Below, in pieces: positions 1 through 64,000 of a stretch of 64,000 nucleotides of DNA (positions within the stretch are counted from its first letter, which is position 1; each line of letters opens with the position of its first letter). Below the pieces are notes generated by a model that was not told the DNA's origin, made no database searches, and worked only from the letters and a program-made list of their open reading frames with translations. Location: assembly GCF_040869045.1 (NCBI RefSeq), contig NC_090319.1, positions 279,407,693 to 279,471,692 on the forward strand. Direction: 5' to 3'. This stretch comes from Eurosta solidaginis. Lineage: Eukaryota > Arthropoda > Insecta > Diptera > Tephritidae. Position numbers and translations under genes: made by a program.

Positions 1-390
1 GGACATTGGCAGAAAAGTTGGAAAGAAGTGAGTTAGAGAAAAGTAGAAGCAAAGGGGGAGAAGGACAAAAAATGGAAGGGGACGGTGAGAAAAAAACGAA
101 GAATGGGACATAAAGATAAAAAGGAGGGAGCAAAAGACTGATAGAAAGAAGTAAAGTAAAAATAAGAGGAATGAAACGGGAAGGGATGAAGGAGAGGAAA
201 TGTAGAGCGCTGGGTAAAATAAAAGAAACAAATGTGAGGAAAAAAATATATATATAGAGAGGGTGGAAAAGGGCGAGAGAGGCATGTAAAGCGTACGGGA
301 AGTCATATAAGAATATATACAAATAAATTAAAGGTAAAAAGATAAAAAAAAGCAGGCGAAGAAGAGAGATTGGGAGAGAAGAGAGATAGG
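1..390. other. Purine-rich stretch, probable edge of pyrimidine/purine-asymmetric repeat
   Basis: This stretch is almost entirely A and G, with runs of aag, gga and aaa. No coding frame is convincing. Its complement has the same texture as the pyrimidine-rich interior of the hAT-like repeat at 8640-8960 and 32690-33060, so it is probably a truncated copy in the opposite orientation. This rests on composition and a few shared words, not on an alignment. Confidence 0.4.
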
Positions 391-395
391 AACAA

Positions 396-704
396 CAAGT
401 AAGGAAGGCTAAGTTCGGGTGTAACCGAATATTACATACTCAGCTGAGAGCTTTGGAGACGCATGTTGGAGTTGAATGTTGACATAATTTACTTATATAC
501 TATAAAGATATTCGATTTTTTGTTAAAATTTGACTTGAAAAAAAATTTTTTTTAAGTGGGCGTGTTCGTCATCTGAATTTGCTAATTTTTATTTGGAACA
601 CATATAGTAATAGCAGTAACGTTCCTGCCAAATTTCATCATGATATCTTGAACGACTGCCAAATTACAGCTTGCAAAACTTTTAAATTATCTTCTTCGGT
701 TTGG
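396..704 (-). repeat. Complex repeat family (TACTCAG-ended), truncated copy
   Basis: The copy starts with the family's right terminus (caagtaaggaaggctaag), then a terminal hairpin at 413-430, then the palindromic tactcagctgaga word. Body sequence follows, including the 'agtgggcgtg' and 'gccaaatttcatcatgatatc' blocks. The same order is seen at 30.4-31.5, 36.4-40.0 and 47.8-50.0 kb. This copy lacks the minisatellite and stops where the SINE at 705 begins. Confidence 0.7.
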
Positions 705-1012
705 GAGCGATTTACCTCCAATGAAATTTAGGCCGAGCTTCTCTTCCAATATTCGATGTGAGGCATGGAGACCCACATGTTTTAAGTCGACTCCGAACAT
801 CAGCTACAAGGCAGGTTAGTGTGCGATGAGAAACTTTTCATGGCAGAATTACACTCGGCGTGTTTGCTAAACCACTACAGAGCGGCGACCAGTTTAGAAA
901 AACTTTCTCATAATTGGAACAACTTGTTTTTTATTCTTTATTGCTTTGCCCGAGACTTGAACTCAGGACCTTTGGTGTGGTAGGCGGAGCATGCTACCAC
1001 CACACCGAGTCA
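705..1012 (-). mobile_element. tRNA-derived SINE, minus strand
   Basis: On the minus strand the element starts with a tRNA-like head (ggtgtggtggtagcatgctc, with a degraded B box) and ends with the family tail seen here as 'aggccgagcttctcttcc'. Seven or more copies in this window share the order head, 'gcaaagcaa', 'cctcggcagtg', 'ggaagagaagctcggcct'. This one is diverged. The open frame at 914-1102 is only SINE sequence. Confidence 0.8.
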
Positions 1013-1055
1013 TCTAAAAACTATCTCTATTTACCTTTTAAGAATGGCCTAAAAT

Positions 1056-1059
1056 ATAT
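1056..1059. repeat. Left target-site duplication (ATAT) of the LTR element
   Basis: The 4-bp ATAT directly precedes the 5' LTR and is matched by ATAT at 4595-4598 directly after the 3' LTR. Ty3/gypsy integrases typically make 4-bp duplications. Confidence 0.8.
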
Positions 1060-1605
1060 TGTTACGAATATTAGCAACACAAAGGGGTACTGCAATCTCT
1101 AAGCCGATGCTAAGCAGTGATTGTATGCACATCCATAAATCAATCATTATGTATCTACATAAACGAATCAATCATTATATATACACATATGTACGTACAC
1201 GCAGCGGAGAAACAACGCACAAACACATGCAGATATCTTATCTGAGATGCTCCCAAAAGTATGCAATTGTAATTGTGGAAGTGCCGCTCACAAATACACG
1301 TGCATATGGGAGCTACACACGTGTATCTGTAGTTATAATTATATACCAGTGACTAAGTAAATTCTGGAAACGCCTAGAAGATGCAACGAGGAAATCACAC
1401 AGTAAAAAACAGCAACAGTAGAGGCGCGAGAATCAGTTTAAATTAAGCTCGCTATCTGTCGAGCAATATTAGAGTTATTTATTGTGAAGTACTTTAATAA
1501 AGGCCATTTTGCATTATTAAATATTGGAGTTATTTGTTCAACAGTTTAGTGATTCGAACTTAGCAGAAGGTTGCAAATAAGAGGATTTGCAGTAAATTCG
1601 TTACA
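1060..1605 (+). repeat. 5' LTR
   Basis: The LTR is 546 bp, begins TGTTACGAAT and ends TTCGTTACA. Compared with the 3' LTR it has an extra 72 bp after 'aattgtggaagtg'. Related sequence in the solo LTR at 34.9 kb shows that the longer form is ancestral. The TATA region reads gtaaaaaaca here against gtataaaagc in the 3' LTR, so this promoter looks damaged. Confidence 0.85.
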
Positions 1606-1607
1606 AT

Positions 1608-1625
1608 TGGAGTCAGAAGGGGAAT
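1608..1625 (+). promoter_or_regulatory. Candidate primer-binding site
   Basis: TGGAGTCAGAAGGGGAAT lies two bases after the 5' LTR. It begins with TGG, the complement of a tRNA CCA end, and resembles the tRNA-Leu type primer sites of some fly LTR elements. The tRNA identity is a guess. Confidence 0.5.
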
Positions 1626-1658
1626 TGTTGAATAAATTCTGGAGATTTCGAATACAAC

Positions 1659-3309
1659 TTGGACATGACAAAGTTAAGTGAATTGAAGATCCAGCAACTG
1701 AAGAAGGAGTTGGAGAGCCGTGGATTGAATACAACCGGCATTAAACTAGAACTTCAGGAACGACTACGGCAGGCCATGGATTTAGAAGGAATTAACGTGG
1801 AAGAGTATGTCTTTCATCTTGATGGAGACGAGAAAACAACAAAAATTGAAGAGAAAAACGAAACATCGCAGACAGTTACGAGCACAGACTTGAACATGAT
1901 TTTGGCTGCAATATCTGCTCAAACATCAACAGTGGCATCTCAACTGGAATCGCTAGAGTCACGCATAACATCCAAGATTGAAGCACAGGAGGCACGCATT
2001 TCAGAAATGTCATCGCAAATGTCATCTCAACTGGAAAACCAGAAGACAAGTATAGCATCCCAACTGGAATCGCAGGAGAACCGTATAACTGCCAAGATGG
2101 AAGCGCAGGAGACACGTATATCCGAAATGTCGTCGCAAATGTCATCCCAGCTGGAATCGCAGGAGAACCGTATAACAGCTAAGATTGAAGCGCGAGGGAC
2201 ACGAATATCCGAAATGTCGGCGCAAATTTCAGCACAGATATCATCGCAGATCTCTGCTCAACTGGAAGAACAAGAAGGACGTATTTCCTCGAAGTTCGAG
2301 GCCAAAGATACAAAAATTTTGCATCGAGGCCGATGATGCTCTGATAGGACGTATCGAGCAGTTGCAACTAAATCGCCCAGCAGTTTCAATGAGTAATCCG
2401 AAGGTAAAAACACCACCCTTTGACGGTTCTGTTCCTTTCCAGGTCTTTAAGCTACAATTTGAGAAGACCGCAACAGTGAACAACTGGAATGCTGAAGATA
2501 AAGTTGCTGCATTCTTCGTAGCATTGAAAGGACCAGCTGCCGAAATCTTACAGACTATTCCAGAGTACGAACGGAACTGTTATGAAGCACTGATGGGCGC
2601 TCTAGAGAGACGATACGGAAGTGAGCATAGGAGACAGATATACTAAATGGAGTTACTGAACCGCTTTCAGAGGCTTGGTGAAACATTGCAAGAGTTTGCG
2701 TCGGATGTGGAAAGGCTGGCACATTTAGCGAATGCGGACGCAACCGTGGAATACACTGAAAGGGTAAAGATTCAGAGCTTTATAAATGGCATACGGGACG
2801 TCGAAACAAATCGAGCTATATACGCAAACCCAAAGCCAACATTCGCAGAAACGGTGTTACAAGCTCTGATTCAGGAAACAGCGTCGCTTCTGTGTAAGCC
2901 AGTTTTCAAAGGACGCCGTGAGGAAGTAGAAAGGCCAGAGTGGGTAGACGCAATATTGGAGGTGCTGAAAGGATCGCAAAAGCGGAGTGGAAGAGTTATG
3001 AAATGCTTCAATCGCGGGAAGCCCGGTCACATTGCACGTCATTGCGATCTTGGTCCTAATAGCTTCAACAATGTGGGTGGCCGCAAAGCTGGAGGAGGTG
3101 AGCAAGAGCATGTCATATGTAAGGAAGGAAAACTTGCCCCAGCTATTGAATGTCCTGTGATATCTGTGTCGCAAATTGGAAGAAAATCGAGCAGTTTTGC
3201 CGTCGAAGGAAAGCTGGATGGCAAGGAGCGTGTACTAAATGTAGATACGAGGGCATCTTATTACTTAATCCGATCTGACTTGGTTGCGTACGGTCATTGG
3301 CAAGTATAA
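1659..3309 (+). pseudogene. gag plus protease start, broken
   Basis: The first frame (1659-2336) opens with a SAP-like DNA-binding domain (about residues 4-40) and then a coiled coil built from 29-residue (87-bp) repeats, at about residues 95-220. A one-base-type frameshift near 2305-2325 moves the frame. It continues through a gag body, an in-frame TAA at 2644-2646 and a zinc knuckle near 3001-3042. The knuckle has Arg where its second Cys should be (CFNRGKPGHIARHC). The protease motif reads DTRA instead of DTGA near 3245. The protein would have packaged RNA and matured the particle, but it is clearly dead. The knuckle onward is repeated at 11619. Confidence 0.85.
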
Positions 3310-4105
3310 TCAAGTCCAAGGAGAAGTGATATGTGAGGTATTATTTTGAAAGGTCATGGTTTTACACAAATTCATTGTGGCGGAGATTGTTGATGAAGTC
3401 ATATTGGGAGTGGACTTCTTGGTTGACCATGACATCTAGATCGATATGCAGAGAAGGGTGATGCGTTATGAGAACCAGGATGTGCCACTTAACTTCAGTT
3501 TGGAAAAAGGGTTCAGTAGTAAGCGAGTGCTGGTGGAGGAGATTCGACAGAGACCACGAAAGTCAAGGAAAGTAGATCGAGCAAAGGTTGATGGAACAAA
3601 TGGGCCAAAAAAATCAAAACCGAAGGTACCTGTGAGAGAAACACTGGCATTGAAAAGCCCTAACGGACGCACTAAAACGAAGAAAAGAATTTCGCAGAAA
3701 GAATGCAAGGGTGGTTTCAAGCCAGGACACGCTACTGTTGTGAAGCGTCGGAACGATACTGATTATGCAAAGAGAATCCGTCAAGCGCAAGCTCTACGAA
3801 GTAGTTCATTGGCCAAACAACAGAGTGTGAAGGAACGAACCAGGGTAATGAGTAGTACGATGAGAATAATAATTCGGAAGGTTTCTTGGCGAGAGATTTG
3901 GTACTGTTATACAACCCTCACCGGCGGAAAGGTGTTCCATCCAAGATTTGGTGCAGTTTGGAAGGCCCGTACAAAGTTGTGAAGAAAATCAGTGATACAT
4001 CTGCCGCATACAAACCATTGGGAAACCACGGAGTAGAAGAGTGGTACATTTGGAGATGCCAGCGGCGTTTAGATCGGGAGTTTTGTCTGATCGGGACGTT
4101 CACAC
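3310..4105 (+). pseudogene. Protease end joined to integrase C-terminal tail, RT deleted
   Basis: After the protease remnant (VILGVDFLVDH around 3398-3430) a basic, lysine-rich segment follows (3446-3850). Then, in a shifted frame, comes a segment typical of gypsy integrase tails (ARDLVLLYNPHRRKG, then GPYKVVKKI, 3886-4000). No YxDD reverse transcriptase motif and no DDE integrase core is present. I read this as a large internal deletion followed by frameshifts. It is repeated at 11907-12702. Confidence 0.75.
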
Positions 4106-4120
4106 TTAGGTGGAGGGCAG
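4106..4120 (+). promoter_or_regulatory. Polypurine tract
   Basis: The run taggtggagggcag abuts the TG of the 3' LTR. It is purine-rich and is placed as expected for plus-strand DNA priming. Confidence 0.65.
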
Positions 4121-4594
4121 TGTTACGAATATTAGAAACACTAAGGGGTACTGCCATCTCTAAGCCGATGCTGAGCAGTGATTGTATGCACATCGATAAA
4201 TCAATTATTATGTATCTATATAAACGAATCAATCATTATATCTACACATATGCACGTACACGCAGCGGAGAAGCAACGCACAAACACATGCAGATATCTT
4301 ATCTGAGATGCTCCCAAAAGTATGCAATTGTAATTGTGAAAGTGACTAAGTAAATTCTGGAAACGCCTAGAAGATGCAACGAGGAAATGACACAGTATAA
4401 AAGCAGCATCAGTAGAGGCGCGAGAATCAGTTTTGATTAAGCACGCTATTTGTCGCGCAATAGTAGAGTTATTTATTGTGAAGTACTTTAATAAAGGTCA
4501 TTTTGCATTATTAAATATTGGAGTTATTTATTCAACAGTGATTCGAACTTAGCAGAAGGTTGCACATAAGAGGATTTGCAGTAAATTCGTTACA
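4121..4594 (+). repeat. 3' LTR with promoter and polyadenylation signals
   Basis: The LTR is 474 bp, TG...CA, followed by ATAT at 4595-4598. It has a TATA box (tataaaag, 4396-4403) with a downstream cag-rich start region, and an AATAAA at 4490-4495. It lacks the 72 bp present in the 5' LTR. An exact-looking copy lies at 12718-13191. Confidence 0.85.
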
Positions 4595-4598
4595 ATAT

Positions 4599-5056
4599 TT
4601 ATATTAAAATTAATTAAAACACTTTTTACCAAGAGACAAGAATCGCAGTTTAAATGCCATGCGACTGGCTAATATGGGATCTATTTTGATGCATGTACTA
4701 GCTTTGCTCATGGGTTGTATGACATTATATTACTCGCACGACAGGCATGCTTTACCCAATGTACTAGGCCCCTTAACCCCTTTGAAACTATTAGTTGCCA
4801 CTCAGTTTAGTAGGGACGGAATGGCTTGGAACCCGAAACTACATTCGCTAAAACTCGAGAGTATACAGAGATCTAATGCAAATCGAATTTATATTCAATG
4901 GGCGCACAGCTGTTACAAGACTAGGTCGATAAAACCGAAGCATGGGCGAAGGATGGGTATATAGGTTAGGTTGAACAGACCGGTCAATAACCATAAATTG
5001 TTTGCGACCAAGCGGAAACCCCCCAATAAATTACCAGAGCTCAAAAAATACTTGGC
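4599..5056. other. Intronic sequence with degraded dispersed repeat
   Basis: The stretch contains a 'taggttaggttgaacagaccggtcaataa'-type word near 4962. It recurs in diverged form near 47325, so it is a dispersed repeat, not a telomere tract. The open frame at 4659-4964 has no recognisable protein features. Confidence 0.35.
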
Positions 5057-5289
5057 GCGATTTATCTCCATTTAATATTTAAGCCGGGGTTTTTTTTCAA
5101 TTTTTGACGTGCTAGTTTTGAATTTTGCTACAAACTGTCGGGACCTGCATGTTTTATGCTGCCTCTGCAGCAGCTGTGAGGCAGTTGAATTTTCACTGAA
5201 AGACTTGTCATTTCAGTAATATACTCGGAGAGTTGTAAAACCACTGCCGGGGGCGACCCCGCTTGTAAAAATTTGTTTAATGCCCGCTG
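5057..5289 (-). mobile_element. tRNA-derived SINE fragment, minus strand
   Basis: It shares the family blocks 'gcgcgatttatctcc', 'gaggcagttgaattttcactga' and 'ccactgccgggggcgacccc', but the tRNA-like head is missing. It is repeated at 13654-13886, where 5298 g / 13895 a is one of the few differences just downstream. Confidence 0.7.
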
Positions 5290-6037
5290 GCAACACAGCA
5301 GAAATAACTCTTCCTAAAGGACCTATCTCAAAGACTACCTCGAGATCTCGCAATTCTGCCGCCCTTATTATCCCGAGCCTTGAGTTCGCAAGCATAGGAC
5401 ATCAAAACAGAACGTGCACAAGAGTGTCTTCCTGCAGGCCGCACTTCCTTCCATTGATCTCATATCTTATCCCACTTAAAGCACCTCCGAGCACGTCGCC
5501 AGGCCAACCAAGGAACTACCCCCATCTCGATATAGCTTCGCATATTTTTACCGTTTGCTAGTTTCTGCTTATAGGTCAAATAGTTAACAAATCTCTCGAT
5601 TGAGCATATTGCCAATGTACATGTGGCAACTAAGTATGCAACGACTTGTGATAATTTTTGTTTGCGATTGGAAGGACTTACAAATATTGGCTTCATAGGG
5701 TGTCACTCCGCCGCAGAACACCCTGATTTCAAATCTTCCTTCACCACCTTCGTATCCTTCCAAATTCGAGTGTGGACAGAAATAATTTTTAACCGGACCA
5801 TGCTCGTCCATTCTCATAACATTTTCTAGCCAGCGAAACCTTTTATCTTTTATTATATTCTTATCTGCCTAGAGGTCATACCGCTCATCGTTATACCTAG
5901 TTCGACGTTGCTGCTTGTATGACAGCAAGAAGGTAGTTGGTTCTGTATAACCCCTTCTCTGTCGTGAATCCCAAGTACTTGACAGTTCATATGAGTATAG
6001 CCTCTGTCATAGAAGATAAGTAAACTGATTTAGGACG
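5290..6037. repeat. Dispersed unclassified repeat
   Basis: The word 'cctgcaggccgcacttcc' near 5432 recurs as 'cctgcagcccgcatttctac' near 54193 and as 'accgcacttccaacatctgc' near 50322, each time followed by similar sequence. This makes a dispersed, degraded repeat the best reading. The frames here are not convincing genes. Confidence 0.4.
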
Positions 6038-6678
6038 GGTTTTTCAGTGCGAGTTTAAACTCCAGTTAAAGTTGACTAGAGTTTAACCATGCCACATCGG
6101 TCGCTTAAGCTGACATGAGCAGCAAAATTTTATGTTTTTCGCCAATTACACGGCTCAAGTATCCTTGTGCCAATTACCAATTTGCGCAAGGATTTGCCCG
6201 GTGTGTGCACTGGTTGCGCTATTTGCGCAGAGAACTGTGCTAAAATCAAAACGATTTTGATATTTACGCATGTCTGCAAATATTGCACATGCTTTTTTCT
6301 TCGTGTGTGGTGAATGTGACACAGTTTACCTGTGGTTTCTGATAATATAACATCAGTAATTGTTGCTTAAAAATGTTAATATCGAAGGCGTAAGGACCAT
6401 CTCTAGCTTGTAACAGGAATTCACACAAATTCAATAATACATAATAATTTTTTATACAATTAAAACACATGTTTCATTTGTTGTGCTACATTAAAAATGA
6501 ATATTGCGCAGTGTTTTTGAGCCGTGTATGTCAACATTTTTATTTGCACAAATTCCGTCGTTTTATATTTGCGCATGGCTTTTGTGTCATGTAAGGGCCG
6601 TCTTAGCGAACAAAGTGGCAAGATTAAATTCTAGACTCTAGTCAACTTTAACAGAGTTTAAACTCGCACTGAAAAACC
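6038..6678. mobile_element. DNA transposon remnant with long inverted ends
   Basis: The left end (ggtttttcagtgcgagttta, continuing to 'gttgactagagt') is matched in reverse complement at 6632-6678. The arms are about 45-60 bp. The 640-bp element has no coding sequence, so it is non-autonomous. No target duplication is clear. It is repeated at 14635-15275. Confidence 0.65.
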
Positions 6679-7643
6679 AGGCATTCAACTTATGTACGTA
6701 TGTATGTACTGCACAATTCAAATTCTTTTCCGTTGAACATATATACATAACTACATAACTCACCGTTCAATTGCACCCGTTAGTTGCTTTTTCTTTTGAC
6801 ACCCTCTGCAAAGTTCGAATTTTCAAGTGCGAAGCTAGCATGTACACCACCCTTTTAGCTTCGCTTCCTACCACTTGCACAATCAATAGCAATTGACGGC
6901 GGCGACTTTAAAACATTAAGCAGCGCAAGTATTCTCAACCAGGAAAAACAGCCAAAGTCAATTTTAGCAATTCTGGTTGCCATCCATTTTCACGCAGAAG
7001 GATTTTATTTGTTACTTACTTTTGATTGTTGTTACTTAACGCAATAAGAGAAGTACATAGATACATTGACATCTTATTTTTTTTACTTACATACTTAATT
7101 GTTATGTCTTTTCTATGATCAACTTTATTTACATAAAATTTTCATAAAACTAAGAAAGTCTTCACAACAAATGGATAAAGAAAACGGGTTTGTTCTAAAT
7201 ATTTCGATAAACTAAAAAGAAATATTTACAAATGTGCACTAAAACTAAATAATAATGAATAAACTAGATTTGTGATTAAAGCTAGGCAAAAATATTTTCT
7301 CATATACATATCCCTGTCCAATATTTTTGGTTTAAGTTATGACCGGTAGATAAGCGGTGCTCATCATCTTTATAGGGCTAGACTGGAAATGACTACGACG
7401 ATTAGAATGCATTTGAATAAAGTTCAAAAAACTACGTTAATGTTGGAATACTGCAACTGTTATTTAAACGGTATTCCGCATAGACGATACCTGGAAAGAA
7501 ATGAAAAAGTAAAAATCTTTGTCTTAACTTGCTTTAAATTTGCATATAGAGATTTGAGTATAGATGAGTCTATCGCGGCTGTTAGTTTGAAAACGTCCTG
7601 AATCAAAAAATAGTTAAAAAATGTTTTTTATGAACATTCTGAG
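6679..7643. other. Intron sequence, nothing recognised
   Basis: The sequence is AT-rich with no splice-bounded coding block that I can recognise. The 70-codon frame at 7389-7601 shows no domain and overlaps nothing known. The region is repeated at 15276-16240, with one substitution (7434 a / 16031 g). Confidence 0.4.
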
Positions 7644-9079
7644 CATGACGCAATAAAACCGGACAGGTGAAATGGAGTCGCATTTGACACAACTCGCCCT
7701 CATAAATTTAAATGTTGCTTCTTGACTTATCTGCAGCACAAAAATATACATTAATGGCTACCTGCGGCCTGTATTTTCTTTTGTGGGAGGATTTATTTCC
7801 TTTTCCTGAGAGGAAATGTTTTTGGCAACGGAACTAAATGGCTGAGTCTTCAGGGTCCCCCGTAGTCCACGACTAAGGAATATGGAAAGATACCGCTCAC
7901 GTCAATGAGATGATTGGCAATCTGGAACAATATCATGAAGTTGCGGTTGAGTATATGGGAGGTTTATTGTACGAAAACTCGGGATTGACGGTATACGGTC
8001 CTAAGACCCACCATTTATTTATGTAAGCCAAGCGTTGAAGTAGGCTCATTGAGCTGAAAAATATACATGTAGCTGCAGATGTTTTACAGCAACGATGCAT
8101 CAACAAATCAGAGTTTATCAATTTTTATATATAAAAAAAACTTACCCACAGCGGGTTAGGGGGTTAGAATATACCCGCGGTAGGTATGCCTGTCGTAAGA
8201 GGCGACTAAAATACCAAATAGATTCAAGGGGTTGTGTAGCGCAACCCTTTAAAATATAGCTTCTTCAACCCAATTGTCAACCTCAACTATCCGTGGCGAA
8301 TCCTGTTTCATTAACAGCCGAGGCTCTGGCGACTCCGAACTCCTCATGGATCTAGGGGGTGGGAGGGCGTTATGGCCTAGACGGTTGCATGTGGTCATAC
8401 GAAATCGTTCCTGAGATGGATGGGCATGGTACCGGAACGTACCAGATCTGCATCCGGCAAAGGACCATCAACATCGACAACACCCCAAGGCCTTCGGGGA
8501 GTGTCGTTATCTCTACAACAACAACAGCTAATAAATTTAACTGATGGCAGAATAAATAACTTTGGCTTTTCAGAATTTTATTTTAAACGGCTCTGGCTAT
8601 CCCTAGAAACGTTTAGACTAACATGAAATACTCTCAGCCGTGCGATTAAATTCGACAGACATTGTTATGACTTTCTCTATCTATCCACCTGCCTCTCCTC
8701 TGTCTAACCCTCTTCCTCTCTTATTTCCTCTCGCCTATGCATTTTCTAGTTTACCTTATTCGACTCACCATTACCCTTGATCCTCTCCATATTACTCTTG
8801 CTTTTTTTTACTTTTCCGCCTTCGCTCTATTTCCACTACATTTCCTTCCCACATCCTTTATTTTCTCTTTTCTCTCATGGCCCCCCTTTCCAATGTGGAG
8901 ATATATCGATTTTCGCTTTTTCCCACACAATACATTACTAAGGAAATAAAAAAAAGTAGCAAAATAGTACCAAATATTTTCCCTTCATACTACTTTAAAA
9001 TTCATGACCGGATTATGAGGCCCGTCAAATGTTTCTTGCTGTACTAAGGACTTCACCGCACTGGTTTTATTGCGTCATG
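7644..9079. mobile_element. hAT-like non-autonomous element with nested CAA-tailed repeat
   Basis: The ends are inverted: CATGACGCAATAAAACC at 7644 and its complement at 9063-9079. The flanks attctgag (7636-7643) and attctcag (9080-9087) look like an 8-bp duplication with one mismatch, which suggests hAT. The right half is pyrimidine-rich on this strand. A related right half lies at 32690-33245, ending in the same terminus. It carries no transposase. It is repeated at 16241-17676. Confidence 0.6.
8143..8530 (+). mobile_element. SINE-like repeat with (CAA)n tail
   Basis: The repeat starts near 'gcgggttaggggg', includes 'tgtcgtaagaggcgact' at 8191-8207 and ends 'tctacaacaacaacagc'. The 3' part is shared, inverted, with 30199-30346 and in part with 54755-54822. 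It lies inside the hAT-like element. It is repeated at 16740-17127, with one substitution (8352 c / 16949 g). Confidence 0.65.
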
Positions 9080-9252
9080 ATTCTCAGATATATCCGATCT
9101 TCTTTAAGAACTACAAAAAGACGAGTTTCAATCATTTCCCGATGTATGGCATTTTTGAAAGTGTTGCAAAATAGAGTATTATTTGAATAGCATTCCTTCA
9201 CTACTTTCTTAGATACGAAGTTTTTCGAGTCGTCGATATATCAAATACTTAC

Positions 9253-9424
9253 CAGTATTATGCCAGTGATAGAAAGCGGCAAGAATAAAAAGGTGCCACC
9301 AATTATGTGAATGTCCTACATAATCCACTTTACCGGTGAGCCAGCGCTCCGGTATTTTCGCCGCATAAATGACAAAGGCGAGAGCGCACCAGCCATACAT
9401 GACAATTATACGAGGCACCATTAG
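9253..9424 (-). CDS. PAQR-family receptor, penultimate-type exon, copy 1
   Basis: This 172-bp exon is bounded by ctctag upstream and GTAAGT downstream (acttac at 9247-9252). It starts in phase 0 and ends in phase 1. It encodes the last transmembrane part, starting LMVPRIIVMYG, then IPERW, and the H-x3-H zinc motif within GHSHNWWHL, which marks PAQR proteins. The intron to the previous exon is only 171 bp (9425-9595) with GTAGGT...CTCTAG borders. The resemblance is closest to PAQR3 (a Golgi protein that tethers Raf kinase in mammals); this is judged from remembered family features. The final exon, expected at lower coordinates, was not located. Confidence 0.85.
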
Positions 9425-9595
9425 CTAGAGAAGGAAAAAGTTACATGTGAAGATAAATAACACTCTACTTTGGTAGGATAATTCATTGACCAGCAAATAG
9501 AGAAAGAACGAGCTACATAGGTAAAGAATTGGCCTAACTATATGACCTTGGTTTAAAAAATATAGATTTTTGCACAAAATAATTTTTGGACCTAC

Positions 9596-9784
9596 CCACA
9601 CTAATTCGTTTTCAAATCCACCCATCACATAGGTCCAATGAGCCAATGGTATGATACCATACGCTGCCCATAACACCAGCACGGAGATTTTTGCATCCAA
9701 AGACACATTCAATTTCGGTATTTGCACCAAGATCGCCAGACCGAACATACCCAAAGCAATTACAGAATAAATTGTACGAAGAGT
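9596..9784 (-). CDS. PAQR-family receptor, internal exon, copy 1
   Basis: This 189-bp exon (63 codons) has a ttttcag acceptor (9785-9787) and a GTAGGT donor (9590-9595), both in phase 0. It encodes TLRTIYSVIALGMFGLA..., then WAAYGIIPLAHW and GGFENELVW: two membrane spans and a loop. It joins in frame after exon 25104-25388 (ending YYAFWCFK) and before exon 9253-9424. The identical block 18193-18381 lies 8,597 bp away. Because the exon pair totals 361 bp, a transcript containing both pairs would lose the frame. Confidence 0.85.
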
Positions 9785-10037
9785 CTGAAAAGGAATTAAA
9801 AGAGTTTATTTGGGAATAAAAATAGAATTATCCAAATATTTTTATTCAGGTTATGTTCATGTTATGTTGAGTGACATCTACAGGGGTAGAGGAAGCTCAC
9901 TTGCACAGCATTAAGATCTGTTATGACTCCGGACTGAAATACTTTTTCATAGTTCTGGCAAAGTCCGAACAGTCAAGCATGAAATAAATCGATGAAGCTC
10001 TATGCAGATGCAGAAGGAAGGATTTTTTTGGTACATT
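9785..10037. other. Intron sequence, nothing recognised
   Basis: This short AT-rich stretch lies between the PAQR exon and the RTE insertion and shows no coding or repeat signal. It is repeated at 18382-18634. Confidence 0.4.
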
Positions 10038-10049
10038 AAGATATAGCAT
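10038..10049. repeat. Left target-site duplication of the RTE-like LINE, copy 1
   Basis: AAGATATAGCAT directly precedes the LINE 5' end. The same 12 bases occur at 18635-18646 and, after the LINE tail, at 22086-22097. Confidence 0.8.
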
Positions 10050-11618
10050 GGGGTGTTATACGCCAATGTGTAGGGCCGTGTGTAGAAGTCCACGAAAGTG
10101 GGGAAAGCTTCTGACCGCCATTCACCTGGGAATGGCCAGAGCGATTCTTTTGCATGCGGTTCAAGCAGCTCACTACTGCCGGTCGCTTGCGGCCAAGTAT
10201 CCTCTGGGTAGCCGCTAAACACCCGTTTAGCGGTGAGCTAATGTGAGAAGGCGACAACCTGGCTAGGCCACTCTGACATAATCGGTTTAAGGGCTAGCCG
10301 GGGGGAGATTTCATCGGCAGCGTCTGTACACCTCTAGGTGCGGCTGCAAGCGGGCGTCTGTCTTGGAGCAAGCGGCTCGCTATATAAACGTGCCAAGTAA
10401 TATTTTCACCCCCGCTGAGCGGGTTGTGCGCTGGGCTTGGGACCCGCCACGTAAAACCATACTCCAATGAAATATAACAACAAGCCTCGGATAAATACAC
10501 TCTCTATTGATGACGACCATGGCAAACGTTTGAAGGACAATGAATTGAGGGCATGCACCTGGAACGTCCGCTCCCTGAATGGGATTGGTGCAGATGCCCG
10601 GCTGGTTGATGTCCTCGTCAAAGCAAAATCTGACATCACCGCCATCCAAGAAATGCGTTGGACGAAGCAAGGAAGAAAGAAGATCAAAAATTGTGACATA
10701 TATTGGAGTGGCCATGCGAATAAGCGCAGTTTCGGCGTCGGATTCGTGGTGGGAGAGAGACTTTGTCGCCAAGTGCTGGCGTTCACGCCTGTGGACGAGC
10801 GTCTCGCCGCTATTCGAATAAAAGCAAAATTTTTTAATATATCATTCAACTGCGCCCATGCGCCGACAGAGGAGAAAGACGATGAGGTGAAAGACACTTT
10901 TTATGAACAATTAGAACGTACATACGAGCGCTGCCCCCGTCATGATATAAAAGTCGTGCTTGGCGACTTTAACGCCAGGGTGGGCAAAGAAGGTGTTTTT
11001 GGCCCTACAGTCGGAAAGTTCAGCCTACACAATGAAACTTCTCCTAACGGACTGAGGCTGATTGACTTTGCCGGTGCTCGAAACATGGTCATATCAAGCA
11101 CGAGGTTCATGCATAAAAAGATACATCAAGCTACATGGCTGTCTCCTGATCGAAATACTCGCAATCAGATCGATCACGTTGTGATAGACGGACGGCATGC
11201 CTCCAGTGTTTTAGATGTGCGAACGATCCGAGGACCTAACATCGATTCGGACCATTATCTCGTTGCAGCCAAAATACGCACCCGCCTCAACGCGGCTAAA
11301 AACAAGGAACAAAAAACACAAGGAAAGCTAGACGTCGAAAAGCTTCAATCACAACAGACTGCCAATGATTTCGCAACTCGACTCTCACACCTGCTCTCTG
11401 AGGGCACAACTCATCCTGAAGGAATACAGGAGCAGTGGGAGCATATCTCCAAAGCACTTCATACTGCCGCCGAGGAAAAAATTGGTTACCGGCGGCCACG
11501 AAAAAACAACTGGTATGATGAAGAATGCCGCGTTGCAACCGAAAGAAAAGACGCTGCCTACAGGGCTACGTTAAAAGCGAGCGCGACAAGAGGAGTGTGT
11601 GAACGCTATCGTGAGTTG
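10050..11618 (+). pseudogene. RTE-like LINE, 5' part only, cut by the duplication junction
   Basis: The 5' UTR (10050-10466) contains a strong 9-bp stem with a short loop (ccgctaaac...gtttagcgg, about 10211-10232). The ORF starts at 10467 and carries the complete AP-endonuclease-like domain (TWN, IQEMRW, GDFN, SDH). After codon 384 (11618) the sequence jumps to gag sequence of the LTR element. The frame stays open to 11906, which gives a chimeric 479-codon ORF with no reverse transcriptase. Position 11260 gives Leu after SDHY, where the full copy has Pro. Confidence 0.85.
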
Positions 11619-12717
11619 CCCGGTCACATTGCACGTCATTGCGATCTTGGTCCTAATAGCTTCAACAATGTGGGTGGCCGCAAAGCTGGAGGAGGTGAGC
11701 AAGAGCATGTCATATGTAAGGAAGGAAAACTTGCCCCAGCTATTGAATGTCCTGTGATATCTGTGTCGCAAATTGGAAGAAAATCGAGCAGTTTTGCCGT
11801 CGAAGGAAAGCTGGATGGCAAGGAGCGTGTACTAAATGTAGATACGAGGGCATCTTATTACTTAATCCGATCTGACTTGGTTGCGTACGGTCATTGGCAA
11901 GTATAATCAAGTCCAAGGAGAAGTGATATGTGAGGTATTATTTTGAAAGGTCATGGTTTTACACAAATTCATTGTGGCGGAGATTGTTGATGAAGTCATA
12001 TTGGGAGTGGACTTCTTGGTTGACCATGACATCTAGATCGATATGCAGAGAAGGGTGATGCGTTATGAGAACCAGGATGTGCCACTTAACTTCAGTTTGG
12101 AAAAAGGGTTCAGTAGTAAGCGAGTGCTGGTGGAGGAGATTCGACAGAGACCACGAAAGTCAAGGAAAGTAGATCGAGCAAAGGTTGATGGAACAAATGG
12201 GCCAAAAAAATCAAAACCGAAGGTACCTGTGAGAGAAACACTGGCATTGAAAAGCCCTAACGGACGCACTAAAACGAAGAAAAGAATTTCGCAGAAAGAA
12301 TGCAAGGGTGGTTTCAAGCCAGGACACGCTACTGTTGTGAAGCGTCGGAACGATACTGATTATGCAAAGAGAATCCGTCAAGCGCAAGCTCTACGAAGTA
12401 GTTCATTGGCCAAACAACAGAGTGTGAAGGAACGAACCAGGGTAATGAGTAGTACGATGAGAATAATAATTCGGAAGGTTTCTTGGCGAGAGATTTGGTA
12501 CTGTTATACAACCCTCACCGGCGGAAAGGTGTTCCATCCAAGATTTGGTGCAGTTTGGAAGGCCCGTACAAAGTTGTGAAGAAAATCAGTGATACATCTG
12601 CCGCATACAAACCATTGGGAAACCACGGAGTAGAAGAGTGGTACATTTGGAGATGCCAGCGGCGTTTAGATCGGGAGTTTTGTCTGATCGGGACGTTCAC
12701 ACTTAGGTGGAGGGCAG
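11619..12717 (+). pseudogene. gag/protease and integrase-tail remnant, copy 2
   Basis: This is the duplicate of 3022-4120. Without the 5' LTR and most of gag, it is an orphan 3' piece of the LTR element. Its first 288 bases are read in frame as the C-terminal end of the chimeric ORF that starts in the LINE at 10467. Confidence 0.85.
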
Positions 12718-13191
12718 TGTTACGAATATTAGAAACACTAAGGGGTACTGCCATCTCTAAGCCGATGCTGAGCAGTGATTGTATGCACATCGATAAATCA
12801 ATTATTATGTATCTATATAAACGAATCAATCATTATATCTACACATATGCACGTACACGCAGCGGAGAAGCAACGCACAAACACATGCAGATATCTTATC
12901 TGAGATGCTCCCAAAAGTATGCAATTGTAATTGTGAAAGTGACTAAGTAAATTCTGGAAACGCCTAGAAGATGCAACGAGGAAATGACACAGTATAAAAG
13001 CAGCATCAGTAGAGGCGCGAGAATCAGTTTTGATTAAGCACGCTATTTGTCGCGCAATAGTAGAGTTATTTATTGTGAAGTACTTTAATAAAGGTCATTT
13101 TGCATTATTAAATATTGGAGTTATTTATTCAACAGTGATTCGAACTTAGCAGAAGGTTGCACATAAGAGGATTTGCAGTAAATTCGTTACA
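12718..13191 (+). repeat. LTR, copy 2 of the 3' LTR
   Basis: It is identical by eye to 4121-4594 and is followed by ATAT (13192-13195). It is here because of the tandem duplication, not because of an independent insertion. Confidence 0.85.
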
Positions 13192-13653
13192 ATATTTATA
13201 TTAAAATTAATTAAAACACTTTTTACCAAGAGACAAGAATCGCAGTTTAAATGCCATGCGACTGGCTAATATGGGATCTATTTTGATGCATGTACTAGCT
13301 TTGCTCATGGGTTGTATGACATTATATTACTCGCACGACAGGCATGCTTTACCCAATGTACTAGGCCCCTTAACCCCTTTGAAACTATTAGTTGCCACTC
13401 AGTTTAGTAGGGACGGAATGGCTTGGAACCCGAAACTACATTCGCTAAAACTCGAGAGTATACAGAGATCTAATGCAAATCGAATTTATATTCAATGGGC
13501 GCACAGCTGTTACAAGACTAGGTCGATAAAACCGAAGCATGGGCGAAGGATGGGTATATAGGTTAGGTTGAACAGACCGGTCAATAACCATAAATTGTTT
13601 GCGACCAAGCGGAAACCCCCCAATAAATTACCAGAGCTCAAAAAATACTTGGC

Positions 13654-13886
13654 GCGATTTATCTCCATTTAATATTTAAGCCGGGGTTTTTTTTCAATTT
13701 TTGACGTGCTAGTTTTGAATTTTGCTACAAACTGTCGGGACCTGCATGTTTTATGCTGCCTCTGCAGCAGCTGTGAGGCAGTTGAATTTTCACTGAAAGA
13801 CTTGTCATTTCAGTAATATACTCGGAGAGTTGTAAAACCACTGCCGGGGGCGACCCCGCTTGTAAAAATTTGTTTAATGCCCGCTG
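13654..13886 (-). mobile_element. tRNA-derived SINE fragment, copy 2
   Basis: This is the duplicate of 5057-5289, with no difference seen within it. Confidence 0.7.
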
Positions 13887-14634
13887 GCAACACAACAGAA
13901 ATAACTCTTCCTAAAGGACCTATCTCAAAGACTACCTCGAGATCTCGCAATTCTGCCGCCCTTATTATCCCGAGCCTTGAGTTCGCAAGCATAGGACATC
14001 AAAACAGAACGTGCACAAGAGTGTCTTCCTGCAGGCCGCACTTCCTTCCATTGATCTCATATCTTATCCCACTTAAAGCACCTCCGAGCACGTCGCCAGG
14101 CCAACCAAGGAACTACCCCCATCTCGATATAGCTTCGCATATTTTTACCGTTTGCTAGTTTCTGCTTATAGGTCAAATAGTTAACAAATCTCTCGATTGA
14201 GCATATTGCCAATGTACATGTGGCAACTAAGTATGCAACGACTTGTGATAATTTTTGTTTGCGATTGGAAGGACTTACAAATATTGGCTTCATAGGGTGT
14301 CACTCCGCCGCAGAACACCCTGATTTCAAATCTTCCTTCACCACCTTCGTATCCTTCCAAATTCGAGTGTGGACAGAAATAATTTTTAACCGGACCATGC
14401 TCGTCCATTCTCATAACATTTTCTAGCCAGCGAAACCTTTTATCTTTTATTATATTCTTATCTGCCTAGAGGTCATACCGCTCATCGTTATACCTAGTTC
14501 GACGTTGCTGCTTGTATGACAGCAAGAAGGTAGTTGGTTCTGTATAACCCCTTCTCTGTCGTGAATCCCAAGTACTTGACAGTTCATATGAGTATAGCCT
14601 CTGTCATAGAAGATAAGTAAACTGATTTAGGACG
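13887..14634. repeat. Dispersed unclassified repeat, copy 2
   Basis: This is the duplicate of 5290-6037. It includes the substitution at 13895 (a, against g at 5298). Confidence 0.4.
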
Positions 14635-15275
14635 GGTTTTTCAGTGCGAGTTTAAACTCCAGTTAAAGTTGACTAGAGTTTAACCATGCCACATCGGTCG
14701 CTTAAGCTGACATGAGCAGCAAAATTTTATGTTTTTCGCCAATTACACGGCTCAAGTATCCTTGTGCCAATTACCAATTTGCGCAAGGATTTGCCCGGTG
14801 TGTGCACTGGTTGCGCTATTTGCGCAGAGAACTGTGCTAAAATCAAAACGATTTTGATATTTACGCATGTCTGCAAATATTGCACATGCTTTTTTCTTCG
14901 TGTGTGGTGAATGTGACACAGTTTACCTGTGGTTTCTGATAATATAACATCAGTAATTGTTGCTTAAAAATGTTAATATCGAAGGCGTAAGGACCATCTC
15001 TAGCTTGTAACAGGAATTCACACAAATTCAATAATACATAATAATTTTTTATACAATTAAAACACATGTTTCATTTGTTGTGCTACATTAAAAATGAATA
15101 TTGCGCAGTGTTTTTGAGCCGTGTATGTCAACATTTTTATTTGCACAAATTCCGTCGTTTTATATTTGCGCATGGCTTTTGTGTCATGTAAGGGCCGTCT
15201 TAGCGAACAAAGTGGCAAGATTAAATTCTAGACTCTAGTCAACTTTAACAGAGTTTAAACTCGCACTGAAAAACC
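14635..15275. mobile_element. DNA transposon remnant with long inverted ends, copy 2
   Basis: This is the duplicate of 6038-6678. Confidence 0.65.
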
Positions 15276-16240
15276 AGGCATTCAACTTATGTACGTATGT
15301 ATGTACTGCACAATTCAAATTCTTTTCCGTTGAACATATATACATAACTACATAACTCACCGTTCAATTGCACCCGTTAGTTGCTTTTTCTTTTGACACC
15401 CTCTGCAAAGTTCGAATTTTCAAGTGCGAAGCTAGCATGTACACCACCCTTTTAGCTTCGCTTCCTACCACTTGCACAATCAATAGCAATTGACGGCGGC
15501 GACTTTAAAACATTAAGCAGCGCAAGTATTCTCAACCAGGAAAAACAGCCAAAGTCAATTTTAGCAATTCTGGTTGCCATCCATTTTCACGCAGAAGGAT
15601 TTTATTTGTTACTTACTTTTGATTGTTGTTACTTAACGCAATAAGAGAAGTACATAGATACATTGACATCTTATTTTTTTTACTTACATACTTAATTGTT
15701 ATGTCTTTTCTATGATCAACTTTATTTACATAAAATTTTCATAAAACTAAGAAAGTCTTCACAACAAATGGATAAAGAAAACGGGTTTGTTCTAAATATT
15801 TCGATAAACTAAAAAGAAATATTTACAAATGTGCACTAAAACTAAATAATAATGAATAAACTAGATTTGTGATTAAAGCTAGGCAAAAATATTTTCTCAT
15901 ATACATATCCCTGTCCAATATTTTTGGTTTAAGTTATGACCGGTAGATAAGCGGTGCTCATCATCTTTATAGGGCTAGACTGGAAATGACTACGACGATT
16001 AGAATGCATTTGAATAAAGTTCAAAAAACTGCGTTAATGTTGGAATACTGCAACTGTTATTTAAACGGTATTCCGCATAGACGATACCTGGAAAGAAATG
16101 AAAAAGTAAAAATCTTTGTCTTAACTTGCTTTAAATTTGCATATAGAGATTTGAGTATAGATGAGTCTATCGCGGCTGTTAGTTTGAAAACGTCCTGAAT
16201 CAAAAAATAGTTAAAAAATGTTTTTTATGAACATTCTGAG

Positions 16241-17676
16241 CATGACGCAATAAAACCGGACAGGTGAAATGGAGTCGCATTTGACACAACTCGCCCTCAT
16301 AAATTTAAATGTTGCTTCTTGACTTATCTGCAGCACAAAAATATACATTAATGGCTACCTGCGGCCTGTATTTTCTTTTGTGGGAGGATTTATTTCCTTT
16401 TCCTGAGAGGAAATGTTTTTGGCAACGGAACTAAATGGCTGAGTCTTCAGGGTCCCCCGTAGTCCACGACTAAGGAATATGGAAAGATACCGCTCACGTC
16501 AATGAGATGATTGGCAATCTGGAACAATATCATGAAGTTGCGGTTGAGTATATGGGAGGTTTATTGTACGAAAACTCGGGATTGACGGTATACGGTCCTA
16601 AGACCCACCATTTATTTATGTAAGCCAAGCGTTGAAGTAGGCTCATTGAGCTGAAAAATATACATGTAGCTGCAGATGTTTTACAGCAACGATGCATCAA
16701 CAAATCAGAGTTTATCAATTTTTATATATAAAAAAAACTTACCCACAGCGGGTTAGGGGGTTAGAATATACCCGCGGTAGGTATGCCTGTCGTAAGAGGC
16801 GACTAAAATACCAAATAGATTCAAGGGGTTGTGTAGCGCAACCCTTTAAAATATAGCTTCTTCAACCCAATTGTCAACCTCAACTATCCGTGGCGAATCC
16901 TGTTTCATTAACAGCCGAGGCTCTGGCGACTCCGAACTCCTCATGGATGTAGGGGGTGGGAGGGCGTTATGGCCTAGACGGTTGCATGTGGTCATACGAA
17001 ATCGTTCCTGAGATGGATGGGCATGGTACCGGAACGTACCAGATCTGCATCCGGCAAAGGACCATCAACATCGACAACACCCCAAGGCCTTCGGGGAGTG
17101 TCGTTATCTCTACAACAACAACAGCTAATAAATTTAACTGATGGCAGAATAAATAACTTTGGCTTTTCAGAATTTTATTTTAAACGGCTCTGGCTATCCC
17201 TAGAAACGTTTAGACTAACATGAAATACTCTCAGCCGTGCGATTAAATTCGACAGACATTGTTATGACTTTCTCTATCTATCCACCTGCCTCTCCTCTGT
17301 CTAACCCTCTTCCTCTCTTATTTCCTCTCGCCTATGCATTTTCTAGTTTACCTTATTCGACTCACCATTACCCTTGATCCTCTCCATATTACTCTTGCTT
17401 TTTTTTACTTTTCCGCCTTCGCTCTATTTCCACTACATTTCCTTCCCACATCCTTTATTTTCTCTTTTCTCTCATGGCCCCCGTTTCCAATGTGGAGATA
17501 TATCGATTTTCGCTTTTTCCCACACAATACATTACTAAGGAAATAAAAAAAAGTAGCAAAATAGTACCAAATATTTTCCCTTCATACTACTTTAAAATTC
17601 ATGACCGGATTATGAGGCCCGTCAAATGTTTCTTGCTGTACTAAGGACTTCACCGCACTGGTTTTATTGCGTCATG
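16241..17676. mobile_element. hAT-like non-autonomous element, copy 2
   Basis: This is the duplicate of 7644-9079. Substitutions at 16949 (g for c) and 17483 (g for c) distinguish it. The nested CAA-tailed repeat is at 16740-17127. Confidence 0.6.
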
Positions 17677-17849
17677 ATTCTCAGATATATCCGATCTTCT
17701 TTAAGAACTACAAAAAGACGAGTTTCAATCATTTCCCGATGTATGGCATTTTTGAAAGTGTTGCAAAATAGAGTATTATTTGAATAGCATTCCTTCACTA
17801 CTTTCTTAGATACGAAGTTTTTCGAGTCGTCGATATATCAAATACTTAC

Positions 17850-18021
17850 CAGTATTATGCCAGTGATAGAAAGCGGCAAGAATAAAAAGGTGCCACCAAT
17901 TATGTGAATGTCCTACATAATCCACTTTACCGGTGAGCCAGCGCTCCGGTATTTTCGCCGCATAAATGACAAAGGCGAGAGCGCACCAGCCATACATGAC
18001 AATTATACGAGGCACCATTAG
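17850..18021 (-). CDS. PAQR-family receptor, penultimate-type exon, copy 2
   Basis: This is the duplicate of 9253-9424 and is identical by eye, with the same acceptor and GTAAGT donor. It encodes the segment with the H-x3-H zinc motif. In transcript order it lies before the copy-1 block. It ends in phase 1, while the next available exon (9596-9784) starts in phase 0, so splicing straight to that exon breaks the frame. Confidence 0.83.
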
Positions 18022-18192
18022 CTAGAGAAGGAAAAAGTTACATGTGAAGATAAATAACACTCTACTTTGGTAGGATAATTCATTGACCAGCAAATAGAGA
18101 AAGAACGAGCTACATAGGTAAAGAATTGGCCTAACTATATGACCTTGGTTTAAAAAATATAGATTTTTGCACAAAATAATTTTTGGACCTAC

Positions 18193-18381
18193 CCACACTA
18201 ATTCGTTTTCAAATCCACCCATCACATAGGTCCAATGAGCCAATGGTATGATACCATACGCTGCCCATAACACCAGCACGGAGATTTTTGCATCCAAAGA
18301 CACATTCAATTTCGGTATTTGCACCAAGATCGCCAGACCGAACATACCCAAAGCAATTACAGAATAAATTGTACGAAGAGT
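18193..18381 (-). CDS. PAQR-family receptor, internal exon, copy 2
   Basis: This is the duplicate of 9596-9784 (63 codons, phase 0 to 0). Its upstream neighbour in the transcript is exon 25104-25388, about 6.7 kb away, with the intact LINE in the intron. Because this copy retains the original right-hand context, it is the copy nearest to the upstream exons. Confidence 0.83.
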
Positions 18382-18634
18382 CTGAAAAGGAATTAAAAGA
18401 GTTTATTTGGGAATAAAAATAGAATTATCCAAATATTTTTATTCAGGTTATGTTCATGTTATGTTGAGTGACATCTACAGGGGTAGAGGAAGCTCACTTG
18501 CACAGCATTAAGATCTGTTATGACTCCGGACTGAAATACTTTTTCATAGTTCTGGCAAAGTCCGAACAGTCAAGCATGAAATAAATCGATGAAGCTCTAT
18601 GCAGATGCAGAAGGAAGGATTTTTTTGGTACATT

Positions 18635-18646
18635 AAGATATAGCAT
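18635..18646. repeat. Left target-site duplication of the intact LINE
   Basis: AAGATATAGCAT matches 22086-22097 exactly, on either side of the element. Confidence 0.88.
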
Positions 18647-21600
18647 GGGGTGTTATACGCCAATGTGTAGGGCCGTGTGTAGAAGTCCACGAAAGTGGGG
18701 AAAGCTTCTGACCGCCATTCACCTGGGAATGGCCAGAGCGATTCTTTTGCATGCGGTTCAAGCAGCTCACTACTGCCGGTCGCTTGCGGCCAAGTATCCT
18801 CTGGGTAGCCGCTAAACACCCGTTTAGCGGTGAGCTAATGTGAGAAGGCGACAACCTGGCTAGGCCACTCTGACATAATCGGTTTAAGGGCTAGCCGGGG
18901 GGAGATTTCATCGGCAGCGTCTGTACACCTCTAGGTGCGGCTGCAAGCGGGCGTCTGTCTTGGAGCAAGCGGCTCGCTATATAAACGTGCCAAGTAATAT
19001 TTTCACCCCCGCTGAGCGGGTTGTGCGCTGGGCTTGGGACCCGCCACGTAAAACCATACTCCAATGAAATATAACAACAAGCCTCGGATAAATACACTCT
19101 CTATTGATGACGACCATGGCAAACGTTTGAAGGACAATGAATTGAGGGCATGCACCTGGAACGTCCGCTCCCTGAATGGGATTGGTGCAGATGCCCGGCT
19201 GGTTGATGTCCTCGTCAAAGCAAAATCTGACATCACCGCCATCCAAGAAATGCGTTGGACGAAGCAAGGAAGAAAGAAGATCAAAAATTGTGACATATAT
19301 TGGAGTGGCCATGCGAATAAGCGCAGTTTCGGCGTCGGATTCGTGGTGGGAGAGAGACTTTGTCGCCAAGTGCTGGCGTTCACGCCTGTGGACGAGCGTC
19401 TCGCCGCTATTCGAATAAAAGCAAAATTTTTTAATATATCATTCAACTGCGCCCATGCGCCGACAGAGGAGAAAGACGATGAGGTGAAAGACACTTTTTA
19501 TGAACAATTAGAACGTACATACGAGCGCTGCCCCCGTCATGATATAAAAGTCGTGCTTGGCGACTTTAACGCCAGGGTGGGCAAAGAAGGTGTTTTTGGC
19601 CCTACAGTCGGAAAGTTCAGCCTACACAATGAAACTTCTCCTAACGGACTGAGGCTGATTGACTTTGCCGGTGCTCGAAACATGGTCATATCAAGCACGA
19701 GGTTCATGCATAAAAAGATACATCAAGCTACATGGCTGTCTCCTGATCGAAATACTCGCAATCAGATCGATCACGTTGTGATAGACGGACGGCATGCCTC
19801 CAGTGTTTTAGATGTGCGAACGATCCGAGGACCTAACATCGATTCGGACCATTATCCCGTTGCAGCCAAAATACGCACCCGCCTCAACGCGGCTAAAAAC
19901 AAGGAACAAAAAACACAAGGAAAGCTAGACGTCGAAAAGCTTCAATCACAACAGACTGCCAATGATTTCGCAACTCGACTCTCACACCTGCTCTCTGAGG
20001 GCACAACTCATCCTGAAGGAATACAGGAGCAGTGGGAGCATATCTCCAAAGCACTTCATACTGCCGCCGAGGAAAAAATTGGTTACCGGCGGCCACGAAA
20101 AAACAACTGGTATGATGAAGAATGCCGCGTTGCAACCGAAAGAAAAGACGCTGCCTACAGGGCTACGTTAAAAGCGAGCGCGACAAGAGGAGTGTGTGAA
20201 CGCTATCGTGAGTTGAAAAGGGAAGCGAGACGCCTTTTCAGGAAGAAAAAAGCAGAAGCAGAAAGGCGTGAGTGCGAGGAGCTTGAGCTGCTAGCCACCA
20301 GGAATAACGCCCGAAAATTCTACCAAAAAATACGGCGACAGACGGAAGGTTTTAAGACCGGGGCAAACTCCTGTAGGAATGAAAACGGCGACCTTGTAAC
20401 TGATGTCCAGAGAGTGCTTAGATTATGGAGGGAACACTTCTCTGCTCTCCTAAATGGAGGCAGCAATTCACCGCGCAGAGATGAAGAACCCGATCCCGCA
20501 ATCGATGATGATGGAATATATGTCCCCCCGCCCGATTATGACGAAGTTAGAATAGCAATAACCAGATTGAAAAACAACAAGGCCGTGGGCGCTGATGGAT
20601 TGCCTGCGGAGCTATTCAAGTTCGGCGGCGAGGAGTTGGTAAGGCGCATGCAGCAGCTTCTTAGCAAAATATGGGCGGACGAAAGCATGCCCGACGGTTG
20701 GAATCTAAGTGTTCTTTGCCCAGTCCACAAGAAGGGGGATACTGCAAAATGCACCAACTATCGTGGAATCAGCCTTCTTAATATCGCATATAAGGTCCTT
20801 TCAAGTGTATTGTGCGAAAGATTGAAGCCCACCGTGAACCGGCTGATTGGACCTTATCAGTGCGGCTTCAGACCTGGTAAATCTACCATCGACCAGATTT
20901 TCACAATGCGCCAAATCTTGGAAAAAACCCGTGAAAAGAGAATCGACACACATCACCTCTTCGTCGACTTTAAAGCCGCCTTCGACAGCACGAAAAGGAG
21001 CTGCCTATATGCCGCTATGTCTGAATTTGGTTTCCCCGCAAAACTTATACGGCTGTGCAAAATGACGTTAAGCAACACCATCAGCTCAGTCAGAATTGGG
21101 AAGGACCTCTCCGAGCCGTTCGAAACTAAACGAGGTTTCAGACAGGGTGACCCTCTATCGTGCGATTTCTTTAATTTGATGCTGGAGAAAATTATACTAG
21201 CTGCAGAACTTAACCGCACTGGAATAATATACTATAAAAGCGTGCAATTACTGGCATATGCTGATGACATTGATATCATCGGCCTAAACACCCGCGCTGT
21301 TAGTTCTGCTTACTCCAAGCTGGAAAAAGAAGCGGTAAAGATGGGTTTGATGGTGAATGAGGACAAAACGAAGTACCTGCTGTCATCGAGCAAAGAGTCA
21401 GCGCATATGCGCCTTGGCAACCACGCTACTGTTGGCAGCCATAATTTCGAAATAGTAAAAGACTTCGTTTATTTGGGAACCAGCATCAACATTAGCAACA
21501 ACATCAGCACTGAAATCCAGCGAAGAATCAATCTTGCCAATAAATGCTACTTTGGACTAGGTAGGCAATTGAAAAGTAAAGTCCTCTCTCGGCGAACGAA

Positions 21601-22085
21601 AATCATACTCTACAAGTCACTTATCGTACCCGTCCTGCTATATGGGGCAGAAGCATGGACCATGACAACAGCAGATGAAGCGGCTTTGGGAGTGTTCGAG
21701 AGAAAAGTTCTTCGAAAGATTTATGGACCTCTACGCGTTGGCGATGGCGAGTACCGAAGAAGATTTAATGATGAGCTATACGAGCTATACGCAGACATCA
21801 ACATAGTCCAGCGAATTACAACGCAGCGGCTGCGCTGGCTAGGCCATGTTATGCGAATGAAAGATGATGCTCCGGCCAAGAAAGTGTTTCTATCGGAACC
21901 CGCCTATGGAAGCAGAGGTAGAGGGCGGCCCCCACTCCGTTGGAAGGACCAGGTGGAACACGATTTAAACTCCCTTGGTGTGACCAATTGGCGCCGGTTG
22001 GCGGAGCGAAGGAGCGACTGGCGCGCCTTGTTGGACGGTCATAACCGTTTAGACGGTTAAGCGCCAATTAAGTAAGTAAGTAAGT
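18647..22085 (+). mobile_element. Full-length RTE-like non-LTR retrotransposon
   Basis: The element is about 3.44 kb: a 417-bp 5' UTR, one long ORF, and a 3' end made of a short hairpin (aaccgt-ttag-acggtt, about 22043-22058) and a (TAAG)n tail (22071-22088, partly overlapping the target duplication). Short tandem-repeat tails and a single ORF with endonuclease and reverse transcriptase fit the RTE group. The 12-bp target duplication shows it is complete at both ends. It lies in the same orientation as the window and opposite to the PAQR gene, in one of its introns. Confidence 0.85.
19064..22060 (+). CDS. RTE-like endonuclease/reverse transcriptase, intact ORF
   Basis: The 998-codon ORF would nick target DNA and copy element RNA at the nick (target-primed reverse transcription). 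Residues 30-265 form an AP-endonuclease-like domain: TWN (31-33), Glu62 in IQEMRW, GDFN (166-169), IDH (235-237) and SDH (261-263). Residues about 500-770 form the reverse transcriptase: YRGISLLN (566-573), QCGFRPGKST (599-608), Asp635 in FVDF, GFRQGDPLS (691-699) and YADD (732-735). The C-terminal region has LYGAEAW, RLRWLGHV and GRPPLRWKDQV, common to this group in insects, where such ORFs are often labelled craniofacial development protein 2-like. No stop or frameshift is present. Pro265 right after SDHY is Leu in copy 1. I chose the ATG at 19064, the first in the frame after a GC-rich 5' UTR. Confidence 0.88.
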   Translation: MKYNNKPRINTLSIDDDHGKRLKDNELRACTWNVRSLNGIGADARLVDVLVKAKSDITAIQEMRWTKQGRKKIKNCDIYWSGHANKRSFGVGFVVGERLCRQVLAFTPVDERLAAIRIKAKFFNISFNCAHAPTEEKDDEVKDTFYEQLERTYERCPRHDIKVVLGDFNARVGKEGVFGPTVGKFSLHNETSPNGLRLIDFAGARNMVISSTRFMHKKIHQATWLSPDRNTRNQIDHVVIDGRHASSVLDVRTIRGPNIDSDHYPVAAKIRTRLNAAKNKEQKTQGKLDVEKLQSQQTANDFATRLSHLLSEGTTHPEGIQEQWEHISKALHTAAEEKIGYRRPRKNNWYDEECRVATERKDAAYRATLKASATRGVCERYRELKREARRLFRKKKAEAERRECEELELLATRNNARKFYQKIRRQTEGFKTGANSCRNENGDLVTDVQRVLRLWREHFSALLNGGSNSPRRDEEPDPAIDDDGIYVPPPDYDEVRIAITRLKNNKAVGADGLPAELFKFGGEELVRRMQQLLSKIWADESMPDGWNLSVLCPVHKKGDTAKCTNYRGISLLNIAYKVLSSVLCERLKPTVNRLIGPYQCGFRPGKSTIDQIFTMRQILEKTREKRIDTHHLFVDFKAAFDSTKRSCLYAAMSEFGFPAKLIRLCKMTLSNTISSVRIGKDLSEPFETKRGFRQGDPLSCDFFNLMLEKIILAAELNRTGIIYYKSVQLLAYADDIDIIGLNTRAVSSAYSKLEKEAVKMGLMVNEDKTKYLLSSSKESAHMRLGNHATVGSHNFEIVKDFVYLGTSINISNNISTEIQRRINLANKCYFGLGRQLKSKVLSRRTKIILYKSLIVPVLLYGAEAWTMTTADEAALGVFERKVLRKIYGPLRVGDGEYRRRFNDELYELYADINIVQRITTQRLRWLGHVMRMKDDAPAKKVFLSEPAYGSRGRGRPPLRWKDQVEHDLNSLGVTNWRRLAERRSDWRALLDGHNRLDG

Positions 22086-22097
22086 AAGATATAGCAT
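22086..22097. repeat. Right target-site duplication of the intact LINE
   Basis: AAGATATAGCAT follows the TAAG tail. The leading AAG could belong to the tail, so the true duplication is 9-12 bp. Confidence 0.85.
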
Positions 22098-22989
22098 ACT
22101 GAACGCAATCATCTCAGTAGACCGCCTGCCATCTCCAAGAGATGGTGTTCCACAGCGTACCGATTTACCCACGCGGGCTAAGAGTACCATGCGATACTTG
22201 CGTTGGATACTGCCTTGGTCTAGGAAATAGATCATCCTAATATTAGTTGAACTGAGCGTTTATTGGCCGCCTAAATATCAAAATAGATATTAAATGATCT
22301 AATCGTCATATCATTTACCGGCATCTTCTACTTGATCGTGCCATCTTTCGCTTGGAAAATGCTGCAGTGATTGAGGAGCAGGTAATTCCCCACCACCAAC
22401 CTTACTTTCCAACATCGTCCCATCTGTGAACCCTTTAACTACTCCACTATCCCAGATGAGTTCCTCTTTCCTCTTGAGTGAATGACTGAGGGGAACCTTA
22501 TTTTGGCACATATTAATTTATTTTGTCTGGATATGAAGAAGAAAATAGTGAAAATGCTGAAGTGCCCGAAAAAGTAAAGCCCATATCACCAGGCCTGATA
22601 AATGGCTGCATCGCAGTCGACTTTCACGCGATATCAATCGGGTTAAGGTTCGAAATGACAGGCAATGCCAAGGTAAGAGCGCCGCCGATAACGTCCAGCG
22701 CTGTCCTCGTGATTTTGGTAATGCTCACCGTGTCCATGCATTCCACTAGATCAGCTCCCTATATAGCAGCTTCGGCTTGGCTACCATCTCATAAAGTCAG
22801 TTTAGAACTCTTGGAGAGAGTTCCCACCTCCTGCCTATGGCTTCCTAGCCATATCCTCCAGATTGAGCCTCGATAACAGTCTCCGGTTCAAAATAATCGC
22901 CGGAAAATTAACTCTATCAGAAATAATAGCGATACTTCTCCAATCGCCGGGGTTCTGAAAGCGAGGATTTTATATTTCCTCGCAAACAG
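22098..22989. other. Intron sequence, nothing recognised
   Basis: There are no splice-bounded coding blocks. The 117-codon frame at 22523-22876 has no recognisable domain and no codon pattern that persuades me. Confidence 0.35.
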
Positions 22990-23470
22990 AAACATTTTCA
23001 TGTTACCAGGAATGACAGCCAAAAAGTTACCAAGGTCGTACTTGGTGACTTTAATAGCAAAGTGGGCTAGTAAAACGCTTTAACCCGACAGTGGACAGTT
23101 CGGTATTCGTGACGTAACTTCGCGGCTGACCAAATTGGTCATAAAGCTACATGCCATCTATTGAAAAAATATGCAACTCTATAGGAAAGAGATGCACGGA
23201 ATGCTTCTTGTATATTAGATGAGCGCACGTTTGTAGGTTATACCAACGACTTCGCAACTAAGATCCGCTCCTTCTTATAAAAAACACAATGAAGTTGAAC
23301 GTCAAAAGGTTGCAATCGCCAATGATTTAACCCAAACGGATGGATTTAAGGCTAGCAGAGTTAGACAAGGAGATTCCCAACATTTATATAAAAGCATACC
23401 ATCTGCAATTTTTTTGTAGCAGAAGACCATCTCATCTCGTTAGCTCAGGAAGTAATGTGGGTTCAAGGGG
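22990..23470 (+). pseudogene. RTE-like LINE remnant, endonuclease part
   Basis: The translation near 23033 gives VVLGDFNSKVG followed by a stop, which matches the GDFN block of the RTE endonuclease. Words such as 'ggtcataaagctacatgcc' and 'cgcaactaagatccgc' also align in order with the intact copy. It is heavily decayed. Confidence 0.65.
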
Positions 23471-23900
23471 TTATGATGCGAAAAAGATAAAGCCTCGGTT
23501 TCTTAGATAAGAGCAAAATAAGTTTACCTGCAGGGTTTGACATTGAAACCTTCACGTTTCGTACGAACTTACTATGTTTTAATCCAACAAAGAACTCATA
23601 AAGATAAAGCCACTCTCAAAATCTTTCGGTAGTAGTTTTTTCATTAAACAAACAGTGTGACAAATTTGTCTCAAAAGTAGTATTTCAGGAGCATCCGAAG
23701 CCATTGAAAGCCTTGTATGTAGACAGTCTAGATTTTCTCCTCCCGCCAAATTTTGCACAAAATTCGCGTTCGCAGGAACTTCGTTTAGATTTTCTGCCAA
23801 TGTGAGTGCCGATAGGTATTTTAAAATAAACGCGGAAGTACCGAGTTTGCGAATTCGAATGCTTCAACATTCTTAATATAAGTAGGTAAATACAGGAAGA
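23471..23900. other. Intron sequence, nothing recognised
   Basis: I see no coding block or repeat here. Confidence 0.35.
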
Positions 23901-24836
23901 TGGCCACCGTGGTGTGATGGTAGCATGCTCCACCATCCACACCGAAGATCCTGGGTTCACGCGCGTGGAAAATAGCGTTGCCAAATGTCCCGTATTGGCC
24001 GGAACATTCCGTATTTTTCCAAAATTTTAAAGTGTCCCGCCGGGAAATGCTACGTCCCGGCATTTTCACAATATCAAAATTAATAAGTTATAATCTGCTA
24101 CAACATGGCCATATTTGCGGCTTCGATTGTATTCAGGTCATTGGCATATTGCATGCAACTCTGTAAAGAAAAAAAATTCATCCCTACTGTGGTTCTGAAT
24201 ATTGTCAATATTTGACATATCGCACACCTAAATATTCATTTTGCATAGAGAAGTGTAGTGTTTCAAAATAACGTTAGCAAAATTAATCCATAGAATATTG
24301 AATTCGCATTAAACACAGTAAAGTATTAATTATTAGCCTGTTTCATAAAAATATTTGAAAAATATTTAGAAATAAATGAGTTTAAAAGGTTTAATTCTAT
24401 CTAAAAATTATTTCGCCGAAATGAGCAACGCATACAAATATATAGGTGTTTCTTTTTTTTCAAATGTCCCGGGAAATTTTTAAAAATCCCGGAACTTGGC
24501 TCAAATTTGAGGTTTGTCCCGGAAACCCGAGGTAAAAATCTGGCAACCCCAGTGGAAAAGCAACATCAAAATTTTAGAAACAAGTTTTTTCAATTAGAAG
24601 AAAATTTTACTAAACGGGGTCACCCCTCGGCAGTATTTGGCATGCACTCCGAGTATATTTCTGCCATGAACTGCTTCTCAATGAAAACTCATCTGCCTTA
24701 CACATGCCGTTCGGAGTCAACAGAAAAAAAGTAAGTATAAAAAAAGTAAGTTTCGTTTAGTTTTTAAAAAGGCACGAGGAAAATTGGAAGAGAAGCTCGA
24801 CCTAAAATCTCTTCGGAGCTTATATTTATTTATTCC
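23901..24836 (+). mobile_element. tRNA-derived SINE split by a hAT-like insertion
   Basis: The head (ccaccgtggtgtgatggtag, then B-box-like ggttcacgc) ends at 23972. The body resumes at 24552 with 'gtggaaaagcaacatcaaa' and runs to 'ggaagagaagctcgacct' and 'aatctcttcggagc'. The A and B box-like words sit as in a tRNA gene, so the head could serve as a polymerase III promoter. Removing the insert and one target copy restores the normal SINE order. Confidence 0.85.
23973..24551. mobile_element. hAT-like non-autonomous element inside the SINE
   Basis: The 579-bp element begins TAGCGTTGCCAAAT and ends ATCTGGCAACCCCA, an imperfect inverted pair of the GTTGCCA type common in hAT elements. It is flanked by exact 8-bp duplications GTGGAAAA at 23965-23972 and 24552-24559. 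The interior repeats words like 'gtcccgg' and 'cccgg' near both ends. It carries no transposase. Confidence 0.85.
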
Positions 24837-25103
24837 TTTTAGGTTTCTGTCCCACGACGCATAGTATGGTCACACTTGCAGGCGGACAAAGCGTAAGATT
24901 TTTGACAGTTCACAATTCAACAGAAATACATATGTGACAAATCATCGAACTGCTATTAATTGGGTGGATAACATGGGTACAAGAAATCTTTTTACACACA
25001 CATACATATGTACAGCGTCCGTTAATGTAACCAACTCTATTAGCTGCATTAAATGTTTATTTATTTAATTTTAAATTTTTCAATTGTCTCTTTTTCAACT
25101 CAC
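24837..25103. other. Intron sequence, nothing recognised
   Basis: This is AT-rich sequence ending in the donor region of the next exon. I see no repeat or gene. Confidence 0.35.
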
Positions 25104-25388
25104 CTTAAAACACCAGAACGCATAATACATTCCGCTAATGTAAATCGCCACCAGCGACAATGAAATACCCAAAAAATCGACGGACAGAAAGAAATCATAA
25201 TGTTCCTCCGATTTACAGGAGAATATATGATAAATAGATGATAGCAACATGCAAAGGCAAAAGCAAACCAAGAGGCAAACGACCAACACTTGATCACTGA
25301 CATCCGCATGAGCTCTAAGAAATTGATAATCGAAGATCGTCAAACCAATGAAGAGCAGACAACCAAAGAGATGACTCCATATGTTGAT
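25104..25388 (-). CDS. PAQR-family receptor, main transmembrane exon
   Basis: This exon is 285 bp (95 codons), phase 0 at both ends, with acceptor ttgtag and donor GTGAGT (25098-25103). It encodes INIWSHLFG at its start, then several membrane spans. The PAQR signature S-x3-H is present in SSIYHIFSC and the conserved Asp in VDFLGISLS. These residues, with H-x3-H in the later exon, form the zinc site of the family. It joins in frame to exon 25463-25567 across a 74-bp intron. Confidence 0.9.
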
Positions 25389-25462
25389 CTACAACAAATT
25401 TCAATTAATAAATATTTATTTATGCATTTTGGTGCTTTTGTTCTTTTTTTATATTTACTTAC

Positions 25463-25567
25463 TGTTTCATTGGTCCACCAGAATACACTTTGTAGGCATA
25501 ATTTTGTAGAGAGGAATGTACGATAGCCTCGGCGTATGTAAGGGTTAAATTTAAGGTGATCCGGAGC
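25463..25567 (-). CDS. PAQR-family receptor, conserved N-side exon
   Basis: This exon is 105 bp (35 codons), phase 0 at both ends, with acceptor ttttgtag and donor GTAAGT (25457-25462). It encodes APDHLKFNPYIRRGYR, then LCLQSVFWWTNET. The NPYI..GYR and the NET before (I/V)NIWSH are strongly conserved across PAQR proteins. It is too short to appear as a stand-alone ORF and was found by reading splice signals. Confidence 0.9.
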
Positions 25568-25857
25568 CTACAAAAATCAAATATATTTATATTTACATTC
25601 ATAAGTCAATATTTTCTTATTGAAATCGAAAACTTAAAGGTTAATAAAAAAAGTTGATTAAACTTGATCGGACCTTTAATAAATTTTCGCACATTAGGGG
25701 TGTATTGTTGATAGAAGCATTGTTTGATCAGAAAAATATGCTCAAAAAATTTGTAAACCATTAATAAAAATTTTATTTTTATTATAACTACTACTAAGCC
25801 CTATCCACATTTAAGTCGTACCAGTGATACCTGGTAACTGACGTATAGAGGGGGCTT
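25568..25857. other. Intron sequence, nothing recognised
   Basis: This is AT-rich intron directly upstream, in transcript sense, of the 35-codon exon. I see nothing else in it. Confidence 0.4.
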
Positions 25858-26995
25858 AAGTTGTGGAAGGAACACTGCTCTTCATTTCTAGCTAGCGAGG
25901 GAAAATACGAACCCGATATCACAATCGTCGATCACGCAAAACACGCTCCGGCACCCGACCATGGTGAAGTGGGCATGGCAATCGCCTATTCAAACAAGAG
26001 CGAAAGAATATGCAGCAAATTCTATGCAAAATATGGTTGGATGAGCGTATGCCTTCTGATTGGAATCCAAACGCGCTCTACACAAACAACAAAAAAAGCG
26101 GAATCAGCCTTATTTATATCGCGTATAAGTTCCTATCTGGCATATTGTGCGAAAGATTTTAAGTCCAAAGTGAATGAACTGATTGGACCTTATCGGTCTC
26201 AGATTGGGTAAATCTGCTACCTACCTTCCCTATGCGCCAGATTCTGGAGAAGACTCACGGTAAGAAAATCGATGCTTACCACTTTTTGTTGACCTCAACG
26301 CAGCCCTTGACAGTGCTAAACGATGATGCTTTTATGGTCATTGTCTGAATTCAAGTTTCCTCAAAAGCTCGGCCAAATGACGTTGAGCAACACCACCAGC
26401 TCCGAAGGTATTGGGAAAGACCTCTCCGATCCATTGGAAGCCAAACGAGGCTTCAGAAAAGGCGACAGGTTTTCGTGCGATAGTTCTAGCACCAGAACTG
26501 TACTGTGGTGGCTCAATCTATTACAATAATTGGCCTTAACTTTGTTAGCTTAGAAATCAAACGGGAGTAACTCTTGAGGGCAAGTGCTACTTTGTACTGA
26601 ATAGGCAATTGAAGAGTGAAGTCCTCTTTCCACAAACAATAGTCACGCTGTACAAGTCGCTCATCACACCTGATGTATGGCTTTCAATCATGAACGAAAT
26701 TGTAGGAAGATTGAAAAGAAGAGAGCCATCTCACTCTTTGAGTGTTCGAGAGAAAAGTTCAGCGGAAGATTTATGGGCCTGTCGAGGTGCGAGTATCGAA
26801 GAAGGTTTAATAATGAGCTGTATAAGCTTAATGCAGATATGAGGATAATGTAGCGAATAAAAGCCGAGAAACTTCGCTGACTAGGTCACGTTTTGCGAAT
26901 GGGCGAAGACGCCCCGCCCAAGAAGGTATTTCAAACGAAACTGCAGTTTGAAAGAAGAGGAAGGGGGAGACCTAGCGCATTTGACGAGGTAAGCT
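25858..26995 (+). pseudogene. RTE-like LINE remnant, RT and C-terminal part
   Basis: In order, decayed matches to the intact LINE include the 'WKEHCSSFLA' block (WREHFSALLN in the intact copy), 'LIGPYRSQIG', 'MTLSNTTSSEGIGKDLSDP' and 'EAKRGFRKGD'. Later blocks match 'KVLFPQTIVTLYKSLI' and 'GHVLRMGEDAPPKKV'. Frameshifts and deletions remove the YADD region. It is old and dead. Confidence 0.8.
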
Positions 26996-27560
26996 AGTAC
27001 GTAGTGCAATTCCTCTCAGGGAGTACTTCGGAAAGACCTATACGACGCTGAGCTCACCTTCTTCATGGTCGCGGTGGAAACAGAACTGGCATATGTTCGA
27101 GCAAAGAGTCAAGGATATCACAGTCAATAACATTAAAAAAAGAAAATATGCTGACCGGTGAAAAATTTCGTAGTAGATAGATAATTAGCACTGGGACCAT
27201 TGGTCTATTCTGCTTCGTAGTAAGCACGTTTAGGGCAAAAAATCGGAAGCTGGGCGTAGGGACAACAGCAAGCTCTTAACAATTAGAAAAATGAAACGCC
27301 ACACTGAATCAATGCGAGAGTGGCACCGGCCGGCTGTTGGCTCCAAAGGAGGAACTTTTTTAGTTCCCTAACTAACGGTTTCTGCTACGGAGAAAGTTGT
27401 GGTGCAAAAGAAATGTTTCATCTTCATTACAAAAAAGTTTTGCTTTGCATCAGCTTTAAATTGAGGGGCGGTCATTTGCAAGCTTTTTATTTTGTTAGGA
27501 ACCGCACCTGGTCTAATGTACATACTAGCCCTAAATATGTTTGCACTTATTATCTAACCT
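26996..27560. other. Intron sequence, nothing recognised
   Basis: No coding or repeat signal is identified. The 87-codon frame at 27320-27583 is not convincing. Confidence 0.35.
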
Positions 27561-27900
27561 TCATTGTACCCCCTGTGGGTTAGGGGTAGTAGAATATGCC
27601 CACGGCAGGCATGCCAGTCGTAAGAGGCGACTATAATCCACAAATGGGTGTATTGTTGGTTTTCTAATTAAATTGGTTTATGTTGATCTTCGGATTTTCA
27701 TACTCCAAGCCGACAGTGCACCTCTGTAACAAATTGCCGTCATCGTATTAGTGACGAAAAGGGATTGTACTGGTGGTTAAATTGGTTTGTGTTTTATCTT
27801 CGGATCTTCACACTACAAACCTATCAGTGCACCCTAACCGTAACAAATGTACGTCATCTTATTAGTGACGATAAGGCTAACCAATCCTGAGTGGCTTTAC
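27561..27900 (+). repeat. Repeat with shared 5' motif and two internal units
   Basis: It starts 'ccctgtgggttaggggtag' and includes 'agtcgtaagaggcgact' at 27616-27632, as at 8191-8207. Two units about 114 bp apart then follow, each ending in a CGTCATC..ATTAGTGACG word (27738-27756 and 27852-27870). It is probably the 5' end of an unidentified LINE or SINE. Confidence 0.5.
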
Positions 27901-29760
27901 TCGAAAGGGAGCAGGAAGAACGCTGGTATCACCCTGTGGAACCCCAAGCATGGTCTTTATAAAAACTGTCACCGCGGGAGCAGGAAATAAAGCCGGGTGA
28001 TCAGAATTTTCAGGTCTCACCTTCCTGTCCTGGGATGGCCCCCTTGTGGGTGCATCGCGGGGGCTGTGATTTCAGATCGTATTTCTGGAAAGGTAACCCA
28101 GAATGCGTAGGATCGCCTCTGAGGAAGTTCGGTTCTTCGTTGGAGTTGACAGTGTTCTCTTCGGAGTAATGCTGTTGCTTCAGCCGCCGAATCAGACAAT
28201 ATAGTATTCTCTTCGGAGTAATACTGTCTTCTTTGGTGGGAGATGGGCAAGAAAGTTTACTCATATACTTCTCATATGGAGTAGGCTGCCCAAGTACGTC
28301 CTAATCTGCACACAAGTAATTCAAAGACGCTTCTGCGGAACGTCAAAGAAAAGGTTGGTTACATCCCTAAATTGTGCACGTTGTTTAAAAAGGATGTATA
28401 ACAGGAAGAGAAATATTCAATGGCGAGTTTATTAGAGTTGAATAAATGTAGCAACTAATGTTGGTAAAGTCGAAGGTTGCATATAAATGAACGAGAAACG
28501 TTTAGCTGGTAGTTCAGTTGCAACAGGGTCCCTCGTCGTGGAAAATTATGGATAATTGTAAGGGTGGGTAGTTCCCACGCTTATATTGGTAGTCATTCAC
28601 GGCGAACGAGCGTATAACTGAGTGAACGTAGTACCTATGACTAATGAGATGTATCTTAATGTGTAAGTAGTTTAGTAATATGATTAATGGAGTGTATCCT
28701 GCGACTGCTTGTATCGTAATTACTTGTGAGCATCAATGTCTGTTTCGCCATAATAGATAGTTTTATTTACAAGGAATTATATGACGCTCTCACTCTATGG
28801 AGCACCTGAGTAGTTATTCATTTAGAAAGACATTTGCACTGATAGATTACATCGATATTTAGTTCATGGCGAAGGTGCGTTGTGGATCGTAAGGCTTTAA
28901 AAGGTTGTGTCACATCCCTAAATTGTGTTCCAAATTCGTGGTGCTTAGCAAGGGTTGCTCACAATGCCCCTAATACTTGTATTTAAATTGTGGGACTGTA
29001 GCATGTATCTGCTCTTTACACACAGAACATGTTGCAGGCGAATTGCTTGTGGGCAGAGAAGAACGTACTATGATCCGGGGTGGAGTTGCCTAACAACCGG
29101 ATGCCATTATCCATAAAATGGCTGCAGCTTGATACACTCCTATCTTACCAAGGTAAGGACTTGTAATTGAATCGCCCGATTACAAGCAATTTGGTACCAA
29201 ACGATTCGGCTAAGAAGTGTTGAGAGAAGGCAACATGGAGCTGATAGTTTGGGCCATTGATCATGCAGTAGATCCGTGTTTGACACCGTAGAGTTCAGTC
29301 TACAAAGACAGGTATTTGCGTTATAATTCACCTTCAACTAACCTTCATTGTGCAAAAAAAATTAGTATGTGTATACACAAGCACTCTATGCTGCATAAAA
29401 TTTATTCGCAAACGCAGAAGCTTACGCTGTTATCATTACATTTTCAGAATTTGTAGTCAAATAAAGTTGGAGGTCTAGATTGGCACGCATAAATATTTCT
29501 ATTATCATGAAATATGAGCGCATAAACCAATGCACAGGGTAGGTACGCACTGCACGTCGCCTTCGTAATTCAATAATTTCTTAATACATGTAATGCATTG
29601 TAATTAAATTCTTTATAAACTAAATTGACACTTTGCCATTCTTGTTTTTGCTGTATTGCGTATACAATAGATTATACTTTATAATTGGACACCATGAAAA
29701 CCACAATAAATTGCCAATTCGTTGGTTAAATAAAAAACAGGCACAAAAAAATAAAAAGAA
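27901..29760. other. Intron sequence, no gene recognised
   Basis: Near 28150-28230 the word 'ttctcttcggagtaat' occurs twice with similar surroundings, a small local duplication. Nothing else is recognisable up to the (ttgaaa)n run at about 29776-29797. Confidence 0.35.
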
Positions 29761-29775
29761 GCCCCATGTCCGAAT

Positions 29776-29797
29776 TGAAATTGAAATTGAAATTGTT
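29776..29797. repeat. Microsatellite (attgaa)n
   Basis: The hexamer attgaa is repeated about four times. Confidence 0.7.
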
Positions 29798-30131
29798 TGT
29801 ACCATGGCACTAACGGTCGTTGTACAGACATCTATGGTTAGGTGTATTTTGGGCACTTCAATTCGTTGTATTGATGAGTTATTCGATCGGTGTTTTTCCT
29901 TCTTGTTTAAAACACAAAAAATTTACATTTAGTTAGAGCGATGGCCAATGGCTAAGGCAGCCAAAATAATATGTTAATGGCTTAACCTTGATTTACTTTG
30001 CGCTTTTGGCTTTGGTGTGCTATCGAAGTGGAATATTTCGTTTGAAAAAAAATTTTTTTTTCCGGCGGAACGAATGATAACGTTGTTTTTTGATATGCAA
30101 CAACAACAATATATGCAAATATGCTTAATAG
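29798..30131. other. Intron sequence, nothing recognised
   Basis: No coding or repeat signal is found here. Confidence 0.3.
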
Positions 30132-30198
30132 AGAAAATCTGGTAAAATCAACCGGAGTACGGGTTAACTCAACTTCGCACAAATTGGTGATTCTGAAT
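30132..30198. repeat. End fragment of the ACTGAAAG foldback family
   Basis: The words 'ctggtaaaatcaacc' and 'acgggttaactcaac' match the left end of the foldback element at 51474. The remainder is replaced by the CAA-tailed repeat. Confidence 0.5.
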
Positions 30199-30346
30199 TG
30201 GCTGTTGTTGTTGTTATAGCGATAAGGATACTCCCCGAAGGTTTTAGGGAGTGATATCGATGTTGAGTGTCCTTTTCCGAATATAAATCCGGTACGTTCC
30301 GGTAACAAGCACCATTAAGGTACTATCCCGACCATTTCGGGAACAA
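30199..30346 (-). mobile_element. CAA-tailed SINE-like repeat, 3' part, minus strand
   Basis: The reverse complement reads 'ggaacgtaccggattt...ccttttcggggagt...tatcgctataacaacaacaac', the same 3' region as 8420-8530. It is truncated at its 5' side. Confidence 0.65.
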
Positions 30347-30356
30347 CCTTCACCTT

Positions 30357-31512
30357 CAAAGTTTTTTCCAAAATTATATTTTGCGTCAAAAAATCAATCC
30401 AATCACCATGTTTCATCCCTTTTTTTGTATTTGGTATAGAATTATGGCATTTTTTCCCCCTTTTTGCGAAATTTTCTATACTGAAAAAGTGGACGTGGTC
30501 ATAGTCGGATTTCGCCCATTTTTAATACCAAGATGAAGTGAGTTCAGATGAGTACGTGAACTAAGTTTAGTAAAGATATATCGATTTTTGCTTAAGTTAT
30601 CGTGTTAACGGCCAAGAGGAAGGAAAGACGGTCGACTGTGTATAAAAACTGGGCGTAGCTTCAACCGATTTCGCCCATTTTCACAGAAAACAGTTACCGG
30701 CATAGAAGCTTATCCCTTACCTTACTTCACAAGGATTGGTAAATTTTTGTTCGACTTATGGCATTAAAAGTATTCTAGACAAATTAAATGAAAAAGGGCG
30801 GCCACGCCCATTTTGAAATTTTCTTTTATTTTTGTATTTTGTTGCACCATATCATTACTGGAGTTGAATGTTGACAAAATTTACTTATATACTGTAAAGA
30901 TATTCAATTTTTTGTTAAAATTTGAGTGTGGGCGTGTTTGTCATCCGATTTTGCTAATTTTTATTTCGCACACATATAGTATTAGGAGTAATGTTTCTGC
31001 CAAATTTCATCAAGATATCTTCTACGACTGCCAAATTACAGCTTGCAAAACGTTTAAATCACCTTCTTTTATAAGTGGGCGGTGCCGCGCCCATTGTCCA
31101 AAATTTTACTAATTTTCTATTCTGCGTCATAAGGTCAACCCACCTACCAAGTTTCATCACTTTATTCGTCTTTGGTAATGAATTATCGCACTTTTTCGGT
31201 TTTTCGAAGTTTTCGATATCGAAAAAGTGGGCGTGGTTGTAGTCCGATTTCGTTCATTTTAAATAGCGATCTGAGATGGTGCCCAGGAACTTACATACCA
31301 AATTTCTTTAAGATACCTCAAAATTTACTCAAGTTATCGTGTTTACAGACGGACGGACGGACGGGCATGGCTAAATGAATTTCTTTTTCCGGCCAGATCA
31401 TTTTGAAATATAGAAGTCTATATCTATCTCGTTTAGTTTATGCCGTTACGAATTACCATTATGCGAACAAAATTAATATACTCTGCGAGCTCTGCTCAGC
31501 TGAGTATAAAAA
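30357..31512 (-). repeat. Complex repeat family, copy without minisatellite
   Basis: The body is reversed relative to the copy at 36374, and ends at the ctcagctgagtat word (31495-31507). It includes 'gacggacggacggacggg' near 31345 and several 'aaaagtgggcgtgg' blocks. No coding capacity is evident. Confidence 0.75.
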
Positions 31513-32120
31513 AATATCAATTAAAACTGTTAAAATAACAGATTTTCGCCAACGTTATAATAACAGTAAATAAAGGCTGTTGATATGACAAAAATTTCTG
31601 TTCCAGAATAGTGATAAGAACGAACGATTGAGCGCCGTGGGTGTAATGGCGGTCTCTTTTCTGAAAACAATATCGTCCTGTTGGTTCTTTTTAACTCTCT
31701 CTTAAGTTTGTGCATTCCTTTCAAAAAATATTTCCTTTTGAATAGGAAAAGGGTCACCATTACCTAAAAATTCAGCATTTCTTGCATAGCACCAGGTGAC
31801 TTGGTTCAAAAGTTAGAGTTTAAGAGTGCAATATTTTTTCAAGATAATAAAACTCCACAAGTTTCTCTTCAAAATAAGCGGATGCCTTTGCATAAATTTG
31901 ACAGTTGTTTGCTGTTGAAAATAAATATTAATTACTTGAAACCAACAGTTTCTCTTCTGTTGAAATTACTAAATGTGATCTCTTGCGATTGCTCGAAATC
32001 TAAGTTGTCAAACCGGAGCACTTTGCTAAATCCAACACAAAAGCCGGCTAAGAAAACCGAAACGTCTGAAAGTCCTACCCTTACATAAATAAATTTGAAC
32101 TTCCACTACATTTTACTTAC
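31513..32120. other. Intron sequence with a faint foldback remnant
   Basis: Words such as 'gtttctcttctgttgaaat' near 31950 resemble the foldback family at 51474-52260. The 95-codon frame at 31801-32088 is not convincing. Confidence 0.35.
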
Positions 32121-32273
32121 ATCTTCAAAAGTTAATACCATTTTCCATTTCATTAACTTTTCTGTTGTTGATGCATCCGCTTTATCTTCTATCGGAGTAC
32201 CATGACCCAATATATTGGGTTCTTCATTTTCCGGAAATTGATGTGTGTCTGCAGCATGTTTGAGGCCTTCAAG
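32121..32273 (-). CDS. PAQR-family receptor, N-terminal cytosolic exon
   Basis: This exon is 153 bp (51 codons), phase 0 at both ends, with acceptor attgtag and donor GTAAGT (32115-32120). It encodes LEGLKHAADTH..., a charged region with no membrane span, ending KWKMVLTFED. Joined to the next exon it reads TFED-APDHLKFNPY, the usual position just ahead of the conserved PAQR core. The start codon exon is not found and should lie at higher coordinates. Confidence 0.78.
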
Positions 32274-32689
32274 CTACAATATATGGGAGAGAGAAAAAAT
32301 TATTTATACTAAAGATGTGATTATACAGACAAATGTTGCGAAAGAATTGCATAAATAAATACAAATTTGCAGTTTAAAAATAGCACTCAAATTTTCTAAA
32401 TAAACAATTTCGTGTGATATGCACACGTAATTGTTGCTCATCTACTTATATATGTGCGTATGTACATTAGACCGTGTCACTATACAAGTTGTAAATGTGC
32501 TCTCCGGACTCGAATATTTACTTAATTTTATCGACGTTTTCCTAAAACCGACACTCTTTATTCGAGCCATATATCAAAAATAGTGAAGGAATATAATCAA
32601 CTATCGTTAGTATGTCAATTTTTGGGTAAATAAATTACTATTATTTAACAGTGTAATACCAGGCTCGGTGCCTCGGGGCAGCTTGAGCG
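32274..32689. other. Intron sequence, nothing recognised
   Basis: This is AT-rich intron upstream of the N-terminal exon. No repeat or coding block is found. Confidence 0.35.
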
Positions 32690-33245
32690 CCGAACATATG
32701 GCTCTGGCTTTATCTATCGACCTGCCTCTCCTCTATCTAACCCTCTTGCTTTCTTATACCGTCACCACTCTTCATTTTCTGGCTTACCTTAATCGGCTTT
32801 TTCAATTACCCTATTCCTTCCCCTCTTCCGTAAATCTTCCCGCTTTTCATTTTACTTTTCCCGCTTAGCTCTTATCCAAGTCTAACTTTCACTATTACTC
32901 TTTATCTCATCGTTCTTCCATCACTCTTATTCTTACTTTTACTCTCACTCTTACTCCTTTTCTTTTTACTTTTCCGACTTCTCTCCAACTTCCTCTACTT
33001 TTCCTTCCCATTTCCTCTGTTTTTTCTTCTCTTTCATTTCATGTCGCCGTCTCTAATGTGAAGATACATATATCGAGTTTGGCTTTTTTCGCACATTACA
33101 TTACTAAGGTAGTAAAGAAGTAGCAAATTAGTACCAAACACTTTTCCTCCCTACTACTTTAAAATGCATAACCAGACTATGAAAGCCGTCAAATTTTTGT
33201 TGTTGTACACTACTGTTGTCACCTGTCTAGTTTTATTGCGTCATG
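32690..33245. mobile_element. hAT-like pyrimidine-rich element, right half only
   Basis: The sequence parallels 8650-9079: 'cctgcctctcctctatctaaccctc', then 'acattactaaggtag...agtaccaaa', then the terminus 'agttttattgcgtcatg' ending at 33245. The left half is missing, so the element is truncated. Confidence 0.6.
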
Positions 33246-33329
33246 GTGCCTGGTTATAAAAAAGAAAATTAAGTAAAGGAAAAATAGTTTCCAGAGCATA
33301 TTGACTGCTGAGTGGAAATCACCCACCAC

Positions 33330-33570
33330 GGCTATCGTTTTGAAAACGACCCATCTCAGAAAACTTTTGAATAACGCCCTTTTTCTGAATATGTTTTAAA
33401 AACGTCCTATCCCAGGATTTCAATACATTTTGGCGTTAGCTGGGGTGTTTATAATTCTGAGATAGGTCGTTCGTCAACCGAATTCTAGGATAAGGCGCTT
33501 TTAAAATAAATTCTAAGATCGGACGTTAATCAAAAGTTTTCTGAGATAGCGCATTTTTGAAACAGAACCC
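33330..33570. repeat. Dispersed 'gagatag' repeat, copy 1
   Basis: Blocks like 'aaaaacgtcctatcc', 'ggcgttagctggggtgtt' and 'ttctgagatag' recur in the same order at 42240-42545. The family contains short inverted units. Its class is unknown. Confidence 0.55.
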
Positions 33571-34578
33571 GAATTATATCGAGACCATTTTCGTTTCTGT
33601 TCGGGATCATGTAGGGAAAATTTTAAGACTAGTTATTCGATATTATTTCCGAACTTTTGAGAAACATTTGGGAATCAGTTTTATTCCTTGCCATTCTTTA
33701 CTAGATCTTGTTATATTTCGTTATGTTCTATTTTATTATGCAGTTTTACATTGTGCTTTTTAGGCCATCCCACCTACACAAGGTTGCTTTAATTTTGTTA
33801 TGTCATATTTAGGTATGTTTGATATTCTTTAATTTCTATATCGTCTTTATAAATTAAATGAAAGCCATACATCATTTGTTTTTCAAAAATTGGTATCTAT
33901 CCTATATATGTACATATGTATGTACGTAGAAAAATATTTGTGATAAATTGTTTGCTAATTATTATTATTTTAGTTTTGCTTATATCTGCAATATTGTTAA
34001 CAACAACTAATGTTTTAAATAGAAATGTGTAAATATGTAAACATACTATAAAAACACTTGCAAATATTTAATAGAATGCAGACTTAATTATAAAAAAAAT
34101 ATTTTTAACAAAAACAACATCAAATGCAACTTAAGATCTATGATCATACAGTCATCTTAAGGTGAGGCTAATGAAATATTGATTTATAAATTTTTATGTA
34201 CATATGTAAGTACATACCTACTTAATTAAAAATAACTAAAGTTATAACGTCATTTAAAAAATCTTTTATAAGAAACCCCCGAGTTAAGTATATAAATAGT
34301 TTTATGCATATGTATGTATGCATTATAAACATTCGACTATTTAAACAACTAGAATACACAATAAAATGAATTGTTGATGATTTGTTTACATTTCATAAAA
34401 TTGCATCCGCCTCTCATTGTGTCGTATAATGACGTATTTGCGTATTTGTCAATTGTGAAGTGTCGCTTATTTATTATGCAATACAGTAACAGCCATAAAT
34501 CATATGCGTCAGGCCAATATGTAATCATGCACTAAAGTAAGTTCATGCAACCCCATAGAAAAAACTTCAACATAGTTA
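33571..34578. other. AT-rich sequence, nothing recognised
   Basis: This stretch is very AT-rich, with 'catatgtatgtatg'-type microsatellite pieces. No gene or named repeat is seen. Confidence 0.4.
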
Positions 34579-34582
34579 ATAT

Positions 34583-35175
34583 TGTAACGAATTTACTGCA
34601 AATCCTCTTATTTGCCTTTTGCTAAGTTCGAATCACTAAACTGTTGAATAAATAACTCCAATATTAAATAATGGAAAAATGGCCTTTATTAAAGTACTTC
34701 ACAATAACACTTATACTTTGCCACTAGCTTGCTTAATAACCAAACTGACTGATAGCTTAACTGAAACTGATATATTGGCCGACAGATAGCGTGCTTAACT
34801 GAAACTGCTCTAGCGCCTCTACCGCTGGTGCTTTTATACTCTGTGATTTCCTCGTGGCATCTTCTAGGTGCTTCCTGAATTTACTTAATTGCCGCCATAT
34901 AATTATAACTACAGATGCACGTATATAGCTTCTCATATGCGTGTATTTTTGAGCGACACTTCCACAATTACAATTGCATACTTTTGAGAGCATCTCAGAT
35001 AAGATATCTGCATGTGTTTGTGCATCTCTTCTCTGCTGCGTGTACGTACATATGTGTAGACATAATGATTTAATCGTTTACGTACATACAAGTGTAGCAG
35101 CTTGCTTCATTGTTGTTGTGGCTTTATTTACTTAGTATCAGATTAGTGATGGGAGTGTCACTAATATTCGTCACA
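34583..35175 (-). repeat. Solo LTR, same family as 1060-4594
   Basis: The LTR is 593 bp from TGTAACGAAT to ATTCGTCACA, in reverse orientation. It is flanked by ATAT at 34579-34582 and 35176-35179. It includes the segment that the 3' LTR at 4121 has lost. No internal region is present, so it is the usual product of recombination between two LTRs. Confidence 0.85.
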
Positions 35176-35289
35176 ATATCATTCAAATATGAAAATATGA
35201 TCGTTCCAATATCACAAGTAATTGTTTTTAAGTATATTAGTTTTTGAGGAACAAGAAGATACCTATTAAGGTAATTCGGAAGTTGAAGA

Positions 35290-35350
35290 ATTTTCGCTAA
35301 GAAGGACCTAGACGGAGCCACGCTACCACCACACCACGACGGAAGCCATC
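35290..35350 (-). repeat. tRNA-like SINE head fragment
   Basis: The words 'cacgctaccaccacaccac' and 'gacggaagcc' match the minus-strand head of the SINE family. The body is absent. Confidence 0.5.
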
Positions 35351-35830
35351 TCTCGTGATATAATAGTAGTAAATCCATTTTCATCACTTCAATTGCCCTT
35401 AAGATTGTGGGGATTTTCAAACACCTAAATGTTTATATATTTTCAAGAAAGGAATATATTCAAAAGCGGATGTAGCAAAAATGAAAAATAGCAATAACGA
35501 CTCAAAAACTATTTTATTTAAATAATATTAGATAAAGTGCTGAAATAGTACTGAAATGGTCCCAACAAAAGTCCTGAAAAAATTTAGAAGTTTTAACGAA
35601 AACAACTCCGAAACAAACATTCCGTGACTTGCGATGGCTTTCGCAAATAAAATTATACGAAAGAGCCGAATTTAAACGTTTTGTTTTGGCTTTAAAACTA
35701 TGAATTGTAAATTAAGGTGGTCCTACAATCTCACCACGGCGTAAAATAATACAGAATAATTTTGGTCCCAATTGGAAAGGATTAAAAGGGGTCAACATTA
35801 TGATGACTTAAAAAATTAATATATAATTTC
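35351..35830. other. AT-rich sequence, nothing recognised
   Basis: No coding or repeat signal is seen before the transposon terminus at 35831. Confidence 0.35.
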
Positions 35831-35857
35831 GGTTATTTTATATAAGAGCTATTTGGC

Positions 35858-35862
35858 CGGTG
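35858..35862. repeat. Left target-site duplication CGGTG
   Basis: CGGTG lies directly left of the CACAGTG terminus and is repeated at 41655-41659. GC-rich 5-bp duplications are typical of Transib. Confidence 0.9.
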
Positions 35863-35902
35863 CACAGTGTTTCGTGTAGAACAAGCTAGCTGGACAAAAA
35901 CA
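35863..35902 (+). promoter_or_regulatory. Left transposon terminus with RSS-like heptamer and nonamer
   Basis: CACAGTG (35863-35869), a 24-bp spacer, then ACAAAAACA (35894-35902). The V(D)J signal is CACAGTG, 12 or 23 bp, ACAAAAACC, so the heptamer is exact and the nonamer has one mismatch. In the transposon this is the presumed transposase binding site. Confidence 0.75.
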
Positions 35903-36118
35903 AAGTTCTTATTCCAAGAAAAGTGTAATGAGAAATGAAAGAAAACAAACAAAATAACGGGATTTTTGCTTTTTTTTTGATATTTTTGCTCATATATATT
36001 GATTAATTGAAGTAAGAAGGCAGGAGTGGCCGTAAAATGCATTGATTAATTTGCAAAATTCTTGTTGAATATTAAGATTCATATTTCTTTTAAGTGAACA
36101 CTTTTACATAATTTTTTT

Positions 36119-36138
36119 GATGGATTCTAAGCTCGAAG
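36119..36138 (+). other. Possible transposase first exon
   Basis: An ATG followed by five codons (MDSKLE) runs into GTAAGT, a good splice donor, in the expected place near the left end. An acceptor-like 'aaatttag' occurs at about 36240-36249, but the following frame stops soon. This is speculative. Confidence 0.3.
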
Positions 36139-37779
36139 GTAAGTAAAATTTTTTAATAGTAATGCTTTCACAATAAGAGTATTTTCAATATATTTAACAT
36201 TCCGTTATTAAGAAGAAAAGGTATTTTTTCCCTATATTTTTAAATTTAGGGACAAAAAAGTTACATAAATCCGCGGACATCCGGGCTTAATTTTATATAT
36301 GTTATAGTCGCAAGTATTCTCTAATAGTCGAAAGAAAAAACCATTGCGAATTCTTTGCACATCTATTTTTAATTTTTTTATACTCAGTTGAGCAGAGCTC
36401 ACAGAGTATATTAAGTTTGATTGGATAACGGTTGGTTGTACATATATAAAGGAATCGAGATAGATATAGACTTCCATATATCAAAATAATCAGGATCGAA
36501 AAAAAATTTGATTGAGCCATGTCCGTCCGTCCGTCCGTTAACACGATAACTTGAGTAAATTTTGAGCTATCTTGATGAAATTTGGTATGTAGATTCCTGG
36601 GCACTCATCTCAGATCGCTATTTAAAATGAACGATATCGGACTATAACGACGCCCACTTTTTCGATATCGAAAATTTCGAAAAACCGAAAAAATGCGATA
36701 ATTCATTGCCAAAGGCAATTAAAGCGATGAAACTTGGCAGATGGGTTGACGTTATGACGCAGAATAGAAAATTAGTAAGATTTTGGACAATGGGCGTGGC
36801 ACCGCCCACTTTTACAAGAAGGTAATTTAAAAGTTTTGCAAGCTGTAATTTGGCAGTCGTTGAAGATATCATGATGAAATTTGGCAGGAACGCTGCTACT
36901 ATTATTATATATGTGCTAAATAAAAATTAGCAAAATTGGATGAAGAACACGCCCACTTTTTAAAAAAAAAAATTTTTTAATTCAAATTTTAACAAAAAAT
37001 TTAATATCTTTGCTGTATATAAGTAAATTAAGTCAAAATTCAACTCCTGTAATGATATGATGCAACAAAATACAAAAATAAAAGAAAATTTCAAAATGGG
37101 CGTGGCTCCCGCCATTTTCATTTAGTTTGTCTAGAATTCTTTTAATGCCATAAGTCGAACAAAAATTTACCAATCCTTCTCAAATTTGGTAGGTACATAG
37201 ATTCTATGACGGTAACTGTTCTCTGTGAAAATGGCCGAAATCGGTGGAAGTCACGCCCAGTTTTTATACACAGTCCACCGTCTGTCCTTCCTCTTGGCCG
37301 CTAACACAATAACTTGAGCAAAAACCGATATATCTTTACTAAACTTAGCCCACCTACTTATCTGAACTCACTTTATCTCGGTATAAAAAATAGCCGAAAT
37401 CCGACCATAACCACGCCCACTTTATCGATATCGAAAATTACGAAAAATGAAAAAAATGCCATAATTCTATACCAAATACGAAAAAAAGGATGAAACATGG
37501 TAACTGGATTGGTTTATTGACGCAAAATATAACTTTGGAAAAAATTTTGTAAAATGGGTGTGACACCTACCATATTAAGTAGTAGAAAATGAAAAAGTTC
37601 TACAAGGCAAAATCAACAGCCCTTGGAATCTTGGCAGGAATACTGTTAGTGGTATTGCATATATAAATAAATTAGCAGTACCCGACAGATGATTTTCTGG
37701 ATCACCTGGTCCACATTTTGGTCGATATCGCGAGAACACCTTCACATATACATCTAAGGGCCACTCGCTTTTAAAACCC

Positions 37780-39930
37780 TCATTAATACCTTTAATTTTA
37801 TATCCATATCGTACAAACACATTCTAGAGTCACCCCTGGCCCACCCTAATGGCGATATCTCGAAAAGGCGTCCACCTATAGACCTAATGCCCACTCCCTC
37901 TTAAAATGCTCAGTAACACCTTTCGTTTGATACCCATATCGTACAAACATTCTAGAGTCACCTCTGGCCCACCCTAATGGCGATATCTCGAAAAGGCGTC
38001 CACCTATAGACCTAATGTCCACTCCCTCTTAAAATGCTCAGTAACACCTTTCGTTTGATACCCATATCGTACAAACATTCTAGAGTCACCCCTGGCCCAC
38101 CCTATTGGCGATGTCTCGAAAAGGCCACCTATAGACCTAATGCCCACTCCCTCTTAAAATGCTCAGTAACACATTTCGTTTGATACCCATATCGTACAAA
38201 CATTCTAGAGTCCCCCTGGCCCACCCTAATGGCGATATCTCGAAAAGGCGTCCGTCCACCTATAGACCTAATGCCCACTCCCTCTTAAAATGCTCAGTCA
38301 CACCTTTCGTTTGATACCCATATCGTACAAACATTCTAGAGTCACCCTTGGTCCACCTTTATGGCGATATCTCGAAAAGGCGTCCACCTATAGACCTAAT
38401 GCCCACTCCCTCTTAAAATGCTCAGTAACACCTTTCGTTTGATACCCATATCGTACAAACATTCTAGAGTCACCCTTGGTCCACCTTTATGGCGATATCT
38501 CGAAAAGGCGTCCACATATAGAACTAAGGATTACTCCCTTTTAAAATACTCATTACCACCTTTCATTTGATACCCATATCGTACAAACACATTCTAGAGT
38601 CACCCCTGGCCCACCCTAATGGCGATATCTCGAAAAGGCGTCCACCTATAGACCTAATGCCCACTCCCTCTTAAAATGCTCAGTAACACCTTTCGTTTGA
38701 TACCCATATCGCACAAACATTATAGAGTCACCCCTGGCCCACACTAATGGCGATATCTCGAAAAGACGTCCACCTATAGACCTAATGCCCACTCCCTCTT
38801 AAAATGCTCAGTAACACCTTTCGTTTGATACCCATATCGTACAAACACATTCTAGAGTCACCCCTGGCCCACCCTAATGACGATATCTCGAAAAGGCGTC
38901 CACTTATAGACCTAATGCCCACTCCCTCTTAAAATGCTCAGTAACACCTTTCGTTTGATACCCATATCGTACAAACATTCTAGAGTCACCCTTGGTCCAC
39001 CTTTATGGCGATATATCGAAAAGGCGTCCACCTATAGAACTAAGGATTACTCCCTTTTAAGATACTCATTACCATCTTTCATTTGATACCCATATCATAC
39101 AAACAAATTCTAGAGTCACCCCTGGCCCACCCTAATGGCGACATTTCGAAAAGGCGTCCACCTATAGACCTATTGCCCACTCCCTCTTAAAATGCTCAGT
39201 AACACTTTTCGTTTTATACCCATATCGTACAAACATTCTAGAGTCACCCCTGGCCCACCCTAATAGCAATATCTCGAAAAGGCGTCCACCTATAGACCTA
39301 ATGCCCACTCCCTCTTAAAATGCTCAGTAACACCTTTCATTTGATTCCCATATCGTACAAACACATTCTAGAGACACCCCTGGTCCACCTTTATGGCGAT
39401 ATCTCGAAACGGCGGCCACCTATGGACTAAGGATCACTCCTTTTCAAAATACTCATTAACAGCTTTCCTTTGATACCCATATCGTACAAACATATTCTAG
39501 AGTCACCCCTGGTCCACCTTTATGGCGATTTCTCGAAAAGGCGTTCACCTATAGAACTAAAGCCCATTCCCTTTTAATATACTCATTACCACCTTTCATT
39601 TGATACCCATATCCTACAAACACATTCTAGAGTCACCCCTGGTCCACCTTAATGGCGATATCTCGAAAGGGCGTCCACCGATAGACCTAAGGCCCACTCC
39701 CTCTTAAAATGCTCAGTAACACCTTTCATTTGATACCCATATCGTACAAACAAATTCTAGAGTCAGCCCTGGTCCACCTTTATGGCGATATTCCTAAATG
39801 GCGTCCATCCATAGAACTATGGCCTACTCTCTCTTAAAATACTCTTTAATACCTTCCATTTGATACACATGTCATACAACCACATTCCAAGGTTACCCTA
39901 GGTTCATTTTCCTACATGGTGATTTTCCTT
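37780..39930. repeat. Minisatellite, about 17 units of 125-131 bp
   Basis: Each unit includes 'gatacccatatcgtacaaac', 'attctagagtcacccctgg', 'atggcgatatctcgaaaagg' and 'gtccacctatagac'. Two unit types exist. One has 'cctaatgcccactccctc' with 'gctcagtaacacc'; the other has 'aactaaggattactccc' with 'actcattaccacc'. The second type recurs at about 38481 and 38997, 516 bp or four units apart. It is not a CRISPR array: there are no short repeats with unique spacers. Confidence 0.9.
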
Positions 39931-39965
39931 ATTTTGTCTCCATAGCTCTCAACTGAGTATGTAAT

Positions 39966-39983
39966 GTTCGGTTACACCCGAAC
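39966..39983 (+). other. Terminal hairpin of complex repeat
   Basis: GTTCGG - TTACAC - CCGAAC forms a perfect 6-bp stem with a 6-base loop, 17 bases before the repeat's end. Matching hairpins occur at 413-430 (inverted) and 49992-50009. Confidence 0.7.
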
Positions 39984-40206
39984 TTAGCCTTCCTTACTTG
40001 TTTTTTTTGTAGATTTAGTTATCTCTACATATCAAATAGGATGTATGTACGTACCAGCTCCGACGAGATATTTTAACCTTTAAAGCTGATCTACAAACGG
40101 CAAAACCAATTCCCTGGTACAGGGAACAAACACGTAGCCATAAAACATACAAAAATAAACGCGCAAGGTCAACAAGATCACACCAAAAGCAAAAAGGCGA
40201 AGATCA

Positions 40207-40911
40207 TTGACTTCAACCTGCCACAACCTACCGCACCAGTCACCAAGGCATAAAAACAGGTACATACAATGGATTGATGAAGATAGACCAAAACCAGGTT
40301 TCGGCAATACCAATGACGGCAACACTGCTCGTAGGTTTTTCGAAAATTCTGAGGCTAGTGCTGAGATTACGGGATTGGATGTAACGCTCATCAAAAGATT
40401 CGACACTCTCCTTCGCGCATTTGCATCTGGGTTCAATATAAATATCCAAAAATTTTAAAAATTTGCGGTCGAGACTAAAAAACTATACATAGATCTTTAT
40501 CCATGGTTTAATATGCCTGTTACATTTCATAAATTCTTAGTGCATAGTACTGATATTATAAAATCAGCACTTTTACCTATTGGTCAACTTTCCGAGGAAG
40601 CACAGGAAGCCCGTAACAAAGATTTGAGACGATTCAGGGCTGATAACACACAAAAGCAGTCGCGTGAAGCCACGAATAGAGATCTTATGAATATGTTGCT
40701 TATAACATCGGATCCTTTAGTTAACAGTTTTAGGGAGATACCTAAGAAAAAATTTAAAAGTCTGACTTCAGAAGTCTTAAATTTACTGTCCCCCGATAAT
40801 GTTGAGGAGTCAATAAATACCCCAGTTGTTTCAAGCTTTCACAGTAGTGTTGCTGATGTTCATGACTATTCCACAAGTGACTCATCCAATGAAAGTGATG
40901 ATAGCGAATAA
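40207..40911 (+). pseudogene. Transib transposase, C-terminal part, one nonsense change
   Basis: One frame runs from 40207 to 40911, broken only by TAA at 40456-40458. It encodes RPKPGFGNTNDGNTARRFF, then ITGLDVTLIKRF, LYIDLYPWFNMP, HKFLVHSTDIIKSALLPIG, LSEEAQEARNKDLRRFR and LLITSDPLV. It ends in an acidic tail (about STSDSSNESDDSE). The EARNK block with its Glu (codon 40606-40608) corresponds to RAG1 Glu962 (NEASGNK), the third catalytic residue. The two catalytic Asp residues lie upstream in the family and are absent here. The protein would have cut and pasted the element. RAG1 and Transib share this RNase H-fold domain. Identification is from remembered family motifs. Confidence 0.8.
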
Positions 40912-41186
40912 TAACATAATTATAAAAGATAACCTACCCTATAACTTTTTGTTGGATCAGGTTTTATTCAATTTAAATCTATTGTCTTTTCTACTTTGTA
41001 TGATACTTTACTTTTAAGTTTTTGTAATAAGTAATTTTCACATAATTAATTCAATTATTTACATTATTATTATTATTATTGTAATTCACTTTTACATTCC
41101 TGACTGGTACTATAAAATAATTCTGTAAAAAATGTAGTGCCAGGATAAATACTCAAATAAATACAAAATATGTATGTACATATGTA
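40912..41186. other. Transib 3' non-coding region
   Basis: This AT-rich tail follows the transposase stop, with a short (tta/att) run near 41062-41080. No signal is recognised. Confidence 0.4.
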
Positions 41187-41484
41187 CAGTCACTCACATA
41201 AATAAGTAGACACCCCTTTTTGGATAATTCTTACAATTTTCGCTTTCGCAAATTTATTTTAACTAATTTCCCATAAGAAAATTTGTCACGATCTATAACA
41301 AAAACTAAATTATATTTAAAAATTTCGACGAATTTTCATAAAAAATTTTAATTTTTTTTCCGAATTTTTAGAATTTTTTAGAGTATTGAGATTTGTATTC
41401 CATTCAATTTAAGTACAATAAAGTAATATTCTTAAGTCCTTTAAATTTTTTTGGATCTATGTCACTTATTCACATGAGTTACTG
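41187..41484. mobile_element. Tc1/mariner-like MITE inside the Transib element
   Basis: The 298-bp element has ends CAGTCACTCACATAAATAAGT and, inverted, CAGTAACTCATGTGAATAAGT. It is flanked by TA at 41185-41186 and 41485-41486. No ORF is present. TA flanks and CAGT ends fit Tc1/mariner MITEs. Confidence 0.75.
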
Positions 41485-41614
41485 TATATGAAATAAGCAA
41501 ATGTATGCATATGAAGTAAAATTTTGGAAAAAAAAATAAAAAAAGAACATATGGCTGAAAAAAATGACGTAGTTGTAAAAAATGACTGCATATGAAACGG
41601 AAAATCTCATAAAA

Positions 41615-41654
41615 TAATTTTGTCCAGCTAGCTTGTTCTACACGAAACACTGTG
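41615..41654 (-). promoter_or_regulatory. Right transposon terminus with RSS-like heptamer
   Basis: Reading inward on the minus strand: CACAGTG (41648-41654), the same 24-bp spacer, then ACAAAATTA (41615-41623), a weaker nonamer match (6 of 9). Confidence 0.72.
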
Positions 41655-41659
41655 CGGTG
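41655..41659. repeat. Right target-site duplication CGGTG
   Basis: It is identical to 35858-35862. The empty site at 42061-42109 has a single CGGTG at this point. Confidence 0.9.
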
Positions 41660-42239
41660 GTTTTTAAGCGAAAAACTAAGTTTTCCTTTATCCTCCTACG
41701 CGTTTCGGTACATTTTGTACCTTCCTCAGGGAGATCTGTTTTTATTAATAACATAAAACGATTATTTGCAAAATAAACATTTTACATAACGTTGAGGATT
41801 TCACTTACATTACATTCAATTAAATTTAAAATGCATTCTTTTCGTTGCTCATCTCATCAAACTGTGTGCTTTTTGATTGCTGTGAAGTAAGCACAGTTGA
41901 TATTGTCTACGTCTACTTTGAAGTTCACACAGTCTTTTATTCTTTGTTGTATTCGCAAGCCCTCTAGTGTTAGCCTTTTCTTTTTTTTTGTTTTTCTTTC
42001 TATGTCCAATATACGCGCATTCAAAAATCAGCTGAGTGATTGTGTATTGATAGGTGTTGTGTTTTTCGCTTAAAAACCACCGGCCAAATAGCTCTTATAT
42101 AAAATAACCCAAACATAATAAACATTGGCTCATCAAACAACTGGATAAGTAATATATAATTTGTTTGATTTCCAATATCCAAAAACAATAAAACTTTAGT
42201 TAGCGATATCATATCGAATGCTGAGGGGAATATCACCCT

Positions 42240-42545
42240 ATCTCAGATGTCCTTTCCTGTGAATAACGCCTCATTTCAGAACTTCTTTCAAAAACGTCCT
42301 ATCATAAAACTTGTCTAAAGAACGCCCTATCTGAGCATTTGTTCCAAAAACCCTATATCTGAACTTAAATTCAATATATTTCGACATTAGCTGGGGCGTT
42401 AATGATACAACTCCTGAGATAGTGCCTTATTCAACCGAGTTTTAAGGTAAGGAGTTTTCGAAAAAAAATTCTGAAATATGTCGTTTTTGAAGAATATAGG
42501 ACGTTTACGAACTGTCATCCGAGATAGGCTCATTTTCCAATCAGC
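42240..42545. repeat. Dispersed 'gagatag' repeat, copy 2
   Basis: It shares 'caaaaacgtcctatc', 'gacattagctggggcgtt' and 'cctgagatag' with 33330-33570 in the same order. Confidence 0.55.
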
Positions 42546-43448
42546 CATCGATATATATGTACATTTATGTTCTAATTTGAAAGGGTTAAAGGGTGTCGCA
42601 CAGCGATTGAGGTTCAGATTTTAATATTTTGAATCTGCATAGAGAATAACTCGACAGCTGATTTACGGGCATGACGTCTCCCACTACCAATATCCAGCTT
42701 TTGTTTACGTTAGATGGCACTGGTAAATCAAAGCATGTTTTGGTTAATAGAAATATTTAAGGAAAATTTTGTGAATTTTAGTTATTTATACACTTTCCTA
42801 CAGGGCTGTATATAGCAATTACTTGATAACAAGTATCTATCTATTGAGCTTTGGAGGCTCGTCGCTGAGCAAAATCTTATCCACCGCCCCCTCTTTTTCA
42901 ACTCATTTATCTCCAACTGCCATCTTAATGCATACGCACTTACTCATGTATTACCACATAAATTTACAAGTACATACTTATAGCTAAATGCAAAATAGCG
43001 TTTATTTACCAGTCAATTATGCAAATTAGTACGCAATACCTTCGGCAGGCTAATGTGACAACACAATTGACATTGAAAAAGGCGACTGCGCGTGCATAAC
43101 TTAAGCATTAATATTCATATATACGCAAATCCAAATGCACTCGAATATATGGGAAAAAGTTTACGAGCCAATTGTAGTGTGTAATCCATTAAATTTTTGT
43201 TTGCATGCATTTATTATCTACTATTCTATGTTTACATTTTAACAATACTTTTGTTCGTGTTGCTGTTTTTTGCACATTTACAAAATATATCATCAATAAA
43301 AATTTGGCTAAATGTTCGTTTTATTCTTGTGATATTTTATCGAGGTTGTAATGATCTCTTCATGAATTGATATACATACATACATACATGCATGTTTACA
43401 TATGCATATGTAGCTATATGTATGTATATACGTGTACATGTTTTAATT
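42546..43448. other. AT-rich sequence with microsatellite
   Basis: Most of it is featureless. At about 43371-43435 there is a cluster of catacatacatac/atgtatgta repeats. No gene is seen. Confidence 0.45.
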
Positions 43449-43452
43449 ATAT

Positions 43453-43928
43453 TGTAACGAATTTACTGAATTCCGCTTAACTGCAAACTTCTGCTAACTC
43501 CACTATCCAATAATGCAAAATGGCCTTTATTAAAGTACTTCACAATAACACTACTCTTGCTCGCCAGATAGCGTCTTAATTCAACTGATTGTCGTGCCTC
43601 TACATTTGCTGCCTTTCATACTCTGTGATTTCTCGTTCGCATACTTCTAGGCGCTTCCATTTATAGAATTTACTAGTTAGTTATCAGCTATAAAATTACT
43701 ACGTTTATAGCTTCTCATATGCGCGTGTATATGTGAGCACAATTATAATTGCATACTTTTGGGAGCATCTCAGATAAGATATCTGCATGTGTTTGTGCGT
43801 CTCTTCTCCGCTGCGTGTACGTACATATGGGTAGACATAATGATTGGTTTATGGATGTGCATACAAGTCACTGCTTAGCATCGGCTTAGATATGATAGTA
43901 TCCTTTAGTGTTGCTAATACTCGTCACA
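43453..43928 (-). repeat. Solo LTR, same family as 1060-4594
   Basis: The 476-bp LTR in reverse orientation runs from TGTAACGAAT to ACTCGTCACA, with ATAT at 43449-43452 and 43929-43932. It shares the 'cagataagatatctgcatgtg' core with the other LTRs. Confidence 0.83.
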
Positions 43929-44146
43929 ATATATAATTTGCAAGCCTTACATGTTGTTTTAAACAGATCAGTTTACAGTGCACGAGAATTTAGCAAGAAT
44001 TAGAGGAAATGTGCAAACGTAAGCTCACACGATAAAATCAATAAAAGTTAATTCATAGTTACTTGTCTAGTAAGTAGTTAGATATATTATGTGCTATTAA
44101 TCCAGTGATCTTTGGTATATTTGTACAGTTGTAAGTCACCATGTGG

Positions 44147-44516
44147 TGGCCGCCGTGGTGTGATGGTAGCGTGCTCCGCCATCCACACCGAAGATTCATG
44201 GGTTCACGCCCCGGGAAAAGCAACATCAAAAAAATAAATAAAAATTAAGAAACAAGGGTTTTCAATTAGAAGAGCATTTTTCTAAACGGGGTCGCCCCTC
44301 GGCAGTGTTTGGCAAGCACTTCGAGTGTATTTCTGCCATGAAAAGATCTCTGTGAAAACTCATCTGCCTTGCAGATGCCGTTCGGAGTCGGCATAAAAAA
44401 ACAAGTAGGTCTTGTCCCACCAATTTGTAGAAAAAATTCAAAGGAGCACTACGCAAATTGGAAGAGAAGCTCGGCCTAAAGTCTCTTCGGATGTTATCGC
44501 GGCTTATATTTTTATA
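44147..44516 (+). mobile_element. tRNA-derived SINE, near full length
   Basis: This is the best preserved head in the window. It has 'gccgccgtggtgtgatggtag' with an A-box-like word and 'ggttcacgcccc' as a B box about 45 bases later. The body follows with 'gcaaagcaacatc'-type, 'ggggtcgcccctcggcagtg' and 'ggaagagaagctcggcct' blocks. It ends 'cggatgttatcgcggcttatattt'. It would be transcribed by RNA polymerase III and mobilised by a LINE. Confidence 0.88.
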
Positions 44517-44783
44517 AATAATATAAATATAGTTTAAGAAAAACCTAAAAAAACACGAGTTTAACTCTCCTTTCCTTCCGCTAGATGGGCCTAACTCTCC
44601 TTTGCGCGCCTAGCCTAGAGATTTGCAAACAGGCATACATACAAGTGAAGCTAATATAAGTATATAATAATAATAAAAAGTCTAACTGGCTGGTTGGTAC
44701 ATACGAAAGGGTTAACAAAATATGCGCCTTCAAGAGACCTGTTTGGTTTGAACTATAACTGATAATATGTAAGTACCTGGGCG

Positions 44784-46330
44784 ACCGAGCTTTGCTCGGC
44801 ATCGTTTCGTTGTGCTGGCAACGTTCCTAGAGTATCTTCGAGTATCTTTTTTTTTACTTTCGAATAAGTGGCAGCCCTACTCAAAAATGTCCCTATTGTA
44901 ATACGGAGTGAAATAAATTTCGTTTGATACCCACATCAGATGTCTCATGCAATTTTTGATTTAATTTCCAATAGGTGGCAACCCTAAATGGCAACCCTAC
45001 TCAAAAATGTCCCTATTGTAATGCGGAGTGAAATACCTTTCGTTTTATACCCATATCGGCATATGTCATGCAATTTTTTTTAAATTTCGAATAGGTGGCA
45101 ACCTTGTGAAACATTCTGAGTGGCAACACCTAGGTAGAAAGTCATAGGGCTTAAGTGCAGAATACATACATTTGTCAAATTAAAAACATTTATATGAGTA
45201 TCGGTAGTGGTGTTTATTGTGAGTTCAACCGTATAATTTTTTTTTTTGGTGCAAATAACAACTATAGGGGTAATTCCACGTCAAAAGGTAAATTTTACAG
45301 TTTTTTAAACAAAATATCTTTGAAACTATTGAGTCAATCTTGAAAATTGCAATGTGTTTAGATAGGTAATAAAACAAGGTTTTGTTTGATATATAAAACA
45401 TCTATATTGAGAGAAATTTCTATAATAAAATTATGTTTTTATGGGAAAATGATTGCTAACTTATCATAAATCGAATAATAATAAGTCGAAAAAATGTGTT
45501 ATTGACAAAATACTTTAATACCATCGTGTTGAAGATAATTTCATTACCTTTAATTTGGTATATATATCTTTATATTAGAAGGTATAACTTGATTATTTAG
45601 GGGCGAAAAACAAAGAAGGTGTCATATGAGTTCAATTATTTTTATCGATGTAGGTATAAATATGATGTTATTTATGTATGTATAGGTTTATGCATTGTAT
45701 TAATTAACTGCAAAAATAATGTATAACATAGCCAATTTTGTATGGCTAAAATATATGTCAAAGGTAAACTATTTAAAATTATGCATTCGTGAACGAACTG
45801 ATATTACCTTATAACTCTTATGTTTATTGTTATGTTAGCCGATCCAACACCGGCTGCGCCATGGACAGTAATTCTGGGTAGAACACCTTTCACGAATGCA
45901 AAAAAAAGCGTTTTCAAATTTTTGGTAAATAACGACTAGAAAAGTTAAAGATATATATACATCAGATGAAAGGTATTTTTATAAGTTATTTTTCGATTTT
46001 TTAATTTTTGAAATCCATCCACTAGTTTCGGAGGTATTTTGATTTGAAAAATTCATAATTTCGCCTTTTGACATGGAATTACGTCAAAACCTTTCATTTG
46101 CACCAAAAAAGAAATATAGCGTTGGAATCAGCATAAAAATCTCTATAAAGTCCGATTTTTTATAATATTTTTTTTTTGACAAATGTATGTATTCTGCACT
46201 TGTTCCAGTCTTAGAAGGTGATACATTATCTCTGTGCCAAATTTCATTTAAATCGGTTGAGCCGTTCCCGAGATCGTTCGGCTATACAAACAAACAAGAA
46301 TTGCTCGTTTAAAGTTATAAGATAATAATA
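44784..46330. repeat. Unclassified repeat with nested foldback element
   Basis: The left part has a small hairpin (ccgagctttgctcgg, 44786-44800). Two roughly 121-bp units follow, starting at about 44869 and 44991 ('ccctactcaaaaatgtcccta'). The right part ends 'gagccgttcccgagatcgttcggc' and 'aattgctcgtttaaag'. The middle is occupied by the foldback element 45156-46198. Confidence 0.5.
45156..46198. mobile_element. Foldback DNA element with long inverted arms
   Basis: AGTGCAGAATACATACATTT at the left end is matched in reverse complement at the right end. Inside, 'ttttttggtgcaaat' and 'aattccacgtcaaaagg' are also mirrored, so the arms extend to about 150 bp with some mismatches. It has no ORF and no clear target duplication. 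Confidence 0.7.
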
Positions 46331-47763
46331 CATTCCGGTCTTGTCTTTACGTGTGAGTGGACGTGCGGTGTCATCCTCGACTCAACGTCAATTTTTTCGG
46401 GCTTTTCTGCGTTGAGTGGAAAAGTAAAATAGGCCTCAAGGTTGGCTGCTTTGCTTCCCTCGGGCATTTTGGCGGAGTTAGGAGATGCAATGCCTCCCTG
46501 ACCTGGAGTTAGGGCGGTTTTACGTACTCCTAACAGGAATCAGTGACATTTGGAAACTGGCGTGGTGCCAATGAAAAACCTAACCTTATGTTTATATACT
46601 AAATAAAATGTAACGGGATATTGTAACATAAACTAACGGAATATCTGGCGTGACGCCATAAAAATCAAACGTGTTTTATATACGAACGGGACTTTTACCC
46701 GTAACGGGATAGTGGAAAAAACATGGCAACCAGCCATATATTAGATTTTCAAATATATATTAATAATTTTGTGCCTGGCGTGGTGCCATGAAAAAAAAAG
46801 CAAAAAATTAACATTTCTGCAAATAACGGAATTGAATAAGTGAATTTAGACAACCTAGCAGTATAAGGGCTCTTTTAAGCACCTTGCCATACGACGCTTA
46901 CGAATGCAGTGTAAATTAAAACCAAAAAAAAAGATAATAATATCATCTCTTTTTTATATATATTTCTCGTAAACTGGTTGATAAGGTTCGTCAACGAATT
47001 TTTTCTCAACATAAAGGAATCGAAAACAGATTTAAAAGATTTCCTGTATCAACATATGAAAGCACTCAAAAATAGGATGTACCGTGGCGTATGAGTGACA
47101 CACATGGTAACCTAGTTGCCTAATACCCAAACGGAAAATTTGATACGCATCAATTTCAATTTTCAGAGCAAGTTTCAACCCCAATTAAAGTTGATAACAT
47201 AAAATGTTGCTGTTCATCTTTAAGCGACCAAACTGGCAGGGAATAGCTCTAATCAATTTGAACTCGAAAACCTGGCAATAGAATGTATGGATATTAGAAG
47301 TTGATATTTCTGAGCGGTTAAGGTAGGTTAGGTTAGACTGAACTGGTCAGCCAATAAAGACCCCACAAATACTGAATGTGTCCTTGGCCAACTAATCGGC
47401 CTTTTCTTTACCTTCTATCCCTTTATGGCCGGAAACCTAGTATAGATGTATGGTCCGGCATGAGCGAAGTTTTTCCAATGCTTCTTTGCATTCCGGAACA
47501 CTTCTTGATGAGGTACTGTGTGAGAATATTGCTTAATCGCCGCCTGACTATAAATATATATATTGACGCGACTGCATCTTAAGCACGCTTCCTCCAAAAG
47601 ACGCTACAGTAATCTGGCAGGGTGTAAGATCTACTTATGTATTTCTGGATCGGCACAGTAAACAGCAGACACCTCCCGTTAATTAAGAACCATCGAACAA
47701 TTGATTATAAAATTAAGATCTGAAAAGAAGTGAATCGAATTGTCTTCTATATAAATTATTTTA
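46331..47763. other. Repeat-like non-coding region
   Basis: Three copies of a 14-bp word, ctggcgtgRYgcca, occur at 46557, 46645 and 46775, each followed by A-rich sequence. Near 47325 the 'ggtaggttaggttaga' word recalls 4962. No coding gene is seen. Confidence 0.4.
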
Positions 47764-50026
47764 TTTTTATACTCAGCTGAGCAAAGTTTACAGAGTATAT
47801 TAATTTTTTTGACATAACGTTAGCTTGCAACGGCATAAGCTTATCGAGTTAAACATAAACATCCATAATAATATGTTTCTACGATATCGGTATCAAATTA
47901 AAGGTATTAATGAGGGCTTTAAAAGGGAGTGGCCCTTAGTTGTATATGTGAAGGCGTTTTCGAGATATCGACCAAAATGTGGACCAGGGTGATCCATAAT
48001 ATCATCTGTCCGGTACCGCTAATTTATTTATATATATAATACCACGAAAAATATTCCTACCATGATTCCAAGGGCTTTTGATTTCGCCCTGCAAAACTTT
48101 TTCATTTTCTTCTACTTAATATGGTAGGTGTCACACCCATTTTACAAAGATTTTTCCAAAGTTATATTTTGCGTCAAAAAACCAATCCAATCACCATGTT
48201 TCATCCCTTTGTTCGTATTTGGAACAGAATTATGAAATTTGCATATCGAAAAAGTGGGCGTGGTCATAGTCGGATTTCGCCCATTTTTTATACCAAGATA
48301 AAGTTCAGATAAGTACGTGAACTAAGTTTAGTAAAGATATATCGATTTTTGCTCAATTTATCGTGTTAGCGGCCAAGAGGAAGGACAGACGGTCGACTGT
48401 GTATAAAAACTGGGCGTGGCTTCAACCGATTTCGCCCATTTTCACAGAAAACAGTAACCGGCATAGAAGCTTAGCCCTTACCAAATTTCACAAGGATTGG
48501 TAAATTTGTGTTCGACTTATGGCATTAAAAGTATTCTAGACAAATTTAATGAAAAAGAGCCACGCCCATTTTGAAAATTTCTTTTATTTTTGTATTTTGT
48601 TGCACCATATCATTACTGGAGTTTAATGTTGACATCATTTACCTTTATACTGTAAAGATATTGAATTTTTTGTTAAAATTTGACTTTCAAATTTTTTTTT
48701 TTTTTAAGTGGGCATATTCGTTATCCTATTTTGCAAATTTTTATTTAGCACACATATGGTAATAGGAGTAATATCTTCAACGACTACCAAATTACAGCTT
48801 GCAAAACTTTTAACTTACCTTCTTTTAAAAGTGGGTGGTGCCACGCCCATTGTCCAAAATTTTACTAATTTTCTATTTTGCGTCATAAGGTCAACACACC
48901 TACCAAGTTTCATCGCTTTATCCGTCTTTCGTAATGAATTATCGCACTTTTTCGGTTTTTCGAAATTTTCGATATCGAAAAAGTGGGCATGGTTACATGA
49001 TTGTAAATAATGCCGCTACAATAACAAAATTGTATGTATAGTTTTGAAAAACAACCCTCTTATTTAAATTTTTGTACAATTTTAAAAAAGGGCATGGAAC
49101 CACCCTTTTTCTGACAAAATCAACACTTCAAATACTAATAGCCATAAATCAAAAACGGTTTAAGTTGTCATCACGAAACTGCATAAACTCATTACCCTTA
49201 TTTTGAGGAATTATTCTGGAGAAAAGAACGAAATCGGTAAAGGACCACGCCTACTTTTCTATAAAATGTTTTAAAAATGATCTTAGGCGACTTAAATAGA
49301 CAATATCATTGCAAATAACATTTTATCAATGCTATTTTACTGGTACAGTGTTTTTATAACAAGAAAATTAATATGTAAGCAATTTTTAAAAATGGTAGCG
49401 TCGTACCTCTTTTGACAAAGCATTTTCTCTTGTTTCAGGAGCCATAACTCGAAGACCAGTTGATGTACTTGACAAAATTCGGTACATATATTTTTCTTAT
49501 AACCTTAAACAACTTTTTAATAAAGAAGAAATATTTTTAATAAAAGAAAAATAAATGTAAGGCGCGATAACCTCCGAAGAGATTTTAGGCCGAGCTTCTC
49601 TTCCAATTTGCATCGTGCTCCTTTTTTTATTTCCTACAAATTGGCGGGATGGGGCCTACTCCTTTTATGGTCCGAACGACATCTGCAAGGCAGATGAGTT
49701 TTCACTGAAAGCTTGTCATGACAGAAATACACTCGGAGTGCTTGCCAACCACTGCCGAGGGGCGAACCCGATAAGAAAATGTTTCTTCTAATTGAAAAAC
49801 CTTGTTTCTGAAGGTTTGATGTTGCTTTGCCCGGGGCGTGAACCCAGGATCTTCGGTGTGGTAGTCGTAGCACGCTACCATCACACCACGGCGGCCGCAA
49901 ATGGGAAAACTGATTCATGACTATGCCCCCTTTTGATAATATTTGAGGGTAAATGAACTAGATGATAAAAGCTCTCAACTGAGTATTTAATGTTAGGTAA
50001 CACCCTAATTTAGACACCCTTACTTG
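47764..50026. repeat. Complex repeat family, rearranged copy with SINE insertion
   Basis: It begins with tactcagctgag (47770), but the body that follows (one reversed minisatellite unit, then body blocks to 49000) is inverted relative to the 36374 copy. It ends with ctcaactgagtat and a terminal hairpin (49992-50009) before 'cccttacttg'. It is therefore a mosaic of pieces, not a simple copy. Confidence 0.65.
49555..49898 (-). mobile_element. tRNA-derived SINE, near full length, minus strand
   Basis: The reverse complement begins 'gcggccgccgtggtgtgatgg', has 'gggttcacgccccgggcaaa', and ends 'ttatcgcgccttacattt'. It is inserted inside the complex repeat. 'aaatg' on both sides may be the target duplication. 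Confidence 0.85.
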
Positions 50027-50670
50027 TTTGATTTGAAAGCAATTGTTTATACCACAATCCTTGTGCTCATAAACTCTACGGCTAGGTGAAGTTGACCTGT
50101 CGTGAGGATCTCACATAGACTAAATGAGTTCATGGCGTTGCCAGAAGTTTGCTCTATAAAATAAAATAACTCCGTCATCTTGGCAAATACTAGAAGCTTT
50201 TTACGACCTATGCTACTTGCTTCTTCTAGATCTGATACCCGTGCCACTCATAGTAGCTGGAGTCTTAGCCAGGCGAGAGCAGGACAAAGCAAAAAAGATG
50301 CTCTATCCTTTCGTCTTCAAACCGCACTTCCAACATCTGCGATTACTAACTAGGCCTTTTTTAAAATCATTTGATGCCAAAAGGCAGTGTCCAATCAGAA
50401 TACCCATCATTAGTCTCCAGCTCCCTCTTTTCAACGATAAGAGTAACTTTGTTAATCTAAGGTTGTAAGACCGGCACATGATCTTGGAAATTTTGCAGCC
50501 CCGCGCTTGGTTCCACGCCCTCCCTGCCTGGACGAACTCCACATCTTGCCCCATTTTAATACCGCCAAATCTGATTGCGACTCCATATTAGAAAAAAATT
50601 AGAAAAAAGAATCAAGCTTTCCGGGACAGTGTTATGAAACAAGAACATTTCACCATAATCATCATTAAAT
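50027..50670. repeat. Dispersed unclassified repeat, degraded
   Basis: It shares 'accgcacttccaacatctgcg' and 'ggcctttttt...catttgatgccaa' with 54190-54270 and the 5432 region. No convincing protein is present. Confidence 0.4.
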
Positions 50671-50790
50671 GGTGCTTAACCGCCTAGACGATTTTGGTCG
50701 TTACGTAACAAGTCACAGCAGCTATCCCTGTTGCACGATACCTGACCCCAACTGGACACACCAAGGGAGATCAAGTAATCTTGCGGAAGC
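50671..50790 (-). pseudogene. Possible RTE-like 3' end, very degraded
   Basis: The words 'gcttaaccgcctagacg' and 'gacacaccaagggagatcaa' resemble the reverse complement of the RTE 3' end (gcgcttaaccgtctaaacgg and ggtcacaccaagggag). Confidence is low. Confidence 0.35.
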
Positions 50791-51473
50791 GTCTTCGTTC
50801 AGTGATGTTTAGTGATATGTATTCATTTTGACTTATTTTGTAAAAAAAATTACACAATAAAAGTACGCTCCAAACGATTTCTGTCAAATAAAGTGTCAGT
50901 TACTGTTAACCGAAGATGTTGAGAACAGCACTTAACTGCGGTAATCTGCCTAATGGCCGCTGTGTGATACACCTTAACTGTCACCAATCGGGACGAAAAT
51001 TTGTTCAGTGAAAAAGGGTGAGTCCCAAAAAATCATAAATTTTTATTCTTTAAGGACCACTCCAATGAGCATCATTCATACTTTCAGCTCTAAGTTCATA
51101 AGTCGGCTGCAATCTTCTTTAACTGCACTTTTTTAATGTTCGTTCAGTTAAGTCGTGCAAAGATACATTTGTGCTTTCAAAAATATGTACATTAGAGTGC
51201 TTCGATTTTCTCGCAAAAAAATTAGTACTTTCTTTGTATTGTTGATATTTTTACACCTTTTCTTTTATTATCCTTCTTAACAGAAAAATGTTTGTGCATC
51301 ACAACCACAAAAATCAGTGTTTACACATTTGTATATATTAACAAGCTTTGGAAGTCGATTATTGCTCGATGATAATATGAGGTGCTAAGAATATTATCCA
51401 TTTTTCACATCGACTTTTCACTTCATATTTTCAGCGACGCGGTCTTTTGCAGTTCTTTTTATTTCGTATCTAT
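50791..51473. other. Non-coding sequence, nothing recognised
   Basis: This is AT-rich and has no gene or repeat that I can name. Confidence 0.35.
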
Positions 51474-52260
51474 ACTGAAAGAAAAAGGCTGGTAAAATCA
51501 ACCGAAATACGGGTTAATTCAACCGAAATTTCTGTCAATTTTTATCCATTGCAACAAGATGTTGAATAAACTGCGCACAAATCGTTGATTCGTAATTGAC
51601 CGTTTTAGTAGTCAAATGAGCAAAAAAGGTTGTTGCGACAGCTATGTACGAAAATACCTATGATGCGGCATTTGCAAGGCAGATGAGTTTTCACTGAGAT
51701 CTTTTTATGGCAGAAATACACTCGGAGTGCTTGTCGAACAGTGCCGAGGGGCGACCACGCTTAGGAAAATTTTCCTTTAATTGAAAAACCTTATTTCTAA
51801 AATTTTTATGTTGCTTTGCCCGGGGTGTGAACTCAGGGTCTTCGGTGTGGTAGGCGGAGCACGCTACCATCACACTACGGCGGCCGCCATATACATACGT
51901 AAATATGAGCATACATATAGTACACAGCATACATAACTACAAAGTAGAGAGCGCAGTGAGCGTAAAATTCTCTTTGAAATTTGCTCATGTATTGACTGTT
52001 GATCGCTGTTGAAATGACCAGTGAGATCACTTGTGTTAACAAAAAAATCAATTGGATTGATTAGGAATCTGTCAATTTTACAGAATTTTGTTAACTTAAT
52101 AGCGACAATTTCTCTTCTGTTGAAATGACTAAACTAATTTGTTAGCTTGACAAAGAACTCGGTCGAATTAACCATAATTCGATCAATTTCACTGAATCTC
52201 CATTAAGTCAAGAACAACAGAACCAATTTGTTGATTTTACTAGCACCATTTCTTTCAGTG
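51474..52260. mobile_element. Foldback MITE with nested SINE
   Basis: The ends mirror each other: actgaaagaaa...ctggtaaaatcaacc at the left and, inverted, actgaaagaaatggtgctag at the right. Interior 'caaccgaa' and 'ttgttgattttac' words repeat. A SINE at 51664-51893 sits in the left half. A fragment of the same family is at 30132. Confidence 0.6.
51664..51893 (-). mobile_element. tRNA-derived SINE, minus strand, tail-truncated
   Basis: The head 'ggccgccgtagtgtgatggtag' and the 'gagttcacaccccgggcaaag' block are present. It stops near 'ttgcaaatgccgc', so the 3' tail block is missing. Confidence 0.83.
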
Positions 52261-52477
52261 TTATTGCTTTGAAGTCTACAAAAAGATAATGCGATAGATA
52301 TTAGATATACAAGAACTAAAGGCGCACTGATAACGTCCAATCATTTCGTTGACTTGGCCTTCAGTCTATTGGACAACAGGTAAGATAGAACATTATACGC
52401 GATATTAAGCACGCTCATTCCGCACTAACTAATGCGCTGGTTTGGGCGATCACCTTTCTTGTGGATTATATGTCCCA

Positions 52478-52640
52478 ACGGGTTAGGGGACCTAGAACGA
52501 ACCCGCAGCAAAACATGCCTGTCGTAAAGAGCGATTGAAATCTAAATCGTACACAATTTGTGTGGTGGGCTTGACACCTGTTACGTAAAACCCCTACCGA
52601 TGAAGAAAATGTAATAACGATAAGATCCCCACTTTTTATA
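52478..52640 (+). repeat. RTE-like 5' region remnant with shared motif
   Basis: The 'cgggttaggggac' and 'tgtcgtaaagagcgatt' words match the 8160 and 27571 repeats. The next 'gtgggcttgacacctgttacgtaaaacc' matches the end of the RTE 5' UTR (gctgggcttgggacccgccacgtaaaacc). It may tie the two families together. Confidence 0.5.
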
Positions 52641-53815
52641 TCGTTATCTTAATTCACAATGGCACTAGCCAACAAATTTAAAATTTTACAGGAGAAGCAA
52701 AATATATATATATATATTTTTTTTTCAAATTCACTATCTGCAGAAACTTGTTATTGGTTCTAGCACTTTCAAATTTTTCCTGGGCGTGCATTTTTGTATA
52801 TCAATCCAAAATCTGCGAAAAAGCCAGTTTAAAAAAATCTGTTGGTTATAGCCTTTGTGAATTAGGCTAACGATATATAGCCGATAAAAAAAAATATTTT
52901 TGGAAGGGCATCCTAATGCACATATTTACATAACATTAAAATATTAAAATATATTTAATTTAAAAAGCCATACCGTATGCGTGTGATCACTGCATGAATT
53001 CACATGCTTTCTCGCAACACGCTTCGATTCTCGTGTAGTTGTTGTTGTTGTGATCGTTGTCGCTTCCATCTTTTGCCTGATCTTTAATTTAGATTTAAAT
53101 TGATTTTTTATTAAATTTAATTAGAAAAACTGAATTTATTATATAATCACATGCCACACTGACTTGAAATATATTTTTTTAGTACGAATTGGAAGAAATT
53201 GGACACTGTCCGAAAGTTAATTGTTTATTTATTTAAGCCAAATGAAGCGGAGGCGTCCGATTAAATCACGTTTTCAGAATGCGATTTAATGTTGTATTTA
53301 TTCGATAAATCTAATGTAGGCATGAAATTACATGCAAAAAAATAAACAAATTTACACTGCATACAGGTTTGTTTTTTTTTTTTTATAGATTTCACAAAAA
53401 GTTGTTTTTTCATTTACTACATTTGCTGTTAATGTACTGTTATTCGCATTCTGACAGGTGCACACTAATGTGAACGCCGCCGCTAGCAAATAACGCAACC
53501 GCTTTGTTGGTCAATTGAAATTCAACTGATCGTTGGCGATCCCGCTGAGAAGCGCATTGCAAATGTTTTTCATAGTTGCTATGTCGTGCTGCGGCCGACT
53601 ACGGCTGTCGCGTTGAACTACTGTCCGCCGCTTGTCACTTTATAGAGTACTTTTACAGACGAACGTTTATAGATTTGGTTTATTGCAAAAAGCCATACAA
53701 AATATTCACTTTGGCTACACCTCATTCGTCAGGAAGCACACAGATCTCACCGGCGCTGCTTAAGCATGCTCATGCTGCAATGAGAAGTGCAAAGTTACGA
53801 AATACTCCTTGAGTA
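52641..53815. other. Non-coding sequence, no supported gene
   Basis: It is AT-rich to about 53440, then more balanced. The 78-codon frame at 53576-53812 has no recognisable domain. Confidence 0.35.
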
Positions 53816-54754
53816 AAATGTATCTTATCAATGCAAATACATATTATGTTAGCTCCAGAGAGATTTAGGAATTTAAGTATGTGAGATACTAGTTCTATGC
53901 TGGAGGTGGAAATTTCGGTATGGCTTGTCAGTCTAATGTGGATCCTAATATTTTTGACTCACTGCAAGCTGTTCCTGGTTCTGTAACTGCTACAATGCAA
54001 TATCGGAATGCAGTCGTGTTGCGACCACTTTCGGAGAACATCGTTATTTATTCGTATAAATAGATGCATCCAGTGTTGGGTTAAAAAGAACTGACCAATC
54101 CTTAAGGACCTCACATAAGTTGTATGTTGCCAGAAGAAAAACCTCTGGCCAACGCAGAAAACGTACATAGAACATGCTCAACCGTTTCCCCTGCAGCCCG
54201 CATTTCTACATCTGCTCTCAATGGCTAGGCCTAATTTATAAGCATGTGATGCAAGAAGCTATTGCCTTGTAGGTACGCCCAGCAAGAATCTACATTCTTC
54301 TCTTTTTAGGGGTAACATTAACCCAGCTAGCAGCCTGATGCAGCCCTCAAAAATCGTCGTCAGTCATTCTATAATCGTTCAACCTGGTGATATAAACATT
54401 AAGAGTTTATCGCCCGCCTGTTTTTCTATTATTCACTAAAGCTGGCATGGCTCGCTCTGTAGCCGAAGCCCATGAACTGCTTATCTGCTCTGCCGCATCT
54501 TTTTCTATCAATCTTGCTATTTCGTTAGGGCACTTGAGGTCTTTTCCATAGTCATCTTCATGGATGGCTTTATTCAAAGGATTTTCCGATCTACTTGTAC
54601 ATAAGGCTGTCGAACCCTTGCCTAATCTATAAGGTGGAAGTAACAGCGATCACGGGAGTGTACCGGAAACATATCCGGCAAAAGTCCGCATATATCCGTA
54701 ACACATCTTCTTTTTCATCTTCTTCTTTTACCGATAAGGAGACTCTCATCGTTA
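53816..54754. repeat. Dispersed unclassified repeat, degraded
   Basis: It shares 'cctgcagcccgcatttctac', 'ctaggcctaatttataagc' and similar words with 50027-50670 and 5290-5470. I cannot name the family. Confidence 0.4.
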
Positions 54755-54822
54755 CTGATCCGGTACGTTCCGGAAAATAGTACCATTAAGGTACTAGCCC
54801 GATCATTCCGTTAGCGGAACGT
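54755..54822 (-). repeat. CAA-tailed SINE-like repeat, internal fragment
   Basis: 'ccggtacgttccgg' and 'taccattaaggtactagcccga' match 30284-30335 in the same orientation. Confidence 0.55.
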
Positions 54823-55042
54823 TGAAATTCGTGGTTCAGCCACCCCCGTGAAGATAGCAGCGATGAGAATTACAGTTCACAGTTGCGCATATAAAAACTG
54901 TGCTGCCGAACAACTAGCGGGGAACCTGTTTATTTATATGCTTGGAAATACTGACTTCGGTTCATTTCCACAGAGAGCGCTACTACCAGAAGGCAGTTGA
55001 ACTCACGAGTGAGGTGTTGAAACCAACTTGATAATCAAATTA

Positions 55043-55262
55043 CTTACTTACTTCATTGGCGCTTAACCGTTTAAACGGTTATGGCCGTCCAACAAAGCGC
55101 GTCAGTCGCTTCTTCGTTCTGCTAATTGGTCACACTAAGGGAATTTAAATCGTTTTGCTCCTGGTCCTTCCAGCGGAGTGGAGGCCGCCCTCTTCCACTG
55201 TTTCCATAGAGACGGGTTCCGATAAAAATACTTTCTTAGCCGGAGCATCGTCTTTCATTCAT
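55043..55262 (-). pseudogene. RTE-like LINE, 3' end only
   Basis: The reverse complement matches the last part of the intact LINE: 'gatgctccggctaagaaag', 'ggaaccc'-type, 'ggagtggaggccgccctc' reversed, and the terminal hairpin AACCGTTTAAACGGTT. The (TACT)n tail starts here (acttacttactt, 55043-55054). It is a typical 5'-truncated insertion. Confidence 0.8.
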
Positions 55263-56930
55263 TCATAATGAAATTAGTATCTTATTAATTTTAATAATCT
55301 CTCCTTAGGTCCATTGATTACGGTATGTAGGGTTGAGAGGGATATAGAAAGTGTTAAACACTTCCTTGTTGCTCTGGCCACCCACCACACGTAGGCAATG
55401 TCTGAACGAGCACTTTATGGCTGTGTAGTGGATCTTAGTTTTGCTGAAACCGCTATCATTATATGCTGTATTATACCGATTGGAAATTGGTTAGCTTCTT
55501 ATGGAATTTTTGAGATACGACTTAATGAAATAGCTCAGATACCTACAGGAAATTGGACCTTTTTAAGAAAACCGTCGAGTCGTCAAGTTACGACCTTTGT
55601 GTTAGGTTAGGAGGAAAGCAAGATTTTCAGGACGTACAGGGTACAAGAGATTCGTGGACATTTGTTTCCAGCAGAGAGGGCACTAGCGTCCTGGATGTTA
55701 ATTGGGCTCTTTCTCTACAGCAGGGCGGCACAGCAGCCAGTCAAATAGGCGACTCACCCTTTCTGTACGTACAAAGATCGTCTCTTAATTGACAAAATTG
55801 TGTTCAAAGTTGGCTCCACAACATATTTCAATGTCATTTTGATGCGAACACAGAAATCCATTATCAGGGCAAATAGCTGTCGTAATTTTAGCTAATAAAA
55901 TCGGAGTTCGGCTTGAAGTGCAAGAAACTTGAATACTGTATAAGCACGTGCATATCGCACAACCTCATATGAACAGTGATCAAACTCAACTTAACAGCTT
56001 ATCTAAATAATGCGTAAAATATAATCAAGGTCTCCTTCTGTACTAAAGGAATTCCTTTGTTATCGAATTATTTGCCGGCTAGCAGTGGTGATATCATGGA
56101 TCAGTTATATGAATCGTTAGGTAATGAGCTTAGGAATTCAATGCTATGCGGAACTTCAAAATTCAATACTTTTGATTTAGCTCCTTTTAGTTATATGTAA
56201 GTGTTAGCATCCAATTATAAATATTAAGCAGGTAAAACCTACAAAAACTAAGTATAAGACGTAGTCACATGAAATTGCATACCTTTACAATGATGATCGT
56301 TTGAACTTGTAGACTCACGTAGAAACCGGTTTCATTGAACTCTTTCGTGGGCTTTTCAAAATAAAAAAAGAAGCCTTTTAAAGAAGATCACCATATCAGC
56401 CCATAAACACGCTGCAGATGCGCATACTTCTTTTGTGTTCGGATTGCAGAATGTGATGTCTACTCACTTATCTTTCTCGTTCCCTGCTGCTCCCCTTTTA
56501 GGCATAATTTGCTTTAACAATTTATTGACACATTGTTTGGTCACGGACTGGTTTGGAGTTCCCACACACAGAAAATGTGATTTATAAACAAATATGAATA
56601 AACATAACAACCAAACAATCGGGTTTTTAACCTAAGTTTAAATACAAAATGCTCTTAAGTGAAATGAAGGTAAGACCCAAATATTTGTACGGTGGCCTTG
56701 ACAAAAGTGCGAAGCAGATTTCTGTTTTGGTCATTTTTTTTTACTTTACAAAAAATAATAGTCGGAAGAAAAGCTGTGTGTGGATTAAAAAATTACAATC
56801 CAAGAGCTCATGATTCTATTTGTAAAATTCCATTAAAATAGTTGAAAGAAGTCAAAAGTTTCGCCCGGTGTTTTATGGTAGAGCCAAACTCGAGGCAATA
56901 TGCTCACGGTGGTGTCCTCTGAAGGCTTGA
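55263..56930. other. Non-coding sequence, no supported gene
   Basis: Several open frames occur (55398-55610, 55553-55792), but none shows a domain, splice-bounded structure or repeat identity that I recognise. Confidence 0.35.
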
Positions 56931-57260
56931 TGGTGTGAATAAGTCATCAGATTGTCACACGCCCTCGCTGAGTTTAGACAGGACCGTAAGGCGATGTTTA
57001 GTCGGAGATGGGGTATTCGAGAGAGACTGCCCGCAATCAATGATGATGGAATTAGTTAATGTTCATCCACCTGACTATGACGAAGTCAGAATAGCAATAA
57101 CCACATCGCTGCTAACTGCCTGTAGAGCTATTCAAATGCGGCGGTGCGACGTTGGCAGGACACATGCATCAACTTATGCGCAAAATATGGTCTGACGTTT
57201 GGAATCTAAGTATTCTTTGTCCCGTCCAAGCAGAGGATGGAAAACGATTTAAGGGCCAGA
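56931..57260 (+). pseudogene. RTE-like LINE remnant
   Basis: 'HPPDYDEVRIAIT' (57063-57103) matches VPPPDYDEVRIAIT of the intact ORF. After a deletion, 'LFKCGGATLAGHMHQLMRKIWSDVWNLSILCPV' matches the LFKFGGEELVRRMQQLLSKIW...WNLSVLCPV block. The intervening NNKAVGADG block is deleted. Confidence 0.8.
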
Positions 57261-57592
57261 CTATGTATGACGCCGTAGCACTTTGAGCCGCAGTTACTGG
57301 CATTCACATTCACCACTTTATTATAAATTAGGCAATCAGGTTTACTTTCACTCACTGCCTGTAGAGCTATTCAAATGCGGCGGTGCGACGTTGGCAGGAC
57401 ACATGCATCAACTTATGCGCAAAATATGGTCTGACGTTTGGAATCTAAGTATTCTTTGTCCCGTCCAAGCAGAGGATGGAAAACGATTTAAGGGCCAGAC
57501 TATGTATGACGCCGTAGCACTTTGAGCCGCAGTTACTGGCATTCACATTCACCACTTTATTATAAATTAGGCAATCAGGTTTACTTTCACTC
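57115..57592. repeat. 239-bp direct tandem duplication
   Basis: 57115-57353 and 57354-57592 are identical by eye. Both start with actgcctgtagag, and the sequence after the second copy again starts actgc, so the breakpoints share the 5-bp word ACTGC. The unit contains part of the RTE remnant. Confidence 0.9.
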
Positions 57593-58286
57593 ACTGCGGT
57601 GAATGAATGCTCTTATATCATACGAATTCTGGTTCACACGAGAAAATACGAATCATTGCCTTATATACATAATATGCCCCTGAATTCCCCTCGTGTTACG
57701 AATTGTCGCTAGTTAGCCCAATGAAGGAGCGAGTTACGCGACTTGTTGGACAGACAAAACCATTGAAACTGTTAAACACTAATTTAGTAAGTATCACTTT
57801 TGGTGCAGGACCACCACGATATTTTCAAGTGATTTGTTCATCTTAGTCTTCTCTTCCACAAAGTTCGCATTAGGGCTTATTCCCGCTAACAATTTCTTAG
57901 ACTATACAATAAAGCTATTTGGATTTAGATTAGAGGCAGATTAAAAAAAAATTATTGATAATCGTGAGGGCATAGATCATGCAAATTGTACTTATGAGCA
58001 TTCTCACTTCCACGTTTCCAACGCACGACACCGGCCAATCCCATATCTGGCTTCACAAAATCTTGAAACCCTATTGGACAAATTTTGTTAAAGAAAGTTA
58101 TGTTTTGTTGATAAGTGGAATGAAGTGCAAAAGTGCAACATTGATACTTTTCAACAGTTCGCTGTTTAGTTGACATACACGTAAAAGGGGCTATGTTTAA
58201 ATCAAGGGTTATGTAATACTAGAAAAATATTCTTAATTCACCCTCGACAAGCATATTATGCCACTTTCGAAAATACCATGAAAGAG
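57593..58286. other. Non-coding sequence, nothing recognised
   Basis: No coding or repeat signal is seen. Confidence 0.35.
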
Positions 58287-58422
58287 GGCTTACTTCGAAG
58301 ATCTTAAGACCAAGCTTCCCTTCCAATTTGAGTCGTGCGCCTATTTTAATTCGTTCAAACAAATTGGCGGGACGAGACTCACATTTTGTATGCCGATTCC
58401 GAACACAGCTGCCGATTTGTTT

Positions 58423-59733
58423 GAGTCATATCGCCCGATATCTCTCCTATCGCCAGTAGCCAAGATGCTTGAAGCCATTTTGCTCCCCTACTTCAAAGCA
58501 AATTTGCAGCTAGCTTGTCATCAGCATGGCTTCAGAGAACTCCATAGCACCAACACCGCGCTAAATGCCATCAGCACCCAGATAAATTGCTGTTTAAATC
58601 AAAACCCCCACCACAGAATAGTACTCGTTGCGCTAGACCTATCAAAAGCTTTTGATACGGTCAACCATGGCACGTTACTGCAAGACCTGGAAGGGTCTAC
58701 TCTTCCCCCATGTCTTGAAAGGTAGACCGCAAATTATCTGGGTTGTCGGCAGGCATCGGTGCAATTTAGAAATGAAACATCAAAACTAAGAAGAATTAAA
58801 CAAGGGGTGCCACAGGTTGGTGTCCTATCCCCACTTCTGTTTAATTTCTACATATCTAAGCTACCTTCGCCACCAGAAGGAGTTACTATCGTTTCCTACG
58901 CCGACGACTGCACAATAATGGCCACAGGCCCAGGCCCACAGATCGATGAGCTTTGCAACAGAATAAACGGCCACCTCCCTGATCTCTCCAGTTTTTTCGC
59001 CTCGCGAAACCTGGCATTATCACCGACTAAATCCTCCGCGACCTTATTTAGAACATGGACGTCCCAAATGTCGACCATTTTGAACATCCACGTCGGGGGC
59101 ACTACGCTACCGACTGCCCTACACCCCAAAATCTTGGGTGTGACCTTTGATCAGGATCTACATTTTGGTGAGCATGCAGCCGCAATTGTACCGAAAATCC
59201 AGAGCCGTAATATAATCCTCAAATCCCTTGCTGGCAGTACTTGGGGAAAAGACAAAGAAATGCTCATTTCCACATACAAAGCAATTGGCCAGCCGATTGC
59301 ATGCTACGCGTCCCCTATATGGTCGCCAAGCCTAAAAATTACCCACCAGCCTGGGCATCCCAACAGACATCTGATCATCTGATTGATGAGCCAACACCGC
59401 CTAGGGGCTTAAGGAGTCATCTCCGTAAGCATTATGAGGAAATACGGCACCTGAGAACTCAGCCGTATGAAGCAAAAAAAAAACAAGCAGGTCCTTGGTT
59501 ATGAACTCCACAAACAAGCGTCGGACCTTTATGCCGGGAATTACCCGGTGAATCCAGTACTCAAAGAACAGTACCCAAAACTTGCGGAAGATGAACGTAT
59601 ACTCCTCAGGGAAAAGCGAGTCACTCTAGCTCAACTTCGTTCTAGATACTGTAACAGGTTAAACTCTTACCTATCCAGAATCAACCCCGACATACAAAAT
59701 GTATTCCCCGCTTGCAATGTGTCCCCCACATGA
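58423..59733 (+). pseudogene. Jockey/CR1-like reverse transcriptase remnant
   Basis: One frame covers 58423-59382 except for a TAG at 58723-58725, where Trp is expected. Motifs: HQHGFRELHST, VALDLSKAFDTVNHG (motif A), RIKQGVPQVGVLSP, YADD at 58897-58908, and LGVTFD. Around 59340 a deletion and frameshift remove part of the C-terminal region. The end block (LAQLRSRYCNRLNSY, FPACNVSP) recalls the cysteine-rich C terminus of this group. It is not functional. Confidence 0.82.
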
Positions 59734-59902
59734 CACCAACTATCTCTTTAATTGTAATGTGGAACCAACGCCTCTAACACCCCTTTCATTATGGTCCACC
59801 CCTGTTGAAACAGCTTCCTTGGACTCCCGTTAGAGGATATTGATGACAATTTGTGATCGGTCGAAAATATTAGGTGGGGCGAAGCACTGCTACAACAACA
59901 AC
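58423..59902 (+). mobile_element. Jockey/CR1-like LINE, 5'-truncated, CAA tail
   Basis: The insert starts inside the reverse transcriptase (ESYRPISLLSPVAK) and ends 'gctacaacaacaac', with matching ATTTGTTT at 58415-58422 and 59903-59910. A 5' truncation with a target duplication is the normal result of incomplete reverse transcription. Confidence 0.85.
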
Positions 59903-60228
59903 ATTTGTTTTCACTGAGAAATTATTCAATGCCGAAAAATACTCAGAATTGTTTTCCAAACCACTGCCGAGGGACGACCCCACTTAGAAAAACCTTTTTC
60001 AAATTGAGAAAAAATTTTTTCGTGGTAGGCGGCACTACCCTTCGAGTTGGTTTGAGGAATAATTAAGCTGTAGATAGAGGTAACTGAATGAATTTTAAGA
60101 CAATTACCTTAAACGGCCCCCCTTGAGCGCCTCGTAACTTCTCTTAGCCCTGTACGGTACAATCCTGACTCTAGATAATTCAAGATTATATTCTGATGAT
60201 TTTTGAATAGTCTGTGGTATATAAATAT

Positions 60229-61064
60229 TGTGACGAATATTCACATCACTAAGTGATACAAGCTTCCTAATCCCATACTAAGCAGCCACTTGTATGTACG
60301 TAAACAAATCAATCAGCATTTACATGTACATACAACACAGCAGAGAGATACTCGCCGTCAGCCGAAGTAGCACTCACATATACACACGCCTATGGCTATG
60401 CGAGAGACTATAAACTACAAACATACATATACATTTGGGTGGGTCAAATTTATTGTTGAAAAGACACATCCAGTTTCTGAATCTATGGGTCATACTAAGT
60501 AATATTGTCCATGGGACCATAGGTCTGAAATGAATTTCGAGCCTCCCTAATTTTGTTAGAAAATTTTATATCCCAATCCGAATCCGTTTATTTTCATCTA
60601 TTTTATTTGTGAGAGCCGCTATTCGGATTGGGATATACAATTTTCTAAGAAAATTAGGGAGGCTCGAATTTCATTTCAGACCTATGGTCCCATGGTTAGT
60701 ATTACTCAGTATGACCCATAGATTCAGAAACTGGATGTGCACCTGAAGTTTTTTTCTCTCTTTTTCCCCATACAATTTGACCCGCCCTAATGTATATATA
60801 TGGCTGGTAACCAAGCATGAAGTTTGCGAAGTTACTAGACCTTAGGAGAAATCGGTGGACGAGGCAACAGAGAGTATAAAAGCAGCGAAAGCTTAGAAGT
60901 CAGTAATCAGTTTGATTTAAACACGCTATCAGTTGCGAATTTCACTAGTAAAGTAGTCAAATAAAGACCATTTTGCAATACAAAATATTGGAGTGATTTA
61001 TTCAACAGTTAGCGAACGTTAGCAGAAGGTTTCAAATAAGCGAAAATTCACTAAATTCGTTACA
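60229..61064 (+). repeat. Solo LTR of the same family, split by a MITE
   Basis: The LTR runs TGTGACGAAT to TTCGTTACA with ATAT at 60225-60228 and 61065-61068. It has a TATA box (gtataaaagc, about 60875) and 'aataaagacc' (60960). The 361-bp MITE plus its TATA duplication lies inside; without it the LTR is about 470 bp. Confidence 0.85.
60432..60792. mobile_element. Foldback (palindromic) MITE
   Basis: Nearly the whole 361 bp forms one inverted repeat around a centre near 60600. Ends are CATTTGGGTGGGTCAAAT and, inverted, CATTAGGGCGGGTCAAAT. It is flanked by TATA at 60428-60431 and 60793-60796. As RNA it would form a hairpin with arms of more than 150 bp. Confidence 0.85.
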
Positions 61065-61068
61065 ATAT

Positions 61069-62735
61069 GTAGGTAGAATGGCTGGGACCCGTATAACCAA
61101 AGTAGCTAGCATCCCTGGATGCAATGTCACTTCATCTTCTGCAGCGGTTATTATGCGAAATACAAACCCGTGCTTTTGTCTACTGACCTCCGCAAGCTCT
61201 TGTGAGCTTACAGGAGTTGCCTCAAAGTGTATCTACCTAGGCCAATTCTTGTTTGTTATAGTCAACTTTTCGCATGTTTCCTACAATGTGGTCTACAATT
61301 GCATGCCACTATCAACTTCAACCGTGTCTCCCTTTGCTATTTGGAAAAATTTTAGAACAAACTGCTCTCGCTGTTTGTGAAGACAAAAGTCTATTTTGGC
61401 ACTAATTATAGCCGCGGGAAGTAAAATAAGGATACCACGTTCAACTAAAATCTAAGCCCTTCCTCTTCAGCACCATTTTATATAGAGTATACTGAAGTCC
61501 TTCAAATACGGTCCACAGATGGTGCGAAAAGCTTCAGATGCACCACCGCACTCAGTGCATTGAATCTTCTGAAGTGATTAGCGAGATTATACTTCGTCCA
61601 AAAAGCTCCCCACCACACTGTACAGCAGCAGGTCAGCATTAGAACGGATACTCAGCATAATTTTATAGGGTTTTTGCTACCTGCTTAGTTTTTGTAGTCT
61701 AAAAGTATGTGGTTTGCATATCTTGTCCGGATTAAACCAAGGTGGTACCTTAAAAAGGAATGCTTGACCCAATTTGTCTGGGCTTACTCGCAATAAGAAG
61801 CAATTTAGAACGTAGACATTACATACATACCTCGATATTGTCAAATGGACTTTAGTCTACATTTGATTATAATAGTTGGGATGGTTTAAGTAAACAACCG
61901 CTTGCTGATGTCAATCTAGAAGACTAAGCACCAAGCAAGAAACAGTGAAGACATTTCTTTGATCAGGCAAAAAAAGGTGGAAGAGAATAAAATAATGTAA
62001 TTTAGTTTTATTCTCACCATAGTGTTTGATTTTGATGTTTTGTCAAGAGTTAGTCACATATCAGAAAAATATAAACAAATTCGCATTCATTCTTTGGAGA
62101 ATACACATTTGTATAAGCAGGTGAAACAACACAAAAGATCGTTGGAGAGGACCAGGCCAGTGATGTTTTTACTGCACGATTTTAACCTCGAATATACAAG
62201 TTTTATGATTTCGGCGGTTTTTATAGATTTTTACCATCTCCTAAACTGAACATGGTGAAAACGATCCGAAAAATTTTACGCCGATGATAAGTCAGTCGGC
62301 CTTCACCAAGCACTCTTTTCATAATCTTCATGTAATATTTACTCATATATCGAACAGTTCTCGTACCAACCAACCAAAGTATAGCTGAAAGGTAAGATGC
62401 GTCCGTTTTGTTAAGAAGCATGATAGCAGTTATCTGCTCTCATCCAAGGTGCCACAAACGAAATTTACAAACTTATGTACATTTATCAATATGAGGTGAA
62501 TCTGAACAAAAGAGAAAAGAAAAATATGCAACTTGCGTAAACAATCAATGAATACATGAAAATGCTCTGCCCTTCACATTGACCATTCAAATGTTTTACA
62601 TGCATAATTCTAACAAAATTAATTAGTTAAATGTTCATGCAGTGTACATGTGCCGGTGGCATTTGAAGAGAGAGCCCGAAATCTGCGAACTATTTGCATT
62701 GCAATCTAGTAAAACAAGTTACTTGGAGCGATTTA
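61069..62735. other. Non-coding sequence, no supported gene
   Basis: The 100-codon frame at 61078-61380 and the 75-codon frame at 62022-62249 show no domain that I recognise and no splice context. No repeat family is identified. Confidence 0.35.
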
Positions 62736-62958
62736 ACTGGAAACAGCTTCTGTTCCAATTCGCGTTGTGTCCCTTTTAATTTCCTCTCCAATTTGGCAGG
62801 ACGGGTTCAACGTGCGACGGGACCTAGCTGCGAGGCAGGTGCATTTGCACTGAGAAGCTTTTCTTGGCAGGAATACAATTGAACAAAATTTTTGTAAATT
62901 TTTAACGTTGCTTTGCTCGGGACTATAACCCAGGCTACCACACCACGGTAGCCGCCAC
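62736..62958 (-). mobile_element. tRNA-derived SINE, diverged, minus strand
   Basis: 'ccaatttggcaggacggg', 'gcgaggcaggtgcatttgcactga' and 'accacaccacggtagccgcc' match the family in order. The middle part with the cctcggcagtg block is deleted. Confidence 0.75.
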
Positions 62959-63051
62959 GTTTCACGTTTAGTGTAGCGCAGATGAAACTATGAGTTGACA
63001 ACTATCCGTTCCAAGACAATTATCGTTTTTTAGAGGGGAAAAGGGTTAATA

Positions 63052-63410
63052 CCAGAGCTGGGTAGTAATGATTACTTTAGGTAATCAATACCAATCGATC
63101 CCCCATGTACATGTACTTGAGGGAAGTAATCAATTCCTTTCCTCCACAGCAAAGGAATTGATTACATTTCAATTCCTCAAAAAAAAAAAAAATACCAAAA
63201 GTAATTTCTTTTTTTTGAGGCTCAAGTACAAAAAATTTTTTGTTTGTAATTGAGAAAAAAATTCTTTGTTCAAATGTAATTTCTGCCCAAGTACTTTCGA
63301 AAGGAATTGCAAATGTAATTGAAAATTTTCCAATTACAGTGAATGGAAAAAGTACTTTCGAATTTCCCATTCCTTAAAGGAATTGCAAGTTATTGAAAAA
63401 TTCGTAGTGT
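63052..63410. repeat. MITE-like repeat rich in GTAATTGATTAC words
   Basis: It starts 'ccagagctgggtagtaatg' and is made of many short inverted units (aggaattgattac, gtaattgaaaat, aagtacttt). CAGAGCTGGG is a common hAT-type end, but no matching right end was found, so it is a truncated or decayed copy. Confidence 0.45.
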
Positions 63411-63534
63411 AAAAAATATTTTTGCGATTCGAGCGGCGATTTTATGAGCCAAAGTAACTTTTTGGACCATAAGAAAATGTGTTTAAAACACAAGCACTGC
63501 CTTCAATGACTTGCAATTCATTTCTTCTCCCCAT

Positions 63535-64000
63535 ATATGAGAAAGGTTATGGTAAGATTATATCATCGTAGTTTAGATATGCTGTTAAGTGGCCGGCCAA
63601 TTGCTTTGTACGTGGCTAGCAACGTTTCTTCATCTTTTCCCCAAGTGCTACTGGCAAGCGACTTGAGGATTTTGTTGCGGATTTGTACTTTAGATACAAC
63701 TTCGATGGCATACGTCTTGAAAGTGAGAGTGTGATCGAATGTTACTCCTAAGATATTTTAATGGCTGACAATCGGTACCGCAACACCATCGACGTGAACG
63801 TCCAATATTCCACGTCGCAAAACAGTGACCGTGGATTTGGCTGGCTAGGTTCAGATAATTTGCAATTTATCTTTTTATACAAAGGTGAAAAGGTGAATCT
63901 TCTATATCTTGGAGTATAGTACCGTGGTTGACTGTGTCAAGCTTTTGACAGTGCTGGTAGTGCTATGTATTTTGCGGAAGCCATGCTGATGGGTGGCTGG
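63535..64000 (-). pseudogene. Jockey/CR1-like LINE remnant, minus strand, runs off the window
   Basis: The reverse complement encodes THQHGFRKIHSTTST, then a jump to LDTVNHGTILQDIE, then TVTVLRRGILDVHVDG, NILGVTFDHTL, and ILKSLASSTWGKDEETLLATYKAIG. These parallel the LINE at 58423 block by block, but the YADD region is deleted. It continues past 64000. Confidence 0.78.

Follow-up and report, generated by a model that had tools for sequence, protein, structure and literature searches.

A non-autonomous Transib copy with recombination-signal heptamers at both ends, from an abundant family in the fly Eurosta solidaginis

The element at 35863-41654 of the window, by which we mean the whole 64,000-nucleotide stretch of Eurosta solidaginis contig NC_090319.1 that was analysed, raises the question of what an exact V(D)J recombination-signal (RSS) heptamer at both ends of a fly transposon can tell us. 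An earlier note on this DNA had presented it as an example from nature of how V(D)J recombination signals originated. Our analysis indicates that the element is almost certainly a non-autonomous member of a Transib family abundant in this fly, a deletion derivative that was probably copied in trans and that later received a Helentron-like insertion.

The inverted arms of the window copy are exact over 37 bp (35863-35899 on the forward strand and 41618-41654 on the reverse strand), both start with CACAGTG (35863-35869, forward; 41648-41654, reverse), and both are flanked by the target-site duplication CGGTG (35858-35862 and 41655-41659), all as the earlier note had read them. An inverted-repeat search gives 38 bp instead of the true 37 bp because the duplication ends with G in the left flank and starts with C in the right flank. 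The ends cannot be put down to chance, since the genome holds 1,724 exact occurrences of the 37-bp end and none of the same end read backwards, and since the window has a single CACAGTG and a single CACTGTG, both at the element ends. The exact heptamer is also a property of the family, as it is kept in 1,724 of the 1,922 genomic ends with exact inner 30 bp, and in 52 left and 52 right ends of the 55 complete copies that were read. GC-rich 5-bp duplications flank these copies, identical at all five positions in 44, at four in nine and at fewer in two; their positions 1, 2, 4 and 5 are mostly C, G/A, C/T and G, with CRNYG in 27 of the 44.

Of the D-D-E transposase, the window copy retains only the catalytic E and the C-terminus; it is non-autonomous. 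This remnant (40276-40911, forward strand) aligns with residues 311-480 of HzTransib (6pqn_A, E 1.1e-48), an enzyme with the catalytic triad D126, D225 and E436 (excerpt of PMC6941560). Alignments to HzTransib place the codon for E436 at 40606-40608 (forward strand), and the block that the earlier note had recognised, LSEEAQEARNKDLRRFR, is located at 40588-40638. That note had drawn a frame at 40207-40911, and its Transib homology stands, but the frame is interrupted by a TAA at 40456-40458. A putative 5' exon, ATGGATTCTAAGCTCGAAG, lies at 36120-36138 (forward strand) and is followed by GTAAGT, where splicing is possible; the same sequence is present in the long copies L039 and L079. A fuller transposase is seen in L039, which has an open 763-amino-acid frame with D-D-E, an intact frame read in this one copy with an inferred start codon. 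About 440 bp that are found in L040 and L079 are missing from L039. In L079 with L080, the second long copy whose frame was read, the C-terminus is shifted and one of the ends reads CACACTG. Matches to the transposase region that contains both aspartates number 116 scored places in the genome. Sequence, fold and end structure over the 55 copies back the assignment as a Transib-type, RAG1-related element.

The N-terminal part of the L039 transposase is suggested to be equivalent to the RAG1 nonamer-binding domain (NBD). With hhalign the two match weakly, at a probability of 1.3% and a score of 12.8, where the best of 100 shuffles scored 12.2, and the predicted-fold matches that reach this domain have an rmsd of 6-8 in a part of the model that is barely tested according to the tool. 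An NBD-equivalent part has been reported for Transibs (excerpt of PMC9435367). Helicoverpa zea HzTransib (PDB 6pqn, 6pqr, 6pqx and 6pqy) aligns only from L039 residue 196 onward, so the solved chain lacks anything corresponding to the NBD-like part.

Behind each heptamer, a 24-bp spacer leads to a nonamer-like block. The left block, ACAAAAACA (35894-35902, forward strand), matches the nonamer ACAAAAACC at 8/9 positions, and the right block, ACAAAATTA (41615-41623, reverse strand), at 6/9. Among 20,000 Markov-simulated sequences, about 0.1% reach at least 8 matches at any of 6 spacers, as the left block does, while about 7% reach at least 6, so that the right match is weak. By its letters, the left end looks like a 23-type signal. 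A 12/23 pair, with a nonamer at 12 bp from one heptamer and at 23 bp from the other, was not found at these two ends, both spacers being 24 bp; there is no 12/23 asymmetry because the right end has the spacer of the left but not its nonamer. Among copies, substitution rates are 0.8% for the heptamer, 0.8-1.1% for the spacer and 1.4-1.9% for the nonamer-like block, which are small-number estimates from 54 of the 55 left ends (one had too many mismatches). The whole-element rate is 1.6% (49 of the 55 copies kept by length, the window copy with its insert cut out), a divergence that is understated because the 55 copies were picked from the sequences most like the window copy. At these rates, the nonamer-like block gives no sign of extra constraint among the copies. 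The heptamer is kept in 89.7% of the ends with exact inner 30 bp, a sample biased toward little-decayed copies, against 89.3% (0.984^7) expected from decay alone.

It could be argued that CACAGTG and the 8/9 nonamer were inherited from an ancestor shared by RAG signals and Transib ends, this family having preserved the ancestral signal. Heptamer, 23+1 spacer and nonamer do fit together at the left end, and the transposase may contain an equivalent of the NBD, but we consider this unlikely. A good nonamer is present on the left end only, and across the three long copies the block scores 7/9 in L039, 7/9 in L079 and 8/9 in L040; the equal spacers leave no 12/23 pair, and the block is conserved no better among copies than the remaining end. 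Heptamer positions 4-5 vary in relatives, as in the CACTATG of ProtoRAG (excerpt of PMC8289069), which makes a two-base match cheap: given CAC and TG, the two middle bases would agree by chance about once in 16 at equal base frequencies. The same chance level and the equal spacers weaken the idea of a natural example of how V(D)J signals originated, as does the state of the copy itself, which is dead and interrupted. Moreover, RSS-matching Transib ends are already known: some carry motifs, heptamers and nonamers among them, identical to the canonical RSS (PMC6941560 and PMC8355894, in excerpts that do not print the end letters), and Transib families may be symmetric or asymmetric in a 12/23-like manner (excerpt of PMC8355894). 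What is new here is another such family, distinguished by its copy number.

A C-terminal fragment such as the remnant might instead have been retained as a repressor protein. Truncated transposases of other families act as repressors, and 94 of 150 scored genomic places are free of stops within the transposase match (indels uncounted). However, substitutions in the remnant are spread evenly over codon positions in 54 of the 55 copies (L040 excluded), and 17 of these 54 carry a substitution stop, a pattern of neutral evolution by which the repressor role is largely refuted. The window-copy frame also has no in-frame methionine in its first 99 residues, and we regard retention as a repressor as very doubtful.

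It is still less probable that the element is a RAGL/ProtoRAG-like transposon with a RAG2-like partner, nearer to the V(D)J recombinase than Transib. L039 encodes a single protein and no RAG2-like gene among frames of at least 120 residues, the sole other such frame (149 residues) running antisense within the transposase gene. As only about 1.0 kb of L039 lies outside that gene, there is also scarcely space for a partner, which we reject on the frames of this copy. ProtoRAG/RAGL, in contrast, combines the CACTATG heptamer with a RAG2-like gene in convergent orientation.

The window copy is a deletion derivative of about 2.16 kb, interrupted by an insert of about 3.6 kb in a T run (36380-40000, with exact borders ambiguous within the run). 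The uninterrupted counterpart L042 reads AATTTTTTTGTAG at this site. The insert has 13-bp subterminal inverted repeats (36380-36392 and 39948-39960), a short 3' palindrome with a 6-bp stem at 39966-39983, found by eye and absent from an inverted-repeat listing with a 7-bp minimum, and a tandem array at 37743-39887 (period 130, 16.6 copies; alternatively period 258 from 37705, 8.5 copies). These repeats, the palindrome and the T-rich target are shared with HINE/DINE-1 elements (features from an excerpt of PMC4067079), and by structure alone the insert is built like a non-autonomous Helentron. The earlier note had seen neither the insertion nor the deletion-derivative state. Despite the abundant repeats around it, the element is practically inconceivable as an assembly artefact, as the 44 copies with perfect duplications lie at different places, each with its own, and a counterpart without the nested insert exists.

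The trans-copied derivative could have arisen as follows. The frame of a RAG1-like D-D-E transposase appears to be still open in at least one relative. If it works as HzTransib and RAG do, this enzyme would pair two ends, each consisting of CACAGTG, 24 bp and an A-rich block, nick 5' of CACAGTG, and leave the flanks as hairpins and the transposon with blunt ends. Insertion of the ends into a C-R-N-Y-G-like target, at a distance of 5 bp from each other, would then produce 5-bp duplications. Of this last step, the duplications and target bias are observed in the Eurosta copies. About 1.65 kb, including both catalytic aspartates, would have been lost from a 3.8-kb element to leave the 2.16-kb derivative. 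Shared junctions, intact ends and duplications suggest that the derivative multiplied in trans, probably in large numbers, and the Helentron-like element would later have entered the window copy, bringing it to 5.8 kb. The idea that the short element includes about 280 bp of captured foreign sequence was rejected because these bases are part of the 3.8-kb form.

Kapitonov and Jurka reportedly described Transib families of Drosophila and Anopheles in 2005. Those elements share 5-bp duplications and RSS-like ends with the Eurosta family but differ in that autonomous Transibs occur in one or a few copies (excerpt of PMC4411706), against the 116 aspartate-region matches and 1,724 exact ends here. 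HzTransib ends are similar to the RSS heptamer and scarcely to the nonamer (excerpt of PMC8289069). With vertebrate RAG1 and its 12/23 RSS, the Eurosta element shares the identical heptamer, the left nonamer-like block, the RNase H fold and, as suggested above, a three-helix NBD-equivalent part; unlike that system, it has 24-bp spacers at both ends, no RAG2 and, as a transposon, a 5-bp target duplication.

We tentatively raise the possibility that the left end is a working 23-type signal, whose heptamer and nonamer-like block the fly enzyme would read through the NBD and which vertebrate RAG1/2 would recognise and cut, even though the two proteins diverged long before vertebrates. If true, the Eurosta family would be a living high-copy two-part-signal system outside vertebrates. 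The accepted Transib-RAG account is unchanged by this family alone. What it adds is a Transib that spread fairly recently, with close to two thousand ends in good condition, an RSS-like left end and a transposase frame that looks intact in at least one copy. It could make the fly a practical system in which to ask by how much heptamer/nonamer recognition precedes V(D)J recombination. Among the literature matches listed, no paper names Eurosta solidaginis, which does not imply absence from print, and Transib and Tephritidae occur together only in PMC8961557, on hAT elements in Drosophila willistoni. The Eurosta genome also holds a second Transib family, P0041, which is 52% identical over 607 aligned columns.

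The element at 35863-41654 is a real Transib, ordinary in kind. Its perfect 37-bp inverted ends, its CACAGTG termini and the CGGTG adjoining it on each side are all present as an earlier note had described them, and neither CACAGTG nor CACTGTG occurs anywhere else in the 64-kb window. Bases 1-520 and 4140-5792 of the element match an uninterrupted 2,164-bp genomic copy (L042); between them the window element carries a nested insert at 36380-40000, within a T run. This T-run site, 13-bp subterminal inverted repeats (36380-36392 and 39948-39960), a short 3' palindrome read by eye (39966-39983) and a tandem array of period 130 are like the features that portions of PMC4067079 describe for HINE/DINE-1 elements, which are non-autonomous Helentrons. 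Pieces related to this Helentron-like insert also occur at 30357-31515 and 47870-48995, with stretches 85-89% identical, and there is a second short match to its 3' end at about 49974-50026.

A homology search supported the Transib-type reading, as the remnant of a C-terminal transposase piece at 40276-40911 matched HzTransib, the Helicoverpa zea transposase (chain 6pqn_A), with an E of 1.1e-48. Its matches to RAG1 and RAG1L chains reached only an E of about 0.3-1.4. The remnant fell under the 25-bit cut-off of Pfam RAG1 (18.7 bits); a 710-residue part of the 763-residue open frame of a full-length genomic relative, L039 (G000:C1:164876500-164886400), narrowly passed it at 26.2 bits. This part matched HzTransib with an E of 3.2e-115, and no other solved chain was found for it at E <=0.1. 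In the alignment, its D300, D402 and E610 correspond to HzTransib D126, D225 and E436 (constant chain offset 17), which are named as catalytic residues in the relevant part of PMC6941560. Because of this correspondence, the LSEEAQEARNK block in the window can be assigned as the one with the catalytic glutamate. The earlier note's frame at 40207-40911 does contain LSEEAQEARNKDLRRFR, but is interrupted by a TAA at 40456-40458, and the window copy is without both aspartate-bearing parts. Eurosta solidaginis, the tephritid known as the goldenrod gall fly, has a 420-residue protein that shares 93% identity with the L039 frame across 57% of that frame. The genome also encodes a second Transib-like protein (P0041, contig C1), 52% identical over 607 columns.

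Judged by alignment, the 2.16-kb form derives from a 3.8-kb one by internal deletion: L042 1-778 matches positions 1-782 of the long copy L079, while L042 779-2164 matches L079 2431-3802. The junctions are common to 47 and 49 of 49 copies of about 2.16 kb, a set that counts the window copy with its nested insert cut out, and these copies differ from their own majority by a mean of 1.6% (range 0.8-2.8%). Across 54 copies, changes in the remnant are spread over the codon positions as 98/102/106, the nonsynonymous/synonymous ratio is 0.87 of the no-selection expectation, and in 17 of them a substitution has created an in-frame stop. The fragment seems to be a passenger.

The 37-bp end that the earlier note had proposed as a genome-wide probe has 882 forward and 842 reverse occurrences in 1.91 Gb (569 contigs), and its pattern read backwards occurs 0 times; the full-length relative L039 was found as well. 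The inner 30 bp are exact in 1,922 ends, of which 1,724 (89.7%) have the exact heptamer, about what is expected for one ancestral heptamer decaying at 1.6%. Both ends and flanks were script-readable in 55 non-redundant copies (fetched loci plus the window), chosen not at random but for matching the left end and the protein piece of the window copy best, and here CACAGTG was exact at 52 left and 52 right ends. The 5-bp duplications were identical in 44 copies, differed by one base in 9 and did not match in 2; their consensus is mostly C, G/A, any, C/T, G, with CRNYG in 27 of the 44. In a listing of the first 100 ends on C1, 30 pairs face each other, and their spans are 2.1-2.4 kb (15), 2.7-2.9 kb (4), 3.1 kb (2), 3.6-3.8 kb (6), and 4.2, 6.6 and 9.1 kb. 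At about 3315 in locus L041, two ends abut with a single 5-bp duplication common to both (CACTGTG-CGTCG-CACAGTG), as though the duplication of one copy had served as the target of the other.

Longer copies were sought with a 350-residue piece spanning both aspartates, and of 5,293 first-look candidates 116 places were scored. Leaving aside the place the query came from, they are 86-96% identical, many have stops, and five have a stop-free match in an open frame of at least 650 residues (763, 741, 703, 698 and 657). Three long copies were examined individually. L039 (3,326 bp) has CACAGTG at both ends, a 4/5 duplication and an unbroken frame. L040 (3,781 bp) has CAACG on both sides, and L079+L080 (3,802 bp) has a perfect CATTG duplication despite CACACTG at one end, its frame diverging from the others near the C-terminus. 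Since about 440 bp in the 5' part common to L040 and L079 is missing from L039, the gene's 5' end and start codon are uncertain. A section of PMC4411706 gives one or a few copies as the typical number for autonomous Transibs. With or without activity, the Eurosta genome stands out in its number of transposase-bearing places, and this is a new tephritid Transib family member of unusually high copy number.

The left end resembles a 23-type recombination signal, with CACAGTG, 24 bp and then ACAAAAACA, which matches the RSS nonamer at 8/9; about 0.1% of simulated sequences reached at least 8 matches at any of six allowed spacers. The left block scores 8/9 in L040 and 7/9 in L039 and L079. At the right end, ACAAAATTA lies at an equal 24-bp spacer and matches at 6/9, a level (at least 6) reached by about 7% of simulated sequences. 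The ends share the heptamer of 12/23 signals, but their spacers are equal, and therefore there is no 12/23 arrangement. Some Transib ends have heptamers and nonamers identical to consensus with varied spacer lengths, as stated in part of PMC6941560, and passages of PMC8355894 report canonical motifs in some asymmetric Drosophila and Anopheles families and 20-22 bp spacers in symmetric ones. Such motifs were already known before the Eurosta family. Kapitonov and Jurka 2005 is reportedly the source that both later papers cite for them. The family makes a useful test case, but it does not settle where V(D)J signals came from, and the earlier note's "natural case" for their origin is weak. The observed parts of the mechanism are the ends, the duplications, the target bias, the spread as a deletion derivative and a full catalytic triad in one relative. 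By analogy with HzTransib and RAG, a transposase of the predicted fold would nick 5' of the heptamer, leave hairpins on the flanks and blunt ends, and insert with a 5-bp stagger, and short copies may be helped in trans.

Elsewhere in the window, 3021-20215 is a tandem duplication in which 3021-11618 recurs at 11618-20215 (8,598 bp, 99.94% identity), either a recent duplication or an assembly effect. Zinc-knuckle frames of gag-like type were recognised in it by eye, along with portions of a frame from a non-LTR retroelement. At 19052-22060 an open frame of 1,002 residues, read by eye as the endonuclease and reverse transcriptase of a non-LTR retroelement, has a truncated copy at 10455-11906.
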